Shown here piece by piece: positions 1 to 64,000 of a stretch of 64,000 nucleotides of DNA. The translations under genes and the position numbers were made by a program. Numbering within the stretch: the first letter of the stretch is position 1; every line of letters begins with the position of its first letter. The notes below the pieces were generated by a model that was not told the DNA's origin, ran no database searches, and worked only from the letters and a program-made list of their open reading frames with translations. The stretch comes from Clostridia bacterium (GTDB lineage: Bacteria > Bacillota > Clostridia > Acetivibrionales > DSM-27016): the NCBI GenBank assembly GCA_026414765.1, contig JAOAIJ010000038.1:1-64000 (forward strand). Reading direction: 5' to 3'.

Positions 1-204
1 TTTTCACATTGGTGATACATACAGGAAAGCAGGTTCTGTGTGAAAAAACTTTCTTTTTCATATCGTCTAAAAGGTTGAAATCTAAGGCAGGGTATCTGCC
101 GGGCTAACATTCAAACTGGTATACAAAATGGGGTCAGGTCACCATTTGTTCCATCAATAGTTAAGTTAGTCTTTTGACCATTTCTTTTGCTGGAATTAGC
201 TATT
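1..204. other. Left-edge region, no intact gene
   Basis: No complete gene is visible. One + frame stays open from the window edge to a stop at 105-107, but it is too short to identify. The sequence around 129-143 (TGGGGTCAGGTCACC) is the kind of end seen in IS3-type elements and lies just outside the integrase remnant. This could be the outer end of a decayed insertion sequence, but the partner end is not found. Confidence 0.35.
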
Positions 205-303
205 TTAAGCCATATCCAGCGTTTTAGCATACTCGTTAGGAGTCATATACCCAAGTCCGCTATGTGGCACGTAATGGTTGTGGTGATTTTTACGGTCCTC
301 CAA
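205..303 (-). pseudogene. IS3-family integrase (OrfB) 3' remnant
   Basis: Read on the minus strand this gives HNHYVPHSGLGYMTPNEYAK followed by TLDMA and a stop at 205-207. The HSGLGYMTPNEY signature is characteristic of the extreme C-terminus of IS3/IS150-type transposase OrfB (rve integrase). The frame is closed by a stop just upstream, at 304-306, so only about 32 codons remain. The rest of the element is missing, so it cannot transpose. It marks the left flank of the injection-system operon as a site of past insertion and deletion. Confidence 0.75.
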
Positions 304-422
304 TCACAGATACTGGAGTTAAAGACGAAATATTTTTTGGGGATCATGAAATTGAAGAACTTATATTTATGGCCAAAGACTTGAAAGAGATTATCAAGAA
401 ATATTGTAATGATGAGTTATAG
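300..422 (+). pseudogene. 3' fragment of an unidentified gene
   Basis: An open + frame without a start codon runs into a stop at 420-422 and encodes about 40 residues with normal protein composition, including GVKDEIFFGDHEIEELIFMA and a lysine-rich tail KDLKEIIKKYCNDEL. It begins right where the integrase remnant ends, so the 5' part was probably lost when the insertion sequence landed. I do not recognise the family. Confidence 0.4.
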
Positions 423-775
423 ATATCTTTGTTTATAGGTACTTTTTTGTTTCACTAAAACCTATTCTCTTACATACATTCATATTTTATTCTAATTTTT
501 CATGGGGTTAGTCTTACACCCCAAATTTTCGAAAAGAGCTTTCATATATACATGGGGTAACATTCAAGTATCTACCCTAAGTCCTTGTCGGATATTCGGA
601 AAATGCATAAAAATAATTCATAGAGAACTATAAATACATGAGTTTAAAGAGTTAATAATTTATGAAGTATTTTGTAACTTTTTGTCGCATTATTGACATT
701 AATTGTATGTTTTGCTAGAATTTAATCAGGTTTTTTCCAATTAATGCAAAGAAAAGACGGAGGCAATATCAGCTT
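423..775. other. AT-rich intergenic region upstream of the injection-system operon
   Basis: No gene is supported here. It contains two loosely repeated CATGGGGT segments (about 500 and 552) and the short string TAACATTCAA near 555, which also occurs near 105. Its right end holds the operon promoter. Confidence 0.6.
693..721 (+). promoter_or_regulatory. Sigma-A promoter for the injection-system operon
   Basis: A perfect -35 box TTGACA at 693-698 is followed by a 17-nt spacer and a -10 box TAGAAT at 716-721. Transcription would start near 728, giving a leader of about 48 nt before the ATPase gene. The ribosome site GGAGG at 759-763 lies 12 nt before the ATG at 776. This is the only strong promoter I see for the whole structural operon up to 19645. 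Confidence 0.75.
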
Positions 776-3016
776 ATGTCCGAACTACAGCCGGTAACCG
801 GGAAGAATACCTTAGGCCGAACAGAATACGCCACGAGTTGGGAACATATATCGGATGAACTGGCGCGTTTGGATATACGCATACGTTTGCAGTTTTTAAA
901 GCAATGTGACAATAATAAAAACCGTAAGTCCGATGGAATCTTTGGACAGCTGAGAGGCATGGCTATATCCGGCAGTGAAATTGTGCAGATGTTGGAAGAG
1001 GATACCGAGAATTGCCAATATACTGAAGAGATACGTGCTTTAAAAGCAGAGCTGAAGGAGCTTGACAGCAGGATCGAGTCAAAGCGGGCTGCCAGCGCGG
1101 AAAAAGGAGTTTATCTGGCACTGGCAGAGCTGTCGCAGCTACTTAAGCTTACTCATTTTGAAGAGCAATGTATAGTTATTTGTCTGGCGATTGAGCTTGA
1201 CCGGAAGTACCAAAAGCTATTCGCCATTTTACAGGATGATATGACTTTGAAAAAGCCCTGCGTGGATTTTGTATTGACTCTCCTCTGTGAAAGTAAGGAA
1301 GAGAGGATAAAGGCCCGTAGGTATTTTGACGCGGAAGCTCCGTTGCCTAAATATATCCTATGCTTAACTGATGGTGCATCTGGTAATCATGATCCGTTAA
1401 TCTCACGTGTATTGAAGCTGGAAGAGCGTATTGTAAATTTTCTTCTGGGATACAATCATATGGATTCCGGGCTTACATATATAGTTAATGGAACTTATGC
1501 CCGTAAAGATACGGGAAGCGTATATTTTTCACAAGAAAAACATAATAAGATATTGAAATTTGTTGAATTACATTTTTCTCAAGTAGGGAAGCCCAGGGAG
1601 AATGTAATTTTTTATTTTTACGGGCCGGATGGCTATAGTAAGAGACAGCAGGCGGAGACGCTGTGCAATTGTTTGGACATCAATCTGATAATTGCGGATA
1701 CGGTAAGATTGCTGGAAAACCCTGCACAACTAACTGAGATACTGCTGCTGCTGGAACGGGAAACAATCCTTTTGCAGAGTGCAATCTACTTTGAAGATTT
1801 TGACTGCTTGTCAGGCGCAGATGATACATACAGTACAAAAATCAAATACGTATTAGAGAGCATCGCTAAGTCATGTCCTCTGACTTTCCTATCGGGTGAG
1901 AGCCCCGGGAAGGTGTACAAATTTGTGAACGGGCTGAGTTTCATCGAAATGGAATTTGAAGTTCCGCCAGACCGTACCAGAAAAGAGTTGTGGGAAGAGA
2001 TGGGCAAAGACTACAAATTCGCTTCCGATATTGATTTTGATACTTTGGCCGGAAAGTTCAGATTTACACCGGGAAAAATTAAAGACACGCTTTTTACAGC
2101 ACAAGAGCTGACACGGTGGAGGTCAAACGAAGATAGCCGGATCGGTATAAAAGACCTGCACGCTGCCTGTCGGATGCAATCAAGCCATAAGCTGGGAACC
2201 CTTGCGCAAAAACTGAAGCCGAAATATACATGGAGAGATATTGTTCTCCTTCCCGATCAGGTAAAACAACTGGAAGAGATATGCAATCAGGTAAAGTACC
2301 GGCAGTTGGTGAATGATACGTGGGGCTTCGGGCATAAGCTTTCCTATGGAAAAGGGGTAAATGCGTTGTTTTCCGGGCCGCCCGGAACTGGAAAAACGAT
2401 GGCCGCTGAGGTAATAGCCAATGAGCTTGACCTTGACCTTTATAAGATTGACCTTGCACAGGTAGTAAGCAAGTATATAGGAGAGACGGAGAAGAATCTC
2501 CAGAAAATATTCCGGGAAGCTTCCGAAAGCAATGCCATACTATTCTTTGATGAGGCGGATGCACTTTTCGGCAAGCGTTCCGAGATAAAAGATGCTCACG
2601 ACCGGTATGCCAATGTGGAAATAGCATTTTTGCTTCAGAAGATGGAAGAGTATGACGGGATTACCATCCTTGCCACAAACCTGTTTGGCAATATAGACAG
2701 TGCATTTATACGACGTATCCAGTTTGTTATTGAGTTTTCCTTCCCTGATGAGGAATACAGAAAGCGCATATGGGAAGTGACGTTCCCGTCCGAAACTCCA
2801 CTGGACAAAGGAGTGGATTTTGATCTATTGGCCAGTGAAATCAGGCTATCCGGCGGGAATATAAAAAATATTGCTCTTGCTGCAGCATTTCTTGCGGCAA
2901 AAGACAAGGACAGGGTTAAAATGGCACATTTGCTGCAGGCTGCACGGAGAGAACATCAGAAACTGAACCGATCCTGGAATGAAAGTAATTTAAGCAGGAG
3001 GGTGCTTGAAAAGTGA
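776..3016 (+). CDS. Contractile injection system AAA+ ATPase (Afp15-like)
   Basis: A 746-residue protein. The N-terminal half is a helical and degenerate-ATPase region; the C-terminal half is a classic AAA+ module with Walker A GPPGTGKT (about 533-540), Walker B AILFFDEADALFG (about 585-597), sensor-1 ILATN (about 630) and an arginine pair in AFIRRIQF. Proteins of this architecture are part of Afp/PVC/MAC-type contractile injection systems (Afp15), where they are thought to help assembly; they are cytoplasmic and are not T6SS ClpV, which has two AAA modules. It is the first gene of the operon and overlaps the next gene by GTGA. Function as an assembly ATPase is inferred from family and position. 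Confidence 0.88.
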   Translation: MSELQPVTGKNTLGRTEYATSWEHISDELARLDIRIRLQFLKQCDNNKNRKSDGIFGQLRGMAISGSEIVQMLEEDTENCQYTEEIRALKAELKELDSRIESKRAASAEKGVYLALAELSQLLKLTHFEEQCIVICLAIELDRKYQKLFAILQDDMTLKKPCVDFVLTLLCESKEERIKARRYFDAEAPLPKYILCLTDGASGNHDPLISRVLKLEERIVNFLLGYNHMDSGLTYIVNGTYARKDTGSVYFSQEKHNKILKFVELHFSQVGKPRENVIFYFYGPDGYSKRQQAETLCNCLDINLIIADTVRLLENPAQLTEILLLLERETILLQSAIYFEDFDCLSGADDTYSTKIKYVLESIAKSCPLTFLSGESPGKVYKFVNGLSFIEMEFEVPPDRTRKELWEEMGKDYKFASDIDFDTLAGKFRFTPGKIKDTLFTAQELTRWRSNEDSRIGIKDLHAACRMQSSHKLGTLAQKLKPKYTWRDIVLLPDQVKQLEEICNQVKYRQLVNDTWGFGHKLSYGKGVNALFSGPPGTGKTMAAEVIANELDLDLYKIDLAQVVSKYIGETEKNLQKIFREASESNAILFFDEADALFGKRSEIKDAHDRYANVEIAFLLQKMEEYDGITILATNLFGNIDSAFIRRIQFVIEFSFPDEEYRKRIWEVTFPSETPLDKGVDFDLLASEIRLSGGNIKNIALAAAFLAAKDKDRVKMAHLLQAARREHQKLNRSWNESNLSRRVLEK

Positions 3017-3852
3017 TACGATACTTGAGTAAAACCCTTGGAGAACTTTTAAAAAGTGAATTGGAAGCAGAATGCGGCGAAATAAATGTGGTATACTACC
3101 GCCCGAAGGAGCCGCCGGATAATCTGGAAACATCCACCTTCAACCTGTTTCTATATGATATACGTGAAAATGTTGAGTTGAGGAGTAATGAGCCGATTGT
3201 TCAGAGGAGGAATGGACAGGGGATTGTTCTCTCACCTCCTCTAAGAGTGGCGTGTTCCTATCTTGTTACGGCTTGGCCGGCTAATAAAAAGGAAGAGGAA
3301 GATATGAACCTGGAGGAGCAGCGTCTGCTAAGCCTTGCTTTACAGGTGTTTACCCAGTATCCGAAAATTCCGGAGGATTTTCTGCAAGGAGAACTTGCAA
3401 ACCAAGAATTGCCCCTTCCTATGGTTACCTTTCAGGCAGATGGCTTGAAAAACCCTGCAGAGTTCTGGTCGATGACAAACAGTAAGATGCGTGCAGCATT
3501 TACAATTACAGTAACCATCAGCTTGCCTGTAATAGCTGATAGATCCGCCCCATTGGTAAAACAGGTTTTCAACCGTATAGAACCTGCTGTGGAAAATGTG
3601 GGGGAAGCTTTCGTGCAGATAGCCGGACGTGTGGTGGATGACAAGAAAGCGGGTATTCCGGAAGCTATAGTGGATATTCTGGGTACAAAGCTGCGTGGAA
3701 TGACTGATAAGGAAGGTGTATATACCTTTCCCCGTGTTCCCCCGGGTATGTATACCCTACGTGCAGTTGCCATGGGGTTTGAGGTAAAAACACAGAAAAT
3801 GTTTGTTCCCGGGAAACCGGATGAATATACAATTACTCTAAAACCGCTATGA
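3013..3852 (+). CDS. Tail terminator/cap protein (DUF4255, Afp16-like)
   Basis: A 279-residue protein started by a GTG that overlaps the ATPase stop codon. Residues 1-190 match the DUF4255/Pvc16 N-terminal type, which caps the membrane-distal end of the tube and sheath in Afp/PVC particles (Afp16). Residues about 198-279 form a carboxypeptidase-regulatory-like beta sandwich (GRVVDDKKAGIPEAIVDILG, then TDKEGVYTFPRVPPGMYTLR), a common fusion on these caps that may decorate the particle end. Translational coupling to the ATPase fits joint use in assembly. Confidence 0.87.
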   Translation: MIRYLSKTLGELLKSELEAECGEINVVYYRPKEPPDNLETSTFNLFLYDIRENVELRSNEPIVQRRNGQGIVLSPPLRVACSYLVTAWPANKKEEEDMNLEEQRLLSLALQVFTQYPKIPEDFLQGELANQELPLPMVTFQADGLKNPAEFWSMTNSKMRAAFTITVTISLPVIADRSAPLVKQVFNRIEPAVENVGEAFVQIAGRVVDDKKAGIPEAIVDILGTKLRGMTDKEGVYTFPRVPPGMYTLRAVAMGFEVKTQKMFVPGKPDEYTITLKPL

Positions 3853-3879
3853 TAAAGGACTTTGTGAGGAGGAGATTAT

Positions 3880-5883
3880 ATGATGACATTTAATGCAACG
3901 GGGAAAGCGCCCGGAGTCTACATGCTGGAAGAAACGGTACGTGGACCGATCCCGGGGGTGTCCACCAGTATTGCAGCGTTTATCGGACCGGCAGAAACGG
4001 GGCCTATAAATGAGCCTGTGTTTTTGACAAATTGGACACAGTTTAAAGAAAGATTCGGCGGATATATTAACGCTCCTATGGTTTATGTAACCCACGCTCT
4101 GAGGGGCTTTTTTGAGAATGGGGGAAACGCATGTTACTTTGTGCGTGCCGGTAAAGCTAAAAAGGCCTATACCTATCTATATGACCAGCTTGATCCCCTA
4201 AACAGCAAAGCTCTTTTTGTAGAAGCAAAAAAGGAAGGTGCAGTTACAAACCTGTCGGTTAAAGTGGAGGAATCTGATCCGGGACTGGGATCGACTACAG
4301 TATATAAAAATCAGGTCATACTGGCGGGAATAGCGGAAAATAAGTTGTCTGTCACGGCAAAAACAGTTGTGGATGCTGAGAAGTTCAAGCCTGGGGATGT
4401 AGTACTGTTTGAACGGTCAGCGTCCGAAGGGAAACCGGCTTTATCGGAAGAGGCAACCATAGACAGGATAAACGGAAGTACCATCATTTTAAAGGCAGTT
4501 CTCGGAAGTCCATTCGGTACCGATACCAATGTGACCATGCGGGTGGCAGATCTTGCAGGTAAAGACTATATCAGGTTGAACAGTACACAGGGTATTGAGC
4601 CAGGGTCTTATATAAAGGTCACCCAGAGCAAAACTACGCCTGCAGCACCTGGAACTCCTCCGGTAACCGAGACGCTAGAAGAGAAAGGGGTTGTGGAGCA
4701 GGTTGACTATACAAACAAAATTGTCAAACTAAAGAAGAAGCTTGAAAAGAATTTTACTCTGGCTCAAAGTGACAGCAACATCAATGTCACTACTTTGGAA
4801 TTCAACTTTATTGTAATAGTGGACGGCAATCAGACAAAGTACGCAAACCTCTCCATGGAACCGTTCCACAGCCATTATTTCCGTAAGATAATCAATTCGG
4901 ATATTGTGACTGTTACACTTGCTGATCCTCCAAGCAGGGCCGTTCCCCCACAAAACCTTCCCAGTGCAATTACAAGTCCAAAAAATCTGGAGTTCGGAGA
5001 GAACGAGAATATAGCCGGGCTTACACCTTTTCACTATCAGGCGGCTATTGATGCGCTGAATAAATTGGATGATGTGAACATAATCTGTATACCTGACAAC
5101 ACAAGTGAGGTAGTTCAGAAATATCTTATAGATCACTGCGGAAGTAAAAAAGACCGCTTTGCCATTCTGGATGCAAATCAGGATGCTTCTGTAGAAGGTG
5201 TGAAGGATCAGGTAAATAATCATCTGAAAGCTACCACTTACGCAGCTATATATTACCCTTGGATTGTGGTAGCAAACCCCGCTGACCCGACAGGTAGGGG
5301 GCGCATAAAAATTCCGCCATCAGGACATATAGCCGGGTTGTATGCACGTACGGATAATACAAGGGGAGTTCACAAGGCTCCTGCAAACGATTCTCTGAAC
5401 GGGGTGCTGGATGTCGAAAGGGTTTTGGATGACAATGAGCAGGGACCGCTGAACGATCTTGGGATAAATGTATTGAGGACATTCAAAGGACGTGGAGTGG
5501 TTGTTTGGGGTGCCCGTACCCTTACTGAAAAATCGGACACACAATGGAGGTATATCAACGTCCGCAGATTGCTTCTGTATATTGAAAAATCAATACAGGA
5601 GGCAACAAGGTTTGCTGTTTTTGAACCAAGCAACCCTGAATTATGGGCTACTATTAAACGCCAGGTGACGGATTTTCTCACAAGAGTATGGCGTAATGGA
5701 GCTCTATTTGGAGCGGCACCGGAGCAGGCTTTTAAAGTCAAGGTGGATGAAGAACTGAACCCTGCCAGTATCCGCACACTGGGGCAGTTGATTATTGAAG
5801 TTGTAGTATACCCGGTTACTCCGGCTGAATATGTCGTATTCAGAGTGATACAGCAGCCTAATGGACCAAGTATAAATGAATAG
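3880..5883 (+). CDS. Contractile tail sheath protein
   Basis: A 667-residue sheath subunit. The N-terminus APGVYMLEETVRGPIPGVST is the conserved sheath opening. The C-terminal domain contains the conserved run from about residue 570 (EATRFAVFEPSNPELWATI) to about 620 that forms the inner sheath layer and linker arms. Residues about 110-330 are an inserted beta-rich region that would face outward. Afp-like systems often carry two to four sheath paralogs; here there is one. Two adjacent ATGs (3880, 3883) follow GAGGAGGAG; either could be used. Confidence 0.93.
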   Translation: MMTFNATGKAPGVYMLEETVRGPIPGVSTSIAAFIGPAETGPINEPVFLTNWTQFKERFGGYINAPMVYVTHALRGFFENGGNACYFVRAGKAKKAYTYLYDQLDPLNSKALFVEAKKEGAVTNLSVKVEESDPGLGSTTVYKNQVILAGIAENKLSVTAKTVVDAEKFKPGDVVLFERSASEGKPALSEEATIDRINGSTIILKAVLGSPFGTDTNVTMRVADLAGKDYIRLNSTQGIEPGSYIKVTQSKTTPAAPGTPPVTETLEEKGVVEQVDYTNKIVKLKKKLEKNFTLAQSDSNINVTTLEFNFIVIVDGNQTKYANLSMEPFHSHYFRKIINSDIVTVTLADPPSRAVPPQNLPSAITSPKNLEFGENENIAGLTPFHYQAAIDALNKLDDVNIICIPDNTSEVVQKYLIDHCGSKKDRFAILDANQDASVEGVKDQVNNHLKATTYAAIYYPWIVVANPADPTGRGRIKIPPSGHIAGLYARTDNTRGVHKAPANDSLNGVLDVERVLDDNEQGPLNDLGINVLRTFKGRGVVVWGARTLTEKSDTQWRYINVRRLLLYIEKSIQEATRFAVFEPSNPELWATIKRQVTDFLTRVWRNGALFGAAPEQAFKVKVDEELNPASIRTLGQLIIEVVVYPVTPAEYVVFRVIQQPNGPSINE

Positions 5884-5901
5884 TATTTAGGAGGAATTCA
5901 T

Positions 5902-6339
5902 ATGCCGATAGCACAACGCAAAGACCCATATAAGAATTTCAGATTCCGTGTACAGATTGATGGTATACAGGTAGCCGGTTTTTCAGAATGCAGCGGGTTT
6001 GGCTCCAATGTAGAAGTAATAGAATACCGTGAAGGAGGCGACCCTGCTACTGTGCGCAAACTACCGGGAAAGGTCAGCTATCCTGACATAACTCTCAAAT
6101 GGGGTGTCACTGACACACATGAGCTCTATGATTGGCACAAAAGTGCGATAAAAGGAAGTGTCGAGCGCAAAAACGGCTCCATTATCCTTCTTGATGATGA
6201 AGGCCAGGAGAAGGTACGCTGGAATTTCTTCGATGCATGGCCAAGCAAATGGGACGGGCCGGATTTCAATGCAAAAGGAAATGATGTAGCAATCGATACA
6301 CTTACACTGAGCTGTGAGAGGGTAGAGAGACATGAGTGA
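5902..6339 (+). CDS. Inner tube protein
   Basis: A 145-residue tube subunit (Afp1/Afp5, gp19-like). The motifs YKNFRFRVQIDGIQVAGFSE and ITLKWGVTDTHELYDWH are typical of tail tube proteins of the contractile injection family, which stack as hexamers inside the sheath. It follows the sheath gene by 18 bp with AGGAGGAATTC upstream of the ATG and overlaps the next gene by 8 bp. Only this one tube paralog is present, whereas Afp and PVC have two or three. Confidence 0.93.
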   Translation: MPIAQRKDPYKNFRFRVQIDGIQVAGFSECSGFGSNVEVIEYREGGDPATVRKLPGKVSYPDITLKWGVTDTHELYDWHKSAIKGSVERKNGSIILLDDEGQEKVRWNFFDAWPSKWDGPDFNAKGNDVAIDTLTLSCERVERHE

Positions 6340-6700
6340 TTTTCAGACGGAGTTTGATTTTGTGCTTCCAAAGGGTTATCTGGATAAGGACGGAAATTTA
6401 CATAAGGCAGGACGTATGCGGCTGGCAACAGCGGCAGATGAAATACTGCCCTTGAAAGATCCCTGGGTACAGGCAAATCCGGCATACCTGATTATTATAC
6501 TGCTATCCCGGGTGATTACATCACTAGGAACTCTCAGCGCTATAAACACTAAGGTAATTGAACAGCTGTTTGTTCCTGATCTTTCGTACCTGCAGGATTT
6601 CTATAACCGTATCAACGGAAGCGGAACAAGGGTTATGGGGGTCACCTGTCCGCACTGTCAGAAAAAATTTGAGGTCGAGCCTGAGAGTTCGGGGGAGTGA
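6332..6700 (+). CDS. Tail assembly chaperone-like protein with CxxC
   Basis: A 122-residue protein directly after the tube gene. The N-terminus (FDFVLPKGYLDKDGNLHKAG) and the middle (MRLATAADEI, then NPAYLIIILLSRVI) resemble small tail proteins of contractile systems that occupy the place of phage tail assembly chaperones. The tail VTCPHCQKKFEVE carries a CxxC pair that could join a metal site, but only two cysteines are present, so a full zinc finger would need a dimer. The stop overlaps the GTG of a -1-frame ORF. The role as chaperone rests on position and resemblance. Confidence 0.65.
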   Translation: MSDFQTEFDFVLPKGYLDKDGNLHKAGRMRLATAADEILPLKDPWVQANPAYLIIILLSRVITSLGTLSAINTKVIEQLFVPDLSYLQDFYNRINGSGTRVMGVTCPHCQKKFEVEPESSGE

Positions 6701-6846
6701 TAAGCTACCCCCTCCCCCAGATATATGAGGAGGTAGCTTATATAGCATACCATTTTCATTGGCCTCATGAACAGATTATGCAGCTTGAGCATGCAGACAG
6801 AAGAAGGTGGGTTGAGGAAATAACCAAGATGAACCGGCGTGGGTGA
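6697..6846 (+). CDS. DUF6760-like small protein
   Basis: A 49-residue ORF beginning at GTG, which overlaps the preceding TGA as GTGA. It encodes an EEVAYIAYHFHWPHEQIMQL segment followed by EHADRRRWVEEITKMNRR. The YHFHW...LEH.DRRRWV.EI pattern is what I recall for the DUF6760 family found in contractile injection and phage tail clusters. It lies in the -1 frame relative to the upstream gene, so it could be translated by coupling at GTGA or as a -1 frameshift extension, as with the phage lambda G/GT and P2 E/E' pairs. It is too short for common ORF cutoffs. Confidence 0.75.
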   Translation: MISYPLPQIYEEVAYIAYHFHWPHEQIMQLEHADRRRWVEEITKMNRRG

Positions 6847-6859
6847 GGTAATTATAGTT

Positions 6860-8224
6860 ATGAATGAGACTTTAAAAGAAAAGAGTACATTGAGCAAGAT
6901 GCCGGGGTTGCACCGAAGGTTATCCTGGCAGCCTTACGCACTGAATACTACCGGGCAAATGGTTGCAGGAGTCAGAAATCATACTATGTCTGTTATGGAC
7001 AGGGCGATCAGAAATTCTTCATGGTATGAAACCTTTAGCAGACGGGTTACTCCACGGACGGGGTGGCAAAGTATGGAGCTTGTCAATTATATCCCGTTGG
7101 AACCGGTATTAGGACATTCCAGATCAGGATGGCATGAGGACTATAGTGCTATGCTTCATTCAGGCAGCATACAGACAAAAGCTAATCATCTACCGGTAGA
7201 AGCTGTAAATAGATCTGACATGGAAACAGGTACAGCGGAAAGAAAAATAACTTCCATGGCGGCGGCAGAAAAGCATGGCATTGACGCTTCCATAAAAAGC
7301 ATACATGTGCGTCAAAGAGGGCTAAAAGGGCCAGAGCGGGGTGAAGCCCCGGAGGAAAACAAAAAGCAAATTGCACGGATATCCAGGCCATCTATCGGTA
7401 TGGCAGTATTTCAACCGGTGAAAAATACCTATACATTGCAGAGAATTGAGGCGGAAGAAGCAATAAACGGTAACAGTAAAGCATGGCTGGAAAAGGAAAC
7501 TGACCGCAATACTGTGAGTTACGGCACAAAAGATGAAACGAAAGCCATGCAAATAATTACGCAGCAGGGAAATACAGGGCCGCAAGTCAAACTGCAAACC
7601 TTAGTAAATGAAATGCTGTATTTGCCGATTTTGCCCGATGAAAACGGCAGTCCGCCTGAATATGGATTTATCAGAGATATGAATGCTTTCAGGCGCAGGG
7701 AAGTAAAAGGGGGATTTCCTGCGAGAGAGGTTAAGCCTCCGATGCTGAAAACAGTTATTCAAAACCCTGTCTTTCTATCTTCTGTGAAGAATGATAATGA
7801 AGAAGAGCCGATATTTGACCGGGACAGAAAGATTGAGGAGAAAGCTGTGGTGCGGAAGGAAGGTATATCTTTCTCCCATCAGTTCAAACGAGATGATGTA
7901 ACTGCTATAAGTGAGGATAAGAAAGAAAATTCGGCTTTTGAGAAAATGCTGGAACTCGCAGAAGTGAATATGTCGGCTCCTGAGTTGGAAATCAAAATGC
8001 AGCCTTCATCAAGTTATAGGGATGAAGAAAAGGAAACAGCAGGAAACCGGTTCTTTAAGGATGGAAACCGTGAGGAACAAGCGAACAGTACAGAAGTATA
8101 TCCAGGTTTTAATCCTGTACAGAAGCCTGATCCCAGGCTGGACATTGGGCTTATTGCAGACAGAGTCTTTAACACATTGAAACATCAGCAGGATATTGAA
8201 CGGGAAAGAAAGGGGCGCTACTGA
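6860..8224 (+). CDS. Unknown injection-system protein, 454 aa
   Basis: I do not recognise a domain. The ATG at 6860 follows GTGAGG at 6843-6848; a GTG at 6839 is an alternative. The protein is rich in charged and polar residues and looks largely unstructured. Better ordered parts are the N-terminus (PGLHRRLSWQPYALNTTG), a block at about 250-300 (LPILPDENGSPPEYGFIRDM) and a C-terminal helix LDIGLIADRVFNTLK followed by IERERKGRY. That last motif resembles the end of proteins in other Gram-positive injection clusters, from memory. It sits where phages place the tape measure but lacks the expected long coiled coil. A baseplate linker or loading factor is equally possible. Confidence 0.5.
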   Translation: MNETLKEKSTLSKMPGLHRRLSWQPYALNTTGQMVAGVRNHTMSVMDRAIRNSSWYETFSRRVTPRTGWQSMELVNYIPLEPVLGHSRSGWHEDYSAMLHSGSIQTKANHLPVEAVNRSDMETGTAERKITSMAAAEKHGIDASIKSIHVRQRGLKGPERGEAPEENKKQIARISRPSIGMAVFQPVKNTYTLQRIEAEEAINGNSKAWLEKETDRNTVSYGTKDETKAMQIITQQGNTGPQVKLQTLVNEMLYLPILPDENGSPPEYGFIRDMNAFRRREVKGGFPAREVKPPMLKTVIQNPVFLSSVKNDNEEEPIFDRDRKIEEKAVVRKEGISFSHQFKRDDVTAISEDKKENSAFEKMLELAEVNMSAPELEIKMQPSSSYRDEEKETAGNRFFKDGNREEQANSTEVYPGFNPVQKPDPRLDIGLIADRVFNTLKHQQDIERERKGRY

Positions 8225-8841
8225 TGCCGCTTACAAAAGCATTGATTCTTAATTTGGATGATGGTGTTTCCATACCTGTTATGTTCAATCCATCGGAATA
8301 TCAATTGCAGAGAACTAACAACTATGCTGAAATAAAAGTTCCAGGCTGTGATACCACGCAAATTCAGTTTGTACAGGGAGATGCCCAGACACTATCGGTT
8401 GAGCTGTTCTTCGATACTTCGAGTCAGGGATTTGATGTAAGATCATACACGGATCAGATCGTCAAACTGACAAAAATCAACCCGGATACGGGAGAGCCGC
8501 CGACACTGCTATTTTGGTGGGGCACTCTTGTATTCAGCTGCATTATGACGAGCGTTTCACATAAGTATGAATACTTCGATGCCCTCGGTCAGGCTTTGAG
8601 AGCAAGGTTGAGTGTCACACTTAAAGGATATGACTATCTCGAACAGTTTGGGGATCAGATGAAGGTTTCCCCTTTGAGTAATCTGAAGGGGCTGGTTTTT
8701 AAATCGGGTGATACATTGCAGAGCCTGGCAGGAAAAGAATATAAGGATACGGGTAAATGGCGGAAGATTGCTGAAGCCAACAAAATAAACAATCCTTTGA
8801 CAATCCGGCCCGGCACGAGATTAAACATTCCAAAATTATAG
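8224..8841 (+). CDS. Baseplate/tube adaptor with LysM (Afp7-like)
   Basis: A 205-residue protein; the ATG overlaps the previous stop (TGATG). Residues 1-150 are a CIS-tube-like domain (VMFNPSEYQLQR, then TLLFWWGTLVFSCIMTSVSH). Residues about 155-205 are one LysM motif (FKSGDTLQSLAGKEY, then INNPLTIRPGTRLNIP). This arrangement is that of Afp7 and phage gp53-type adaptors, which join the first tube ring to the hub. LysM here is structural in the baseplate and need not bind peptidoglycan. Confidence 0.9.
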   Translation: MPLTKALILNLDDGVSIPVMFNPSEYQLQRTNNYAEIKVPGCDTTQIQFVQGDAQTLSVELFFDTSSQGFDVRSYTDQIVKLTKINPDTGEPPTLLFWWGTLVFSCIMTSVSHKYEYFDALGQALRARLSVTLKGYDYLEQFGDQMKVSPLSNLKGLVFKSGDTLQSLAGKEYKDTGKWRKIAEANKINNPLTIRPGTRLNIPKL

Positions 8842-8859
8842 TTGTAAAGGGGAGCTACT

Positions 8860-9924
8860 GTGGCGTTATTAGAGATTTCTGATAAAAAAGTACCAAGTAT
8901 TGAAATAATAGTAAACTCAGTTCCCTTACAGATTCCGGAAGTGAAATCCGTTTTAGATGTGAGTGTATCCCAATATATGAGCCCACCCAATTATTTCAAG
9001 CTTAGTTTGTTTGATCCGGAGCTGAAAATGCTTGACCGGGAGAAGGGGATACTCCGCGAGGGAAGCCGTATTGAAATCAATATGGGGTATGCAGGAAATT
9101 TGAAGAAGATGTTGGTCGGGGAGATTGCAGCAGTTACGGCAGATTTTTCAAATGATGCAGCAGTGACAATCCAGATTGAAGGATATGATCTGCTTCACCG
9201 CTTGTCCAGAGGTACTTTTTTCAGAAAATTTGAGGGGGCTACTGACGACAGCGGCCTTCCTGACAGTGAGATAGTCAGCATGATTGCTTCAGAGATGAAG
9301 CTGGTACCAAGCGTAGATTCAACACAGCAGAGGAATGAGGCAAGGGTGCAGAATCATGTTTCAAATCTTGTATTCCTGGAGGAATTGGCTCGTATGAATG
9401 GATTTTACATATGGATGGATGGAGATACTCTGAATTTTAAAAAAACACCGCCTCAAGCAGAGCCCATTCAGCTGAAATGGGGGGCAAACCTTATTAGTTT
9501 TTCAGCGAGATTAAGCATTTCCGGATTAGTAAACGAAATAGAGGTCAGGGGCTGGGAACAAGTCCAGAAGCAAGCTTTTTCTGCCAAGGTACAAAGGCCA
9601 GATGATTCTACCGCTGAGTTTTCGCGGGAAGGCCAGACATTGATTTCGCAAGGGTCAGGGGGTGTATCCGGAATGGTACTATGGAACACACAGATATCCA
9701 GTCAGCAGGAAGCAAAAGAATATGCGGAGACTGCCATGACGCAGCAAAGGCAGGTTATCACCGGGTCGGGGGCATGTATAGGCCAGCCTGACATGAGAGC
9801 AGGGTCGCAGCTTGAGATAAGCAGCATTGGACGTTTTGAGGGTACATATACAGTTCAAGAGGTAAGGCATACTTATGGGCCGGGCGGCTATTTAACATTT
9901 TTTCAGGTGGGGAGAATGCTATGA
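8860..9924 (+). CDS. Baseplate hub protein (gpD/gp27-like)
   Basis: A 354-residue protein starting at GTG after AAAGGGGAG. It is a phage late-control gpD/VgrG gp27-type hub: EIVSMIASEM, then RVQNHVSNLVFLEELARMNG and WMDGDTLNFKK are the typical core, with a C-terminal TYTVQEVRHTYGPGGYLTFF. Hub trimers convert the sixfold tube to the threefold spike. In Afp the hub and spike domains are fused in Afp8; here they are split into this gene and the next, which overlaps by ATGA. Confidence 0.9.
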   Translation: MALLEISDKKVPSIEIIVNSVPLQIPEVKSVLDVSVSQYMSPPNYFKLSLFDPELKMLDREKGILREGSRIEINMGYAGNLKKMLVGEIAAVTADFSNDAAVTIQIEGYDLLHRLSRGTFFRKFEGATDDSGLPDSEIVSMIASEMKLVPSVDSTQQRNEARVQNHVSNLVFLEELARMNGFYIWMDGDTLNFKKTPPQAEPIQLKWGANLISFSARLSISGLVNEIEVRGWEQVQKQAFSAKVQRPDDSTAEFSREGQTLISQGSGGVSGMVLWNTQISSQQEAKEYAETAMTQQRQVITGSGACIGQPDMRAGSQLEISSIGRFEGTYTVQEVRHTYGPGGYLTFFQVGRML

Positions 9925-10562
9925 GTATGAATAACATATCGGGACAATATGACAGTAGAGGGGACAAGCGTATTTACGGGGTTATTACCGGTGTTGTTAT
10001 TAAGAATAAAGACCCACAGGGCAAAGGAAGGGTAAAGGTGAAGTTCCCTTGCCTTACCGATAGCGAAATGGGGTATTGGGCACGTATGGCGGCACCTATG
10101 GCTGGCGGTGACAGGGGAATACTGTTCCTGCCGGAGGAAAAAGATGAAGTTCTGGTAGTGTTTGAGGAAGGAGACATATCCAGACCCTATATCATAGGTG
10201 CACTGTGGAATGGAAAAGACAAACCGCCGTATTCAAACGAGGATGGAAAGAACAACTTGAGGATCATCAAATCCAGGAGTGGGCATATCATTCGTTTGGA
10301 TGATACCGACGGTTCTGAGAAAATAGAGATTATTGATAAAAGCAGTAAAAACAGTATTACAATAGATACGGCAAAGAACTCAATAAGTATTAAGTCTGAA
10401 AAGGATATAAGTATTGATGCACCTAACGGGATAATCCGGCTGAACTCAAAGAGTATTGAAGTATCTTCTTCGGCAGAAACAAAAGTCGATGCAAAAGCAG
10501 GTCTGGAGCTGAAGAGTTCGGGGAATACGGTTATTAAAGGTGCAACTGTTAATATAAATTAA
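9921..10562 (+). CDS. Spike protein (gpV/gp5 OB-fold and beta-helix)
   Basis: A 213-residue protein whose ATG overlaps the hub stop. Residues about 20-110 are the gp5/gpV OB-fold (GKGRVKVKFPCLTD, PEEKDEVLVVFEEGDISRPY, IIGALWNGKDKPP). Residues about 135-213 are a repetitive beta-prism spike with short repeats (NSISIKSEKDISIDAPNG, IIRLNSKSIEVSS, LELKSSGNTVIKGATVNIN). The spike pierces the target envelope and carries the PAAR tip encoded just downstream. The stop codon lies inside a dispersed hairpin repeat. Confidence 0.9.
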   Translation: MSMNNISGQYDSRGDKRIYGVITGVVIKNKDPQGKGRVKVKFPCLTDSEMGYWARMAAPMAGGDRGILFLPEEKDEVLVVFEEGDISRPYIIGALWNGKDKPPYSNEDGKNNLRIIKSRSGHIIRLDDTDGSEKIEIIDKSSKNSITIDTAKNSISIKSEKDISIDAPNGIIRLNSKSIEVSSSAETKVDAKAGLELKSSGNTVIKGATVNIN

Positions 10563-10623
10563 CTCGTTGTGCTGGCTGGTTGGAACGGAACTTGCAATAA
10601 AAATCAGCTGGCACAAGAGGCTA
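10559..10623. repeat. Dispersed hairpin repeat, copy A
   Basis: The left arm at 10566-10581 and right arm at 10602-10617 can pair over about 16 bases if GU pairs are allowed. The outer string TTAACTCGTTGTGCT at 10559-10573 recurs exactly, in reverse orientation, at 27432-27446. The segment GGAACGGAACTTGCAAT recurs with few changes near 60847. The copy overlaps the spike stop codon and fills most of the gap before the PAAR gene. Confidence 0.6.
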
Positions 10624-10693
10624 AATTAATCTGCGGTACCGGTGAAATTATGTTATAGAACCCGGTATGACGCTTTAATCGGGAGTGTGTTTT

Positions 10694-11080
10694 ATGGGGA
10701 TGCCTGCAGCAAAACAAGGAGACCGGATAACTGCCAGCGATATGCACTTGATTCAGCCCCCGGGGACTACATCGCCTGTATTGGTGCCACATCCTTTTGT
10801 CGGTATGATCGATGGAGGATTGAGCAGTGATGTGAAAATAATGGGTATGGCGGCAGCTACAGTGAACAGCACAGCCACCAACAGCCCTTCTCATGTGCCT
10901 ATAGGAGGGACTTTTATAAAACCTCCTCAAAATAAGGCAACCATCATTATTGGTAGTGTGACGGTATTTATAAACGGGAAAGCCGCTGCGCGAATGGGTG
11001 ATACTGCGACAACCTGCAATGATCCGGCAGATTTGCCGGCTGGGCAAGTGATTGCAAGCGGCACGGTTATGATTGGATAG
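10694..11080 (+). CDS. PAAR-like spike tip protein (Afp10-like)
   Basis: A 128-residue protein. The ATG at 10694 follows GGGAG at 10680-10684; earlier in-frame GTG (10685) is less well placed. It begins MGMPAAKQGDRITASDMHLI and ends with VFINGKAAARMGDTATTCND, the PAAR pattern that folds into a metal-stabilised cone sharpening the spike. Histidines and cysteine (SDMHLI, PSHVPIGG, TTCND) are available as metal ligands. There is no C-terminal toxin extension. Confidence 0.88.
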   Translation: MGMPAAKQGDRITASDMHLIQPPGTTSPVLVPHPFVGMIDGGLSSDVKIMGMAAATVNSTATNSPSHVPIGGTFIKPPQNKATIIIGSVTVFINGKAAARMGDTATTCNDPADLPAGQVIASGTVMIG

Positions 11081-11126
11081 GTTTTATTGGTTTATTGAAA
11101 TGTTTTCCGGACAGCAGGAGGTATGT

Positions 11127-11543
11127 ATGAGGGATTCTACAAAAAAAGACAAGGAGTTTTTAGGTGCGGGGATTGCATTTCCTTTTTGTGTTGATGAAAA
11201 AGGACAGATAAAAATGAATAGTCTGGAAGACCACATCCGGCAGTCTATTTTTCTGATTCTAAACACAGCAAAGGGAGAACGTGTGATGCGGCCTGATTTC
11301 GGCAGCGGACTAAACAGACTGGTTTTTTCCAATATAGATATAGCTACAAAAGCACTGGTCAAACACGAAGTTGAGGTGGCACTCACCAGGTTTGAACCAC
11401 GGATAAAGCTTCTGCATGTGGATGTAAAGGATGATGCAAGGGATAAAGGGGTTCTCTCTATTACATTGGAGTACAAAGTAAGGCAAACAGATACGGTATT
11501 TAACCTGGTATACCCGTTTTATCTGGAAAGAGGGGGAGTTTGA
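11127..11543 (+). CDS. Baseplate wedge protein (gp25-like)
   Basis: A 138-residue protein. The start at 11127 is chosen because GGAGG at 11117-11121 precedes it; the frame is open back to 11073. LGAGIAFPFCVDEKGQIKMN, then HIRQSIFLILNTAKGERVMR and PDFGSGL are the gp25/IraD core, including the conserved run before PDFG. gp25 subunits form the wedge core that nucleates the sheath. The stop overlaps the next ATG (TGATG). Confidence 0.9.
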   Translation: MRDSTKKDKEFLGAGIAFPFCVDEKGQIKMNSLEDHIRQSIFLILNTAKGERVMRPDFGSGLNRLVFSNIDIATKALVKHEVEVALTRFEPRIKLLHVDVKDDARDKGVLSITLEYKVRQTDTVFNLVYPFYLERGGV

Positions 11544-14500
11544 TGCCTGATAAATTACCTGTTTTGGATAACAGGATTTTAAAGGATATAATGAAAGATT
11601 TATATGATATGACAAAAGTCCATATCCCAGAGTGGAATCCCCCGCCGGAAGGAGATGCGGGAGCCATGCTTCACCGCATATATGCAAGGCTTTTGGAAAT
11701 CACTCTGGAGCGTCTGAATAAAGTACCGGAAAAGAATTTGATTGCATTTTTAAGTACTATGGGGGTAAACCTTCTTCCCGCCTCACCGGCTGTTGTTCCA
11801 CTCACATTTGAGCTTATGCCTGGAACAGAGTATGCTTTGATACCTGAAGGAACCATGGCAGGAACAGAGCAGGTGATATTTGAGACAGAGGAGGATATTA
11901 CAGCAATATCTTCAAAAATAATTAAGGCTTTCACGATAAACCCTTTTTGGGAAAGCTACTCTGATATTACCGGGATTTTTGGCAGAGGGGACAGTTTTGG
12001 CTTTTCACCCTTTGAGGGTAAGCATCTTCTATCTTACGCCATGTTGTTTGGCCACGCTATGCTTTTAGACTATAACAAAGCTAAAGTGGAAATAAAATTC
12101 AAATGGAAGTCACAAGAGATTTCCAGGCAGGAATTCACTAAAATACTTGAAAGGTTTAAGTGGCGATTTATAAGGGAAGAAAATACGGTTGATTTGAAAG
12201 TGAAGGCGAGCGACATCACAGCCTCTGATGGTATAAAGAAAGCAGGAGTGGTATTTGAGAATACGGCTCCTCCAGAAATGACAGCAGTTAAAGGACCGGG
12301 TATATGTGGCAGTATGGAAAACCGATGGATATCCATGACTATGAATACAGCACATATGGACAAAAGACTTTTAAATGACCTGATGTTTACATCTGTGGAG
12401 CTAGTAGTAAGCAGCCAGAGAATACCGCCTGATACAGCGTTTTTCAATACAGCTCCGGTGGACATTACCAAGGACTTTTACCCTTTCGGAGAAGCTCCTA
12501 AAACCGGAGATGTCTTTTATTTGAGCTGTAAGGAGGCATTTTCCAAATCACAGAAAAATGCAAACTGTACTATTGATCTGGATTTTGAAATAGAAGCTTC
12601 TGCCGGTAAAATCAAGTGGGAATACTGCAGCAGCAGCGGATGGAAGGAGCTTGTACCTCTAAGTGATTCAGGCCAGGATTTTACCGGGCAAAGGACAGTA
12701 ACCTTTTCAACACCTTCGGATATAAAGAAAATAAGAGTTCCTGTAGAAGGTATGGCAAATTACTACTATTATGTCCGGGCCAGCATAGCAGATAAAGAGC
12801 TTTTCCCTGCACCTGCTTTTGAATGTATTTCCGTTCAGGTGAAAGACCCTGCTGCGAATAGCAGTAATAATTATCTCCCCCTGGTGTTTACAAGTGACAG
12901 TCCCGTTGATGATATTGTCTCCGGTGATTTTAAGCTCAATGGATCGCTTGAGTATGTAGATAAAAGCTGTGCTTTCCCTTTTGGAACAGACGCAAAGATT
13001 GGTAAAACTGCGTATTTTGCACTGTTGGAAGAAACAAAAGGGGGATGGAAGCTTGAATTTTCTTTTAGTCCGAAACCGAAGTCTGAAATACTTTGGGAAT
13101 ATTGCAAAGGGAAGGGAATGTGGGAGCCGCTGAACGTCTCTGATGGAACTGCGGTTTTCACAAAAAAAGGAATGGTTAATTTTAAACTTCCTTGCGACAT
13201 TCAGCAGGAGGAAATATGCGGGCAGAGCAATTACTGGGTTCGTGCCCGGATCATCCGTGGAAATTTCGGGAAGCCTGCAGAATACATTCCTGTAAAAAGT
13301 GATGACCCATCCAGGGGATACAGGATTGCTACCGACTCAGGCAAATACATACCTCCATTTATTAAGAGTATTCGTATAAACTATACCTCCACTGTTTTTC
13401 CTTCAGTATTATCTCAAAGCGGATTCATATACAGTGATAGGACTGAACTCAACAGTAATGAAACGTTTTATACTCCTGCCGATTCTGTAAAAAATGTCAA
13501 ACCGTACAAATATGCCGATGCCAGACCTTCTTTGTACCTTGGTTTCGACAGGTTTATTCAGGGACAACCTGTGACTATATATGCTTCAGCAAGGCCTACA
13601 TGCTTTTCAAACAGTGCAGAGAATGAAAGTATCACATCTGACCGGACGGATGAAAATAACCGTATAGGCTGGGAGTATTTTAACGGCAAGGAGTGGAAAA
13701 CACTTTCAGTAACCGATACTACAGACAATATGAAGAGGTCGGGAATCGTAAAATTTCTTATGCCCTATGATGCTTCTCCATTTTCAAAATTCCATGCAGA
13801 GGAAGAACTCTATTGGATACGTGCTGTATCCGCATTGGATAATCCGCTTGACGCGCAAGTACTGACAGGTATATATCTTAACACCGTGCCTGCACTGCAT
13901 GGGATAACAAAACAGGAGGAAACCCTCGGATCAAGCAATGGCCAGCCCGGGCAGATAATGCGATTAACTTCTGTTCCGGTATTGGAAGGAATACAGGTGT
14001 TTGTCAGGGAGTATGAGCCGCCGTCTGATAATGAATTGTGTGAGATAGAGCAGGAGGAAGGCAGGCAATCAGTTATTTTAAAGGTAAATCCCGTGACGAA
14101 GGAAGCTGAGACATGGGTGCGCTGGCATGAGGTTTCCAACTTCCTAATGTCAAACCCCAAAAGCCGGCATTATACATTTGACTATACAAAAGGCACTATC
14201 ACCTTCGGAGACGGTAAACGGGGACTTATTCCTCCTTATGGATCAAACAATATAACAGCAAGCTACAGGACAGGCGGCGGAACTGCGGGAAATATCAAAA
14301 AAGGGTCTGCAATAAAGGTGAAATCTTCTATTCCGGGCGTTTCAGGAGTAATCAATCCTATGGATGCCGAAGGTGGATCTGAGCCCGAAACACTTGATAT
14401 GGCAAGAGTACGTGGGCCACAAGTACTAAAAAGCAGAAATTATGCAGTTACATCCGGTGATATCGAGTGGCTGGCACGGCAGGCCGCCGGAACACGCATC

Positions 14501-15757
14501 GCACGTACAAAATGTCTGACCAATATTAACCGGCAGTTATGTTTTGAACCTGGCTGTGTGACACTTATAGCAGTTCCACAGGTGTCTGATGACAAGCCTT
14601 TGCCCGGACCTGGACTTATAAGGCGGATAGAGGACTATTTGAAAGACCGTTTATCGGCAAATATGAAAACATGGCTAAATGTGATAGGGCCCGGATACAT
14701 AAAAGTTGCCGTGTATTTGGAAGTTGCTCCGGTTGACATAGACGATGCTCAAACCGTTAAGAACCGAGTAATAACCGCTTTGAAAAGCTTTTTCAATCCT
14801 TTGCGGGGGGGACCTGATTGTAGTGGATGGGAATTCGGAAGGGACGTATACCTTTCAGAAATATGCAGAGTTATAGAGAGTATCGAGGGTGTGGACCATG
14901 TTAATCTGGATACTATGGATATCCGTCCGAATATTGCCCAGAAGTATATAGAAATTGGAGACGACTTTGACTTTATTAATTTCATTGGAATGGAAATTCA
15001 CAAGGGAACACCGGTCGCCGTAAACATCCCGGATACGGGGTGTCCCCGGAAGTTGGCAGTCACTGCACAATCCGTGTTTATAACTTCAGATTTAAAGGGT
15101 TTGTATGTAAAAGGTTTTAAAGAGGGAGATAAAATTACAAGAATACTTGACATAGAGGTACAAGAAATTTCTGTAGAGAGCAAAACTATATGGATTAAGC
15201 CGGTGACCGATATGGTGGGATTTCCTTACGGCAGTTCTGTGACATCTGCCGATGGTACAAAAAGAGCAAGACTGGCCCAGGGAATATTACCGGAAAGTGT
15301 GACAAATACGGTTTTGATAGAGGGGGAAAACACTTCATTTTTCAGTGATCTGAAGCCTGGCAGCATACTTACCCTCTTCTATCCGTTTCCCATGACTGTA
15401 ACTGATGTATCTATGAATAAAGAGACTTTGGTTTTAGGTATAGAGCCTTATAGCAGCATACTGGATTTTCCTGCTGGGAGTGTTTTTTCTACTATGGACA
15501 ATTCAGTGAGATTGCCGCTGAAGCAAGCTGTAGATGCAAATAAAAATACTGGTTGTATTATACTGGAAAACTTTCTGGAAGGTGAAACCATGGCTGTATT
15601 AAGTAAGTATAAGCAATGTGAGAAAATAGACTTTACGGTAAAGGGTGTCCACCCGGTCAATGATACGGTTTATCTTGAGGAGAATTATCTTGTTTATTCC
15701 GGTGAGCATACGGTAAATATTGTGGATAAAGCAGCTAGGGGAAGGAGTGATGTGTAA
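11543..15757 (+). CDS. Large baseplate protein, J/gp6-like (Afp11-like)
   Basis: A 1404-residue baseplate assembly protein. The N-terminus (WNPPPEGDAGAMLHRIYARL) and the C-terminal half (FNPLRGGPDCSGWEFGRDVY, then IESIEGVDHV at about 1090-1115) mark the J/gp47 family that forms the baseplate wedge ring. Between them are three related beta domains with WEYxxGxxWxxL signatures at about residues 359, 518 and 709, each followed by a VxFxxP strand. A further beta-rich region of about 200 residues follows the J core. The ATG overlaps the gp25 stop and the end overlaps the next ATG. Confidence 0.87.
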   Translation: MPDKLPVLDNRILKDIMKDLYDMTKVHIPEWNPPPEGDAGAMLHRIYARLLEITLERLNKVPEKNLIAFLSTMGVNLLPASPAVVPLTFELMPGTEYALIPEGTMAGTEQVIFETEEDITAISSKIIKAFTINPFWESYSDITGIFGRGDSFGFSPFEGKHLLSYAMLFGHAMLLDYNKAKVEIKFKWKSQEISRQEFTKILERFKWRFIREENTVDLKVKASDITASDGIKKAGVVFENTAPPEMTAVKGPGICGSMENRWISMTMNTAHMDKRLLNDLMFTSVELVVSSQRIPPDTAFFNTAPVDITKDFYPFGEAPKTGDVFYLSCKEAFSKSQKNANCTIDLDFEIEASAGKIKWEYCSSSGWKELVPLSDSGQDFTGQRTVTFSTPSDIKKIRVPVEGMANYYYYVRASIADKELFPAPAFECISVQVKDPAANSSNNYLPLVFTSDSPVDDIVSGDFKLNGSLEYVDKSCAFPFGTDAKIGKTAYFALLEETKGGWKLEFSFSPKPKSEILWEYCKGKGMWEPLNVSDGTAVFTKKGMVNFKLPCDIQQEEICGQSNYWVRARIIRGNFGKPAEYIPVKSDDPSRGYRIATDSGKYIPPFIKSIRINYTSTVFPSVLSQSGFIYSDRTELNSNETFYTPADSVKNVKPYKYADARPSLYLGFDRFIQGQPVTIYASARPTCFSNSAENESITSDRTDENNRIGWEYFNGKEWKTLSVTDTTDNMKRSGIVKFLMPYDASPFSKFHAEEELYWIRAVSALDNPLDAQVLTGIYLNTVPALHGITKQEETLGSSNGQPGQIMRLTSVPVLEGIQVFVREYEPPSDNELCEIEQEEGRQSVILKVNPVTKEAETWVRWHEVSNFLMSNPKSRHYTFDYTKGTITFGDGKRGLIPPYGSNNITASYRTGGGTAGNIKKGSAIKVKSSIPGVSGVINPMDAEGGSEPETLDMARVRGPQVLKSRNYAVTSGDIEWLARQAAGTRIARTKCLTNINRQLCFEPGCVTLIAVPQVSDDKPLPGPGLIRRIEDYLKDRLSANMKTWLNVIGPGYIKVAVYLEVAPVDIDDAQTVKNRVITALKSFFNPLRGGPDCSGWEFGRDVYLSEICRVIESIEGVDHVNLDTMDIRPNIAQKYIEIGDDFDFINFIGMEIHKGTPVAVNIPDTGCPRKLAVTAQSVFITSDLKGLYVKGFKEGDKITRILDIEVQEISVESKTIWIKPVTDMVGFPYGSSVTSADGTKRARLAQGILPESVTNTVLIEGENTSFFSDLKPGSILTLFYPFPMTVTDVSMNKETLVLGIEPYSSILDFPAGSVFSTMDNSVRLPLKQAVDANKNTGCIILENFLEGETMAVLSKYKQCEKIDFTVKGVHPVNDTVYLEENYLVYSGEHTVNIVDKAARGRSDV

Positions 15758-17091
15758 TGCCTCTTTCAGTGCCTGATATAGATGACCGCACATATGAGCA
15801 GCTGGTGGCGGAAGCACGCACGCTGATACCCAAGAATTTTCCGGTATGGACAGACCATAATCCTTCCGATCCGGGGATTACTCTGCTGGAACTGTTTGCT
15901 TTTTTAATGGAAGCAGGTATTTATCAGATAAACAGGGTGCCTGAACAAAGCTTGGAGCACTTTGCCGGATTAATGGGCATTAAAAGGCAACAGGGTGAAG
16001 AAATCGAGCAAATGCTTTGCAGGGCAATGAAGGTCTTGACAGAAAAAAGTCGTGCTATTACTACGGAAGATATGATATATCTGATTCAGCAGCCCGGAAT
16101 ATTTTATGATACTACCACTGCGCTGAAACTAAAGTATTTTGCCGGAACTCCGGTTTGTGATATGGAGGTATCGGAAATCATAGGCAGCATCAGTGTTTGG
16201 CATGATGATGGAAGCAAAACGCTTGAAATAAGCATGGAGGCTGGAAAACGGCTTTTTGAAGGGGATGTCATATTGTTTGACGATAAAGGCAGGCTTGAGT
16301 GTGCTGTTGTAGAGAGAGCTGTTTATGGAGTGAAAACAACAACCGTAGTTTTAAAAACATCCACATACTTTAACCACGGGAAGAAGGCAAAAATCAGGAA
16401 AATAATATCCCCCATGGACCCTTGCAAATCCAGTCTTGCTGTTGCTGTAAAACAGGGTGAAAAGGGTATTGTCCTGAAAAATGCGATGGATGCAAAGCGT
16501 TCATATGTATTCCGTGTAGGTATGCCGGATTCATGCGACTATTTATGCGTGAATGAAGTAAATATTTCAAGGGTTGCGGTAGAATCTAAGAAAGACTTTG
16601 TAAATCTGATAATTGTTCCTTACAGCGATACCGAAGCTACACCGCAGCCATCTGATGACTTGCGCCAAAAGGTGTTTGAGTATATACGCTCCATTTGTCC
16701 AGTAAGTACTCGCATCCGTGTAAATAAGCCGGAATATGAGGATATTTGTATCCATATTTGTGCCGTACGGGAAAGAGGCAGTATCATAGACAAGGGTATG
16801 CTCCGGAGTAATATACATGAAGCTGTAAGAGATTTTTTGAATCCTCTTCCGGATAATGCGGGCGGAAAAGGGTGGGAATTCGGAAGAACTGTTTACCGTT
16901 CAGAACTATATAGAATCATTGAAGATGTAAAAGGTGTGGATCATGTAAAACAGCTTTTACTGAAGAAAGGCTCAGTTCCTTCCTTTAATAAAGAATGTGA
17001 CAGGCTTGTCAATGAAATCTGCCTTACGACAAGTACATCATTGGTAAGAGTAGGGGATGAGGCTGTCAGTATTGAAGTGATAGATGAATAG
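15757..17091 (+). CDS. Second baseplate J-like protein (Afp12-like)
   Basis: A 444-residue protein. It opens with PVWTDHNPSDPGITLLELFA, the usual N-terminus of the smaller injection-system J protein, and ends with LNPLPDNAGGKGWEFGRTVY plus IEDVKGVDHV, the same motif as in the preceding gene. The two therefore share a C-terminal fold and probably form a heteromeric wedge. The start codon overlaps the upstream stop (TAATG). Confidence 0.88.
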   Translation: MPLSVPDIDDRTYEQLVAEARTLIPKNFPVWTDHNPSDPGITLLELFAFLMEAGIYQINRVPEQSLEHFAGLMGIKRQQGEEIEQMLCRAMKVLTEKSRAITTEDMIYLIQQPGIFYDTTTALKLKYFAGTPVCDMEVSEIIGSISVWHDDGSKTLEISMEAGKRLFEGDVILFDDKGRLECAVVERAVYGVKTTTVVLKTSTYFNHGKKAKIRKIISPMDPCKSSLAVAVKQGEKGIVLKNAMDAKRSYVFRVGMPDSCDYLCVNEVNISRVAVESKKDFVNLIIVPYSDTEATPQPSDDLRQKVFEYIRSICPVSTRIRVNKPEYEDICIHICAVRERGSIIDKGMLRSNIHEAVRDFLNPLPDNAGGKGWEFGRTVYRSELYRIIEDVKGVDHVKQLLLKKGSVPSFNKECDRLVNEICLTTSTSLVRVGDEAVSIEVIDE

Positions 17092-17106
17092 GAGTGTGGT
17101 CTAAGC

Positions 17107-18105
17107 GTGGCAAAGAATATGCGGCCTATACAGTTTCTTGACTATCTTCCACAGTATTTGCGCAGTGGTGAAGCAGAGGGTATGAATATATTAAGCAGGT
17201 TTCTGGAGCCTATGGAAACCATGTTTGAGAATCTGGAAGCTGCAATTGAAGGAAACATTATTTCACTCACCTATATAGGCGGTGTGGGTAGAGTGCTGTC
17301 TGTAAAGGAATTTGAAAGCGGAGACATCAGGTTTGTAAACGGCACACCTGTAAGGATTCCCGGAACGGATAATTATTCAAGACTTTCAAAGGAAATTCCT
17401 GCGGGAGCAAAGGGTGTAAGCAATATTGAGGTTGAAGATGATGGATTTGCTGATCGCCTAAAAACCGGGGATGTCATCGAGGTCTTTTCCGGGGGAATTT
17501 CCGATTTGTTCAACCTTGCTGTTACCCCACCACCCGAATTCAGGTACACGCCTACTTCCGAATACGATTTTCTTGCATATATTGCAGGTTTCACAGCTTT
17601 GCCGCTGAGGGAGGATAAGTCTGCACAATGGAACCGCTCATTTTTGCAGGCAGCAATTCCTTTATACCGTGAACGCTATACTCTCAATGGGTTGAGAAAA
17701 CTGCTTGAGGAATGGCTCAAGGGTGAAATAATCAAGGGTACTGTTATACTGACAGACCTGACAAGGACACATACGGATGTTGACACAGTTTTTCAACTAG
17801 GCGATACGTCGGTACTGGGGGTTGATACAGTGCTCGGAGAGGGTCCCGCACATTTTTTTGTAGTGGACCTTGTGATAGACTCTACAGCACCTGTTATGCG
17901 CTGTCCGGAAGGAATATTTGCGTTTCAGAGGGCAGTAAAGTATTTTCTGGATGCTGAAAAACCAGCAAACAGTTACTACAGGCTTTGTGTCCATGCGAGC
18001 ACCATGCAGCTGGCGCCGGATAAAAAGACGCCTGAGGATACAGATGCACAAATTGGTGAAACCACCATGCTATACGGTGAACCATGGATAATAGAAGGTC
18101 GGTAA
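17107..18105 (+). CDS. Tail protein I-like baseplate protein
   Basis: A 332-residue protein with a GTG start. The opening FLDYLPQYLRSGEAEGMN, the LSRFLEPMETMFENLEAAI helix and the block FLQAAIPLYRERYTLNGLRK are typical of P2 gpI-like proteins in contractile injection clusters. Such proteins sit at the periphery of the baseplate and link it to the tail fibre, which is encoded next. Confidence 0.85.
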   Translation: MAKNMRPIQFLDYLPQYLRSGEAEGMNILSRFLEPMETMFENLEAAIEGNIISLTYIGGVGRVLSVKEFESGDIRFVNGTPVRIPGTDNYSRLSKEIPAGAKGVSNIEVEDDGFADRLKTGDVIEVFSGGISDLFNLAVTPPPEFRYTPTSEYDFLAYIAGFTALPLREDKSAQWNRSFLQAAIPLYRERYTLNGLRKLLEEWLKGEIIKGTVILTDLTRTHTDVDTVFQLGDTSVLGVDTVLGEGPAHFFVVDLVIDSTAPVMRCPEGIFAFQRAVKYFLDAEKPANSYYRLCVHASTMQLAPDKKTPEDTDAQIGETTMLYGEPWIIEGR

Positions 18106-18140
18106 TTTATATTATATTATTAAGGCAGGGGGATACATAA

Positions 18141-19352
18141 ATGTCGGATGAGATCAAACGCGTTAGTTATTTTGAGAGACAGTTCCTTAGAGCAAAGGAG
18201 TTTGTGGATGAACAGAAATACCATACCAGGCTTCACAGGGAGCACAACAAGAGGCTGCATACGACAGGGGTAGTTATTTCCGGATTTGAAGTTACTCCCA
18301 ATACTTTAGACCCGAATGACAAGACAAAAGTGCTGGTATTGGGTGGAATGGCTTTGGACTGTGAGGGAAGGGAGATATTCCTGTTTGAAACCTGTCCTTT
18401 GCCTATGCCGGGTAACGTTAATATGGTTGATATCTACGTATATTACAGTGAGGAGCCCGCAGAGCCAAGCAATGACCCGGGGGTTGCAGGCAATCATACC
18501 AGAATAGTTGAAAAACCCTGTTTTGCAGTTTCGCCTCGGGACAAGGTACCTGCAGGGGCTATCTATATTGCACAGGTCAAACTGAAAGACGGTATGGTGG
18601 AAGGTTCCGGCAGTATTACAGATAAACGTACCGTGGTAGTATCGACCATTGGAAATAATTCCATAGATGAGGTAATGCTGCGGAACAATTCCGTATCTAC
18701 ACGCACCATCAGAGATAATGCAGTTGATTCGAATAAGCTGCGTTCGGATGCAGTAAATGACACAAACCGTGCGGTGGGAACAGACCATATAAAAAACAAT
18801 GCGGTCACATCCGACAAGCTGCGCTCCGACGGGGCAAACGATGCAAACCGTGCAGTGGGGACAAACCATATAAGGAACAATGCAGTAACGGCAGCCAAAT
18901 TGCAGTCTGATACTTCAATTGATACAAACCGTGCAGTGGGTACAGATCATATTAAGAACAATTCTGTGACTTATGAAAAGCTTAGACATGATTCTTCAGT
19001 AGATGTATACCGTGCTGTTGGAACCGATCACATAAGAGACGGAGCAGTGACTTATGAGAAAGTAGACTGGAATATAAAAAATCTTCTTTTAGGCGGATAT
19101 ATTGCAGTCAATAGCGATGGAACAATATTAAGCAATTCTTACCATAACGTAACGTCCGTATACAGATTAAGAAAAGGTGAATATCAGATAAACTGGACAA
19201 AGCCGGTGAGCCCCTTTGTGCATTTCTCTTATCCATATGGGGACTATAGGGTAAACATATTGGGAACCAGCAGTGTCACAACAGTTATTGTCAGCAATAG
19301 TGCAGGTGTAAATGTTGATGGGTCTTTCTGCATTATGGCAGCACCATTATAG
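18141..19352 (+). CDS. Tail fibre-like protein with 27-residue repeats
   Basis: A 403-residue protein. Residues 1-160 are a conserved attachment domain (SYFERQFLRAKEFVDEQKYH). Residues 192-299 hold four 27-residue repeats built on NNAVTxxKLRSD...NRAVGTDHIK, followed by a partial fifth. These are the sort of repeats that form trimeric fibre shafts. The last 90 residues are a beta-rich tip (VYRLRKGEYQINWTKPVSPF) that could bind a target surface. It is the best candidate for the particle's receptor-binding protein. Confidence 0.8.
   Translation: MSDEIKRVSYFERQFLRAKEFVDEQKYHTRLHREHNKRLHTTGVVISGFEVTPNTLDPNDKTKVLVLGGMALDCEGREIFLFETCPLPMPGNVNMVDIYVYYSEEPAEPSNDPGVAGNHTRIVEKPCFAVSPRDKVPAGAIYIAQVKLKDGMVEGSGSITDKRTVVVSTIGNNSIDEVMLRNNSVSTRTIRDNAVDSNKLRSDAVNDTNRAVGTDHIKNNAVTSDKLRSDGANDANRAVGTNHIRNNAVTAAKLQSDTSIDTNRAVGTDHIKNNSVTYEKLRHDSSVDVYRAVGTDHIRDGAVTYEKVDWNIKNLLLGGYIAVNSDGTILSNSYHNVTSVYRLRKGEYQINWTKPVSPFVHFSYPYGDYRVNILGTSSVTTVIVSNSAGVNVDGSFCIMAAPL
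18714..19037 (+). repeat. Four tandem 81-bp coding repeats in the fibre gene
   Basis: Four in-frame 81-bp units, each encoding 27 residues that start with (N/D)NxV and end with RAVGTxHI(K/R), are followed by a partial unit to about 19070. DNA identity between units is highest around the AACCGTGCxGTGGGxAC segment. Such arrays can change length by slippage, altering fibre length. Confidence 0.85.
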
Positions 19353-19388
19353 GTATTATCGGGATTACTGAATAAAGGAGGATATGTA

Positions 19389-19598
19389 ATGGCTATTATC
19401 CGGTTGTATTATGATAAAACAGGCAAAATCATCCGGTCGGAACATAGAGTGGATGAAATCTATTCGGATGAGAATGCATCAATGGATAATTTGGATGGTA
19501 TAAAATGGATGTCAATAGATATTCAAAAGCTTGAAGGCAAGTGTGTTGACGATTTTGAAATAAAGAACAAAAAGCTTGTGAAAAGAAAAGATATATAG
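19389..19598 (+). CDS. Small protein of unknown function, 69 aa
   Basis: A 69-residue, charged protein preceded by AAAGGAGGATATGTA. It opens with an MAIIRLYYDKTGKIIRSEHR strand pair and ends with KKLVKRKDI. There is no signal peptide, cysteine or membrane segment. It lies 36 bp after the fibre gene and before the operon terminator, so it is the last gene of the injection operon. Small fibre-assembly factors occupy this place in phages, but no resemblance to a known family is seen. Confidence 0.7.
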   Translation: MAIIRLYYDKTGKIIRSEHRVDEIYSDENASMDNLDGIKWMSIDIQKLEGKCVDDFEIKNKKLVKRKDI

Positions 19599-19610
19599 AC
19601 GGGAAAATAG

Positions 19611-19645
19611 GGCTTTCAGCGCAAACTGAAAGCCTTACTTTCTTT
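19611..19645 (+). terminator. Rho-independent terminator of the injection operon
   Basis: A perfect 9-bp stem (GGCTTTCAG at 19611-19619, CTGAAAGCC at 19626-19634) closes a CGCAAA loop and is followed by TTACTTTCTTT. It cleanly separates the injection operon from the next cassette. Confidence 0.85.
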
Positions 19646-19699
19646 GCGTGTACTTATATTTTACAAATTATTATTTTTTTTAGAGTATTTTGGAGGTAT

Positions 19700-19738
19700 A
19701 TGGAAACATATATAGAATTATATCTAGGTAGGTTCTAA
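19700..19738 (+). CDS. Possible 12-residue leader peptide
   Basis: A 12-codon ORF (METYIELYLGRF) has its own TTTTGGAGGTAT ribosome site and ends 16 nt before the ATG of the large ATPase gene. The same TTTGGAGGTA string recurs as the ribosome site of that gene, so the ribosome site may simply be duplicated. A regulatory role is possible but not shown. Confidence 0.3.
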   Translation: METYIELYLGRF

Positions 19739-19754
19739 TTATTTGGAGGTAATT

Positions 19755-22700
19755 ATGTCAGAGCAGCGTATTAAGTTCAATATTGATGATTCATTTGAGA
19801 TATATCTTAGTGAGATTGAAGCAGGTAATCTGAGTTTATTACTTAAGGATGAGTTCCGGACAAAAGAATGGGCAGTAAGCTTCGGAATTATCCAATCCTA
19901 TATAGAGAACGGGTTTTATAAATATAATAATGATCAGTACGAGATCAAGAAAATTATTATTGATATGAGAGATCTGGAATGGGTTGATCCTATACCGTTC
20001 ATCAACCTGATACTCACACTGTACAGTTTTAAGAAGAGTAAAGAGGATAGAGAACTGGCATTTTACCTGCCCAGCGATAGTGAAGATAATAAACGGAAAT
20101 TATTGAAATATATTGCACAGGAAGGATTCTTAAAGCAGCTTATTTGCATAGGGGATGTATATTTCAACAAATCTAAATGTGATGATGATACTATAGAAAA
20201 GATGAAATTGTATGATATAGAATTAAGCTTTAATCGCTGCCAGGTGTTTCCCTTAAAAATAATAAATCCCTTTGAAATAGGGGATATTGATAATTACATA
20301 ACAAAAGAGATGAATAATATCAGACATGCCCTTCAACAAAAAAAGCTGACTTATACACAAGTCAATAGTCTCACTCATAAAATCAAACTAATATTGGTGG
20401 AACTTGTCCAGAATATAAGAGAACACGCATATCCCGGAGAGAAAAAGGGGTTTGGTTCGATATATATAAGGTATAGAGAGGGCTATAACTATAAGATGGA
20501 CTCAGACCAGAAGGAAAAATTAAAGAAGCGGATAGATGAGGAGCATATTCATAATCCACTTCTCACCAAGAACTTTTTCTATAATAACCCTCAGTTTATA
20601 GAATTGTATGTTGTAGATAATGGAATAGGGTATTCAAACACTGTTGTTGAGACGAAAAACAATGTATATCCTTTAAGAGAGTCCTTCAGAAAGACGTTTA
20701 TTCAGGGACACAGGGGAAAAACGAATAATAAGGAATTTAAATCGGAAAAAGGCGGACATTCGTTAATATACCAGCTTCTTTCACAAAACAAGGATTTTAT
20801 ATGGATAAAGGATATAAATGAATACTTGGGAACATACTGCTATGAACATGATAACAGTACTCTGGATTCGCAAAAAAAATTCTATGAAAATGACTATGCA
20901 TCAAGTCTGAAAAGTAAAAGTGTACAGTGTTTCGCTTTTCTGGCGAGGTTACGCATCGTTAAGGACGACTATGAGAAGTATGTAAATCAGGAGACAAATT
21001 CTGAGTACTACACTAAAGAAGCAGCGAATCTGCAACCGTATGTCAGCAATAGCTTTATAAAGACGTTTGAGACAGAAAAATTCAGTTTTAAACCTGACCT
21101 GGATAAACTGATGAAAATATATGCTGATGAAAAGCATATTTTGAATATAAAAAAAAGCATTAAGCAGCGGGAGATATATTTTAAGGATTCAAGGTTTGAA
21201 AATATTGAAAGTAATAGAGACGAGGATTTGTTAATAAATTATAGATATAACCCGTCCAGTACAAAAAACTATATTTTGCTGCCGAAGACAAATCAAAGCA
21301 AAATGTCTGTTTATCAAAGCATAGATGACTTTTTAGGTGAAAGCGAAAACGAAAAAATCAAGTTAGTTGTTGCAGATATCTCTACAGAGGATTTTTATGT
21401 ATTCATATCTGCACTTAATAATGTTAAGTTCTTCAGGAACTCCAAAACCTTTTCTTTTCCGAAAAAGGTTGAAAAAATCGTTTTGGTTTCTAAAAGGCTT
21501 TCAATATGTATTTTAGAAAGAAATTATAATGTTAGTGAGGGAGAATACGCATTTTCAATAGATGAAACTGAAATGGTGAAGTTTATGGATGGAAACACAG
21601 AGGAGGAATCCGAGTTTTCCGTAAACTCAGTATACCATCTGCTTGCGCTTCTAAAGTATTATGACTCACATTTGTTATGGAACAGCATTAAAAACAGTAG
21701 TTCACAAGAAAGCTCGTTATATGTTAATGAGGAAATTATCTGGGATGAAAACAAAAAACCTATCAAAGGGTACATAAATTTTCCTCAACTGGTATCCGAA
21801 TCACTATGTCTGGAGCTGTTCCGCGTGGCATTGGAAAGAAGTACTATAATATTTAACAGTAATAATGTCTACTTTAAAAATGTTGATCATATGACAAAAA
21901 GGATTGTATATGATTTAAATGTTAACACTGAAATCAATGATGACAGTAATATAATAAATGTGGGCAGTGTCTATATGTCAGGGAAAACTGAGACAGATAA
22001 TAAAGACATTAAAGTCAAGAATGAAAATTCCGTAAACATATATTTTTTCAAGCATCCCGAATCAATAATGAAAGTGAACTCATTATTTCTTTGGCCCCAA
22101 CAGGATTGGATAGATAAAACCATGACAAAACCGTTTCATAAGGAGAATGCCGAGAAACTGAAGAGGATAGGAAAAACTCCGATGATAGCCCCAGATGGAC
22201 AGAAGTACTTCTTAAGGAGTTTAAGACGTGATATTGATGGAAATACTCCTTACAGGAGAAATCTGGTAGATAGCTATAACAGCGACTATCAAAGACTATC
22301 TACTGAATTTATCAGGCTGGGACATATTGAGTATAACGGAAATCACGACTTTGTTTTTATAGATATTGTAAATGAGTTTAAATCAAGTTTTTATGAGCAA
22401 GGGCATCTGGCTGCATTTTTGATAAGCGAAATATATATTGCTTTAGGTAATAATGAGAGGGATATGGATGAATACCTTTCGGATATGGGAAAGGAAAAGT
22501 GGAAATCAAAAATTATTCAATATATTGCAGATCATTATTCGGAAAAGGGAATCAGTGAGAGTAATAAATCAGATATGATTGTCTACCTGTCTCAACACAA
22601 CACTGATGTGATCATGCAGATTGTAAAACAGGTTTTCAATAAAAAGATACATGATAAGATAATTGCGTTAGTGCCAATAAAGCAGGGAAGGGACGGCTCC

Positions 22701-24590
22701 TCATTCCTGATATCTCCTCTGACCCTGGATGTCATTGAGAAAAGGCTTAGCCAGAGCCAGATAGGCCGTGTGATTATATTTGATGATATAATAGTCTCGG
22801 GAAGGACAAGAAAGGAGCTTAAGCATGTACTGACATCACTTAAAGCAAAGAGTGTCCATACCCTCTCGCTCATCGACAGGCAAAGATTGCCTATTTATGC
22901 TCCTTACAGCGAGCGGCACCGATCCTACTGGCGCACTGACATACCCAGATTAAGCACCAGAAACTTATGTGTTCTGTGCAATAGCATTTTACTTGTGAAT
23001 AATTTCAAGCGCCACCTTGCATCAAACATGGCTAAAGAAAGGATCGATTACTGGATAGAAGCCTGGGGAAAGGTCGATTCGATGAATATCCACAGTAATC
23101 ATGGCCTGAGGCAGAGAAGTATAAATCTCAAACAAGGTTTTTTTGAACATTCGGATGGGCAGAGCGTAGAGATTAAGACAGATATAGGAATGTTTTTATA
23201 TTGTTCGGAGATGCTGTCTTTAATTTCTGAAGATAACACCATCACAGACATCATAGCAAATAATCCGGAGCTGAAACCTGAGGATATCATATTGCTTGTC
23301 GGAAGTATCCTTATATTGTATGGATTCGGGCTTTCCAGCAATTCGGTATATGAAATGCTGGTCCTGCTGATAGAGAGTCTTTATAAAATAAAGGATATAA
23401 ATAACTATACTGCTTTAGCTGCATTAGTTCTAATAGGTCAGCAGCCTGACACCATCAGCAGTATATTGACGAAATTTAACGAAGTTTCATTTTCGTTAAC
23501 TAATTTTGATTTCTGGATTGTTTTATCCTATTTCTCAAAAAATCATGTACGGCATATAAAAGACTCAATTAATAATGATGCGGACAGATTACTGCTATGC
23601 GATAGGGAAATAAACAATTTTTATAACAACTTCAATTTTGAATTGTATCATAAAGGCGGCAAGCGGCATAATCGCCCGATAATTGATTTTGTTGACACTC
23701 TGAAGTCTAAAAAGGAATATGAAACAGGCTGCAAAATGGAATTGCATAGCATTGTCAATTTATTAAACAGCTTGGATCTGGTAAAGGACTGTCTGATAAA
23801 TATTCCTGTTTCGTATTATTACATATATAAAAACTATAGTATGACTAATGCCGATAAGGTAATAAACCCAAGGGATTATATCAGGGACAGGATTCAGGAG
23901 ATTGAGAGTTTCATAGAAAAATTAAGAAACCGTACAAATATTTTAAAAGAATACAAAGAAGTGTTTGCAATTGAAAAAGATGATGTTGTGAGCATGCTTG
24001 AGGATATTGAAAAACTTTACCTGAGCTTTATTAATGATATATATCAATGGCTCTTTATCAGTGTAGATACTGAAGCTGAAAAGATGAAACTATCGAAGGA
24101 ATTGTTAAAACAAAAGTTGCAGGTTCTTATAGACAAAAAAATAAGCAGTATTCATAAGGAAAGCAGCAGTGGGTACAACGCGAGATTCTGCAAAATTGAC
24201 GTAAACTTCCCTCAAGATGGTGCAGGCAACATAATAAACAGTGCATACTCATATTATTTTGATAATCTGATTGCATATGAAGTGGAAAATTTGCTAACTG
24301 ACATAAGGCATTCTCAGGTTAAGAAACATAACCCGGTTGATAAATCGGATTCAGACATGGCAAATCTCTGGATTTACGTAAAAGTAAGGGCGAAAGCTCT
24401 TTATATAGAATTCTATTATAATTACAGCAGGGATGTTGATGAGATTAATCAAATTAAAGAGGGTAAGAAGCGGTATAGCGAAGAGCATCTGGAAGAACTG
24501 GGTGGTAAGATAAGGCATAAGAGGATAGTGAGGAACCGTGAAGAGTACTTGCGGTCACAAATGATTATTCCGGCTTTGAGATATAAATAG
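19755..24590 (+). CDS. STAS-like / GHKL ATPase / phosphoribosyltransferase multidomain protein
   Basis: A 1611-residue cytoplasmic protein with no membrane segment. Residues about 20-135 look STAS-like (KKIIIDMRDLEWVDPIPFIN). Residues about 185-345 are a GHKL ATPase: N box ELVQNIREHAY (216-226), G1 box DNGIGY (288-293) and G2-like GGHSL (333-337). There is no DHp domain, so it is not an ordinary histidine kinase; it resembles RsbW-type ATPases. Residues about 920-1070 form a phosphoribosyltransferase-like region with a complete PRPP loop DDIIVSGRT (1010-1018). An earlier segment VGSVYMSGKT (736-745) looks like a second loop that lost its acidic pair. A CVLC pair lies at 1072-1075; the last 500 residues are helical. 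The start at 19755 follows GGAGG at 19745. It is 15 bp from the next gene. A signalling or defence role is inference. Confidence 0.7.
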   Translation: MSEQRIKFNIDDSFEIYLSEIEAGNLSLLLKDEFRTKEWAVSFGIIQSYIENGFYKYNNDQYEIKKIIIDMRDLEWVDPIPFINLILTLYSFKKSKEDRELAFYLPSDSEDNKRKLLKYIAQEGFLKQLICIGDVYFNKSKCDDDTIEKMKLYDIELSFNRCQVFPLKIINPFEIGDIDNYITKEMNNIRHALQQKKLTYTQVNSLTHKIKLILVELVQNIREHAYPGEKKGFGSIYIRYREGYNYKMDSDQKEKLKKRIDEEHIHNPLLTKNFFYNNPQFIELYVVDNGIGYSNTVVETKNNVYPLRESFRKTFIQGHRGKTNNKEFKSEKGGHSLIYQLLSQNKDFIWIKDINEYLGTYCYEHDNSTLDSQKKFYENDYASSLKSKSVQCFAFLARLRIVKDDYEKYVNQETNSEYYTKEAANLQPYVSNSFIKTFETEKFSFKPDLDKLMKIYADEKHILNIKKSIKQREIYFKDSRFENIESNRDEDLLINYRYNPSSTKNYILLPKTNQSKMSVYQSIDDFLGESENEKIKLVVADISTEDFYVFISALNNVKFFRNSKTFSFPKKVEKIVLVSKRLSICILERNYNVSEGEYAFSIDETEMVKFMDGNTEEESEFSVNSVYHLLALLKYYDSHLLWNSIKNSSSQESSLYVNEEIIWDENKKPIKGYINFPQLVSESLCLELFRVALERSTIIFNSNNVYFKNVDHMTKRIVYDLNVNTEINDDSNIINVGSVYMSGKTETDNKDIKVKNENSVNIYFFKHPESIMKVNSLFLWPQQDWIDKTMTKPFHKENAEKLKRIGKTPMIAPDGQKYFLRSLRRDIDGNTPYRRNLVDSYNSDYQRLSTEFIRLGHIEYNGNHDFVFIDIVNEFKSSFYEQGHLAAFLISEIYIALGNNERDMDEYLSDMGKEKWKSKIIQYIADHYSEKGISESNKSDMIVYLSQHNTDVIMQIVKQVFNKKIHDKIIALVPIKQGRDGSSFLISPLTLDVIEKRLSQSQIGRVIIFDDIIVSGRTRKELKHVLTSLKAKSVHTLSLIDRQRLPIYAPYSERHRSYWRTDIPRLSTRNLCVLCNSILLVNNFKRHLASNMAKERIDYWIEAWGKVDSMNIHSNHGLRQRSINLKQGFFEHSDGQSVEIKTDIGMFLYCSEMLSLISEDNTITDIIANNPELKPEDIILLVGSILILYGFGLSSNSVYEMLVLLIESLYKIKDINNYTALAALVLIGQQPDTISSILTKFNEVSFSLTNFDFWIVLSYFSKNHVRHIKDSINNDADRLLLCDREINNFYNNFNFELYHKGGKRHNRPIIDFVDTLKSKKEYETGCKMELHSIVNLLNSLDLVKDCLINIPVSYYYIYKNYSMTNADKVINPRDYIRDRIQEIESFIEKLRNRTNILKEYKEVFAIEKDDVVSMLEDIEKLYLSFINDIYQWLFISVDTEAEKMKLSKELLKQKLQVLIDKKISSIHKESSSGYNARFCKIDVNFPQDGAGNIINSAYSYYFDNLIAYEVENLLTDIRHSQVKKHNPVDKSDSDMANLWIYVKVRAKALYIEFYYNYSRDVDEINQIKEGKKRYSEEHLEELGGKIRHKRIVRNREEYLRSQMIIPALRYK

Positions 24591-24605
24591 GAGGAGTGGA
24601 TATAT

Positions 24606-26099
24606 ATGGATTTTAATTTACTTGTCATTGACGATTTACTTACCAGTGAGCGGAGGGAGGTTTATAAGAAAGTCTTGTCTCCTAAATTCAAACTGCCATA
24701 TATCGATGATCCTGATTATGATGTAACAAAAATAAGAGAGATACTGGCGACTGATAAAAACATACACGGATACTTGTTTGATGTAAATTTACAGGAATGG
24801 AGAGTAAATATACAAAGCCTTCTGAAAACACTGTGTGATAACAGAAAGGACGCAGTTGTATTTCTTGTCAGCAGTGATTGGGAGGAAGATCAGGGGAAAT
24901 TATTCAACTATCTGAACGAGATTAGAAATAACAGTGACATTATGATAGACGGGTTATTCAAATGGCAGAATTTCAAGGAGATATACGACTCCTCAGAAGC
25001 CAGCAGTTTTAACAATATTATTAATACAATTCATACAAGACTTGTGAATTACTACTTAAGCAAAACAGCATCACTGAATATATCAGAAAACCAGAAGCTG
25101 ACATTATTACATTTGTCGGATTTGCAGTTTGGTGATGACAACCAGATGTTTCCGCAATATAACACTATATACAACTTTTTAGATAGGGAAAACCTTATTC
25201 CGGATCTTCTTATTTTATCAGGGGATATTGCATATAGCGGGAAAGCGAGGGAATATAAGCTTGCTGAGAAATGGCTCATTGAATTCACCAAACGGCTTTG
25301 GCCCGGTAATAATGCAAATATCTCTAAAAGGATTCTTATAGTGCCAGGCAATCATGATTTCAATTTTGATGCATGTGCAGGGAATTATTATGAATACAAG
25401 TTCTCAAAAAATGCTTATGAGCAGAGAAGCGTTCAGGAAAACGAAAATCAGGAACTAGGGCTGTATAATTTTAAAAGATTTGCATATGAGATGACAAAGG
25501 ACGAAACCTGGATACTTAACAAGGAAAACTATTTCTATGTCAATAATATGTTCCTGCATCTGGGAGTGTGCTTCCTTCATATTGACACAATTTCCATGAT
25601 AAATGATATTGGCAAGCATATAGGAGAAAGGGTCAGCATTTCCGATAACTATGAAAGCTTGCTTAATCAGCAGATTTCACCAAATCGTGGGAAGAGGGAC
25701 ATATATACAATAATACTGTCGCATTTTTCTCCTCAGAGGTATGGGTGGGGTGCGGATGATGCAGCAAAGAAGACTGTCTGGAGAAAAATGACGGACATAA
25801 TAGATACTATGAAGGCCAACCTTTATTTATACGGGCATGAGCATAAGTATTCGAGACAGTTCCTTAACTGCAGGGAGGGAAGGTACACGGATAAACTGGC
25901 ATCAATCGGGGCAGCATCCCTTTTTATGAACAACAAAAAAAGGGAGGATGATTATACCAGAGGTTTTTGTGTTTATGAGCTGGAGCGGGAAGATTCTGTA
26001 GTTAGGCGTGTTAAAGTCAACCCGGTGGTAATACAGAATAACAGGATAGATTTTGAAAAAGATGAGTTTACGATTGAACCTAAGGATATTGTTTATTAA
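24606..26099 (+). CDS. Receiver-like domain fused to calcineurin-type metallophosphoesterase
   Basis: A 497-residue protein. Residues 1-150 resemble a response-regulator receiver: acidic pair D9-D10, phospho-acceptor position D59 in YLFDVN, hydrophobic strand with SS after VVFLV, and a lysine in DGLFKW. Residues about 160-430 are a calcineurin-like phosphoesterase with SDLQFG (D172), GDIAYSG (D207), GNHD (N249-D251), LSHFSP and YGHEH (H411, H413). The usual DxH of motif I is DxQ here, which may change metal binding. Substrate is unknown; family members act on phosphoesters including cyclic nucleotides and nucleic acids. It follows the ATPase/PRTase gene closely (AGGAGGAGT before the ATG), so the two probably act together. 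Confidence 0.8.
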   Translation: MDFNLLVIDDLLTSERREVYKKVLSPKFKLPYIDDPDYDVTKIREILATDKNIHGYLFDVNLQEWRVNIQSLLKTLCDNRKDAVVFLVSSDWEEDQGKLFNYLNEIRNNSDIMIDGLFKWQNFKEIYDSSEASSFNNIINTIHTRLVNYYLSKTASLNISENQKLTLLHLSDLQFGDDNQMFPQYNTIYNFLDRENLIPDLLILSGDIAYSGKAREYKLAEKWLIEFTKRLWPGNNANISKRILIVPGNHDFNFDACAGNYYEYKFSKNAYEQRSVQENENQELGLYNFKRFAYEMTKDETWILNKENYFYVNNMFLHLGVCFLHIDTISMINDIGKHIGERVSISDNYESLLNQQISPNRGKRDIYTIILSHFSPQRYGWGADDAAKKTVWRKMTDIIDTMKANLYLYGHEHKYSRQFLNCREGRYTDKLASIGAASLFMNNKKREDDYTRGFCVYELEREDSVVRRVKVNPVVIQNNRIDFEKDEFTIEPKDIVY

Positions 26100-26123
26100 T
26101 CTATTACATGTTTGTGCTAAAAT

Positions 26124-26178
26124 ATTGTAGGAAATAGTATAAGTTGTGCGATTCTAAAAACATACGATTTCCTACAAT
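26124..26178. repeat. 12-bp perfect inverted repeat downstream of the phosphoesterase gene
   Basis: ATTGTAGGAAAT at 26124-26135 and its exact complement ATTTCCTACAAT at 26167-26178 are separated by 31 nt. There is no T-run after either arm, so it is a poor terminator. It could be an operator, a folded 3' end or the trace of a small element. Confidence 0.6.
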
Positions 26179-26205
26179 TAATGACAAAAAAATACATGGA
26201 AACGC

Positions 26206-26234
26206 TTGACATATTTTTCAATTAGTATTATCCT
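26206..26234 (+). promoter_or_regulatory. Candidate sigma-A promoter for loaP
   Basis: A perfect TTGACA at 26206-26211 is followed at 17 nt by TATCCT (26229-26234), a weak -10. AT-rich DNA yields such matches by chance, so this is tentative. Confidence 0.4.
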
Positions 26235-26483
26235 ATTAATATTATTTACTATAAATTATGCAATCGGTTACATATATGAATATTTGAATTTATTTAGTTG
26301 CCATACTTTGTTTTATTCAACATCTTACAAACAATAATTTTCTTCAATAAACCATCTTAAAGGTTAATATATAATTTATATAAATACTTCGAATAAGACT
26401 GTTTTTAGCAATAGTTTATCACTTTACTGTAAGCGGTTTCAAAGGAATAATAATCTAAGACTATTATGATTATAAAGCAAAAA

Positions 26484-26530
26484 CCCATAAATCACACGGG
26501 TTCTTGGTCGGAAACGGTGATTTACGGGTC
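26484..26530 (-). terminator. Inverted repeat, terminator-like on the minus strand
   Basis: Arms ACCCATAAATCAC (26484-26496) and GTGATTTACGGGT (26518-26530) pair over 13 positions with one mismatch, which becomes a GU pair on the minus strand, where it is followed by TTTTGCTTT. It would therefore terminate leftward transcription. No minus-strand gene needs it, so it may block antisense transcripts or be part of a folded loaP leader. Confidence 0.45.
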
Positions 26531-26771
26531 AGCGGTAGAATAGCTTTATGCTATTTTTTGTTACCTTTTTTATTCTAACATAAATACACGTCTTAGGTAA
26601 ATAGAGTTTTTCAATATATCAGCATAGAAAGCACTTCTTGGCTGTTAATCGCTGCCGGGTCGCGTTGGCTACCGATTGGGAATATGCACTAAAGATCGTT
26701 GTAGCTTATCGAATAGGATAAGTGAATGGGCGGAGCTATACACATCTTTATATAAAATGTAGGGAGGCAGT

Positions 26772-27296
26772 ATGAATTGGTATGTACTTTTTGTAAGGAC
26801 AGGTCAGGAACACAGGGTGGAACGGTTCTTGAAAGTACGGCTGGAGGATGATATGTATGCGCCGTTTGTACCTTTACATGAAATGTTTTTAAAAACCTCC
26901 GGAGTGGTAAAAAAAGTGGTGAAGCCGCTGTTTCCGGGCTATGTGTTTATAGAATCTGACGCACCCTGCCAGGAGCTTTTAGAGAGAACAAATACTTTTG
27001 CCTATACACTGAGTGATGTTGTCCGTATATTGAAGTATTCCGACAGAGAATTTGCGATGAGGGAAAGTGAAAAGCAGATGTTGCTCAGCTTGTGCAACCA
27101 GGATTATTGTATAGAATCATCAGGGGGGATTATCGAAGGTGATAGGATACATATAATGCACGGACCTCTCAGGGGGCGGGAGAGTATAGTGAGGAAGATA
27201 GACCGGCATAAAAGGAAGGCATGGATTGAGATGGAGTTTATGGGGGACAGAAGGTTGGTTGGTGTGGCGTTGGAGATTGTGGCAAGGGTAGGGTAG
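26772..27296 (+). CDS. loaP: LoaP-type transcription antiterminator (NusG paralog)
   Basis: A 174-residue protein. Residues 1-115 are a NusG N-terminal domain (MNWYVLFVRTGQEHRVERFL, then KPLFPGYVFIE) that binds RNA polymerase. Residues about 125-174 are a KOW domain (EGDRIHIMHGPLRGRESIVR). Housekeeping NusG usually sits next to secE and rplK; this copy instead stands before a biosynthesis-like cluster, as LoaP proteins do. LoaP is known in Firmicutes to bind an RNA hairpin in the leader of antibiotic operons and allow read-through of terminators. Here the likely target is the cluster from 27473 on. The ribosome site GGGAGG precedes the ATG. Confidence 0.85.
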   Translation: MNWYVLFVRTGQEHRVERFLKVRLEDDMYAPFVPLHEMFLKTSGVVKKVVKPLFPGYVFIESDAPCQELLERTNTFAYTLSDVVRILKYSDREFAMRESEKQMLLSLCNQDYCIESSGGIIEGDRIHIMHGPLRGRESIVRKIDRHKRKAWIEMEFMGDRRLVGVALEIVARVG

Positions 27297-27363
27297 GTAT
27301 TGCTTTTGTAAAACTTTAATCATATTAAATTTGATTATTTAGTTATTTGCTTAATCTATTGAA

Positions 27364-27446
27364 CTAGCCGGTTTTGATTGCGAGCTTCATTAATATGCTC
27401 TAGGTCACTGCACAAGCAATTGCAACCAACTAGCACAACGAGTTAA
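27364..27446. repeat. Dispersed hairpin repeat, copy D
   Basis: Arms CTAGCCGGTTTTGATTGC (27364-27381) and GCAATTGCAACCAACTAG (27416-27433) pair with several GU positions, with an inner GAGC...GCTC stem. The outer string at 27432-27446 is the exact complement of copy A at 10559-10573. Its place between loaP and the next gene makes it also a candidate LoaP recognition hairpin, though the related copies elsewhere argue against a dedicated role. Confidence 0.55.
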
Positions 27447-27472
27447 CTTATAGGAAAGGTTGTTTAAGAGGT

Positions 27473-29095
27473 ATGAGGTCATCTGTTTTTAGAGTTATTG
27501 ATAGCATTACTGAAAATACTGATAATTACACATGGAAGGAGATAAGCTGTTTCTATAAGCCGTGGGCAATTCTGTTTGAGTCTTTTAAGCCCGGGTATTT
27601 CAATTTGTTTCTGTTTTACTTAAGTTTTTATGACTCATTTAAGGTAGATGGATGGTTTTCGGATAAATATTTAGAAAAATACCATGGAACATTATTCTAT
27701 CAGTTTTTTGAATTTAGTAAAAATGTACTTCAAAGTAAATTTGGAGTACATTTTAAAACTGTTGAATTTTCATCAGAACAGGAAATGCATGAGAAAATTA
27801 GATGCGAAATTGATAATGGTGCACGCATATTAGTACCAGGAGATCTTTTCTGTATATTCTATAATGTAGATGACTATAAAAGGACACACCGCCCACATTT
27901 TTTTATTATAAAGGGCTATGATACGGAAAGGGAGATTTATTTTATATTGGATTCTGTACATATCAATTATGGTACTGATGCTGCATATAAAAATTTTGCA
28001 ATGAAATTCTCCGATATGTATGAAACAAACTATTATTATTTTAAGGATATTGTACAAAACCGCTACAAGCAGTGTTTTTGGTCAATAAGCAATTGTGATA
28101 CCATGCCAGATACAGATATTCCTGACGTACTTTTAGAGCACGCTGATATTTTAAATTTGATTAATAAAAACGAAATTGAATATGAATATGTAGAACTTCA
28201 GACTATCAGGAATGTAGAATTAAAAGGGTCTAATGATGATATAAGGGAAATGTCTGTCAAGAGTAATTTTAAGACTGTCTATTATGATCTCTTGTTTACT
28301 TATTTAAGAGATGCTGATATTAGCGAAGAACTAATTTCTGAATTAGGGCATTATAAAGACAAGGTTGTTGAGTGCTGGGGATTAATAAGAAACAGAATTA
28401 TCTATAACGTTACTAAAAAGGAAAGGGATTTTAGCAAAATAAACAGGCTGATTGAGACGGGAATAACTAATGAAAGAGTATTCAGGGATAGATTTGTAGA
28501 AATCATTTCAGAATCTAATCTTGAGAAACTTAAAAATATAAAAAGTGAAAATGAAGAAAGTATGGATTTTACGGAAGAGAATAACTTCAGAGCGGCAATT
28601 ATTCAAGAAAAAGACAAAATAAAAATTGTTCATTCTCCCGATAAGGTATATAATTTGTGGGTTTTGCAGAATGATGCACCCCAAATGTTGTTATATGCAA
28701 AACAAAATACTAATTTCTGTTTTGAGACGAAAGTTTCTGTTAATTACGCTAAAGGGAGTTACTTCCAGTCTGGATTGATTCTAAAACTAAATGATGGGAC
28801 AAAATATTTGTTCGGAAATGAAGAGGGCAAAAGTGTATGTGTACTATGTCCTGAATATGATAGCGACAGTCTTTTGTTTAAAAAGTTCTTTCCAATAAAC
28901 GAGCTATATTTAAAGGTTGAAAAGCAAAAAGATTTATATAGCTTCTATTATAGATTACACGGAGGTAGCTGTTGGAACCTTGGCTATACACTAAAGTCAC
29001 CTGCAAGCGCAAAATGCTTTGGATTATTTTCTAAGACATGGGAACCTATGATGCTTACCGTTGAATTTTCTAATATTAATTATACAGAGAGTTAG
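27473..29095 (+). CDS. BtrH-like papain-fold protein fused to DUF1349-like domain
   Basis: A 540-residue protein. Residues about 15-190 resemble the BtrH N-terminal domain, a papain-like fold first seen in butirosin biosynthesis (acyl transfer). A possible triad is visible: C26 in EISCFYKPWAILFE, H142 in RPHFFIIKGYD and D160 in YFILDSVH. Residues about 390-540 resemble the DUF1349 concanavalin-like fold (YFQSGLILKLNDGTKYLF, LYLKVEKQKDLYSFYYR, FGLFSKTWEPM). The start codon and ribosome site are not sharply defined: AGGAAAGG at 27452-27459 precedes the ATG by 13 nt. With LoaP upstream and exporters downstream it probably modifies or transfers a small product. Substrate unknown. Confidence 0.65.
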   Translation: MRSSVFRVIDSITENTDNYTWKEISCFYKPWAILFESFKPGYFNLFLFYLSFYDSFKVDGWFSDKYLEKYHGTLFYQFFEFSKNVLQSKFGVHFKTVEFSSEQEMHEKIRCEIDNGARILVPGDLFCIFYNVDDYKRTHRPHFFIIKGYDTEREIYFILDSVHINYGTDAAYKNFAMKFSDMYETNYYYFKDIVQNRYKQCFWSISNCDTMPDTDIPDVLLEHADILNLINKNEIEYEYVELQTIRNVELKGSNDDIREMSVKSNFKTVYYDLLFTYLRDADISEELISELGHYKDKVVECWGLIRNRIIYNVTKKERDFSKINRLIETGITNERVFRDRFVEIISESNLEKLKNIKSENEESMDFTEENNFRAAIIQEKDKIKIVHSPDKVYNLWVLQNDAPQMLLYAKQNTNFCFETKVSVNYAKGSYFQSGLILKLNDGTKYLFGNEEGKSVCVLCPEYDSDSLLFKKFFPINELYLKVEKQKDLYSFYYRLHGGSCWNLGYTLKSPASAKCFGLFSKTWEPMMLTVEFSNINYTES

Positions 29096-29684
29096 TTATT
29101 GCAGTAAACTACCGGATTAAGTGTTATCTTGGAGATAGTGTCGAAGAGTAAGTAAGGATGGTATTTTAAGAATTCAGCTAAATTGTAAACGTCAATATAA
29201 AGGGTGCCAAAAATAAAGAAGCTGTAAAAATTTTGATGGTTTGTAACAAGGGAATAACTCCTTCTTGGTAAGAAGTATTTACATAATATTAAGGAGGAGT
29301 TTTTTGTGAGTACAATTCTAAAAAATGTAATTAGGGAAAAAATAGAGGAGAATGATTTCAAGAATCCAGAATAACATTTGACATTCTTTCTCCTGTGCTT
29401 TCTACAGTGTACAACATTCATTTGTTTATTATGTAAATAAAACCGGGTATGCTGTGTATACTAATATATTTAGTTTTCAAAGTACAATAGTAAAATTTAT
29501 TAACCCTCTTTACCATTTCCCTTAAAGCTTTGCTGACTTAAGGATAATGTATATCCCAATGCTACGGGGGAATGACCTGAGAGGAGGGTAGGAAGAATCG
29601 TAAGTTTTTGTCCTAAACAACAAAAGTTTATATAGAATTACGTACTATATTCCGGTATTGTATTGATTATTGAGGTGATTTTTT
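29096..29684. other. 589-bp gap with candidate short peptides
   Basis: No long ORF on the plus strand. The main content is a short ORF with an excellent ribosome site (29306-29374). A start-less reading frame ending at about 29271 gives ILMVCNKGITPSW before its stop, which looks like a gene remnant. The minus strand has a 109-codon open frame (29092-29421) with no ribosome site and biased composition; I regard it as chance. Confidence 0.5.
29306..29374 (+). CDS. Short peptide, possibly a frameshifted precursor
   Basis: A GTG start follows AAGGAGGAG at 29291-29299, the strongest ribosome site in this cluster. The ORF encodes 22 residues beginning MSTILKNVIREKIEEND and ending FKNPE. Adding one A at GAATAACA (29369-29376) would remove the stop and extend it by 21 residues (ITFDILSPVLSTVYNIHLF, then IM) to the stop near 29436. 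A charged helical leader followed by a hydrophobic tail is how many ribosomal peptide precursors look. Either the gene is frameshifted, or the short form is real, or the match is chance. Confidence 0.4.
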   Translation: MSTILKNVIREKIEENDFKNPE

Positions 29685-30155
29685 ATGTTCAAACAAAGCT
29701 TAAAACAGAAATTTTTCTTTTTAGCAGTAAAGTTTCCGGCTGCAACAATATTGGTTATTGCAATGACTTTAACCTGTTTACTTATAATTACATATTCATC
29801 ATACACAAATGTATACACAAAACGAAGTGCAGTAATCGACTATAGGAAAGACAATGTAAAAACATTCATTGAATTATATGTCAATAAAAAAGATATAGGG
29901 CAAGCTGCTATTAATAACGATGTGTTGTGGTATTTAGGGCAGGAAGGCCAACGGTATAAGGCACCGATTGTTGAAATTAAAGATATCCCCGAAAAAAACT
30001 CATTTTATTTACATATAGAGCCGGTACAGGAAGAAATTCAAAAAGAATTTAAAAATAAACCCACAGGAGTTTACTCTGTCACTGTAGAGATTTTAGCAGG
30101 AAAAGAAAAGATTATTAAAAAGTTGTTCGAGGGTAATCGGGAGGCTGCTCGATGA
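29685..30155 (+). CDS. One-TM protein of unknown function, exporter-associated
   Basis: A 156-residue protein with a single membrane segment at about 18-40 (FPAATILVIAMTLTCLLIIT) and a positively charged N-terminus, so the remaining 115 residues probably face outward. The C-terminal part (SFYLHIEPVQEEIQKEFKNK, then GVYSVTVEILAGKEKIIKKL) recalls the end of membrane-fusion proteins, but the long coiled coil is missing. GAGGTGATTTTTT precedes the ATG, and the stop overlaps the next ATG by 4 bp. I infer an accessory part of the ABC exporter. Confidence 0.65.
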   Translation: MFKQSLKQKFFFLAVKFPAATILVIAMTLTCLLIITYSSYTNVYTKRSAVIDYRKDNVKTFIELYVNKKDIGQAAINNDVLWYLGQEGQRYKAPIVEIKDIPEKNSFYLHIEPVQEEIQKEFKNKPTGVYSVTVEILAGKEKIIKKLFEGNREAAR

Positions 30156-31897
30156 AAGATACTAAAAGAATAAAAATAATCTGGCAATTTGTTAAACCCT
30201 TCAAAATGGCTTTTATCAACCTGTTTATCTGTGTGATTGTCACTTCGTTTATAGGGATGCTATACCCATACATCTTTGGAATGCTTGTCGACGAGGTGTT
30301 TTATCATAGAAATATGGATTTTTTTAAAATAATTGTAATTAGCTATGGTGTAATATACATAGGTGAACAACTATTGCATTTAATCCTGAATTCTACATGG
30401 GCGTACTTAATGACAAGATATTTATTTGATATTAGAAAGAGGATATTTGATAAAATATTTATTTTAAAAGCAGACTATTTAAGCAATATACAAACAGGGG
30501 ATTTGATTACAAGAATAAATAAAGATGCCGAAGAATTTATGAATTTTATTCATTGGAATGTTTTCTACTTATTTGCCAATATAGTCAGGCTTCTCATATC
30601 AGTTGCTCTTGTTGCAGTTCTGAATATAAAGATAGCTGCTTTGATGTTCATTGTTGTGCCCATTACTGTTTATACTTCAAGATTTTTTGCCAAAAAGGTA
30701 AGAATACAGTATAAAAAATATAGAGATGTCTACGGTAAATATATTAGCTGGATGTTCGAAATTCTGGGAGGGATGAGGGAAATACAGCTTTTGGCCGGTG
30801 AGAGGAATGTGATTAGGAAGTTTATAAAGAGCTGTTCTAGCCTCATTCGTCTTAAAATCAAGTCAAGCCTAATTGAAGTAGGCTCAGAAAGGTCAAATGC
30901 CTTTATATCTTTAAGTTCTAACCTGATGCTATATATAGTTGCAGGAGTCTTTATTGTCAATGGAGAGCTTACAGTAGGCGGGTTTATTGCCATAATCGAT
31001 TATTTTACAAGAAGTACTAATTTATTAAAAGGACTTAATGATGCCAATATAAAAATACAAAACAACATGGTGTCTATAGACAGAGTGTATAGCCTGTTAA
31101 ATGAAGAGTCTGAAAAGCAGGATAAAACATATCCTGATATTTCTGTCAATGGAGGCAGAATTGAATTCAAAAATGTTAAATTCCAATATAATGAGCACAA
31201 TCATGTTCTCAAAAATATCAATTTAGCAATAAACGAAGGTGAGAAAATTTCCTTTGTAGGTAGAAGTGGAGCAGGAAAAAGTACTTTGGTAAATCTTCTA
31301 CTCCGGTTTTATGACCCATGTAAAGGTACGATCAAAATTAACGGCACAGATATTCAGGGCTGCTCATTAAAATCACTAAGAAAAAATATTGGAATTGTCC
31401 AGCAAGAAACATTGTTTTTTGACGGTACTATAAAATATAACCTGAAGCTTGGAAATCCCAGGTGCAGTGATGGAGAAATCTGGGAAGCCTGTGAAAAAGC
31501 CCATATTGCAGAATTTGTAAGAAGCTTGCCTGATGGTCTTGATACGGTGATTGGTACAGATGGTATTAACTTTTCGGGAGGACAGAGACAAAGGCTTGCC
31601 ATAGCAAGAGTATTTCTGAAAAATCCCCCAATTCTTATTTTTGATGAAGCTACTTCGGCACTGGACTATGAAGCTGAGCAAGTAATAAAAAAGTCATGGA
31701 AGGAATTAAGCTGTGGAAGGACAACCATTATTATCGCACACAGGCTTACTACTATTCTCGATTCTGATAAGGTTGCAGTGCTTCATGGCGGGGAAATTGT
31801 GTCATTTGATCACCATTTAAAACTACTGGAAAACTGCGAGCATTATCGTTCTCTGTTTAGTGAGCAGTATATAACCCAGGAGGATATAGCAGGATGA
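30152..31897 (+). CDS. ABC exporter half-transporter 1
   Basis: A 581-residue protein with a six-helix membrane domain (about 15-300) and an ATPase domain: Walker A GRSGAGKS (about 371), signature FSGGQRQR (about 474), Walker B ILIFDEATSALD (about 495) and the IIAHR H-loop. This is the type IV (lipid/peptide exporter) fold. It has no N-terminal C39 peptidase, so it would not cleave a leader itself. It overlaps the genes on both sides (ATGA), consistent with a heterodimer with the next protein. Confidence 0.88.
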   Translation: MKDTKRIKIIWQFVKPFKMAFINLFICVIVTSFIGMLYPYIFGMLVDEVFYHRNMDFFKIIVISYGVIYIGEQLLHLILNSTWAYLMTRYLFDIRKRIFDKIFILKADYLSNIQTGDLITRINKDAEEFMNFIHWNVFYLFANIVRLLISVALVAVLNIKIAALMFIVVPITVYTSRFFAKKVRIQYKKYRDVYGKYISWMFEILGGMREIQLLAGERNVIRKFIKSCSSLIRLKIKSSLIEVGSERSNAFISLSSNLMLYIVAGVFIVNGELTVGGFIAIIDYFTRSTNLLKGLNDANIKIQNNMVSIDRVYSLLNEESEKQDKTYPDISVNGGRIEFKNVKFQYNEHNHVLKNINLAINEGEKISFVGRSGAGKSTLVNLLLRFYDPCKGTIKINGTDIQGCSLKSLRKNIGIVQQETLFFDGTIKYNLKLGNPRCSDGEIWEACEKAHIAEFVRSLPDGLDTVIGTDGINFSGGQRQRLAIARVFLKNPPILIFDEATSALDYEAEQVIKKSWKELSCGRTTIIIAHRLTTILDSDKVAVLHGGEIVSFDHHLKLLENCEHYRSLFSEQYITQEDIAG

Positions 31898-33651
31898 AAA
31901 AAATAGTAAGTATCCGAAAGAACGTTTATGATAAAATCAAAATGCATATTACTGGTTTCAAAACTCAGTTTGTAAATCTAGGTGCATTGAAAATAGTCTT
32001 AATCCTTCTGGGGCTGACATCTCCGTTTCTTTTTAAGATATTAATTGATGATGTAATGGTTAAGAGGCAGCTTAATATGCTAAAGTGGGTTTGTATCGGA
32101 TATGCTGGGATATACCTTTTGGAAACGGCTGTAACAGTATATCAAAAGATTATCAGTAACAGAGTATTCAGTAAGATAACTTTTGATATTCGGTATAAGC
32201 TATTAAGGAACTATGTAAAAATGCCTGTAACGTTTTATGAAAAGTATAATACAGGGGATCTAAAGAATAGGATTGACACTGATGTTGATGTCTTTGAGCG
32301 TTTTTTCAACCAGCAAATAATTGAATACATATTCAACTGGATGTTAGTATTAATTAACGGGATAGTGTTAATCATTCTATGTTGGAAATTAGCTTTGTTT
32401 GGGCTTTTAATGGTGCCGCTGTCTTTCTGGATGACAAGGTGGCTTGGGAAGGGTGTTGAAAAATCATCCGAAGAATACAGAAAAACATGGGGGAAATATG
32501 AAAATTGGCTGCAAAGAAGTATTCAAGGCTGGAAGGAAGTCAAAGCCTTATCTATTGAAAAAAATGAAAGCCGGATATTTACAAGTTTTTGGCATGATTT
32601 AAGTATACAATTCTTTAAGAGGCAGATGTTCTGGTATGGAAACAGAAGCTTTATTTCTCTAAAAGACTTCTTTATAACCAGGATGAATTTATATTTCATC
32701 GGAGGACTTTTAATATTCAGTGGTGAATTGTCAATAGGGAGTTTATTAGTGTTTATGAAATACTACGAGCAGTTTTTTAGCGGGATAGGAAGCATTAATA
32801 ACCTGGATATGCAAATAAGTAATGACATTCCGGCAATGGAGAGAGTTTTGGAAGTTATAAGTTATCCGATGGAAGCACGGGAAATATCAAAAAATAAATT
32901 GCAATTAGCTGGCGATATAGAAATAATGAATGTAAGCTTTAAGTATAATGACTCTCACGAAGATGTATTGAAAAATATAAATATTAAAATCAAGCCAAAG
33001 GAGAGAATTGCTATTGTAGGTAAAAGCGGATGTGGTAAGAGTTCTTTGATTAAAAATATTTTAGGATTATATGAACCCCAGGCAGGTAAGATTTTGATTG
33101 ACGGAGTTAATATAAAAAATATTAATCCTTTTGCTTTGCACCAAAATATAGGTGTTGTAATGCAGGACAGCATGCTTTTCAATATGACTGTAAAGGACAA
33201 CCTGCTATTAGCAAAAGCATCTGCAACTGATGAGGAAATTAAGGAAGTGTGTAAGATGGCTTTTATAGATGAGTTTATTGAAAGTCTTCCTGAAGGATAT
33301 ATGACTCTTATAGGTGAAAAGGGGGTCAAATTATCAGGGGGACAGAAGCAAAGGTTAGCAATAGCAAGGGTATTATTAACAAAGCCCAATATTATCATTT
33401 TTGATGAGGCGACATCATCCCTTGACCATGAATCAGAGAAAATGATTAATAAAGCAATTGATAACCTTTCCAATGACAGAACTTTAATAATTATTGCGCA
33501 TAGACTATCGTCCGTACTTTCAGCAGATAGGATTATTGTTATGGATAAAGGCGGAATTGTAGGAGATGCACCCCATGGTAAGCTGTTGGGGAATAATGAG
33601 ATATACGATTTGCTATTCGGGAAGCAGTACGAAGGTTTACAAGTCTCCTAA
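31894..33651 (+). CDS. ABC exporter half-transporter 2
   Basis: A 585-residue protein of the same layout: membrane domain about 20-305, Walker A GKSGCGKS (about 376), signature LSGGQKQR (about 479), Walker B IIIFDEATSSLD (about 500). Both nucleotide sites appear intact in both halves, unlike degenerate-site heterodimers. The cargo is probably the product of this cluster. The ATG overlaps the stop of the first half. Confidence 0.88.
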   Translation: MKKIVSIRKNVYDKIKMHITGFKTQFVNLGALKIVLILLGLTSPFLFKILIDDVMVKRQLNMLKWVCIGYAGIYLLETAVTVYQKIISNRVFSKITFDIRYKLLRNYVKMPVTFYEKYNTGDLKNRIDTDVDVFERFFNQQIIEYIFNWMLVLINGIVLIILCWKLALFGLLMVPLSFWMTRWLGKGVEKSSEEYRKTWGKYENWLQRSIQGWKEVKALSIEKNESRIFTSFWHDLSIQFFKRQMFWYGNRSFISLKDFFITRMNLYFIGGLLIFSGELSIGSLLVFMKYYEQFFSGIGSINNLDMQISNDIPAMERVLEVISYPMEAREISKNKLQLAGDIEIMNVSFKYNDSHEDVLKNINIKIKPKERIAIVGKSGCGKSSLIKNILGLYEPQAGKILIDGVNIKNINPFALHQNIGVVMQDSMLFNMTVKDNLLLAKASATDEEIKEVCKMAFIDEFIESLPEGYMTLIGEKGVKLSGGQKQRLAIARVLLTKPNIIIFDEATSSLDHESEKMINKAIDNLSNDRTLIIIAHRLSSVLSADRIIVMDKGGIVGDAPHGKLLGNNEIYDLLFGKQYEGLQVS

Positions 33652-33681
33652 ACATATTAAGAGGAAGGTTTTACGTGTGTA

Positions 33682-33807
33682 TTAATCCTTATTGTACCAA
33701 TTTATGTTAACATATTCTTGTCCATACCATGCTACTCTGGCATAACAATCCTTGAAATATCCCACTATACTTCCTCCCGCTTCTCATGGAAGGTACCATC
33801 CTTCCAA
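33682..33807 (-). pseudogene. Fragment of an unidentified gene
   Basis: On the minus strand one frame reads EAGGSIVGYFKDCYARVAWY followed by GQEYVNINWYNKD and a stop at 33682-33684. The composition is that of a real folded protein and unlike chance AT-rich DNA. An in-frame stop lies seven codons into the surviving part and another bounds it at 33808. I do not know the family. Confidence 0.4.
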
Positions 33808-33853
33808 TCACATCTTATTATCAGCTAAAAATTATAAGGCAGAAGAAGGAATA

Positions 33854-33955
33854 ATGAAAAATCTATTGAATAATCTTTATGACACTTGCCGGCAAAGCTT
33901 TAGTGCAGTAACACACCGCGGCCATTTCTATAGCATTGCCATATATCAGGACTAG
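33854..33955 (+). CDS. Short peptide, 33 aa
   Basis: An ATG preceded by AGAAGAAGGAATA opens a 33-residue ORF starting MKNLLNNLYDTC and ending HFYSIAIYQD. It follows the exporter genes by about 200 bp. It could be a small secreted peptide or chance; the ribosome site is moderate and there is no GG-type leader cleavage site. Confidence 0.3.
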   Translation: MKNLLNNLYDTCRQSFSAVTHRGHFYSIAIYQD

Positions 33956-34092
33956 TGATAAACTAGAAATAATAGCATTACTTAATAATTCTTTGCCATA
34001 TCCACAGGTGAAACAATCGCAGATATTAAAGAAGCAGGGTACGGTTTGTAAAATATGCCGGGCTTCTTGAGTATCCAAATGGAGGAATAAGC

Positions 34093-35169
34093 TTGAACAG
34101 TTATTTGCTGCATTTAAAGTACATGATTGATTTGGAAAAGTTCCAAAAAATACAGGACGATATAGCCGCAGTAAGTGAGATGGCACTATTAACCGTTGAT
34201 TATAAGGGGGTTCCCGTTACAGAACATAGTAATTGCAGTCCGTTTTGCAAAAGGATAAGGGAAAATCCAAATTATAGAAAATTGTGTGAAAAATGCGATT
34301 CCAGAGGTGGATTGGAAGCGACAAGGATCCAACAGCCATATATTTATTTATGTCATGCCGGATTGGTGGATTTTGCTGTGCCGATTATAGTGGACGAGAA
34401 GTATTTAGGGGCAGTGATGGCGGGGCAAATACTGCTGGACAAAACAGCGGAGGATGTAAAGTTGGAGAAGATATACCACGATCCAAGTCAAACCATTGAT
34501 TTTGAGAAGGATACAGAATTGATGAAGTTATACCGTGATCTTCCCGTAATGGATTTGAGAAAGATAAAGACAGTTGCTGACATGATGATGCATTTCACCA
34601 ACTATATTGTTGAAGAAGCAATAATAAAAATGTCTTTGTTTGAATTCAATCAGAAAGTAGTAAAGCTGATTCAGGCAGAAGAGTTTGATGAATTGGAAAA
34701 GGAACTTATACGTCCTGTAGTTAACTTCCCGGGCATAACCATGGGGGAAGCGGTAAAGAATTTCTCTGATATATTGAGAATAAATAACCCTGAGGGAAAA
34801 AGAAATGGGGCTGAAAAGGCTGAAGAAGCCTATGTCGGCAGTAAAATCTTGAAACCTGCCATAGAATATATACATCAAAACCCTGAGATGAAGATTACCT
34901 TGGATCAAATGGCATCTTTATGCAATGTTAGCTCAAGCTATTTCAGCAAGCTGTTCAAAAAAGAGATGCGGCAGCAGTTTTCCAATTTCATTAACGAGGT
35001 AAAAATGAGTCATGCAAGAAAGCTCCTGGAAAGCACTGATATGACTATATATGATATTTCAGCAGCCTTAGCTTTTGAGGACTGCGGGTATTTTATCAAA
35101 GTTTTCAAGAAGCTGGTAGGGGTAACGCCGGCTGTATATAGGAAATATCATAACTTTAGCAGTAATTGA
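34093..35169 (+). CDS. PocR-domain AraC-family transcriptional regulator
   Basis: A 358-residue protein. The start is a TTG placed 7 nt after GGAGG (34081-34085). Residues about 10-165 are a PocR sensory domain with its cysteine set (CSPFCKRI, LCEKCDSRG, YLCHAGLVDF) and the GAVMAGQILL motif. Residues about 255-355 are an AraC-type double helix-turn-helix (ITLDQMASLCNVSSSYFSKL, then IYDISAALAFEDCGYFIKVF). PocR of Salmonella controls propanediol and cobalamin genes; this copy lies directly before glycerol dehydrogenase and DHA kinase genes, so glycerol or a related diol is the likely signal. The cysteines could hold a metal or an Fe-S centre; that is not established here. Confidence 0.85.
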   Translation: MNSYLLHLKYMIDLEKFQKIQDDIAAVSEMALLTVDYKGVPVTEHSNCSPFCKRIRENPNYRKLCEKCDSRGGLEATRIQQPYIYLCHAGLVDFAVPIIVDEKYLGAVMAGQILLDKTAEDVKLEKIYHDPSQTIDFEKDTELMKLYRDLPVMDLRKIKTVADMMMHFTNYIVEEAIIKMSLFEFNQKVVKLIQAEEFDELEKELIRPVVNFPGITMGEAVKNFSDILRINNPEGKRNGAEKAEEAYVGSKILKPAIEYIHQNPEMKITLDQMASLCNVSSSYFSKLFKKEMRQQFSNFINEVKMSHARKLLESTDMTIYDISAALAFEDCGYFIKVFKKLVGVTPAVYRKYHNFSSN

Positions 35170-35482
35170 TAATCACATAGCAAAATGTATAACTTTTCTA
35201 TCTAGCCGATTTGGCTGCATCTTTCATAAAAATGCATATTTCTTCTATATCTGTAGTGTCGATTATTACAATTTTCTCGAAAAATGACAAAAAAACACGA
35301 TTGATTTTTCCCTTAAATAGGTGAATTTATTTGATGGAATGTACTAAAAAAAGTACTATAATGAAGTCATAAAATAAAACAACCTGACTTCTTTTCTTCA
35401 TGCATTTCGTTTTTATTCTGAAAAAAATCACTACTGTAAGGAGAAGAAAAAGTAAAAAATTGTTTAGAGGGGGCATTGGGTA
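35170..35482. other. Intergenic region upstream of gldA
   Basis: No gene. It holds a TATAAT box at 35357-35362 with a nearby TTGATG (35331-35336) at a long 20-nt spacing. A short GTAC-7-GTAC-like inverted repeat (35341-35356) lies directly upstream of the TATAAT box and might be an operator. Confidence 0.5.
35331..35362 (+). promoter_or_regulatory. Candidate promoter of the glycerol operon
   Basis: The -10 box TATAAT is perfect. The -35 region is poor at the ideal distance, which is common for promoters needing an activator such as the AraC-type protein encoded upstream. Transcription would begin about 110 nt before gldA. Confidence 0.45.
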
Positions 35483-36565
35483 ATGAAAAGAGTAATGATT
35501 TCACCTTCAAAGTATGTCCAGGGGGAGGATGAACTTTACAATCTTGGAAATTATGTAAAGCAATTTTCGGACAAGGCACTGCTGGTGGCATCTAAGATTG
35601 ACCAGGTCAGAGTACAGGCACAACTCAATGAGGCCGTTAAGAAAGATGCTTTTGAGATTTTTTACGGGGAATTCAGAGAAGAGTGTACAAGGAATGAAAT
35701 TGAGAGAATGAGGAAGCTGGCGGAGGAAGAGGGCTGTGGAGTATTTATCGGACTAGGCGGAGGAAAAGCCCTGGATACGGCAAAGGCGGCTTCGTTCCTT
35801 TCGAAAAAACCAGTAATTATTGTTCCGACTATAGCTTCAACAGATGCTCCTACCAGTAAGCTTTCAATTATCTACACTGAAAGCGGCGAATTTGAAGAAT
35901 ATTTTCACCTGGACAAAAATCCTGATCTTGTTTTGGTTGATACGGCTGTAATAGCTAAAGCTCCTACAAGATTTCTTGTTGCAGGAATGGGAGACGCTCT
36001 TTCCACATACTTTGAAGCCAGATCCTGCATAAGGTCCGGAGCGGATAATATGCCGGGAGGCAAGAGTACAAAAGCTGCATTTGCTATTGCAAGAACCTGT
36101 TATGAGACTTTGATGGCAGAATCATTAAAGGCAAAAGCGGCTAATGATATGAAGGTTGTAACACAGGCGCTTGAGGATATCATAGAAGCAAACATACTGC
36201 TGAGCGGACTCGGGTTTGAAAGCAGCGGTCTTGCAGCAGCCCATTCCATACATAACGGTTTGACGATTCTTGAAGAAACCCACGGGTATATGCATGGAGA
36301 AAAGGTTTCGTTCGGAGTCATCGTTCATCTGGTTCTTGAGAATGCACCTCAGAAAGAATTGGACAAGATTATCGGCTATTGCAAATCTGTTGGCCTTCCT
36401 ACATGCTTGAAGGATCTGGGAATAGTTGAGGTAACAGAGAAAAAGATTATGGCCGTAGCAAAAGCGGTATGTGCTGAAGGGGAAACCATTCACAACATGC
36501 CTTTCCCGGTAACTCCGGATATCGTATATTCAGCGATACTGGTAGCGAACAGGCTTGGAAGATAA
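35483..36565 (+). CDS. gldA: Glycerol dehydrogenase
   Basis: A 360-residue iron/zinc-type alcohol dehydrogenase that oxidises glycerol to dihydroxyacetone with NAD+. The NAD site shows GLGGGKALDTAK; ASTDAPTSKLSIIYTE is typical of GldA. Metal ligands are D171 (GMGDALSTYFEA), H254 (AAHSIHNGL) and H271 (GYMHGEKVSFG). GAGGGGGCATTGGGTA precedes the ATG. Its product is the substrate of the DHA kinase encoded next. Confidence 0.93.
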   Translation: MKRVMISPSKYVQGEDELYNLGNYVKQFSDKALLVASKIDQVRVQAQLNEAVKKDAFEIFYGEFREECTRNEIERMRKLAEEEGCGVFIGLGGGKALDTAKAASFLSKKPVIIVPTIASTDAPTSKLSIIYTESGEFEEYFHLDKNPDLVLVDTAVIAKAPTRFLVAGMGDALSTYFEARSCIRSGADNMPGGKSTKAAFAIARTCYETLMAESLKAKAANDMKVVTQALEDIIEANILLSGLGFESSGLAAAHSIHNGLTILEETHGYMHGEKVSFGVIVHLVLENAPQKELDKIIGYCKSVGLPTCLKDLGIVEVTEKKIMAVAKAVCAEGETIHNMPFPVTPDIVYSAILVANRLGR

Positions 36566-36581
36566 GGATAGGGGTGGTCGG

Positions 36582-37574
36582 ATGAAAAAAATTATCAATA
36601 GAGTTGAAGATATTGTCATTGAGATGTGTGAAGGAATGGAAAAGGCAAACCCTGACTTGCTGGTGTTCAGTAAAAAATACAAAGTGATAAAAAAGAAGGA
36701 AATAAACAAGGATAAGGTCAGCCTTATCAGCGGGGGAGGAAGCGGACATGAACCTGCCCATGCAGGGTTCGTAGGAAAAGGGATGCTTGATGCAGCCGTA
36801 TGCGGAGATATATTTGCCTCTCCGTCAACAATCCAGGTTTATAATGCCATACTTGAGACAAGGTCAAGCAAGGGGACACTTCTTATAATCAAGAATTATT
36901 CCGGAGACTGTATGAACTTTGATGCTGCGGCTGAAATGGCAGAGGACGACGGTATTAATGTTGAAAAGGTATATGTAAATGATGATGTGGCAGTAAAGGA
37001 CAGCCTATATACTGTCGGACGAAGAGGGGTTGCAGGTACGGTATTTGTGCATAAGATTGCAGGAGCTGCAGCTGAGAAGGGAATGGAGCTTGCTCCTGTT
37101 AAGGCTGTGGCTGAGAAAGTAATAGCAAACGTACGGTCTATAGGTTTTGCACTTACTTCATGTACTGTTCCCGCGAAGGGAAGTCCTACTTTTTCATTGA
37201 ATGAGCATGAAATAGAGTTTGGCGTAGGTATTCACGGAGAGCCAGGTATAGCACGTGAAAAGATAGTGACTGCTGATGAACTTGCAGCAAAAATGATAGA
37301 CAAAATCATAAGTGATCTGCCGTTTAAAGCAGGAGATGAAGTGGCGTTGCTTATTAACGGGCTTGGAGCGACTCCTCTGCAGGAGCTATATCTGCTAAAT
37401 AACTCCGTATCCAAAGAATTGGACAAGGAAGGTATAAGGATATACAAGACCTTCGTGGGCAACTATATGACATCAATCGATATGGCCGGAGCATCGGTAT
37501 CTCTGCTGAAGCTTGATGAAGAATTAAAGGAATTGTTGGACTATCCGGTTGAGACTGCTGCATTCAGGTTATAG
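36582..37574 (+). CDS. dhaK: Dihydroxyacetone kinase subunit DhaK
   Basis: A 330-residue DHA-binding subunit. ATG 36582 follows AGGGGTGG; an in-frame TTG at 36555 inside gldA is unlikely. SGGGSGHEPAHAGFVGKGM is the substrate loop, and H218 in VGIHGEPG is the histidine that forms a hemiaminal with dihydroxyacetone. With DhaL it makes dihydroxyacetone phosphate for glycolysis. No dhaM, the PTS phosphoryl donor, is seen in this window. Confidence 0.93.
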   Translation: MKKIINRVEDIVIEMCEGMEKANPDLLVFSKKYKVIKKKEINKDKVSLISGGGSGHEPAHAGFVGKGMLDAAVCGDIFASPSTIQVYNAILETRSSKGTLLIIKNYSGDCMNFDAAAEMAEDDGINVEKVYVNDDVAVKDSLYTVGRRGVAGTVFVHKIAGAAAEKGMELAPVKAVAEKVIANVRSIGFALTSCTVPAKGSPTFSLNEHEIEFGVGIHGEPGIAREKIVTADELAAKMIDKIISDLPFKAGDEVALLINGLGATPLQELYLLNNSVSKELDKEGIRIYKTFVGNYMTSIDMAGASVSLLKLDEELKELLDYPVETAAFRL

Positions 37575-37659
37575 GATTTATCTTTATTGCATCTTACAGA
37601 TAAATGGTTTTAAGGCTAAATTTCGCGAAGAAAGTCTTTTCCGATTGGGGGGATTAAAT

Positions 37660-38292
37660 GTGAACAGCTTATCAGCTAGTGATATGGCAAATATTATTGA
37701 AATAATGATTGACATTATTATTGAGAATGAAGTATATTTCTGTGAATTAGATTCTGCAGCCGGTGATGGAGACTTTGGAATGTCTCTTGCCAAAGGGTTC
37801 AGGGTTTTAAAGGATGAATGGGATGGTATACCGAAGAGTGATATTGGTGAAATATTGAAGAAAAGCGGTTTAATAATAACCGAATATTGCGGGGGTGCTT
37901 CAGGGCCGATTTGGGGGTCTGCTTTCAGATGTGCAGGAAAATATGCAGCAGGAAAAACTGAATTGAATTTAAAAGAGTTGGGTGAACTTTTGCAAAGTGC
38001 TGTAGACGGGATACAGAAAACAGGCGGGGCTAAGCTCGGGGACAAAACCCTGCTGGATGCACTGATTCCTGCAACAGAGTCACTTAAAACAAGCAGTGAA
38101 GCAGGAGCAAACTTGCTGGAAGCTATGAGGAAAAGTGCAGCAGAAGCATCAAACGGGGCTGAACGGACAAAGGAAATGGTTGCATCCAGAGGAAGAGCGA
38201 CTTATGTAGGGGAAAGAAGCCTCAGCTACACCGACGCAGGGGCAATGGCAATCAGTGTCATATTCAACGGTATTGTTAAGAAGTTCAAGTAG
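37660..38292 (+). CDS. dhaL: Dihydroxyacetone kinase subunit DhaL
   Basis: A 210-residue ADP/ATP-binding subunit. The GTG at 37660 follows TTGGGGGGATTAAAT; the frame is open further upstream to 37549 but without a good ribosome site. LDSAAGDGDFGMSLAKGF carries the aspartates that bind Mg-nucleotide; the histidine often found in GDGDHG is phenylalanine here. GGASGPIWGSAF and RGRATYVGERSLSYTDAGA complete the DAK2 signature. Confidence 0.9.
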   Translation: MNSLSASDMANIIEIMIDIIIENEVYFCELDSAAGDGDFGMSLAKGFRVLKDEWDGIPKSDIGEILKKSGLIITEYCGGASGPIWGSAFRCAGKYAAGKTELNLKELGELLQSAVDGIQKTGGAKLGDKTLLDALIPATESLKTSSEAGANLLEAMRKSAAEASNGAERTKEMVASRGRATYVGERSLSYTDAGAMAISVIFNGIVKKFK

Positions 38293-38369
38293 TGCTACAG
38301 CAATCAGTTTTGCACAATTTGCGATAGTGGTGTTTTTATAACAACTATAACTAAATTGGAGGGAAAACC

Positions 38370-40154
38370 ATGAAAAAGAGCAGGTTGGTTATTGTTTCAC
38401 TGATTATTATCTTGATCGGTTGCCTTATAGCATCGGGGGTTCAGACAGATTTTGGCAATGTGAAGATAAAAGATGTCAGGATAGCGGGTGCTGACGGCAA
38501 TATAATCCACGGCTATCTTTACATACCTAAAGGTGTAACCTCGAAGAATCCGGCACCGGGTATTGTCACAATACACGGATATATCAACTCACTGGAAACT
38601 CAAAGCGGATTTAATATCGAATATGCACGCAGAGGATATGTAGTTCTGTCCATCGACATGCCCGGACATGGTTATTCGGACACCAGGCCGGGGGAATTTG
38701 CAGGATTCTTCTCAGGGGGTGTTGACGCTGTAGGATATATGGCTACGCTTCCGATCGTGGACAAGACCAAGATAGCGATAGAAGGTCATTCCATGGGCGG
38801 GTGGAATGCCGTACTTGCCCAGGCTTATCTGGGGAAACTACTAAATACTGTTGTTCTTGTGGGCTCTTCACCTTCAACCTTCGGGCTTCCAGCTGTCGAA
38901 GCCAGCTCACCGTATAACTTTGCCCTTGTATATGGTAAGTACGACGAGTTTTACAGCGTAATGTATGAAACTAAAAAGCCAATCGAAGTATTGTCTTCAC
39001 CAAAAATGAAGACCGCTTTCGGAACATCTGAGAGTATAGCTGCAAACAAACTTTACGGCTCCTTTGAGAACAAAACTGCAAGAAAGATTTATATCACCGA
39101 TGACACACATCCTGGAGAACACATCAGTAAAGAATCCATTGGTGCTGCCGTTGAATTTGTACAGTCTGCCATGCCCGGGTTGAAGGTAATCGATCCCAAT
39201 GACCAGGTATGGCCGTGGAAAGAATTCGGAACACTTGTTGCTCTGCTGGGTATAGGACTATTTATAATCAGCCTTGGTGCTCTCCTTTTGGATACGCCTT
39301 ACTTCGGCAGACTTAAACTGCCTGTACCGGAAAATCTAAAGTTCAGGGGATCAAAGGCATTATGGGGAATAATGGCGGTTATAGCGACAGCTATACCGGC
39401 ACTGACCTTCTTCAAATTCTATCACTTAGCTGATAAAATAACCGCCAAGGCTCTGATGCCGCAAAAAATAACCAACGCAATCGTAATCTGGGCCTTGCTG
39501 AACGCGCTTATTTTCCTGGTGATTTTCCTTATCTGGCATTTTGCATTTGCAAAGAAGGCTGGAGGTAACTATTACTCCTATGGTTTGTCTACAGACAGCG
39601 AAGGAAGGACATTTAAGTGGGGATATTTGGGAAAAACCTTCTTGTTGTCAGCTTTAGTTATTGCTTCTGCGTATTTGCTGTCTGTCATGGCGCTGGTTTT
39701 CTTTAAAGTTGACTTCCGCATATGGGTGGTTGCACTAAAGGCTATGAATACTTCTCAGCTTGGCATGTTCTTCATTTACCTCATACCGTTCTTCATATTC
39801 TTCCTGATAAATGGTTTGGCAGCTCATAGCTATCTTAGATTCAAGACCAATGAAGGTAATGGAAGATCGGCTGCGATATCCTATGTGGCCAGTGCTGCTA
39901 TCGGTTGTCTGGGTATGGCTGTACTGGTAATCCTCCAGGTTGTCCATTTGCTGACAGCTGAGACGCTGATGTTTCCAACAGAGGCATTACAGGGAATTAT
40001 TGCTTACCAGTTTGTACCTCTTCTCGCTTTTACAGGATTTGTTACGGTATACTTTAACAAAAAGACATCCAATATCTTTACAGGGGCTTTTGTGAATGCC
40101 ATGTTTATTACCTGGTATGTTGTTGCAGGTCAAGCTACCCACTTTTTTAGGTAG
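38370..40154 (+). CDS. Membrane-anchored alpha/beta hydrolase
   Basis: A 594-residue protein. A signal anchor at 5-25 is followed by an extracytoplasmic alpha/beta hydrolase domain (about 30-265): oxyanion region TIHGYINSLE, nucleophile S141 in GHSMGG, and H near 247 in DDTHPGEH. Residues about 285-594 hold roughly eight membrane helices. Substrate unknown; an ester or peptide at the cell surface is possible. GGAGGGAAAACC precedes the ATG. It runs in the same direction as the glycerol genes but shows no functional tie. Confidence 0.75.
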   Translation: MKKSRLVIVSLIIILIGCLIASGVQTDFGNVKIKDVRIAGADGNIIHGYLYIPKGVTSKNPAPGIVTIHGYINSLETQSGFNIEYARRGYVVLSIDMPGHGYSDTRPGEFAGFFSGGVDAVGYMATLPIVDKTKIAIEGHSMGGWNAVLAQAYLGKLLNTVVLVGSSPSTFGLPAVEASSPYNFALVYGKYDEFYSVMYETKKPIEVLSSPKMKTAFGTSESIAANKLYGSFENKTARKIYITDDTHPGEHISKESIGAAVEFVQSAMPGLKVIDPNDQVWPWKEFGTLVALLGIGLFIISLGALLLDTPYFGRLKLPVPENLKFRGSKALWGIMAVIATAIPALTFFKFYHLADKITAKALMPQKITNAIVIWALLNALIFLVIFLIWHFAFAKKAGGNYYSYGLSTDSEGRTFKWGYLGKTFLLSALVIASAYLLSVMALVFFKVDFRIWVVALKAMNTSQLGMFFIYLIPFFIFFLINGLAAHSYLRFKTNEGNGRSAAISYVASAAIGCLGMAVLVILQVVHLLTAETLMFPTEALQGIIAYQFVPLLAFTGFVTVYFNKKTSNIFTGAFVNAMFITWYVVAGQATHFFR

Positions 40155-40203
40155 ACTCGGGATGTTGATATAAATGCTAATAACGGTTAACAAGTCTGTT
40201 TTT

Positions 40204-40235
40204 AAAAGGGAGCTGTTTTGCAACAGCCCCCTTTT
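40204..40235. terminator. Bidirectional terminator
   Basis: A-rich and T-rich flanks surround a stem AAAAGGGAGCTGTT / AACAGCCCCCTTTT (one mismatch) with a TTGC loop. It lies between the convergent hydrolase and lipoprotein genes and would stop transcription from both sides. Confidence 0.8.
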
Positions 40236-40249
40236 AAGTGGGTACCAAA

Positions 40250-40837
40250 TCACTTCTTTAATTCCTGTTTTCCGGTTATTTTGCTCTTTTCATCAATTTT
40301 AAACGTAGCTTTGGCATCATCGTTGGTGAAATACACGTTTCCATCTACAGTAGCATCAACCAGCTGGAAGTTTTTCGCATTTACATATACATCACCTTTG
40401 AAGGTTCCGCTCTGAATTCTCGCATTCAGGCTGTTGATAGTAAGCTTTGGCGCGGTTAAAGTGTATCTGGCTGTTACATTACGCTTGTCATCTTGTGCGT
40501 ACAAAGCAATCTTACGTTGAATGACATCATTTCCGGCATCATCCTTTTTACCGTTCTTAAACTCCCCATCGAGAATGAGATCTTTATCAAATTTCAAATC
40601 CTTTATTGTGCATATGATCCATGTACCGGTAGTGCCTAAAGCCTTTTCAAAAGCAGCTTCATTATCTACTATTGAGGCTGTAGTTACTACCTCAGGGGTT
40701 GTTTCGGGTGGTGTCGTCTGAGGCGGATTCGTTGCCTGATCCTGGGTTTTCGGAGACGGTGTAGGCGCAGGCTGGTTACACCCCGCCAGAAGTGAGGTTA
40801 ATACTACTAGCACCAGCAATATTATTTTTGCTTTCAT
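40250..40837 (-). CDS. Lipoprotein of unknown function
   Basis: A 195-residue protein with a lipoprotein signal peptide (MKAKIILLVLVVLTSLLAGC, cysteine 20), then a Pro/Thr-rich linker (about 22-50). The mature part is beta-rich with repeated short strands (LTINSLNARIQSGTFKGDVY, VYFTNDDAKATF), suggesting a solenoid or stacked-strand fold. AAGGAGGAATTATTTA precedes the ATG. It is the only intact minus-strand gene seen. Function cannot be named; it is anchored on the outer face of the membrane. Confidence 0.75.
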   Translation of the reverse strand: MKAKIILLVLVVLTSLLAGCNQPAPTPSPKTQDQATNPPQTTPPETTPEVVTTASIVDNEAAFEKALGTTGTWIICTIKDLKFDKDLILDGEFKNGKKDDAGNDVIQRKIALYAQDDKRNVTARYTLTAPKLTINSLNARIQSGTFKGDVYVNAKNFQLVDATVDGNVYFTNDDAKATFKIDEKSKITGKQELKK

Positions 40838-41001
40838 TAAATAATTCCTCCTTATGTGTAGAAAGTTTACATGAATATATTATTTACTGAATAATAATAA
40901 TTAATGTGGGAAAAGTTCCCATTTGCTGCTATAAATCAATAATACCGCCAGTGCAATGAAATTGGAGCAATAAAACTAGTGCAATAAATATGCAAATACT
41001 G

Positions 41002-41007
41002 TATAAT
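41002..41007 (+). promoter_or_regulatory. Candidate -10 box of the cobalamin operon
   Basis: A perfect TATAAT lies about 55 nt before the riboswitch aptamer. The -35 region (GTGCAA at 40979-40984) matches poorly. Three similar GCAAT strings precede it, of unknown meaning. Confidence 0.5.
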
Positions 41008-41061
41008 ATACATAAATATTTCTAAAGACTTTAAAAAACATAAATACTAAGCTGAATAAAA

Positions 41062-41217
41062 TTGCAAGTGACTGGCTGAAAGCCAGTTAGAGGGAATTGG
41101 GTGAGAAACCCAAGCGGTCACGCCGCTGTAAAGGGGAGAATTTCTGCATGATGTCACTGGGTAAACCGGGAAGGCGCAGAGAGACAATGATCCTAAGCCA
41201 GAATACCTGCTTGTAAC
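41062..41217 (+). promoter_or_regulatory. Cobalamin riboswitch
   Basis: The sequence shows the landmarks of the adenosylcobalamin aptamer: GGGAATTGGGTGAGAAACCC near 41092-41111, then CACGCCGCTGTAA at 41119-41131, and the B12-box-like AAGCCAGAATACCTGC at 41195-41210. TGCAAG and CTTGTA at the ends can pair as P1. It precedes a terminator and the cobalt-uptake genes, so high B12 would be expected to stop transcription of the whole operon. Confidence 0.92.
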
Positions 41218-41284
41218 TGTTGCTGTAGTACCTGCGAGTGATGGGGAGACTGAAAGAAGCTGGGATTTTTTTACGCTTTTTTAC

Positions 41285-41318
41285 CCTTAACCGCTCAGGT
41301 TAAGGTTTTTTATTTTTT
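41285..41318 (+). terminator. Riboswitch expression-platform terminator
   Basis: An 8-bp perfect stem (CCTTAACC at 41285-41292, GGTTAAGG at 41298-41305) with a GCTCA loop is followed by TTTTTTATTTTTT. Its position between the aptamer and cbiM indicates control by transcription termination. Confidence 0.85.
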
Positions 41319-41371
41319 GAAAACCAAGTGGCAGAGCCACTTGTGTACTTTTGCAATCAGGGGGAGTTAAA

Positions 41372-42010
41372 ATGCATTTGGGGGATAATACCATACCTTT
41401 GACACAGGCTGCCGTGTATGGAGTAGTCTCAGGAGCTGCCGTAGCCCTGGGCATAAGGAAATATTACAAAGAAACCAAAGAAAAGTTGGATTACAAGATA
41501 CTTTGTGGGATATTTACAGCGTTTGTTTTTACTGTAACCATATTTGAGATACCTATGCCCTTCGGGTCAACGGAACACCCTGCCGGTACGCCGTTGGTAT
41601 CGATTTTCATGGGGCCTCTTATTACACCATTCATCAGTACCATTGTACTATTGCTGGAGCTTCTCTTCAGAGAAGGAGCAATTATAACCCTGGGTGCAAA
41701 TGTATTCTCTTTGGGTATTGTCGGTGGAACAGTGGGATGGGCTGTGTTTAAGCTGTCAAGAAAATTCGGGGCAGGACTACTTTTTGCAGGCTTTGCTGCA
41801 GGATTCCTGGGAGATATATGTGTTTATGCAGCGACAGCTGCACAGCTGGCTTTGGGACAGTTGCAAAGTAAATCCTTCTGGTTCTACTTTTTAGCTTTTG
41901 TACCAGGACAAATCCCTCTGGCTGTAGTTGAAGGGATATTTACAGGACTTGTGCTAAGGTTCATTTATATCAGAAGGCCTGAAATGTTAAGGGAATTCAA
42001 AGTAGGATAA
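41372..42010 (+). CDS. cbiM: Cobalt ECF transporter substrate-binding membrane protein CbiM
   Basis: A 212-residue integral membrane protein. The start at ATG 41372 follows GGGGGAG and yields an N-terminal Met-His pair, which in CbiM/NikM proteins coordinates the metal; this supports the start. Several hydrophobic helices follow, with the metal-loop region MPFGSTEHPAGTP, which differs from the common GTSHPTGTG form but keeps a histidine. It works with CbiQ and CbiO. No cbiN is found between cbiM and cbiQ. Metal specificity is inferred from the B12 riboswitch and operon. Confidence 0.85.
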   Translation: MHLGDNTIPLTQAAVYGVVSGAAVALGIRKYYKETKEKLDYKILCGIFTAFVFTVTIFEIPMPFGSTEHPAGTPLVSIFMGPLITPFISTIVLLLELLFREGAIITLGANVFSLGIVGGTVGWAVFKLSRKFGAGLLFAGFAAGFLGDICVYAATAAQLALGQLQSKSFWFYFLAFVPGQIPLAVVEGIFTGLVLRFIYIRRPEMLREFKVG

Positions 42011-42030
42011 ATTATTTGGAGGAATAAAAA

Positions 42031-42672
42031 GTGCTAAGTCGGTGGAAAAGATATATTGAGGCGGAAAACAAAATAGTTGCCGTAGTACTTCTGGTTTTGG
42101 CAATAGGCATAGCACAGTCGAAAAGTATTTTATCTGTCACAGCTGGAGTCATCATGCTTTTGTTGATTATAACCCATAAAAGAACCGGGATAAGGTTTTA
42201 TACCATAGTGGCAGTAGTGCTTTTTGCAGGTATTCTGAGTTTGATTCAGGTATTCACTGTTGGACAGAATATTCTTTATACCTTTGATATGCATTTCTTA
42301 AGAATTGATCTGTATGAGGAAGGTGTAGAAAAAGGTATTATTTCATTCCTGAAAATATGGGGGAGCATGGGAGCAGTAATGTTGTTGATGCATACCATCA
42401 GCTTTGGAGAATTCATTAATGCTCTTAAGTGGTATAGGCTTCCAAAAGCCTTTATCGAGGTGCTGACCTTTGCTGTTAAATTTATTTATATTTTCAGGGA
42501 AGAGGCAACAAACGTAATAAAAGCTCAGAGATGCCGCTTGGGCTATAATGGAATATGCAAATCCATTGTTTCAGTAAGCAGCGTGGCAGGAATCGTCCTG
42601 ACCAGGGCTTATGACAGAAGCAAGACCTTATCAAAATCAATGAAGAGCAGAGGTTATCATGGCAATACTTGA
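42031..42672 (+). CDS. cbiQ: ECF transporter transmembrane protein CbiQ
   Basis: A 213-residue membrane protein with a GTG start after TTTGGAGGAAT. It has about five hydrophobic helices and the coupling motifs LGYNG and RGYHG-type arginine-containing helices (FREEATNVIKAQRCRLGYNG, AYDRSKTLSKSMKSRGYHG) that transmit ATP hydrolysis from CbiO. It overlaps cbiO by 14 bp. Confidence 0.9.
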   Translation: MLSRWKRYIEAENKIVAVVLLVLAIGIAQSKSILSVTAGVIMLLLIITHKRTGIRFYTIVAVVLFAGILSLIQVFTVGQNILYTFDMHFLRIDLYEEGVEKGIISFLKIWGSMGAVMLLMHTISFGEFINALKWYRLPKAFIEVLTFAVKFIYIFREEATNVIKAQRCRLGYNGICKSIVSVSSVAGIVLTRAYDRSKTLSKSMKSRGYHGNT

Positions 42673-43567
42673 AACCAGGAACTTAAGCTTTCAATATGAA
42701 GCAGGAAAGATAATTTTGGACGATTTGAATATCAGTATTGAGAAAGGCAGCTTTGTTGCCCTTCTGGGTGCTAATGGCTGCGGTAAGACTACGCTGGCCC
42801 AACATTTTAACAGGCTGTACAAACCTGTATCCGGACAAGTTCTGCTAAATGGAAACGATATTGCGGGATTAAAGGAAGAGCAAATTTATTCTTCCATCGG
42901 ACTGGTTTTCCAGAACCCTGACGACCAGCTGTTTTCCTATACAGTCCGGGAGGATGTTTCCTACGGGGTTAAGAACCTTGGAATAAGCGGAAATGAAGCG
43001 GAAAAGAGAGTGGAGGATTCACTGAAGCTCCTTGACATAGAAGACCTTAGAGACAGGGAAATACATAAATTAAGCTTCGGGCAGAAAAAGAGGGTGGCTA
43101 TAGCCGGCATTCTGGCGATGAAACCTGAAATATTGGTTATGGATGAGCCTACTGCGGGGCTGGACCCTATGACCATAAGCTCTCTGATGAAAACCCTGAA
43201 GCAGATACAGCTGGAAGAAGGCCTGACGATTGTCATTGCAACCCATGAGGTGGATATAGTGCCTGTAAATTGTGACAAGGTCTATGTGATGAGCAGGGGT
43301 AGAATTATATTGGAAGGAAGCCCGGAGCAGGTATTCAAAAACAAAGAGCTACTCAGGGAAAGCAATCTGCGGCTGCCAAGGATAGGACACCTGATGGAAG
43401 TTTTGCATGACAAGGACAAGCTGGATGTTGATGCTGCAGCCATGACTATTTCAAAAGCCAGGAAGTCAATCAACAACCTGTTCAAATTAAAAGGAAGCTG
43501 GAGTGAAGGAAATGCTGGAAGGAATAGAGACCGTAAACCCACAGGATATAGAAAAAAGAAGCTTTGA
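42659..43567 (+). CDS. cbiO: ECF transporter ATPase CbiO
   Basis: A 302-residue ATPase for cobalt uptake: Walker A GANGCGKTT (about 36-44), Q-loop VFQNPDDQLF, signature LSFGQKKR (about 138), Walker B ILVMDEPTAGLDP (about 157) and the ATHEVD switch. The last 20 or so residues (SWSEGNAGRNRDRKPTGY) are read from DNA that also encodes the start of cbiC in another frame; a 65-bp overlap is unusual for this operon. Confidence 0.92.
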   Translation: MAILETRNLSFQYEAGKIILDDLNISIEKGSFVALLGANGCGKTTLAQHFNRLYKPVSGQVLLNGNDIAGLKEEQIYSSIGLVFQNPDDQLFSYTVREDVSYGVKNLGISGNEAEKRVEDSLKLLDIEDLRDREIHKLSFGQKKRVAIAGILAMKPEILVMDEPTAGLDPMTISSLMKTLKQIQLEEGLTIVIATHEVDIVPVNCDKVYVMSRGRIILEGSPEQVFKNKELLRESNLRLPRIGHLMEVLHDKDKLDVDAAAMTISKARKSINNLFKLKGSWSEGNAGRNRDRKPTGYRKKKL

Positions 43568-44138
43568 AATTATTTCTGAAATACTTGGTAAAAGAGTATT
43601 TCCACCGTTACATGAGCCAATCATAAAGAGGGTGATCCATACAACGGCGGATTTCGAATATGCCGATACTTTGAAAATAAGTGAAAATGCTGTAAGTAGA
43701 GCCATAGAAGCCGTCAAATCAGGCTGTAATATTGTCACAGATACACAGATGGCATATGCGGGTATAAATAAGAAAACCCTTTCAAAGTTCGGAGGCAGCG
43801 TTGAGTGCTTTATGAATGATGAAATGGTTGCCATGGAGGCTAGGGAAAGGAATGTGACCAGAGCGTCCATATGTATGGAAAAAGCAGCTGGGGACAGCAA
43901 GAATAAAATATTTGCTATAGGGAATGCCCCTACTGCTTTAATCCGTTTGTATGAATTAATAAAAGAGGGTTTGGCAGACCCTGCCGTAGTAATAGGTGTT
44001 CCTGTCGGGTTTGTGAATGTAGTTGAATCAAAGGAGCTGCTCATGAAAGCTGGTGTGCCGTATATAATTGCAGAAGGAAGAAAAGGTGGAAGCAATGTGG
44101 CGGCTGCCATAGTGAACGCAATATTATACATGATTTAG
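43503..44138 (+). CDS. cbiC: Cobalt-precorrin-8 methylmutase
   Basis: A 211-residue enzyme that moves the C-11 methyl to C-12 to give cobyrinic acid. IEKRSFEIISEIL opens the family; catalytic H46 sits in RVIHTTADFEYAD. The GTG at 43503 is the longest reasonable start (AAGGAAGC upstream); ATG 43512 is an alternative and would shorten the overlap with cbiO. Confidence 0.92.
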   Translation: MKEMLEGIETVNPQDIEKRSFEIISEILGKRVFPPLHEPIIKRVIHTTADFEYADTLKISENAVSRAIEAVKSGCNIVTDTQMAYAGINKKTLSKFGGSVECFMNDEMVAMEARERNVTRASICMEKAAGDSKNKIFAIGNAPTALIRLYELIKEGLADPAVVIGVPVGFVNVVESKELLMKAGVPYIIAEGRKGGSNVAAAIVNAILYMI

Positions 44139-44242
44139 CCGTTGAGCTGGATAAATATTATTCCTAGAACTGAATACTTCGAGTATAAGAGACTGCTAAA
44201 TTCTGCTCGGGACAAATAAATGAGTTGAATTAAGGATTTAAT
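44139..44242. repeat. Intergenic repeat-like segment between cbiC and cbiD, copy E
   Basis: A non-coding gap inside a tightly packed operon. The stretch GCTGGATAAATATTATTCCT...GAAC...CTTCGAGTATAAGAG resembles the hemL-cbiX gap at 57276-57315 (GCTGGATTTTATTTCT...GAAC...CTTTGAGTATAAGAA). Pairing in this copy is weak. Confidence 0.45.
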
Positions 44243-45370
44243 ATGGATGAATATGTTGTAATAAACGGTAAAAAGTACAGAAAGGGTTATACTACAGGGT
44301 CATGTGCAGCAGCAGCTTCAAAGGCTGCTGTCATGATGCTGGTTTTGGGAAAGCAAGTGGACAGGGTGAGTATTGATACTCCAGCCGGGGTAAGGCTTAC
44401 CCTGGATGTCACTGATGTGGCGTTTTCTCCAGGAAGTGTAAAATGCTCTGTCTTAAAAGATGGTGGAGATGACCCTGACATGACCTCTGGACTTAAGGTT
44501 TTTGCAGAAGCATACTTTTCAGGGCAAAAAGGTGTAAGGGTTTTGGCGGGGGAAGGCATTGGTACTGTTACTCTGCCCGGACTTAAGGTGGAAGCAGGGA
44601 AGCCGGCTATAAATCCTGTTCCCATGAAAATGATACTGAAGGAAGTACAGGAAGTGTTTGCCGGAGATAATGGGGTTGAAATCCTGCTAAGTGTACCCGG
44701 GGGTAGGAAAATCTCTGAAAACACCTACAATCCCAAGCTTGGCATCGTTGGGGGGATCTCGATACTGGGAACCACTGGAATAGTCACACCCATGTCGGAG
44801 GAGGCGTGGAAGGAATCGATAGCCATGGAATTAGACATTGCTGCTGCCAGAGGATACAGGAACATAGTATTCACCTTCGGAAACTATGGGGAAAACTTTG
44901 CCGTAAAGCAGCTGGGGGTTCATAAGGAAAAAGTGATAAAAATTAGCAACTTTGTGGGATATATGCTGGACAAGGCTGTACACTGCCAAATAGAGGGTAT
45001 ACTGCTTGTAGGACATCTCGGAAAGCTGATTAAGGTAGCGTCAGGGATATTTCACACACACAGCAGGGTCGCAGACGCAAGGATGGAGACTTTGAGTGCT
45101 TATGCAGCACTTGAAGGAGCTGATATTGAGTTAGTACGGAGAGTATATGCATGCAAAACAACAGACGCAGCAGCTGCCTTAATACAAGAAGCGGGTATTC
45201 CGGGAGTATTTGACAGAGTTGCAGAGAGTGCTGCAAGAAAGTGCAGAGAATATACCTTTAATAAAATCAGGTGTGGAACCGTATTGTTCAATAAAGATGA
45301 CAGCCTATTGTCAACGGATACAAATGCAAAAGAAATACTAAAAGAAATCAGGAGCTGTAATCAAGTATGA
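44243..45370 (+). CDS. cbiD: Cobalt-precorrin-5B C1-methyltransferase
   Basis: A 375-residue SAM-dependent enzyme of the anaerobic corrin pathway. The N-terminus YRKGYTTGSCAAAASKAAVM and GISILGTTGIVTPMSEEAWK are diagnostic of CbiD. It indicates the early-cobalt (anaerobic) route. It overlaps cbiET by 4 bp. Confidence 0.94.
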   Translation: MDEYVVINGKKYRKGYTTGSCAAAASKAAVMMLVLGKQVDRVSIDTPAGVRLTLDVTDVAFSPGSVKCSVLKDGGDDPDMTSGLKVFAEAYFSGQKGVRVLAGEGIGTVTLPGLKVEAGKPAINPVPMKMILKEVQEVFAGDNGVEILLSVPGGRKISENTYNPKLGIVGGISILGTTGIVTPMSEEAWKESIAMELDIAAARGYRNIVFTFGNYGENFAVKQLGVHKEKVIKISNFVGYMLDKAVHCQIEGILLVGHLGKLIKVASGIFHTHSRVADARMETLSAYAALEGADIELVRRVYACKTTDAAAALIQEAGIPGVFDRVAESAARKCREYTFNKIRCGTVLFNKDDSLLSTDTNAKEILKEIRSCNQV

Positions 45371-46617
45371 GCACAAAGATAAATGTAGTGGGAATCGGGC
45401 CTGGAGACAGGGAATACATCCTGCCGGCAGTCCAAAAAACAGTTGAAAACAGTGATGTTATCATAGGCGGAAAAAGGAATCTGGAGCTGTTTAGTCATTT
45501 GAACAAGGAAAAAGTTACTGTCGGAAACAATCTGGAGGAAATCTGCAAGTATATAGAAGCCAATGGCAGCACTAAGACTGTAACTGTCCTGGCTTCAGGT
45601 GATCCGGGAATATACAGTATTGCAGAATACTTGAAAAACAGGTTGCAGGGAATTGAGCTTGAGATGCTTCCAGGAATCAGCTCTTTTCAATACCTTTGCT
45701 CAAAAATGAAAACAAGCTGGCAGGATATACGTATTGTAAGCCTGCATGGACGCAATGAGGAAAATCTAGCCGGCATCATAAGAAAAAATAAAAAGGCTGC
45801 TGTTTTCACAGGAGGGGATCAGCTTCCGCATATGATTTGCAGAGATCTGATCCGTGAAGGTCTGGGTCATGTACAGGTCACAGTAGGCGAAAACCTTTCC
45901 TACCCTGAAGAGAGGATTGTTACAGGGATGCCTGCTGAAATATGTGACATGAGCTTTGAGAGTCTCTGCATCATGTTGGTGCAAAACGATAGAACGACTG
46001 AAAGCTGTAAGCATTGCTGGCCTTTTTCAACTGCAGGTATACCTGATGATATGTTTATAAGGGATACTATCCCGATGACAAAGGAGGAAATCAGGGCAGT
46101 CACCCTGTCCAAGCTGAGGCTGAGGGAGAATGATACTGTATTTGATATTGGGGCCGGAACAGGCTCGGTATCTGTAGAATGTGGCATAAGATGTCCCGGA
46201 GGAAGAGTCTACGCTGTTGAAAAGAACCCGGGTGCAATTGATTTGATACGAAGGAATATAGATAAATTCAGTCTTAATAATGTATGGGTTATCGAAGGTG
46301 AGGCACCGGGCACACTTGCAGACCTGCCCGAACCGGACAGGGTATTCATAGGCGGATCATCGGGGAAAATGGGAGACTTGCTGGAGTGGATAACTGGCTT
46401 CGGAAAGCCTGTTAGAGTTGTTGTAAACGCTATAGCGATAGAGTCAGTACATGAAGTGATAAAAGCAATGGAAGAAAAGGGGTTTTCAGAAACAGACATA
46501 GTAAATGTATCAGTTGCGAGGAGTAGGATTGCTGGAGGAAAACACCTTATGCAGGCAATTAATCCTGTTTATATCATTAGCGGGGAATATGGGGGTGCCA
46601 AGGGTGAAAACGTATAG
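45367..46617 (+). CDS. cbiET: Fused precorrin-6B/7 methyltransferases CbiE-CbiT
   Basis: A 416-residue fusion. Residues 1-205 are CbiE (C5 methylation: INVVGIGPGDREYI, VLASGDPGIY). Residues about 215-405 are CbiT (C15 methylation and C12 decarboxylation: PMTKEEIRAVTLSKL, FDIGAGTGSVSVE). In the aerobic pathway the same fusion is called CobL; in the anaerobic pathway the two are often separate genes. Confidence 0.93.
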   Translation: MSTKINVVGIGPGDREYILPAVQKTVENSDVIIGGKRNLELFSHLNKEKVTVGNNLEEICKYIEANGSTKTVTVLASGDPGIYSIAEYLKNRLQGIELEMLPGISSFQYLCSKMKTSWQDIRIVSLHGRNEENLAGIIRKNKKAAVFTGGDQLPHMICRDLIREGLGHVQVTVGENLSYPEERIVTGMPAEICDMSFESLCIMLVQNDRTTESCKHCWPFSTAGIPDDMFIRDTIPMTKEEIRAVTLSKLRLRENDTVFDIGAGTGSVSVECGIRCPGGRVYAVEKNPGAIDLIRRNIDKFSLNNVWVIEGEAPGTLADLPEPDRVFIGGSSGKMGDLLEWITGFGKPVRVVVNAIAIESVHEVIKAMEEKGFSETDIVNVSVARSRIAGGKHLMQAINPVYIISGEYGGAKGENV

Positions 46618-47323
46618 TAACGGTAAGCTGTATGGAATCGGAGTAGGCCCGGGAGACCCTGAGCTTATTACCGTAAAAGCAAAAAAGATACTGGAACAGG
46701 TGAAATATATAGCTGTACCAAAAACTGCCGCGGATAAGCGCAGTCTGGCTCTGACAATTGCGGAGGGCATAGTAGGGGCGGGAAAAAAGATCCTTGAGCT
46801 GCTTTTTCCTATGAGCTATGATGAAAAGCTTCTTAGTGAAAGCTGGAACGATGCTATAGTACAAATAAGGGAAAAACTTGATGAAGGTGAGGATGTAGCG
46901 TTTATCACCTTGGGAGACCCTACGGTTTACAGTACTTATATCTATATGCACAAGGTACTCAAACAGCAGGGATATGAAACTGAAATCATACCTGGAGTAA
47001 CGTCCTTCTGTGCTTCTGCCGCAAGGGCAGGGATAAGCCTTGGAGAAAACAAGGAAACAATTGCGGTGATACCCTCGGCGTATGAGTGCGAAAACCTGGA
47101 GGAGATTCTGGATACCTTTGACAATGTCATTTTGATGAAGGTTTCAAAAAACTTTCCGAAGCTTAAAGAATGTCTCAAAAACAAAGGGCTGCTTGATAAG
47201 GCTGTACTTGTAAGCCGGTGCGGGCTTCCGGACGAATCTTTAGAACTCGATGTGGGTGCAGTAGAGAGCGGCAAGTTAAGCTATTTTACAACAATGATTA
47301 TAAAAAAGAGCGGGGTAGATTAA
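46589..47323 (+). CDS. cbiL: Cobalt-factor II C20-methyltransferase
   Basis: A 244-residue tetrapyrrole methylase. GKLYGIGVGPGDPELITVKA, FITLGDPTVYSTY and EIIPGVTSFCASAARAGI are typical of CbiL. ATG 46589 (GCGGGG upstream) and GTG 46604 are both plausible starts; the open frame back to 46505 lies within cbiET and is unlikely. Confidence 0.9.
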   Translation: MGVPRVKTYSNGKLYGIGVGPGDPELITVKAKKILEQVKYIAVPKTAADKRSLALTIAEGIVGAGKKILELLFPMSYDEKLLSESWNDAIVQIREKLDEGEDVAFITLGDPTVYSTYIYMHKVLKQQGYETEIIPGVTSFCASAARAGISLGENKETIAVIPSAYECENLEEILDTFDNVILMKVSKNFPKLKECLKNKGLLDKAVLVSRCGLPDESLELDVGAVESGKLSYFTTMIIKKSGVD

Positions 47324-47326
47324 GCT

Positions 47327-48079
47327 ATGGTCTATTTTATAGGGGCAGGACCGGGAGACCCGGAGCTGATAACCGTAAAAGGAAAAAAACTCATTGAACA
47401 GGCGGATGTAGTTATATATGCAGGTTCACTGGTGAATGAAGAGGTTTTGAAGGATGTAAAAGAGGGGTGTACCATATATAACAGTGCTGAAATGACTCTG
47501 GAAGAGGTAATAGGTGTGATGGAGCAGGAGACTGCTGGAAACAGGCTGGTAGCCAGGGTACATACAGGTGACCCGTCAATATATGGTGCTGTCCGTGAGC
47601 AGATGGATGAACTGGATAAGAGGAATATCGGATATGAAATCATACCTGGAGTAAGCAGTTTCCTTGCAGCAGCAGCATCTCTCCGGAAGGAATATACCTT
47701 ACCCGGTGTGACACAGACTGTCATACTTACAAGGATGGAGGGGAGGACTGAGGTGCCGGGTAAAGAAAGCATAGAGGCACTTGCAGCACATAAGGCTACC
47801 ATGGCCATCTTCCTGAGTGTCGGTATGATTGATTCATTAGTAGAAAAGCTTAAAGCCGGTTATGGGGAGAATACACCCGTTGCAGTAGTATATAAGGCTT
47901 CATGGCCTGAACAGAAGATAGTAAAGGGAATACTTCAAAACATAGCAGAGCTTGTCAAAAAAGAGGGTATCAGGAAAACTGCCCTAGTGGTTGTAGGAGA
48001 TTTCCTTGGTGATGAATATGAGCTGTCAAAGCTTTATGATAAAAGTTTTACACATGAATACAGGAGTGCAAGGGAATGA
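47327..48079 (+). CDS. cbiF: Cobalt-precorrin-4 C11-methyltransferase
   Basis: A 250-residue tetrapyrrole methylase. VYFIGAGPGDPELITVKGKK, YAGSLVNEEVL and HTGDPSIYGAVREQMDEL fit CbiF/CobM. It starts 3 bp after cbiL and overlaps cbiG by 4 bp. Confidence 0.92.
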   Translation: MVYFIGAGPGDPELITVKGKKLIEQADVVIYAGSLVNEEVLKDVKEGCTIYNSAEMTLEEVIGVMEQETAGNRLVARVHTGDPSIYGAVREQMDELDKRNIGYEIIPGVSSFLAAAASLRKEYTLPGVTQTVILTRMEGRTEVPGKESIEALAAHKATMAIFLSVGMIDSLVEKLKAGYGENTPVAVVYKASWPEQKIVKGILQNIAELVKKEGIRKTALVVVGDFLGDEYELSKLYDKSFTHEYRSARE

Positions 48080-49140
48080 AAACTGCCATAATTGCCCTTA
48101 CAAAAGGTGGAAGCGAGCTGGCTGTGAAGATAGGTCCCCATATAGGAGCTCACATGTATCTGAAAAAAGAATTCATATTACCAGACATGAAAGATGCAGG
48201 CAATATATTTACAATAGACAACGGTCTGGCTACATTAATAAAAGAGGTATTTCACCGGTATGAAGCTCTCATATTCATTATGGCATGTGGAATAGTTGTG
48301 AGGATTATAGCTCCGTATATAGGGTCAAAGACGACAGATCCGGCGGTAGTAGTCATGGATGAAAAAGGTAAGCATATAATCAGCCTGCTTTCAGGACATT
48401 TGGGAGGGGCAAACCGGATGGCGGAACGTATTGCCGGAGTCACAGGCGGAACCGCAGTGATTACAACGGCTACTGACATAAATGATATCGTAGCCTTTGA
48501 TATGTTTGCTATAGAAAACAATTGCAGTATTGAAAATATACATAACTTGAAGTATATCAGCGCAGAGCTGGTGAATGGCGGCAGGATAGGGCTTTATACG
48601 GATTGCAGGCTTGAAGGATCAATGCCTGGCAACATAATCCTCTCAAATGACATAGAATTCAGCGGACAAAAGGATATCACCTGCCGGGTCATACTGTCAA
48701 GCAGAACTGGTATTGAGCCAGGAGAAAAGAGGCTGTTGTTTGTCAGACCCAGGAATCTGGTGCTTGGCATAGGCTGTAGAAGGCATACTTCAAAAAAAGA
48801 GATCGAGCTGGCAGTGCAGGACTTTATGAAAAGAAACAACAGGAGTCATTCGTCGATCAAATGTCTTGCTACAATAGACTTGAAGAAGGATGAGAAGGGT
48901 TTGCTGGAATTCTGTGAAGAACACGGGCTGGAGCTGAAAATAGTGCCCCGGGAAGCTATAGAAAGTATGGAAGGAAACTTTATACATTCGGATTTTGTGA
49001 AAGAAAAGGTAGGAGTGGCAGGTGTGGCAGAGCCCTGTGCTGTAATCGGATCTTCAGGGGGAAGGTTGATCAGAGGGAAGACAGTGTACAAAGGAATTAC
49101 CCTTGCACTGGCGGAAGAAGAGAAGGTGTATCGGATATGA
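48076..49140 (+). CDS. cbiG: Cobalt-precorrin-5A hydrolase
   Basis: A 354-residue enzyme opening the delta-lactone of cobalt-precorrin-5A and releasing acetaldehyde. Residues about 50-130 include VRIIAPYIGSKTTDPAVVVM and LSGHLGGANRMAERIA; the C-terminal domain has LGIGCRRHTSKKEIE and VGVAGVAEPCA. CbiG is specific to the anaerobic route. Confidence 0.93.
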   Translation: MKTAIIALTKGGSELAVKIGPHIGAHMYLKKEFILPDMKDAGNIFTIDNGLATLIKEVFHRYEALIFIMACGIVVRIIAPYIGSKTTDPAVVVMDEKGKHIISLLSGHLGGANRMAERIAGVTGGTAVITTATDINDIVAFDMFAIENNCSIENIHNLKYISAELVNGGRIGLYTDCRLEGSMPGNIILSNDIEFSGQKDITCRVILSSRTGIEPGEKRLLFVRPRNLVLGIGCRRHTSKKEIELAVQDFMKRNNRSHSSIKCLATIDLKKDEKGLLEFCEEHGLELKIVPREAIESMEGNFIHSDFVKEKVGVAGVAEPCAVIGSSGGRLIRGKTVYKGITLALAEEEKVYRI

Positions 49141-50399
49141 ATATTCTTGTAATAGGTGTGAATTATAAGCAGACACCTCTGGAAATAAGAGAAAAGCTCT
49201 GCTTTAATACGGATGAACAAAGAAATGCTTTAGCTGAGATGGTCGGGCTCGAGGATGTGGATGAATGCGTGATCCTTTCTACCTGCAACAGGACTGAGGT
49301 TTATATATACTCCGATAATCCCTATTTTGACAGTAGTATCATAGAGAAAAAGGTATGTAGGATAAAAGGCTTGGAGATATATGATCTAAAAAAATATTTC
49401 TATATATACAGCAGTGCAAGAGCAGTAAAACACCTGTTTAAAGTAGCCAGTGGCCTCGACTCAATGATTATGGGGGAGGACCAGATACTAAGGCAGGTCA
49501 AGGATGCCTACGACCTTGCACTGGAGGTACGGTCCAGTGGGAATATACTGAATACCCTGTTCAGGGAAGGGATTACTGCTGCCAAGAAGGTGAAGACTTT
49601 TACCGAGCTGTCGAAAAATTCCGTTTCAGTAGGCACTCATGCAGTAAAGCTGCTCGAAAAAGTGTTCAACGATGGCTTGAAGCATAAGACTGCCCTGGTC
49701 ATAGGCGCAGGGAAAATAGGTGCCATTGCACTGAAGAATTTGCTTTCAGCAGGAATAGGAAGAGTCTATGTGACAAACAGAACTCTAATGAAAGCGCAGG
49801 ATATTTCAAAAGGTTATAATAATGTAGACGCGGTGGATTATAATATGCGGTATTCAGTCATGAATGACTGCGATATAGTAATAAGCTCTACAAACAGCCC
49901 ACACTATACGGTTACAAAAGACCTGCTTGAAAAATCCGTTAAAGACAAGACGGAAAGAGTATTTATGGATCTGGCGGTACCAAGGGATATAGATGTGGAT
50001 ATAAAAACCATTCCTTGGGTCAGATATTTCAATATTGACGATTTGCAGCTTGAAGTTGATAAAAACTTGGACAAAAGGCTTTTAGAAGTTTCCAAAGCGG
50101 AGGAAATCATCCAGGAGCAGGTAACGGATTTTGAAAAATGGTATGAATTCAGAAGTGTACTGCCTATAGTCAAAGATATACAGAAGTTTACCGAAGACCT
50201 GATGAACGAAAAAATGGACAGCACTCTGGCGAGACTGAAAAGTGCAAGTGAAGCAGATAAGGAAATGGTGAGGATTTCTGTTGAGAACATAGTCAATGAG
50301 ATCTTAGACAAATTCATATACAATATAAGAAATTGTGGCAGTAAAGAGGACATGCAGGTCTACTTCCGCTGCCTCAGTGATGTAATAAAGGAGAATTGA
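49137..50399 (+). CDS. hemA: Glutamyl-tRNA reductase
   Basis: A 420-residue enzyme making glutamate-1-semialdehyde, the first committed step of the C5 route. The catalytic cysteine is C50 in STCNRTEVY; ASGLDSMIMGEDQILRQVK and the NADPH fold (VIGAGKIG at about 190) are intact, followed by a C-terminal dimerisation region. Its place within the cbi genes puts precursor supply under the same B12 control. It overlaps cbiG by 4 bp. Confidence 0.94.
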   Translation: MNILVIGVNYKQTPLEIREKLCFNTDEQRNALAEMVGLEDVDECVILSTCNRTEVYIYSDNPYFDSSIIEKKVCRIKGLEIYDLKKYFYIYSSARAVKHLFKVASGLDSMIMGEDQILRQVKDAYDLALEVRSSGNILNTLFREGITAAKKVKTFTELSKNSVSVGTHAVKLLEKVFNDGLKHKTALVIGAGKIGAIALKNLLSAGIGRVYVTNRTLMKAQDISKGYNNVDAVDYNMRYSVMNDCDIVISSTNSPHYTVTKDLLEKSVKDKTERVFMDLAVPRDIDVDIKTIPWVRYFNIDDLQLEVDKNLDKRLLEVSKAEEIIQEQVTDFEKWYEFRSVLPIVKDIQKFTEDLMNEKMDSTLARLKSASEADKEMVRISVENIVNEILDKFIYNIRNCGSKEDMQVYFRCLSDVIKEN

Positions 50400-50404
50400 A
50401 CCTC

Positions 50405-51139
50405 ATGTCAAAGATATTTGTAGTTGGGTTAGGGCCGGGAAATGCAGAGGATATGACGCCAAGGGCAAAATCTGCTATAGAAGGCGCAGACATTATTATA
50501 GGATATAATACTTATGTTGATTTGATAAGAGAGATTTTCCCCGGTAAGCAGTTTGTAAGTTCGGGTATGACAAGAGAGGTTGAACGGTGCGAATTGGTAC
50601 TTGAAAAAGCATTGGAGGGCAATACTGTAGCCCTCATAAGCAGCGGGGACAGCGGAATATACGGAATGGCAGGCATCATGCTGGAGGTAGTTAACAAATC
50701 AGGCAGGAATGTGCCTATGGAGATCATTCCCGGAATAACTGCCGCTACTGCAGCAGCAGCAGTTCTGGGGGCACCGGTCATGCATGACTTTGCAGTAATC
50801 AGCTTAAGCGATCTTATGACGCCATTGGAGCAGATTTATAGAAGGATTGAATATGCCGCCCAGGGAGATTTTGTCATATGCCTGTATAATCCCAGGAGCA
50901 AGGGCAGAATCGACTATATTGACACTGCAAGAGATGTCATTTTGAAATACAGGGAGATATCGACACCGGTGGGTATAGTAAGGAATGCCGGAAGGGAAAA
51001 TGAAGAATACGGGATAACGACACTGGAAAAAATGCTTGATTTTGAAATAGACATGTTTACTACTGTTATTATAGGAAATTCGGCTACTTACATTAAAAAC
51101 GGCAGGATAATAACTCCGAGAGGATACAAGATTAATTGA
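50405..51139 (+). CDS. cbiH: Cobalt-precorrin-3 C17-methyltransferase (ring contraction)
   Basis: A 244-residue enzyme. FVVGLGPGNAEDMTPRAKSA, VALISSGDSGIYGMAG and DFAVISLSDLMTPLEQI match CbiH/CobJ, which methylates C17 and contracts the ring. ATG 50405 is preferred over the TTG at 50396, which overlaps the hemA stop. No C-terminal Fe-S extension is present. Confidence 0.92.
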   Translation: MSKIFVVGLGPGNAEDMTPRAKSAIEGADIIIGYNTYVDLIREIFPGKQFVSSGMTREVERCELVLEKALEGNTVALISSGDSGIYGMAGIMLEVVNKSGRNVPMEIIPGITAATAAAAVLGAPVMHDFAVISLSDLMTPLEQIYRRIEYAAQGDFVICLYNPRSKGRIDYIDTARDVILKYREISTPVGIVRNAGRENEEYGITTLEKMLDFEIDMFTTVIIGNSATYIKNGRIITPRGYKIN

Positions 51140-51177
51140 CAATTTAAAAAGAATTAGTTTGAGAGGGGGGATTGCCA

Positions 51178-51948
51178 ATGGCTAGAATAATGGTAATTGC
51201 AGGGACTGCCGATGCAAGAGAACTTATCAGCGAACTTCTGAAGCATGGAACAGAAGTCCTTGCAACTGTTGCTACGGGATACGGCAGAGAACTGCTTGAT
51301 ACTCACCCGAAGCTGGAAGTCAATACCGGTAAACTGAATTCCCCTGAAATGAAAACTCTCATCAGTGACAGAAGGATAGACTGTATTGTAGACGCTTCCC
51401 ATCCTTTTGCCAGGGAAGTATCCGTAAATGCAATAGAGGCAGGCAATGAAGAAGGAATTCCATATATAAGATTTGAGAGAGCGTGTTTAAATACAGAGGT
51501 TGATAACATCATCAGAGTTAAGGATTTTGAAGCAGCTTCTTATGAGGCTTCAAAAATCGCCGGTAATATTTTTCTTACCATTGGTACAAATAACCTGAAG
51601 TACTTTAAAGAAAAACTACCGGATTTTAGTAAAAGGGTTTTTGCAAGAATACTTCCAGACAGCCGGATGATTTTAAAGTGTGAAGAGGCAGGGCTGACAG
51701 CGGGGAACATCATGGCGATAAAAGGCCCCTTTTCCGTGGAAATGAATCTGGAGATGTTAAAGCACTGCAATGCTTCGGCGATTGTAACCAAGGAAAGCGG
51801 AGAAACAGGCGGGACGGAGGAAAAGCTGAGAGCTGCGGCCATAATGGGTATTCCTGTTATTTTGATTGAACGCCCTGAGATAGATTATGGGACAAAAGTA
51901 AGTAGTGTCGAAGAGGTACTTAAACTTGTGGAGGGTATCGTGAAATGA
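51178..51948 (+). CDS. cbiJ: Cobalt-precorrin-6A reductase
   Basis: A 256-residue NADH-dependent reductase. ARIMVIAGTADARELISELL and DASHPFAREVSVNAIEA are typical of CbiJ/CobK, as is TGGTEEKLRAA near the C-terminus. GAGGGGGGATTGCC precedes the ATG. It overlaps the next gene by 4 bp. Confidence 0.9.
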   Translation: MARIMVIAGTADARELISELLKHGTEVLATVATGYGRELLDTHPKLEVNTGKLNSPEMKTLISDRRIDCIVDASHPFAREVSVNAIEAGNEEGIPYIRFERACLNTEVDNIIRVKDFEAASYEASKIAGNIFLTIGTNNLKYFKEKLPDFSKRVFARILPDSRMILKCEEAGLTAGNIMAIKGPFSVEMNLEMLKHCNASAIVTKESGETGGTEEKLRAAAIMGIPVILIERPEIDYGTKVSSVEEVLKLVEGIVK

Positions 51949-52592
51949 CTGCATTTCCTCTTTTTGTTGATTTGAAAGGGAAAAAATGTGTTGTGGCAGG
52001 CGGCGGAAAGGTAGCTGCCAGAAAAATCGAAACACTGGTGCTTTTTAACGCAGAGATAACAGTGGTAAGCCCCCAGGTGACAGAAAGTATAGTTGAGCAG
52101 GAGAGGCTTGGAAAACTGGCCTATAGAGAAAAACCGTATTCCGATACTGATATTGAAGGGGCATTCCTTGTAGTGGCAGCGACCTCCAGCAGGCAGGTAA
52201 ATGACAAGATATATGAGGATGCGGTAAGCAGGGGAATATTTGTAAATGTAGCAGACAGTCCGGAAAAATGTACATTTATTTTCCCGTCGGTAGTAAAAAG
52301 GGATGAGCTGGTAATAGGAATCTGTACCTCCGGCAATTACCCTCTGCTATCAAAATCTGTCAGGGAGAAGTTGGACAATATGCTCCCCCGAAACCTGGAT
52401 GGAAGAGTAAACGGGATATTGGGGGAGTATCGCCGGAAAGCACTTGACAAAATGAAAAACGAGGAAAAGAGACAGGAGTTTCTGAAAAAGATGCTGGATG
52501 AGGTCTTATCTGATGAATTGTCAGATATTGAACCATTACGGGCGAAAATAGAAAAGATTTTTGGAGATTATGAAAATGAAAAAGATAGTTAG
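51945..52592 (+). CDS. Precorrin-2 dehydrogenase (Met8/CysG N-terminal type)
   Basis: A 215-residue protein oxidising precorrin-2 to sirohydrochlorin (factor II). The NAD loop VVAGGGKVAARKIETL lies near the N-terminus; FPLFVDLKGKKC and CTSGNYPLLSKSVREKL are family features. Met8-type proteins may also chelate metal, but cbiX here probably inserts cobalt. No CobA domain is fused; CobA is in the hemD fusion below. Confidence 0.9.
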   Translation: MTAFPLFVDLKGKKCVVAGGGKVAARKIETLVLFNAEITVVSPQVTESIVEQERLGKLAYREKPYSDTDIEGAFLVVAATSSRQVNDKIYEDAVSRGIFVNVADSPEKCTFIFPSVVKRDELVIGICTSGNYPLLSKSVREKLDNMLPRNLDGRVNGILGEYRRKALDKMKNEEKRQEFLKKMLDEVLSDELSDIEPLRAKIEKIFGDYENEKDS

Positions 52593-53472
52593 AGTCGGAA
52601 CCAGGGAGAGCAATCTTGCTGTAGTCCAGAGCAAATGGGTGATCAATGAGATAAAAAGAAAGTTTCCGGATATTGAGTTTGAGCTTGTAGGTATCAAAAC
52701 CAGCGGAGATGCGATACTTGACCAGAGACTCGATAAGATAGGCGGTAAGGGCCTTTTTATAAAGGAATTGGAGAATGCATTAATCAAAGGAACTATAGAT
52801 ATAGCTGTCCACAGCATGAAGGATATGCCTGCAGAAATTCCTGATGAACTTGTAATCGCTGCCGTATCCGGTAGAGAGGATCCCAGGGATGTGCTTATCA
52901 CTTCCTGCGGTAAAACACTGGATGAGCTTGATAAAAATGCGGTACTAGGTACAAGCAGCATCCGCAGGGAGATACAGATATTACAGAAAAGACCGGACTT
53001 AAATATTAAGACCTTGAGGGGTAATGTGCTTACAAGACTGGATAAGCTGCTGAATAATGAGTATGATGCGATAGTGCTTGCAATGGCAGGTCTAAAGCGC
53101 TTAGGACTGGAAGAAAAATGTGTTCAGGCTTTTAGTGTGGAAGAAATGATTCCTGCTGTAGGCCAGGGTGCTCTCGCAATAGAAGCAAGAAAAGGCGAGG
53201 ATTTGTCATATCTCATGGACAGCGTCCATGATGCAGACACAGCGCTGGCAGTGACTGCTGAGAGGGCTTATATGCTCAGGCTGAATGGAGGCTGTACTAC
53301 TCCTATAGCAGCACATGCGGTAATAGAAGTGGATAGGATGAGGCTTTACGGTATGTACGCTTCCGGCGAAAAATCCGGGGTCATTAGAAAATATATTGAA
53401 GGGAACAAGCAGGAAGCGGCAGCTTTAGGCGGAAAACTGGCGGGTATGATGATGGAACGGGGGAAAGTTTGA
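52576..53472 (+). CDS. hemC: Hydroxymethylbilane synthase
   Basis: A 298-residue porphobilinogen deaminase. VRVGTRESNLAVVQSKWV, DIAVHSMKDMPAEIP and C240 in LNGGCTTPIAAHA, which binds the dipyrromethane cofactor, are intact. The ATG at 52576 is 9 nt from GGAG; ATG 52570 is too close. The start overlaps the preceding gene by 17 bp. Confidence 0.94.
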   Translation: MKKIVRVGTRESNLAVVQSKWVINEIKRKFPDIEFELVGIKTSGDAILDQRLDKIGGKGLFIKELENALIKGTIDIAVHSMKDMPAEIPDELVIAAVSGREDPRDVLITSCGKTLDELDKNAVLGTSSIRREIQILQKRPDLNIKTLRGNVLTRLDKLLNNEYDAIVLAMAGLKRLGLEEKCVQAFSVEEMIPAVGQGALAIEARKGEDLSYLMDSVHDADTALAVTAERAYMLRLNGGCTTPIAAHAVIEVDRMRLYGMYASGEKSGVIRKYIEGNKQEAAALGGKLAGMMMERGKV

Positions 53473-54992
53473 TGTCAGGCAATGGAAAGGTATATATCCT
53501 GGGTGTGGGACCCGGAGACTATAAATTGATGACGCTGAAGGCGGCGGAGTGTATTGGAAAGTCAGATGTAATCATATATGACAGATTGGTAAACAGTAAG
53601 GTATTAAAGCTGGCAAAAGATGATGCAGAACTTATATATGTAGGAAAAATGCCTGATTGTCATGCCGTTCCACAGGATGGAATCAATGAAATCCTTGTAA
53701 GCAAGGCAAAGGAAGGTAAAACTGTAGCAAGGGTAAAGGGAGGCGATCCCTTTATGTTTGGAAGGGGAGGGGAAGAGGCGGAAGCTCTATATGAAAGTGG
53801 GATAGAATTCGAAATCGTACCCGGAGTGACATCTGCGATTTCTGTTCCGGCATATGCGGGCATACCTGTGACGCATAGAGATTTCTGTTCGTCCCTTCAT
53901 ATAGTTACAGGCCATGAAAAACCGGGAAGAGAGAGTAGTTTTATAGATTATGGGGTTTTGTCGAGATTAGAGGGTACTTTGATTTTCCTGATGGGGGTAA
54001 AAAACCTGCAGGAAATATGCAGCAACCTCATAAAGCATGGGAAGGATAAGGATACACCCGTTGCTGTAATAGCTAATGGAACAACACTAGCTCAAAAGAC
54101 AGTATCAGGAACGCTGGAGACGATTTCAGGTGTTGTTGCCGAGGTAGGTATAAAGTCCCCTGCTGTAACCGTTATCGGGGAAGTAGTAGGGTTGAGGGAA
54201 AAGCTAAAATGGTATCAGGGCGGGAGGCTGGCCGGTAAGAGGGTTGTCGTAACGAGATCCAGAGAACAGGCCAGCAAACTGGCTGAGCGTATTAATGAGC
54301 TGGGTGGAGAAACAGTAGAATTACCTACCATCAAAATTACAGGGCCGCAGAGCTATCAGGAAGTAGACAGGACTTTAGACAACCTGAAAAACTATCAGTG
54401 GCTGGTATTTACCAGTATTAACGGGGTTGAATACTTTTTTAGGAGAATGAGGGAAAGGAAGCTGGATATAAGAAGCTTATGCGGGATAAAGCTATGTGCT
54501 GTCGGGGAGGCTACAGAAGCAAAGTTAAATGAAATCGGACTTTCAGTTGATTATGTACCGGAGAGATTTACAACATCAGATTTATTAGAGGGACTGATGG
54601 AAAGAATAATGCCCGGTGAGAAAGTTCTTCTGGCCAGAGCTGATATAGCAAGTAAAGAATTATCGGAAGGTCTTGGAAACAGAGGAGTGGAATTTGAAGA
54701 CCTGACAGTCTACAGGACGCAATTGGAATCAATGGAGAAGGAAGAGATACTAAGGCAGCTGGAGAGAAAAGAAGTAGACTACATAACATTTACAAGTTCT
54801 TCAACAGTGAAGAATTTTGTATCTATCATAGGCAAAGAAAATATGAACAGGGTCTGCGGAGTAAAGACTGTGTGTATAGGACCGGTAACCTTGCGGACGG
54901 CTCAGGAAGCAGGATTTGCGGCTGCCGTTATGGCGGATGTGTATACTGTCGAAGGGTTGATAAATAAATTAGTAGAGATTTCAGAGGGATGA
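53472..54992 (+). CDS. cobA-hemD: Fused uroporphyrinogen-III methyltransferase and synthase
   Basis: A 506-residue fusion. Residues 1-245 are CobA/SumT (VYILGVGPGDYKLMTLKA, RVKGGDPFMFGRGGEEAEAL, GVTSAISVPAYAGIPVTHR), which makes precorrin-2. Residues about 250-505 are HemD (RVVVTRSREQASKLAERI, FTSINGVEYFFRRM, FTSSSTVKNF), which closes the ring. Substrate made by one half is used by the other. This fusion is common in clostridia. Confidence 0.94.
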   Translation: MSGNGKVYILGVGPGDYKLMTLKAAECIGKSDVIIYDRLVNSKVLKLAKDDAELIYVGKMPDCHAVPQDGINEILVSKAKEGKTVARVKGGDPFMFGRGGEEAEALYESGIEFEIVPGVTSAISVPAYAGIPVTHRDFCSSLHIVTGHEKPGRESSFIDYGVLSRLEGTLIFLMGVKNLQEICSNLIKHGKDKDTPVAVIANGTTLAQKTVSGTLETISGVVAEVGIKSPAVTVIGEVVGLREKLKWYQGGRLAGKRVVVTRSREQASKLAERINELGGETVELPTIKITGPQSYQEVDRTLDNLKNYQWLVFTSINGVEYFFRRMRERKLDIRSLCGIKLCAVGEATEAKLNEIGLSVDYVPERFTTSDLLEGLMERIMPGEKVLLARADIASKELSEGLGNRGVEFEDLTVYRTQLESMEKEEILRQLERKEVDYITFTSSSTVKNFVSIIGKENMNRVCGVKTVCIGPVTLRTAQEAGFAAAVMADVYTVEGLINKLVEISEG

Positions 54993-55972
54993 GTATGGAG
55001 CTGATAAAAAGACCGAGAAGATTGAGGACAAGTGAAGGCATGAGAAAACTTGTCAGAGAGACCGCTATATCTGTAGGGGATTTGATTTATCCGATGTTTA
55101 TAGTTGGGGGAAATGGGATAAAGAACGAGATCCATTCCATGCCGGGAGTATTTCAACTGTCAATAGACAATTTCTTAAGGGAACTGGAAGATGTCAGTGC
55201 TTTAGGCATACCCGGGGTATTGCTTTTTGGTATACCTGACTTCAAAGATGATGCAGGTTCCCAGGCATATGACCCTGAAGGGGTGGTACAGCGTGCTTTA
55301 CGGGAAGCTAAGAAAAAATTCCCGGACATGCTGCTTATAGCTGATGTATGCCTGTGCGAATACACAAGCCATGGACACTGTGGTTTGATAGAGGAAGGCA
55401 GCGTCATAAACGACAGTTCTGTGGAACTGATCGTAAAATCTGCACTGAGCTATGCAGAGGCGGGAGCGGATATCATAGCTCCATCTGATATGATGGACGG
55501 AAGAGTGGGAGCTATAAGAAAAGCATTGGATAATAACGGATATCAGGACAAGGCTATTATGGCATACAGTGCCAAATATTCATCCTCCTTTTATGGGCCT
55601 TTCCGCGATGCAGCCCACTCAAAGCCTGCATTTGGAGATAGAAAAACATACCAGATGGATTATTCCAATATCAGAGAGGCCATAAAAGAAGTGGAACTGG
55701 ATATCGAAGAGGGGGCTGACATAGTTATGGTAAAGCCGGCTCTTGCCTATCTGGATGTAATAAGCGAGGTATACAGAACTTTTGATGTCCCGGTAGCAGC
55801 ATATAATGTAAGCGGTGAATATGCCATGATCAAAGCTGCTGTCCAAAACGGCTGGATTGATGAAAAAGGTGCAGTCATGGAATCCGTCACTGCCATAAAG
55901 AGAGCAGGGGCGAAGATTATTATCACCTATTTTGCAAAGCAGATTGCAGAATGGGTAAATAGGCGGAGATAG
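54989..55972 (+). CDS. hemB: Porphobilinogen synthase
   Basis: A 327-residue enzyme joining two 5-aminolevulinate molecules. DVCLCEYTSHGHCG (about 118-131) has the three cysteines of zinc-dependent forms. Schiff-base lysines are near 195 (AYSAKYSSSFYGPFRDA) and 248 (IVMVKPALAYLD). The start overlaps the hemD stop by 4 bp. Confidence 0.94.
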   Translation: MSMELIKRPRRLRTSEGMRKLVRETAISVGDLIYPMFIVGGNGIKNEIHSMPGVFQLSIDNFLRELEDVSALGIPGVLLFGIPDFKDDAGSQAYDPEGVVQRALREAKKKFPDMLLIADVCLCEYTSHGHCGLIEEGSVINDSSVELIVKSALSYAEAGADIIAPSDMMDGRVGAIRKALDNNGYQDKAIMAYSAKYSSSFYGPFRDAAHSKPAFGDRKTYQMDYSNIREAIKEVELDIEEGADIVMVKPALAYLDVISEVYRTFDVPVAAYNVSGEYAMIKAAVQNGWIDEKGAVMESVTAIKRAGAKIIITYFAKQIAEWVNRRR

Positions 55973-55976
55973 AATT

Positions 55977-57263
55977 ATGAAAAACGAACTGTCGAAAAAA
56001 CTTTTTGAAAAAGCCGTGGAAATCATACCCGGCGGTGTAAACAGCCCGGTAAGGGCATATAAGTCAGTGGGCTTAAATCCACCATTCATTAAAAAGGCAA
56101 AGGGCTCAAAAATTTACGATGTCGATGGGAATGAATACATTGACTATGTTGGCTCCTGGGGCCCAATGATTCTCGGACATGCTCATAATGAAGTTGTAAA
56201 TGAGATCAGGAGGGCTGCAGAAGATGGAACAAGCTATGGTGCCCCTACTGAGCGGGAGGTGGAGCTTGCTCAGCTGGTGTGTGATGCAGTGCCTTCTGTG
56301 GAAATGATCCGTATGGTAAGCTCTGGAACTGAAGCTGTCATGAGTGCCATAAGGCTGGCCAGAGGATACACGGACAGAGACAGGATATTGAAGTTTGAAG
56401 GCTGTTATCATGGACACTCGGACGGGCTGCTGGTCAAAGCGGGTTCAGGAGCTCTTACAACAGGTGTACCCGATAGTGCCGGGGTACCGGGAGACTTTGC
56501 AAAAAACACCATGACTGCCTCATATAACTGTTGTGAAGAGCTAGAAAGAGTTTTCAGGGCCTGCGGCAATGAGATTGCAGCAGTTATTGTGGAACCTGTA
56601 GCAGGAAATATGGGCGTTGTCCCACCTGATATTGAATTTCTCAGACTTATGAGAAAACTTACTTTGGAACATGGGTCTTTGCTTATTTTTGACGAAGTGA
56701 TCACAGGTTTCAGAGTTTCCTACAGCGGCGCCCAGGGGTATTATGGTATACAGCCTGACATATCTGTATTCGGAAAGATTATTGGCGGGGGAATGCCGGT
56801 AGGGGCATATGGTGGGAGAAAAGATATAATGAACCGGATTTCACCAAATGGCCCTGTATACCAGGCGGGTACCTTATCCGGCAATCCTGTTGCCATGGCT
56901 GCGGGTATAAAGACCCTTAAAATACTCAGGGATAACCCGGATATATATATAGAACTTGCAGAAAAGGCAGAAAGACTGGAAAACGCTTTTCTGAAAAGTT
57001 CACTGAAATACAATATTCCGCTGGCTATAAACAGGGTAGGTTCAGTATTAAGCGCCTTCTTTACAGGAGAGAAGGTTGTTGACTTTAAGACAGCTATAAA
57101 AGCCGATACAAAAAGATTTGCACAATACTTTGCATACATTCTGGAAGAGGGAATATATGCCGCACCATCACAGTTTGAGGCTGTGTTCCTGTCACATGCC
57201 CACACCGGAGAGGATCTGGACAGGACTGTAAGCGCAATAGATATGGCTTTTTCGCGATTGTAG
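55977..57263 (+). CDS. hemL: Glutamate-1-semialdehyde 2,1-aminomutase
   Basis: A 428-residue PLP enzyme making 5-aminolevulinate. IPGGVNSPVRAYKSVG, MVSSGTEAVMSAIRLARG and LIFDEVITGFR are typical; the PLP lysine is about 267 in FGKIIGGGMPVGAYGG. With hemA, hemB, hemC and hemD it completes synthesis of uroporphyrinogen III inside this operon. Confidence 0.95.
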   Translation: MKNELSKKLFEKAVEIIPGGVNSPVRAYKSVGLNPPFIKKAKGSKIYDVDGNEYIDYVGSWGPMILGHAHNEVVNEIRRAAEDGTSYGAPTEREVELAQLVCDAVPSVEMIRMVSSGTEAVMSAIRLARGYTDRDRILKFEGCYHGHSDGLLVKAGSGALTTGVPDSAGVPGDFAKNTMTASYNCCEELERVFRACGNEIAAVIVEPVAGNMGVVPPDIEFLRLMRKLTLEHGSLLIFDEVITGFRVSYSGAQGYYGIQPDISVFGKIIGGGMPVGAYGGRKDIMNRISPNGPVYQAGTLSGNPVAMAAGIKTLKILRDNPDIYIELAEKAERLENAFLKSSLKYNIPLAINRVGSVLSAFFTGEKVVDFKTAIKADTKRFAQYFAYILEEGIYAAPSQFEAVFLSHAHTGEDLDRTVSAIDMAFSRL

Positions 57264-57273
57264 AATATAATAC

Positions 57274-57347
57274 TTGCTGGATTTTATTTCTGGAACCAGA
57301 TGCTTTGAGTATAAGAACGCATATGTTCTATCCATAAAATCTAGCAA
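57274..57347. repeat. Hairpin repeat-like segment between hemL and cbiX, copy F
   Basis: Arms TTGCTGGATTTTAT (57274-57287) and ATAAAATCTAGCAA (57334-57347) pair over 14 bp with one GU pair. An inner hairpin GAAC-GCATAT-GTTC lies at 57315-57328. Part of the left side resembles the cbiC-cbiD gap. There is no T-run after it, so it is not a terminator. Confidence 0.6.
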
Positions 57348-57378
57348 ATAATCACATTTATCAAAAGGAGTAATTACA

Positions 57379-57741
57379 ATGGATGGAATACTGATACTTG
57401 CACACGGAAGCAAGAGACCGGAGACTGAAAACATATTGAATTCACTGGTAGAAAAGGTAAAGGAAAAAACAGGCGAAACACTTGTTTATCCGGCGTACCT
57501 CCAGTTTTCGGAACAAAACCTTGAGAAGGGTATCGGGCTGCTTGCAGAAAAAGGTGCAAAAAAGATAAAGATCATGCCAATGTTCTTGTTTGACGGAATA
57601 CATGTCACCATGGATATTCCCAATGAATTAAATGAGATAAGGGATAAATTTCCCGGAATCGACATTAAAATGAGCAGGCATATAGGTGATGATGATAAGC
57701 TGGTAGATATCATTGTGGATAGAATAAATTCCATAGCTTGA
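57379..57741 (+). CDS. cbiX: Sirohydrochlorin cobaltochelatase, short CbiX
   Basis: A 120-residue protein, the size of the short CbiX form that acts as a homodimer. ILILAHGSKRPETE and FLFDGIHVTMDIPNEL carry the two metal-binding histidines. It inserts cobalt into sirohydrochlorin at the start of the anaerobic branch. The family also includes nickel- and iron-inserting relatives; context supports cobalt. Confidence 0.88.
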   Translation: MDGILILAHGSKRPETENILNSLVEKVKEKTGETLVYPAYLQFSEQNLEKGIGLLAEKGAKKIKIMPMFLFDGIHVTMDIPNELNEIRDKFPGIDIKMSRHIGDDDKLVDIIVDRINSIA

Positions 57742-57757
57742 TGGGAGTGTTACTCTG

Positions 57758-59167
57758 ATGAAGATACCCGGAGTAGTGATCGCAGGAACAAACAGTGGTA
57801 GCGGGAAGACAACCATAACCGCAGGAATAATGGCAGCCCTGGTGAAAAAAGGTCTGAAGGTGCAGCCCTATAAGGTGGGGCCTGATTACATAGACCCTAT
57901 GTTTCACTCCTTCGTTACGGGAAGGCATTCAAGAAATCTGGACAGCTGGATGCTGGACAAGGATGTGGTGCTGCACCTGTTTGCGAAAAATTCTGCAGGA
58001 GCGGATATAGCTGTCATTGAAGGGGTCATGGGACTCTATGACGGTTTCGGAGGGACTTCTACCGTAGGCAGTACTGCCCATGTAGCAAAAATCGTTAAAA
58101 CCCCGGTAATACTTGTAATAAATGGAGAGGGCACTTCCATGAGCCTTGCCGCGACAGTTAAAGGCTTTAAAGAATTTGATCCCGACCTGAATATCCAGGG
58201 TATTATTATAAACAATATCAAGACAGAAACTCATTACTATATATTAAAGGAAGTAATCGAAGAATACACAGGCGTGAAGGTGGTCGGCTATCTTTCCAAG
58301 GCTGACAGATTCAGTCTTACAAGCAGACACTTAGGGCTGATACCGAGTGGTGAGGTAAAAGGTTTGCAGGAAAAAATCGGTGCTCTGGCAGAAGAAGTTT
58401 TCAAAACGATTGATCTTGAGCTTCTGCTAAAGATTGCAGGACAAAAGGAAGAAATCCATGACAGATTACATAATATACCGGGGAATATGAAGCCTGAGCC
58501 ACGGGATAAGCCCAGGGTTGCAGTTGCCTGGGACAAAGCCTTCAATTTTTATTATAAAGATAATCTTGAGCTGCTGGAAAGCTTAGGGGCAGAGCTTGTA
58601 TATTTTAGTCCCGTAGAACATGAAGAGCTTCCTGAGAATTTGGATGGGCTCTACATCGGAGGAGGATACCCGGAGATATGGGCAAAGGAGCTGGAGGGGA
58701 ACCTTGCTATGAAAGAAGAAATCAGGCGGGTTGTTAATAGAGGAATACCTGCCTATGCAGAATGCGGCGGGCTGATGTACATGGCAGAAAGCATTACGGA
58801 CAGGGATGGAAATTCTTTTAAAATGACAGGGATTATACCGGGCAGGAGTGTAATGACCACAAAGCTTCAAAGGTTCGGATATGTAGAGCTGGAGATAAAA
58901 GCCGGATGCGTACTTTCAGAGAAGCCTACAGGGGTGAGGGCACATGAGTTCCATTACTCATCCATCATTGTGGAAGGTGATTGTAACAGCTGTTATAGGG
59001 TGTTAAAGCACAGGAAAAATAAAGAGCAGCTTTCCTGGGGATGCGGATATAAGGTAAACAATCTTCTGGCAGGCTACCCCCACATTCATTTCTGGGCAAA
59101 TACCGGACTGGCAGAAGGGTTTGTGGAGAATTGCATACGTTACAGGGCTTGCAAGGGATATTTGTAA
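57758..59167 (+). CDS. cbiA: Cobyrinate a,c-diamide synthase
   Basis: A 469-residue ATP- and glutamine-dependent amidase. The P-loop GTNSGSGKTTITAGIMAAL starts at about residue 9; the glutaminase nucleophile is C336 in YAECGGLMYM; the final HFWANTGLAEGFV is typical. It amidates the a and c side chains. Confidence 0.94.
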   Translation: MKIPGVVIAGTNSGSGKTTITAGIMAALVKKGLKVQPYKVGPDYIDPMFHSFVTGRHSRNLDSWMLDKDVVLHLFAKNSAGADIAVIEGVMGLYDGFGGTSTVGSTAHVAKIVKTPVILVINGEGTSMSLAATVKGFKEFDPDLNIQGIIINNIKTETHYYILKEVIEEYTGVKVVGYLSKADRFSLTSRHLGLIPSGEVKGLQEKIGALAEEVFKTIDLELLLKIAGQKEEIHDRLHNIPGNMKPEPRDKPRVAVAWDKAFNFYYKDNLELLESLGAELVYFSPVEHEELPENLDGLYIGGGYPEIWAKELEGNLAMKEEIRRVVNRGIPAYAECGGLMYMAESITDRDGNSFKMTGIIPGRSVMTTKLQRFGYVELEIKAGCVLSEKPTGVRAHEFHYSSIIVEGDCNSCYRVLKHRKNKEQLSWGCGYKVNNLLAGYPHIHFWANTGLAEGFVENCIRYRACKGYL

Positions 59168-59186
59168 GAAAGGGATTCATACCGAT

Positions 59187-60746
59187 ATGCAAAATGAGAG
59201 TAGAGAGTCGAAATCTTTAAAAAAAGGGAAATCAATCATGATACAGGGGACGGCCTCTTCCGTGGGCAAGAGCATTGTTACTGCAGGTCTTTGCAGGGTA
59301 TTCAAACAGGATGGGTATGGGGTTGCACCTTTCAAGTCTCAGAATATGGCCTTAAATTCTTTTATTACCCGAGAGGGAAAAGAAATGGGCAGAGCTCAGG
59401 TAGTTCAGGCTGAAGCAGCCGGGAAGGAACCTTCTGTAGAAATGAACCCTATTCTTCTGAAACCTACCACAGACAGCAAAGCTCAGGTCGTGATAAACGG
59501 GGAGGTTTACCGCAATATGTCGGCAGTTGAATATCACAACTTCAAACCAGAGCTTGCTGAGATGATAAGAAAAATATTCAAGGGGCTTGCAGACAAAAAC
59601 GATATTGTTGTCATTGAGGGTGCAGGAAGCCCGGCAGAAATAAACCTTAGAGATAAAGATATTGTGAATATGGGTATGGCAGAGATTGCAGACGCTCCGG
59701 TCATCCTGGTAGGAGACATAGACAAAGGTGGGGTATTTGCTGCTCTTGCCGGTACAATGCTTTTGCTTACTGATGAAGAACGTGCCAGGGTAAAAGGAGT
59801 AATCATCAATAAGTTCAGAGGAGACATAGAAATTTTAAAGCCAGGTATACGCATGCTTGAAGACATAATAAAGATTCCCGTTCTGGGTGTACTTCCATAC
59901 ACAAAATTGAATATTGAAGATGAGGATAGTCTGGCTGAGAAGTTTAACAATAAAATGGGAAGTCAAAAGGGTGAGATAGACATTGCAATAGTAAAAATTC
60001 CTCATATCTCCAATTTTACTGATTTTAACGTACTTGAAAATATAGATAATGTAAAGGTAAGGTATGCAGATAGCGTATCAGAGCTTGGCACACCTGATAT
60101 GATTATACTTCCGGGCTCTAAAAACACTATTGAGGACATGCTTTTTATAAGGGAGACCGGATTGGAAAGGGAAATCAAAAGACTTCATACTGAAGGGTCG
60201 ATAATTTTTGGTATCTGTGGAGGTTACCAGATGCTCGGAATAGACATTGAAGATCCACTAAAAACAGAATCAAATCTGCTAAGAATAGAGGGTATGGGGC
60301 TTCTGAACACAAGGACTGTTTTTCAGCAAAAGAAGATAACGACGCGGGTGCAAGGCTCTGTTTGTAATAGCGAAGATTTGCTTGATGGCCTTAGTGATGT
60401 TGTTATAGAGGGATATGAAATACATATGGGTACGACGGACTACATGGAAGGCTGCATACCTTTTCTTAGAATAAGCAGGGTTTTAGAGAGGAAAGAGTCC
60501 TGCAGCGGTGGAATAAGGAATACTGAAGGTACAGTATTCGGAACTTACATACATGGCATTTTTGACAGCATGGTCTTTACGACAGGCTTTATAAATAATC
60601 TGAGAAAGCGCAAAGGTCTGAAACAGCTCCGACAGAGTGATAACCTGGATTTCAAGGCTTACAAGGAAGAACAGTATGACAGACTGGCAGCACTGATCAG
60701 AGAGAATCTTGATATGAATAAGATATACGAAATTATTAACATATAA
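59187..60746 (+). CDS. cbiP: Cobyric acid synthase
   Basis: A 519-residue amidotransferase for the b, d, e and g side chains. IQGTASSVGKSIVTAGLCRV, FKSQNMALNSFITREG and LVGDIDKGGVFAAL mark the synthetase part; C344 in FGICGGYQMLG is the glutaminase cysteine. ATG 59187 is preferred, but ATG 59238 just before the P-loop is possible. The equivalent aerobic name is cobQ. Confidence 0.94.
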   Translation: MQNESRESKSLKKGKSIMIQGTASSVGKSIVTAGLCRVFKQDGYGVAPFKSQNMALNSFITREGKEMGRAQVVQAEAAGKEPSVEMNPILLKPTTDSKAQVVINGEVYRNMSAVEYHNFKPELAEMIRKIFKGLADKNDIVVIEGAGSPAEINLRDKDIVNMGMAEIADAPVILVGDIDKGGVFAALAGTMLLLTDEERARVKGVIINKFRGDIEILKPGIRMLEDIIKIPVLGVLPYTKLNIEDEDSLAEKFNNKMGSQKGEIDIAIVKIPHISNFTDFNVLENIDNVKVRYADSVSELGTPDMIILPGSKNTIEDMLFIRETGLEREIKRLHTEGSIIFGICGGYQMLGIDIEDPLKTESNLLRIEGMGLLNTRTVFQQKKITTRVQGSVCNSEDLLDGLSDVVIEGYEIHMGTTDYMEGCIPFLRISRVLERKESCSGGIRNTEGTVFGTYIHGIFDSMVFTTGFINNLRKRKGLKQLRQSDNLDFKAYKEEQYDRLAALIRENLDMNKIYEIINI

Positions 60747-60907
60747 TCAAACGAATTCTTATATTTTCTTATATGTTTTTTCGATCATTAGCGCTTCAAG
60801 ACTTAGAGCCTGTAAATTTTCCATAAAGCGAGGCTATATGCTCTTGGAACGGGACTTACAATTAAAACCAACTGGCACAATAGTTGCGGTATATAGGGGG
60901 AATACAA
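60747..60907. repeat. Gap between cbiP and cbiB with dispersed hairpin repeat, copy B
   Basis: The segment 60845-60890 (TGGAACGGGACTTACAATTA, then AAACCAACTGGCACAATAG) is close to copy A (10579-10617) and, reversed, to copy D (27391-27446), including AGAGCATAT near 60835. The gap also has an inner GAGCC...GAGGCT-like pairing. No gene is seen in it. Confidence 0.55.
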
Positions 60908-61918
60908 TTGGCAGAATATCTTCTTCTGGATGTGGCAATTGCATATGTGATTGATCTTATAGCAGGCGACCCTTATTGGCTTCCGCATCCTGTCAGGTTT
61001 ATCGGCTGGTTGATAAAACACACTGAAGTGTGTCTGAGGAAAAGAATAGAGAAAACTGTTAAGGGAGCTGTTGAAAGAAGAAAAGCCGAAAGAAGGGCAG
61101 GTATGGCATTAATGCTCATAGTTGTTGCGTCAACCTTCCTTATTGTACTGGCAATCCAAGAACTGGCCGCAATGCTTCACCCGGCAGCCTTCCATATAGT
61201 GAACATATATTTCATTTACTCGGCTCTGGCAGCCGAATGCCTGGCTGATGAGGCAAGGAAGGTATATAAGGTACTAAAGACAGGGGATATGGATGAATCC
61301 AGAAAGAGACTATCTATGCTGGTGGGAAGGGAAACTAAGAATCTGAACCGGCAGGAAATAACCAGAGGAGTAGTGGAGACAACTGCTGAAAATACAGTTG
61401 ATGGGGTCATTTCACCACTTATTTATGCAATAGCAGGCTCATTATTTGGTGTTGGAGCTCCAGTGGTCTATGCTTTCAAGGCTATCAGTACATTGGACTC
61501 CATGGTAGGCTATATGAATGACAAATACATAAACCTTGGCATGTTTTCCGCAAGGACCGATGATGCGGCTAATTATTTGCCTGCAAGATTTTCCGGTATA
61601 CTTATACCTGCCAGTGCTCTAATATGCGGGATGAGTTTTTCCAAAAGTTTTTCAATAATGATTAGGGACAGGAGAAACCATAAAAGTCCTAACTGTGCTT
61701 ATCCTGAAGCGGCTGTTGCCGGTGCTCTGGGTATCAGGATAGGAGGTACCAATATATACTTTGGGAAGGCAGTAGAAAAACCTACAATAGGTGATGCAGA
61801 AAGGGATATCAGTATTGAGGATATCCCCAGGACAATACTGCTTATGTATGTTTCTTCGGCCTTGACTTTGATTATCGGTCTTATTTCAGCTATGGTCATA
61901 AAAAAGATTATTTTCTAA
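60908..61918 (+). CDS. cbiB: Adenosylcobinamide-phosphate synthase
   Basis: A 336-residue membrane protein that attaches the aminopropanol (phosphate) arm to cobyric acid. IDLIAGDPYWLPHPVRFIGW, TRGVVETTAENTVDGVISPL and KAISTLDSMVGYMNDKY are diagnostic. A TTG at 60908 preceded by TAGGGGGAATACAA is the best start; the frame is open to another TTG at 60884 without a good ribosome site. Confidence 0.92.
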   Translation: MAEYLLLDVAIAYVIDLIAGDPYWLPHPVRFIGWLIKHTEVCLRKRIEKTVKGAVERRKAERRAGMALMLIVVASTFLIVLAIQELAAMLHPAAFHIVNIYFIYSALAAECLADEARKVYKVLKTGDMDESRKRLSMLVGRETKNLNRQEITRGVVETTAENTVDGVISPLIYAIAGSLFGVGAPVVYAFKAISTLDSMVGYMNDKYINLGMFSARTDDAANYLPARFSGILIPASALICGMSFSKSFSIMIRDRRNHKSPNCAYPEAAVAGALGIRIGGTNIYFGKAVEKPTIGDAERDISIEDIPRTILLMYVSSALTLIIGLISAMVIKKIIF

Positions 61919-61930
61919 GGATGGACATTT

Positions 61931-63040
61931 ATGAACGGGACAATGAAAAATCCACATGGGGGAGACATATACAAGGCATCAAGGGTATATGGCTATGATG
62001 TTAATGATATTCTGGATTACAGTGCAAATATCAATCCTTTTGGAATACCTGACGGTCTGAGGGAGAAAATAATTTCTGCAGTTGACTGTCTGGTGAATTA
62101 TCCCGATCCGGATTGTACAAGATTGAGAGAGGCAGCTTCCCTTTACCTGGCAATACCTGAGGAAAGCATAGTCTTTGGAAATGGAGCCTCAGAAATCATA
62201 TTTCTGCTTTTTGAGGAATTAGCCCCAAAGAAGGTGATTATACCTGCACCGACCTTTTCCGAATATGCCAAAGCTGCTTCCAGGATTGGTGCGGAAGTAT
62301 GCCATTTTAAACTGAGAGAAGAGGCGGGATTCGGATTGGATGTTGACGAACTGATAAACCGGATGACAGACGAAACAGATGCTGTTGTCATATGCAATCC
62401 AAACAACCCTACATCTGCACTGGTCTCAAGAGAGGCACTAAAGCGCCTTATAGAGCATGCTTACAAAAAAGGTATAAAAATAATAATAGATGAGGCCTTT
62501 ATAGAGCTTACAGATGACCCCGGTGCGAATACAATTATTGATTACACCAAGGAGTATGATAATCTCTTTGTGGTAAGGGCATTCACAAAGATTTTTGCTA
62601 TTCCGGGCCTGAGATTGGGCTATGGAGTAGGAAACAGGGAAACAGTGGGCAGGCTGTGGGAAAGGAAACCGGCCTGGTCCGTAAATTCACTTGCTTGCTG
62701 TGTGGGCGAATATCTGGGGGAAAGTGGCGAATACCTGAAAAAAACGGCTAAGTGGATTTCTGAGGAAAAGCTGTGGTTTTACGAGGAATTAACAAAAATT
62801 CAGGGAATAAGGGTATTTAAGCCCGAGACAAATTTCATTCTGATAAAGCTTGCGGATCTGGATATAAGTTCGTGGAAGCTGAGGGAGCTATGTGCTCAAA
62901 GAGGAGTATTGGTAAGAGATGCAAGTAATTTTACATTTTTGAATGACAGGTTTATAAGAGTAGCAATTAAAGATAGACAAAGCAATACAAAATTTTTAAA
63001 GATATTTAAAGAGCTATTGGAAGGTGGTTTTCGTGGATAA
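61931..63040 (+). CDS. cobD: Threonine-phosphate decarboxylase
   Basis: A 369-residue PLP enzyme making aminopropanol phosphate. NPHGGDIYKASRVYG and DYSANINPFGIPDGL are typical of CobD and separate it from its relative HisC; the PLP lysine is K220 in AFTKIFAIPGLRLGYG. Placement next to cbiB supports the role. Confidence 0.9.
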   Translation: MNGTMKNPHGGDIYKASRVYGYDVNDILDYSANINPFGIPDGLREKIISAVDCLVNYPDPDCTRLREAASLYLAIPEESIVFGNGASEIIFLLFEELAPKKVIIPAPTFSEYAKAASRIGAEVCHFKLREEAGFGLDVDELINRMTDETDAVVICNPNNPTSALVSREALKRLIEHAYKKGIKIIIDEAFIELTDDPGANTIIDYTKEYDNLFVVRAFTKIFAIPGLRLGYGVGNRETVGRLWERKPAWSVNSLACCVGEYLGESGEYLKKTAKWISEEKLWFYEELTKIQGIRVFKPETNFILIKLADLDISSWKLRELCAQRGVLVRDASNFTFLNDRFIRVAIKDRQSNTKFLKIFKELLEGGFRG

Positions 63041-63563
63041 AGGTTATGTCCATATATATACAGGCGATGGTAAAGGTAAAACTACGGCGGCGGTTGGGCT
63101 TGGTTTCAGGGCTTATGGCAGGGGGTTCAGGGTTTTGCTGGTACAATTCCTGAAGAATGAGCCGACAGGAGAAATCATGGCTATAGAAAAACTGGATTCC
63201 CGCTTCCGGTATTTCAGGACAAAAAAGGTAAAAGGCTTCTTTTTTAGTATGAATGAAGAGCAAAAGCAGGAGCTGAAAAAGTCTGAACAGGAAGCCTGGG
63301 AATACGCAGCAAAAGCTGTAATGTCCAGTAAATGGGATATGGTCATACTGGATGAGGTCATTGGATCAATCAATAATAAGCTTGTTGATCTTGTGGCTGT
63401 TAAAGATCTGATAAAATCTAAACCTGAAGGAATTGAGCTTGTTCTTACAGGCAGGAATGCACCGGAAGAACTGAAGCAGTTGGCTGACTACGTGTCCGAA
63501 ATAAAGGCGGTAAAACATGTTTTTAGCAGGGGTATACCTGCAAGAGAAGGGATTGAGGATTAA
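63033..63563 (+). CDS. cobO: Corrinoid adenosyltransferase, CobO/BtuR type
   Basis: A 176-residue enzyme that moves adenosyl from ATP to Co(I). The P-loop YTGDGKGKTTAAVGLG starts at about residue 8; LVQFLKNEPTGE, MVILDEVIGSI and LTGRNAPEEL are family motifs. A GTG at 63033 after GGAAGGTGG is preferred over GTG 63024. It overlaps the cobD stop. Confidence 0.92.
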   Translation: MDKGYVHIYTGDGKGKTTAAVGLGFRAYGRGFRVLLVQFLKNEPTGEIMAIEKLDSRFRYFRTKKVKGFFFSMNEEQKQELKKSEQEAWEYAAKAVMSSKWDMVILDEVIGSINNKLVDLVAVKDLIKSKPEGIELVLTGRNAPEELKQLADYVSEIKAVKHVFSRGIPAREGIED

Positions 63564-63600
63564 GAAATATTTTTATGAAGCTTAATGATACGAATACATT

Positions 63601-63623
63601 ACTAAATTAATCTGTTGTGCTGG
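63601..63623. repeat. Partial dispersed repeat, copy C
   Basis: CTAAATTAATCTG at 63602-63614 is identical to 10621-10633 beside copy A, and TTGTGCTGGTTG following it resembles the arm of copy A. It fills the short gap between cobO and cobT. With only this much it is suggestive, not proven. Confidence 0.4.
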
Positions 63624-63646
63624 TTGATTTAGAACAGGAGATTATT

Positions 63647-64000
63647 ATGATTTATGATAAAGCAATAAGCTCGATAGAGCAATTGGATATGGCAGCTATG
63701 AAAAAAGCCCAGACCCGGTTGGACAGCCTTACAAAGCCTCTGGGGAGCCTGGGGCGTCTGGAGGAAATTGTTAAACAACTTGCCGGAATTACGGGCAATC
63801 CGTTCCCAGTCGTTAATAAGAAAGCTGTCATAATTATGTGTGCTGATAACGGGGTTGTGGAAGAAGGGGTAAGCTCGTGCCCCAAAAATGTTACTTCTAT
63901 AGTAACTCAGAATTTTATGAAAGGTTTTACAGGTATAAATGTACTTGCGAGACATGCAGGGGCAGATATAGTTACAGTAGATATAGGGGTGGATGATGAC
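63647..64000 (+). CDS. cobT: Nicotinate-nucleotide-dimethylbenzimidazole phosphoribosyltransferase, 5' part
   Basis: The first 118 codons of CobT, cut by the window end. AACAGGAGATT precedes the ATG. RLDSLTKPLGSLGRLEEIVK is the hallmark N-terminal motif and IIMCADNGVVEEGVSSCPK the next conserved block. CobT activates the lower-ligand base to its alpha-riboside phosphate. Confidence 0.93.
   Translation, partial: MIYDKAISSIEQLDMAAMKKAQTRLDSLTKPLGSLGRLEEIVKQLAGITGNPFPVVNKKAVIIMCADNGVVEEGVSSCPKNVTSIVTQNFMKGFTGINVLARHAGADIVTVDIGVDDD

Follow-up and report, generated by a model that had tools for sequence, protein, structure and literature searches.

STAS-GHKL kinases, PRTases and metallophosphoesterases are each tied to anti-phage defence, and parts of all three types appear to be united in the two genes examined here. 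CapK is a STAS-GHKL kinase which lies beside immune operons and is activated by single-stranded DNA; in the accessible part of the source the same is suggested for VapK (PMC13373217). Phage protection is provided by a pair of DprA and a PRTase, and retrons probably use PRTases as effectors; how PRTase effectors act was termed unknown in 2022 (PMC9122126, accessible part). Furthermore, PRTases are described as typical of type III-A1 retrons (PMC12548924, accessible part). For the DS-8 and DS-9 systems, the available text reports that the catalytic residues of the phosphoesterase are required for phage protection (PMC13092281). The legend of Fig. 6F in that report lists HATPase and REC among the domains of predicted systems, while the accessible text names no such system; a relationship between these predictions and our pair is conceivable.

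The window, a stretch of 64,000 nucleotides from a Clostridia bacterium (contig JAOAIJ010000038.1), carries a giant gene followed by a receiver-metallophosphoesterase gene. This pair is kept in distantly related bacteria and may be a so far undescribed module for stress or virus defence. The earlier note on this DNA knew of no named system with such a composition; the pair fits none of the characterised systems tested, and no name or description of it was found in the libraries and literature searched.

CapK/CapS and VapK/VapS/VapC may resemble the giant in placing STAS before GHKL in a single polypeptide (PMC13373217, accessible part), the giant's own STAS part being weakly supported. However, CapK carries an HTH (same source) and none was matched in the giant, nor was a CapS, VapS or VapC partner matched among the 20 neighbours scanned with Pfam, small ORFs being left out. 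Unlike in CapK and VapK, the STAS-GHKL unit of the giant shares its chain with a PRTase and has a receiver-phosphoesterase as its partner. The PRTase-type domain is shared with ShosT-type and type III retron PRTases, but here it lies inside a protein of 1500-1600 aa. In a PADLOC scan of four giants (window, L050, L032 and L049; L037 was left out), ShosT was the best match of the window and L050 proteins at a very low 18.5 bits each; the L032 and L049 giants gave no ShosT match, which weighs against the explanation preferred below. Membership of ShosTA or the DprA-PRTase pair was rejected as no DprA-like partner was matched by Pfam in the 20 scanned neighbours. No reverse transcriptase was matched among the scanned neighbours.

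Gene 2 shares a calcineurin-type phosphoesterase with DS-8 and DS-9, and the DS9_1 model length (486) is near its 497 aa. DS-9 was nevertheless rejected: the gene 2 protein reaches 44.3 bits (window) and 31.8 bits (L032) against the NF053862 cut-off of 420, and the DS-9 partner is a HAD phosphatase whereas here the giant is the partner and the next genes are NusG-like and BtrH_N-like. The DS-9 model matched weakly in 109 of 348 genomes, in none of the 348 above cut-off, and the loci examined (~3 kb each, with little flank) held no giant relative. DS-8 was rejected at 58 bits against the NF053861 cut-off of 790; its phosphoesterase is a NACHT fusion, whereas the Pfam scan found no NACHT and motif I of the window pair is DxQ. 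Plasmid metallophosphoesterases linked to GASH are 21-25% identical to the window protein (alignment of six), but have no receiver domain and carry DxH at motif I in all six. The gene following them is annotated GASH in five cases and hypothetical in the sixth; the gene after the window phosphoesterase is NusG-like, and membership of the GASH system was rejected. Rv0805-type phosphodiesterases provide the nearest solved structures to a five-row profile of the phosphoesterase (E 6.5e-6), although matched over ~90 residues only, and Lmo2642 is also among the nearest structures. The Rv0805-type enzymes are not known to have a receiver domain or a giant partner.

Layout and surroundings of the gene pair

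The earlier note had read a 1611-aa protein followed 15 bp later by a second open reading frame, and both frames were found so (Table 1). Gene 1 encodes 1611 aa from an ATG, or 1615 aa if an upstream TTG is used. From the stop frequency of the other two forward frames, the chance of a 1611-codon open frame is ~2e-75, so that gene 1 is not a chance opening. GGAGG precedes both starts, at ~19745-19749 for gene 1 and at ~24590-24594 for gene 2, where it abuts the stop codon of gene 1.

The pair is flanked by a contractile injection system (CIS), whose genes lie directly upstream, and by a natural-product-like cluster. Two claims about its borders stood in part. A terminator-like hairpin does lie to the left, but the region holds five such sites against a shuffle mean of 3.4 (sd 2.3), which is near the shuffled level. 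The pair was also said to be AT-richer than its flanks: its GC content of 35.4% is below the 43.9% of the left flank, but not below the 34.0% of the right neighbours (26772-33651). At gathering level, Rfam found nothing between 15000 and 36000.

Table 1. Features of the gene pair and its left border (positions in the window)
Feature	Positions	Strand	Basis
Terminator-like hairpin, left of pair	19608..19637	+	12-pair stem, T-rich tail
Gene 1, STAS-GHKL-PRTase giant (predicted), 1611 aa	19755..24590	+	ORF; relatives
STAS-like domain, aa 1-145	19755..20189	+	profile, weak
Predicted GHKL ATPase domain, aa 165-400	20247..20954	+	hhalign profile
GHKL N box ELVQNIREHA, aa 216-225	20400..20429	+	E216, N220, E223, H224 invariant in 4/4
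GHKL G1 box DNGIG, aa 288-292	20616..20630	+	DxGxG in 4/4
GHKL G2-like box GGHSL, aa 333-337	20751..20765	+	window sequence
Middle region, aa 400-840, conserved	20952..22274	+	no credible Pfam match
Predicted PRTase domain, aa 845-1110	22287..23084	+	hhalign and PDB profile matches
PRPP-type loop DDIIVSGRT, aa 1010-1018	22782..22808	+	DD, G1016 invariant in 5/5
WRxDxPxLxxxxxCxxC motif, aa 1059-1075, after PRTase core	22929..22979	+	invariant residues
His 1305	23667..23669	+	invariant in 5/5
C-terminal domain, aa 1480-1611, faintly GHKL-end-like	24192..24587	+	hhalign
Gene 2, receiver-metallophosphoesterase (predicted), 497 aa	24606..26099	+	ORF
Receiver-like domain, aa 1-150	24606..25055	+	profile and invariant residues
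Calcineurin-type metallophosphoesterase, aa 165-460	25098..25985	+	PF00149, E 9.3e-14
Gln 174, motif I DxQ in place of DxH	25125..25127	+	sequence comparison

Domains of the two proteins

The STAS assignment of the N-terminus of the giant is weakly supported. The best PDB match of the STAS-like profile (A14) is the anti-anti-sigma protein TM1442 (E 0.041), the following matches are unrelated, and Pfam STAS_2 appears in the L037 giant only (E 0.13). W76, D78 and P79 are invariant in all four sequences compared; WxDP stands in the window protein at the presumed place of the phospho-serine DS site of classical STAS domains.

Alignment rows that spanned under 45% of a segment were excluded by rule when segments were compared. 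Compared by hhalign with 30 HATPase_c domains of its own genome, the giant segment aa 190-400 (four rows) gave 95.4 (E 1.8e-8) against 0.3 for a reversed control. The region has no Pfam match and its profile no PDB sequence match at E up to 1. The GHKL boxes and the complete PRPP-type loop of the earlier note were all located in the window protein; in those three relatives in which the third box is seen, it is TGLxxLG. An N box and DxGxG within an HATPase-like profile place this region, by prediction, in the GHKL superfamily.

Beyond the middle region, aa 930-1110 (five rows) gave 89.6 (E 1.9e-6) against eight PRTases of the same genome, the reversed sequence giving 0.4. With E allowed up to 1, this profile has 28 PDB matches, every one a PRPP-type protein, the best at E 0.0042. 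The Pfam PRTase match of the window giant lies below cut-off. Profile similarity together with the PRPP loop argues for membership of the PRTase superfamily. The last Thr of the loop is present in only two of the five giants, so the PRTase may be non-standard. After the PRTase core, W1059, R1060, D1062, P1064, L1066, C1072 and C1075 are invariant in all five giants, and this motif is a possible metal site.

The C-terminal domain compares with HATPase_c at 39.5 (E 3e-4), across 25 residues only, and with whole kinase cores at 13.9-15.7; it has no Pfam match and only weak, unrelated PDB matches. Reading the C-terminal half as a histidine kinase found no support: its DHp similarity is no better than the reversed control (0.2-0.3 against 0.1-0.2). 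Of 30 kinases, the 19 in which an H box could be recognised entered this comparison. Matches to EAL (E 0.0043, L037), TPR_14 (E 0.0031, L032) and an Rrn6 beta-propeller (E 0.0024, window) are repeated in no other relative and were thus taken as chance.

Gene 2 clearly belongs, on its profile, among predicted phosphoesterases. Motif I is DxQ in four of the five module members (DxH in L050) and DxH in all 29 other phosphoesterases compared; DxQ may mark a separate phosphoesterase branch. The receiver-like assignment of the N-terminus is moderately supported. Response_reg is found in three relatives at E 3.3e-4, 0.0071 and 0.22, all below cut-off, with no match in the window or L032 gene 2 protein. 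Against the PDB at E up to 1, 14 of the 15 profile matches are receiver domains (best 0.068). D9, D10, D59 and S89 are invariant in all five proteins; the receiver Lys is present in two and missing in three.

Relatives in other genomes

Distant relatives of the giant occur in four further genomes, one of them a Comamonadaceae MAG, the other three coming from samples of that MAG's family or class. The earlier note had pointed to the neighbourhood of homologues as a check, and in all four further loci the two genes are adjacent, the receiver-phosphoesterase gene following the giant on the same strand. The pair thus stands together in unchanged order and strand in five of five loci, window copy included. 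Because it recurs in other genomes, chance or artefact was ruled out. Per domain, the two window proteins and their relatives are 16-30% identical, and active-site residues are conserved across both proteins. With a probable Bacillota host and a Comamonadaceae relative, the pair seems to be kept across phyla.

The module is rare: G813 itself aside, there was one match in 369 genomes and two in 331, which weighs against the preferred explanation. Single-protein searches with the giant returned its own copy alone in 60, 391 and 398 genomes (overlapping sets); a first genome-contig scan gave no giant relative and scans of viral contigs no relative. Plasmid and phage collections held no giant with either the window or the L032 protein as query, which also weighs against that explanation. 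Apart from itself, the gene 2 protein alone had a single weak match in 60 genomes (G051, E 2.4e-5); it matched 12 plasmid records weakly as a phosphoesterase, and no phage record.

The notion of a mobile defence cassette is weakly supported. In its favour, and in that of the preferred explanation, the G887 locus (only one of the five) sits between TnsA-like/AAA-TniB-like and TniQ genes of Tn7-like transposition. Against both, no defence gene was matched by Pfam among the 20 neighbours scanned in the window; against the cassette, no integrase was matched among them either.

A possible sensor-effector module and its rivals

Tentatively, we prefer to see in the pair a sensor-effector module of two conserved genes that acts on nucleotides and is plausibly tied to phage or DNA damage, its function being predicted from sequence. 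The earlier note's view that the first protein may sense or signal with a nucleotide-derived product and the second respond is likewise a prediction. We count for the module the five loci with their conserved active-site residues, the GHKL and PRTase profiles with reversed controls, the PRPP-type PDB matches, the nearness of Rv0805, the findings on CapK and on PRTases cited above, and the likeness, far below cut-off, to the DS-8 and DS-9 phosphoesterases; the GHKL profile without a PDB match, the receiver Lys missing in three of five and the final PRPP-loop Thr missing in three of five are counted against it. The STAS-GHKL unit would work in the manner of the CapK/VapK kinases, which have a link to single-stranded DNA, and would keep the PRTase inactive in the resting state. 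A phage or DNA-damage signal could then lead to ATP binding or hydrolysis and release of the PRTase, which, with PRPP as substrate, would convert a base or nucleotide or reduce its pool. The gene 2 protein, docked via its receiver domain, would hydrolyze a nucleotide phosphoester as a second effector, and the stressed or infected cell would be expected to arrest growth. A PRTase domain with its own sensor and phosphoesterase would offer a handle on the action of PRTase effectors. In a bolder form, which we consider improbable, the giant would be an immune enzyme making a new PRPP-derived signal nucleotide once its STAS-GHKL sensor encounters phage or damaged DNA, and its partner a DxQ phosphodiesterase, gated by an atypical receiver, acting on the same molecule. 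If true, this would be a previously unknown nucleotide-signalling immune circuit.

Possible, though on the unlikely side, is a stress or regulatory module unrelated to phages, in which the STAS-GHKL unit would take part in partner switching, a PyrR-like PRTase fold would sense PRPP or a nucleotide, and the receiver-phosphoesterase would adjust the level of a cyclic nucleotide. The incomplete PRPP loop of three of the five members, the PyrR proteins that the PRTase profile matches in the PDB, the nearness of the Rv0805 and Lmo2642 structures and the want of matched defence neighbours at the window locus all suit such a regulator; a rare, patchy spread and the Tn7-like surroundings in G887 are more in keeping with an accessory gene than with a housekeeping regulator. 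The tight coupling of the two genes could also indicate a toxin-antitoxin-like pair, where the PRTase of the giant would produce a toxic nucleotide or exhaust PRPP, with the receiver-phosphoesterase as an antidote that breaks down the product. Toxic PRTases that come with partner proteins have been described (PMC9122126, accessible part), but the phosphoesterases of DS-8 and DS-9 serve defence and are not antidotes (PMC13092281, accessible part), and we regard this reading as unlikely.

Less probable still is a two-component phosphorelay, in which the C-terminal half of the giant, as a histidine kinase of divergent type made up of His 1305 and the C-terminal GHKL-like domain, would phosphorylate the receiver at Asp 59 and thereby switch the phosphoesterase. 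The invariance of His 1305 and of receiver D9, D10 and D59 in all five members, and the short HATPase_c similarity of the C-terminal segment, are what such a relay would predict; against it stand the DHp comparison, a C-terminal domain without DxGxG, with GG absent from L050, and without Pfam or relevant PDB matches, and a receiver Lys in just two of five. Lastly, the position of the pair directly downstream of CIS genes in the window would suit a cargo or regulator of that system. No CIS domain was matched among the neighbours scanned (part only) at G887, G813 and G1398, G1354 being left out, and we judge this role very improbable: a terminator-like site stands between the CIS and the pair, and the GC content shifts there.

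The gene pair and its relatives

Both open reading frames of the module were confirmed at the places claimed for them in the earlier note, on the forward strand and 15 bases apart (see table). GGAGG precedes the start of each gene, and that of gene 2 abuts the stop codon of gene 1.

Coordinates of the module genes and of neighbouring features in the window and at two relatives
Locus	Feature	Position	Strand	Description
Window	Gene 1 (giant)	19755-24590	+	ORF, 1611 aa from ATG; 1615 aa from upstream TTG
Window	Gene 2 (second protein)	24606-26099	+	ORF, 497 aa
Window	Contractile injection system genes	6839-19352		Directly left of pair; Pfam: tube with LysM, hub-like, baseplate V, PAAR, gp25, baseplate J
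Window	Probable natural-product cluster	26772-33651		NusG-like, BtrH_N, two ABC exporters; same low-GC block as pair
G887	Tn7-like genes	L043 1240-5679, L037 11923-14856		Either side of module
G1398	AAA/STAND-type ATPase gene	L050 3857-5185		Directly after receiver-phosphoesterase

As a single query, the giant retrieved its own copy alone among 60, 391 and 398 genomes (overlapping sets) and nothing among plasmids and phages. Degenerate motif patterns were then run over genome contigs, and among the stretches listed (at least 593) at least one relative was confirmed, L032 in a Comamonadaceae MAG (G813). This giant is matched across query residues 43-1226 (E 8e-34; 25% identity over the full alignment), and the next ORF, overlapping it by 4 bases, encodes a relative of the second protein. 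A two-row profile of both giants was used to search the family and class of L032, in which it matched 2 of 369 genomes (G813 itself and G887) and 3 of 331 (G813, G1354, G1398), respectively. The giant genes of G887, G1354 and G1398 are each followed by a receiver-phosphoesterase gene in the same orientation. The two genes are thus adjacent in 4/4 relatives, or 5/5 members with the window, a count of giant-bearing loci: the relatives were found with the giant as query, so phosphoesterases lacking a giant would go unseen.

The giant is split over two reading frames in G887 (L037 about 9003-9150), and in G1354 both the giant and the second gene are split (L049 about 5837-5922 and 1532-1644). The breaks of the giant sit at different places in these two of five genomes, and decay, sequencing error or frameshifting may account for them. 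The G1398 copy is cut off by the contig start; all three copies may be decayed or misassembled.

Domain composition

The giant gives almost no signal against Pfam (PF00156, E 0.0027, below cut-off), but the GHKL boxes and the PRPP-type loop previously named are present in its sequence. Residues 190-400 align with 30 HATPase_c domains of the same genome (hhalign 95.4, E 1.8e-8; reversed control 0.3), whereas other segments, forward or reversed, reach at most 2.7, the C-terminal end excepted. E216, N220, E223, H224, D288, G290 and G292 are invariant (4/4). This region had no Pfam match and no PDB sequence match at E up to 1. Residues 930-1110 align with eight PRTases of the same genome (89.6, E 1.9e-6; reversed control 0.4; other segments at most 1.4). 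At E up to 1 the PRTase profile gives 28 matches in the PDB, every one to a phosphoribosyltransferase, a PyrR protein, a PRPP-binding enzyme or PRPP synthetase (HPRT best, E 0.0042; others 0.04 to 0.73). D1010, D1011 and G1016 of the loop are invariant in all five members, and its final Thr is found in the window and L032 only. C-terminal to the core, a WRxDxPxL...CxxC motif (5/5) may form a metal site.

The N-terminus is suggestive of a STAS domain: its profile best matches the anti-anti-sigma factor TM1442 in the PDB (E 0.041, unrelated proteins next), and of four segments one has a STAS_2 match (E 0.13). W76, D78 and P79 are invariant (4/4). Within the last 130 residues of the giant, a stretch of 25 is similar to the terminal part of a GHKL domain (hhalign 39.5, E 3e-4); against whole kinase cores this C-terminal region scores 13.9-15.7. 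It had no Pfam match, and PDB matches were weak and unrelated. Two-component membership is disfavoured: sequence on either side of the invariant His 1305 lacks DHp similarity. Structure predictions from two-row alignments (n=2; mean pLDDT 33.6 and 30.4) were set aside.

The second protein carries a clear Metallophos domain (Pfam, E 9.3e-14), whose profile lies nearest in the PDB to Rv0805, Lmo2642, SbcD and the phosphohydrolase 2dxl, which we take to be GpdQ. Motif I reads DxQ in four of five members; the position is His in 29/29 other phosphoesterase ORFs read at the fetched loci (own copy excluded). Of the five receiver segments, three have a Response_reg match below cut-off (E 3.3e-4, 0.0071, 0.22) and two, those of the window and L032, have none. 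The five-row profile gives 15 PDB matches, 14 of them to receiver domains (E from 0.068 upward) and one to a designed protein. All five members share D9, D10, D59 and S89; the receiver Lys is kept in two of five.

Genomic setting

Twenty ORFs, ten per side, were scanned with Pfam (E up to 0.001). To the left, six match contractile-injection or phage-baseplate families, including a baseplate J ORF of 1405 aa, and four have no match. Beyond them, the ORF at 3880 reads as a putative sheath-like protein. To the right follow a NusG-like gene (presumably LoaP-type, judged by position), a BtrH_N protein, an ORF without match and two ABC transporters, then PocR/AraC, Fe-ADH, two DAK genes and a hydrolase. 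The pair had been described as AT-richer than its flanks. This holds on the left (35.4% versus 43.9% GC) but not on the right (34.0%), so the AT-rich block extends past the pair. No tRNA was found in the window, and Rfam gave no match at gathering level in 15000-36000. Protein similarities point to a probable host in Bacillota: the PRPP synthetase of this genome comes closest to 1dkr, the Bacillus subtilis enzyme (146.5 bits; other chains at most 110 bits), and among plasmid records the DhaK encoded in the window is closest to those of Listeria (78%) and Paenibacillus (67%).

The proposal of a mobile defence cassette is weakly supported: Pfam matched neither a defence gene nor an integrase among the 20 window neighbours, and Tn7-like genes were seen at one of five loci, G887. 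TnsA-like, AAA/TniB-like and two TniQ genes lie on either side of the G887 module, the TnsA-like match barely above cut-off and the TniB match sub-threshold; the ~26 kb between them contains, besides the module, long ORFs that Pfam does not match (1459 and 1766 aa). The Tn7-like genes suggest that this copy may be mobile. At G1398, the ATPase gene after the receiver-phosphoesterase is a possible third component.

Possible function and known systems

The STAS-GHKL part of the giant would act as a sensor-switch, its PRTase domain would use or sense PRPP, and the phosphoesterase would carry a domain for docking or control. Such a mechanism agrees with published findings. CapK, a STAS-GHKL kinase activated by ssDNA, controls an immune operon, and a similar kinase controls a VapC toxin (PMC13373217). 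A DprA-PRTase pair gives phage protection (PMC9122126), and PRTases are probable retron effectors (PMC9122126; PMC12548924). DS-8 and DS-9 require their metallophosphoesterases (PMC13092281). The parts and these findings together favour, tentatively, a nucleotide-targeting sensor-effector module in a DNA-damage or phage response; the main rival, a non-immune regulatory role, is only somewhat less likely.

In line with the earlier note, no named system of this composition was found in the profile libraries or literature searched. One caution is a figure legend in PMC13092281 that includes HATPase and REC among the domains of predicted defence systems, to one of which this pair may be related. 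In NCBIfam the second protein shows weak similarity to two anti-phage phosphoesterases, DS-8 (58 of 790 bits) and DS-9 (44.3 of 420 bits); both scores are too low for membership, and GASH and ShosTA each fail a tested feature. The giant may belong with CapK/VapK, although Pfam matched no CapS/VapS-like partner gene among the 20 scanned neighbours. The novelty is the combination, the folds being already known and the function putative. Separately, GASH-type metallophosphoesterase operons were observed on plasmids (L005-L010), several conjugative or mobilizable, in Simplicispira, Bradyrhizobium, Rhizobium, Pantoea, Klebsiella and Paraburkholderia.
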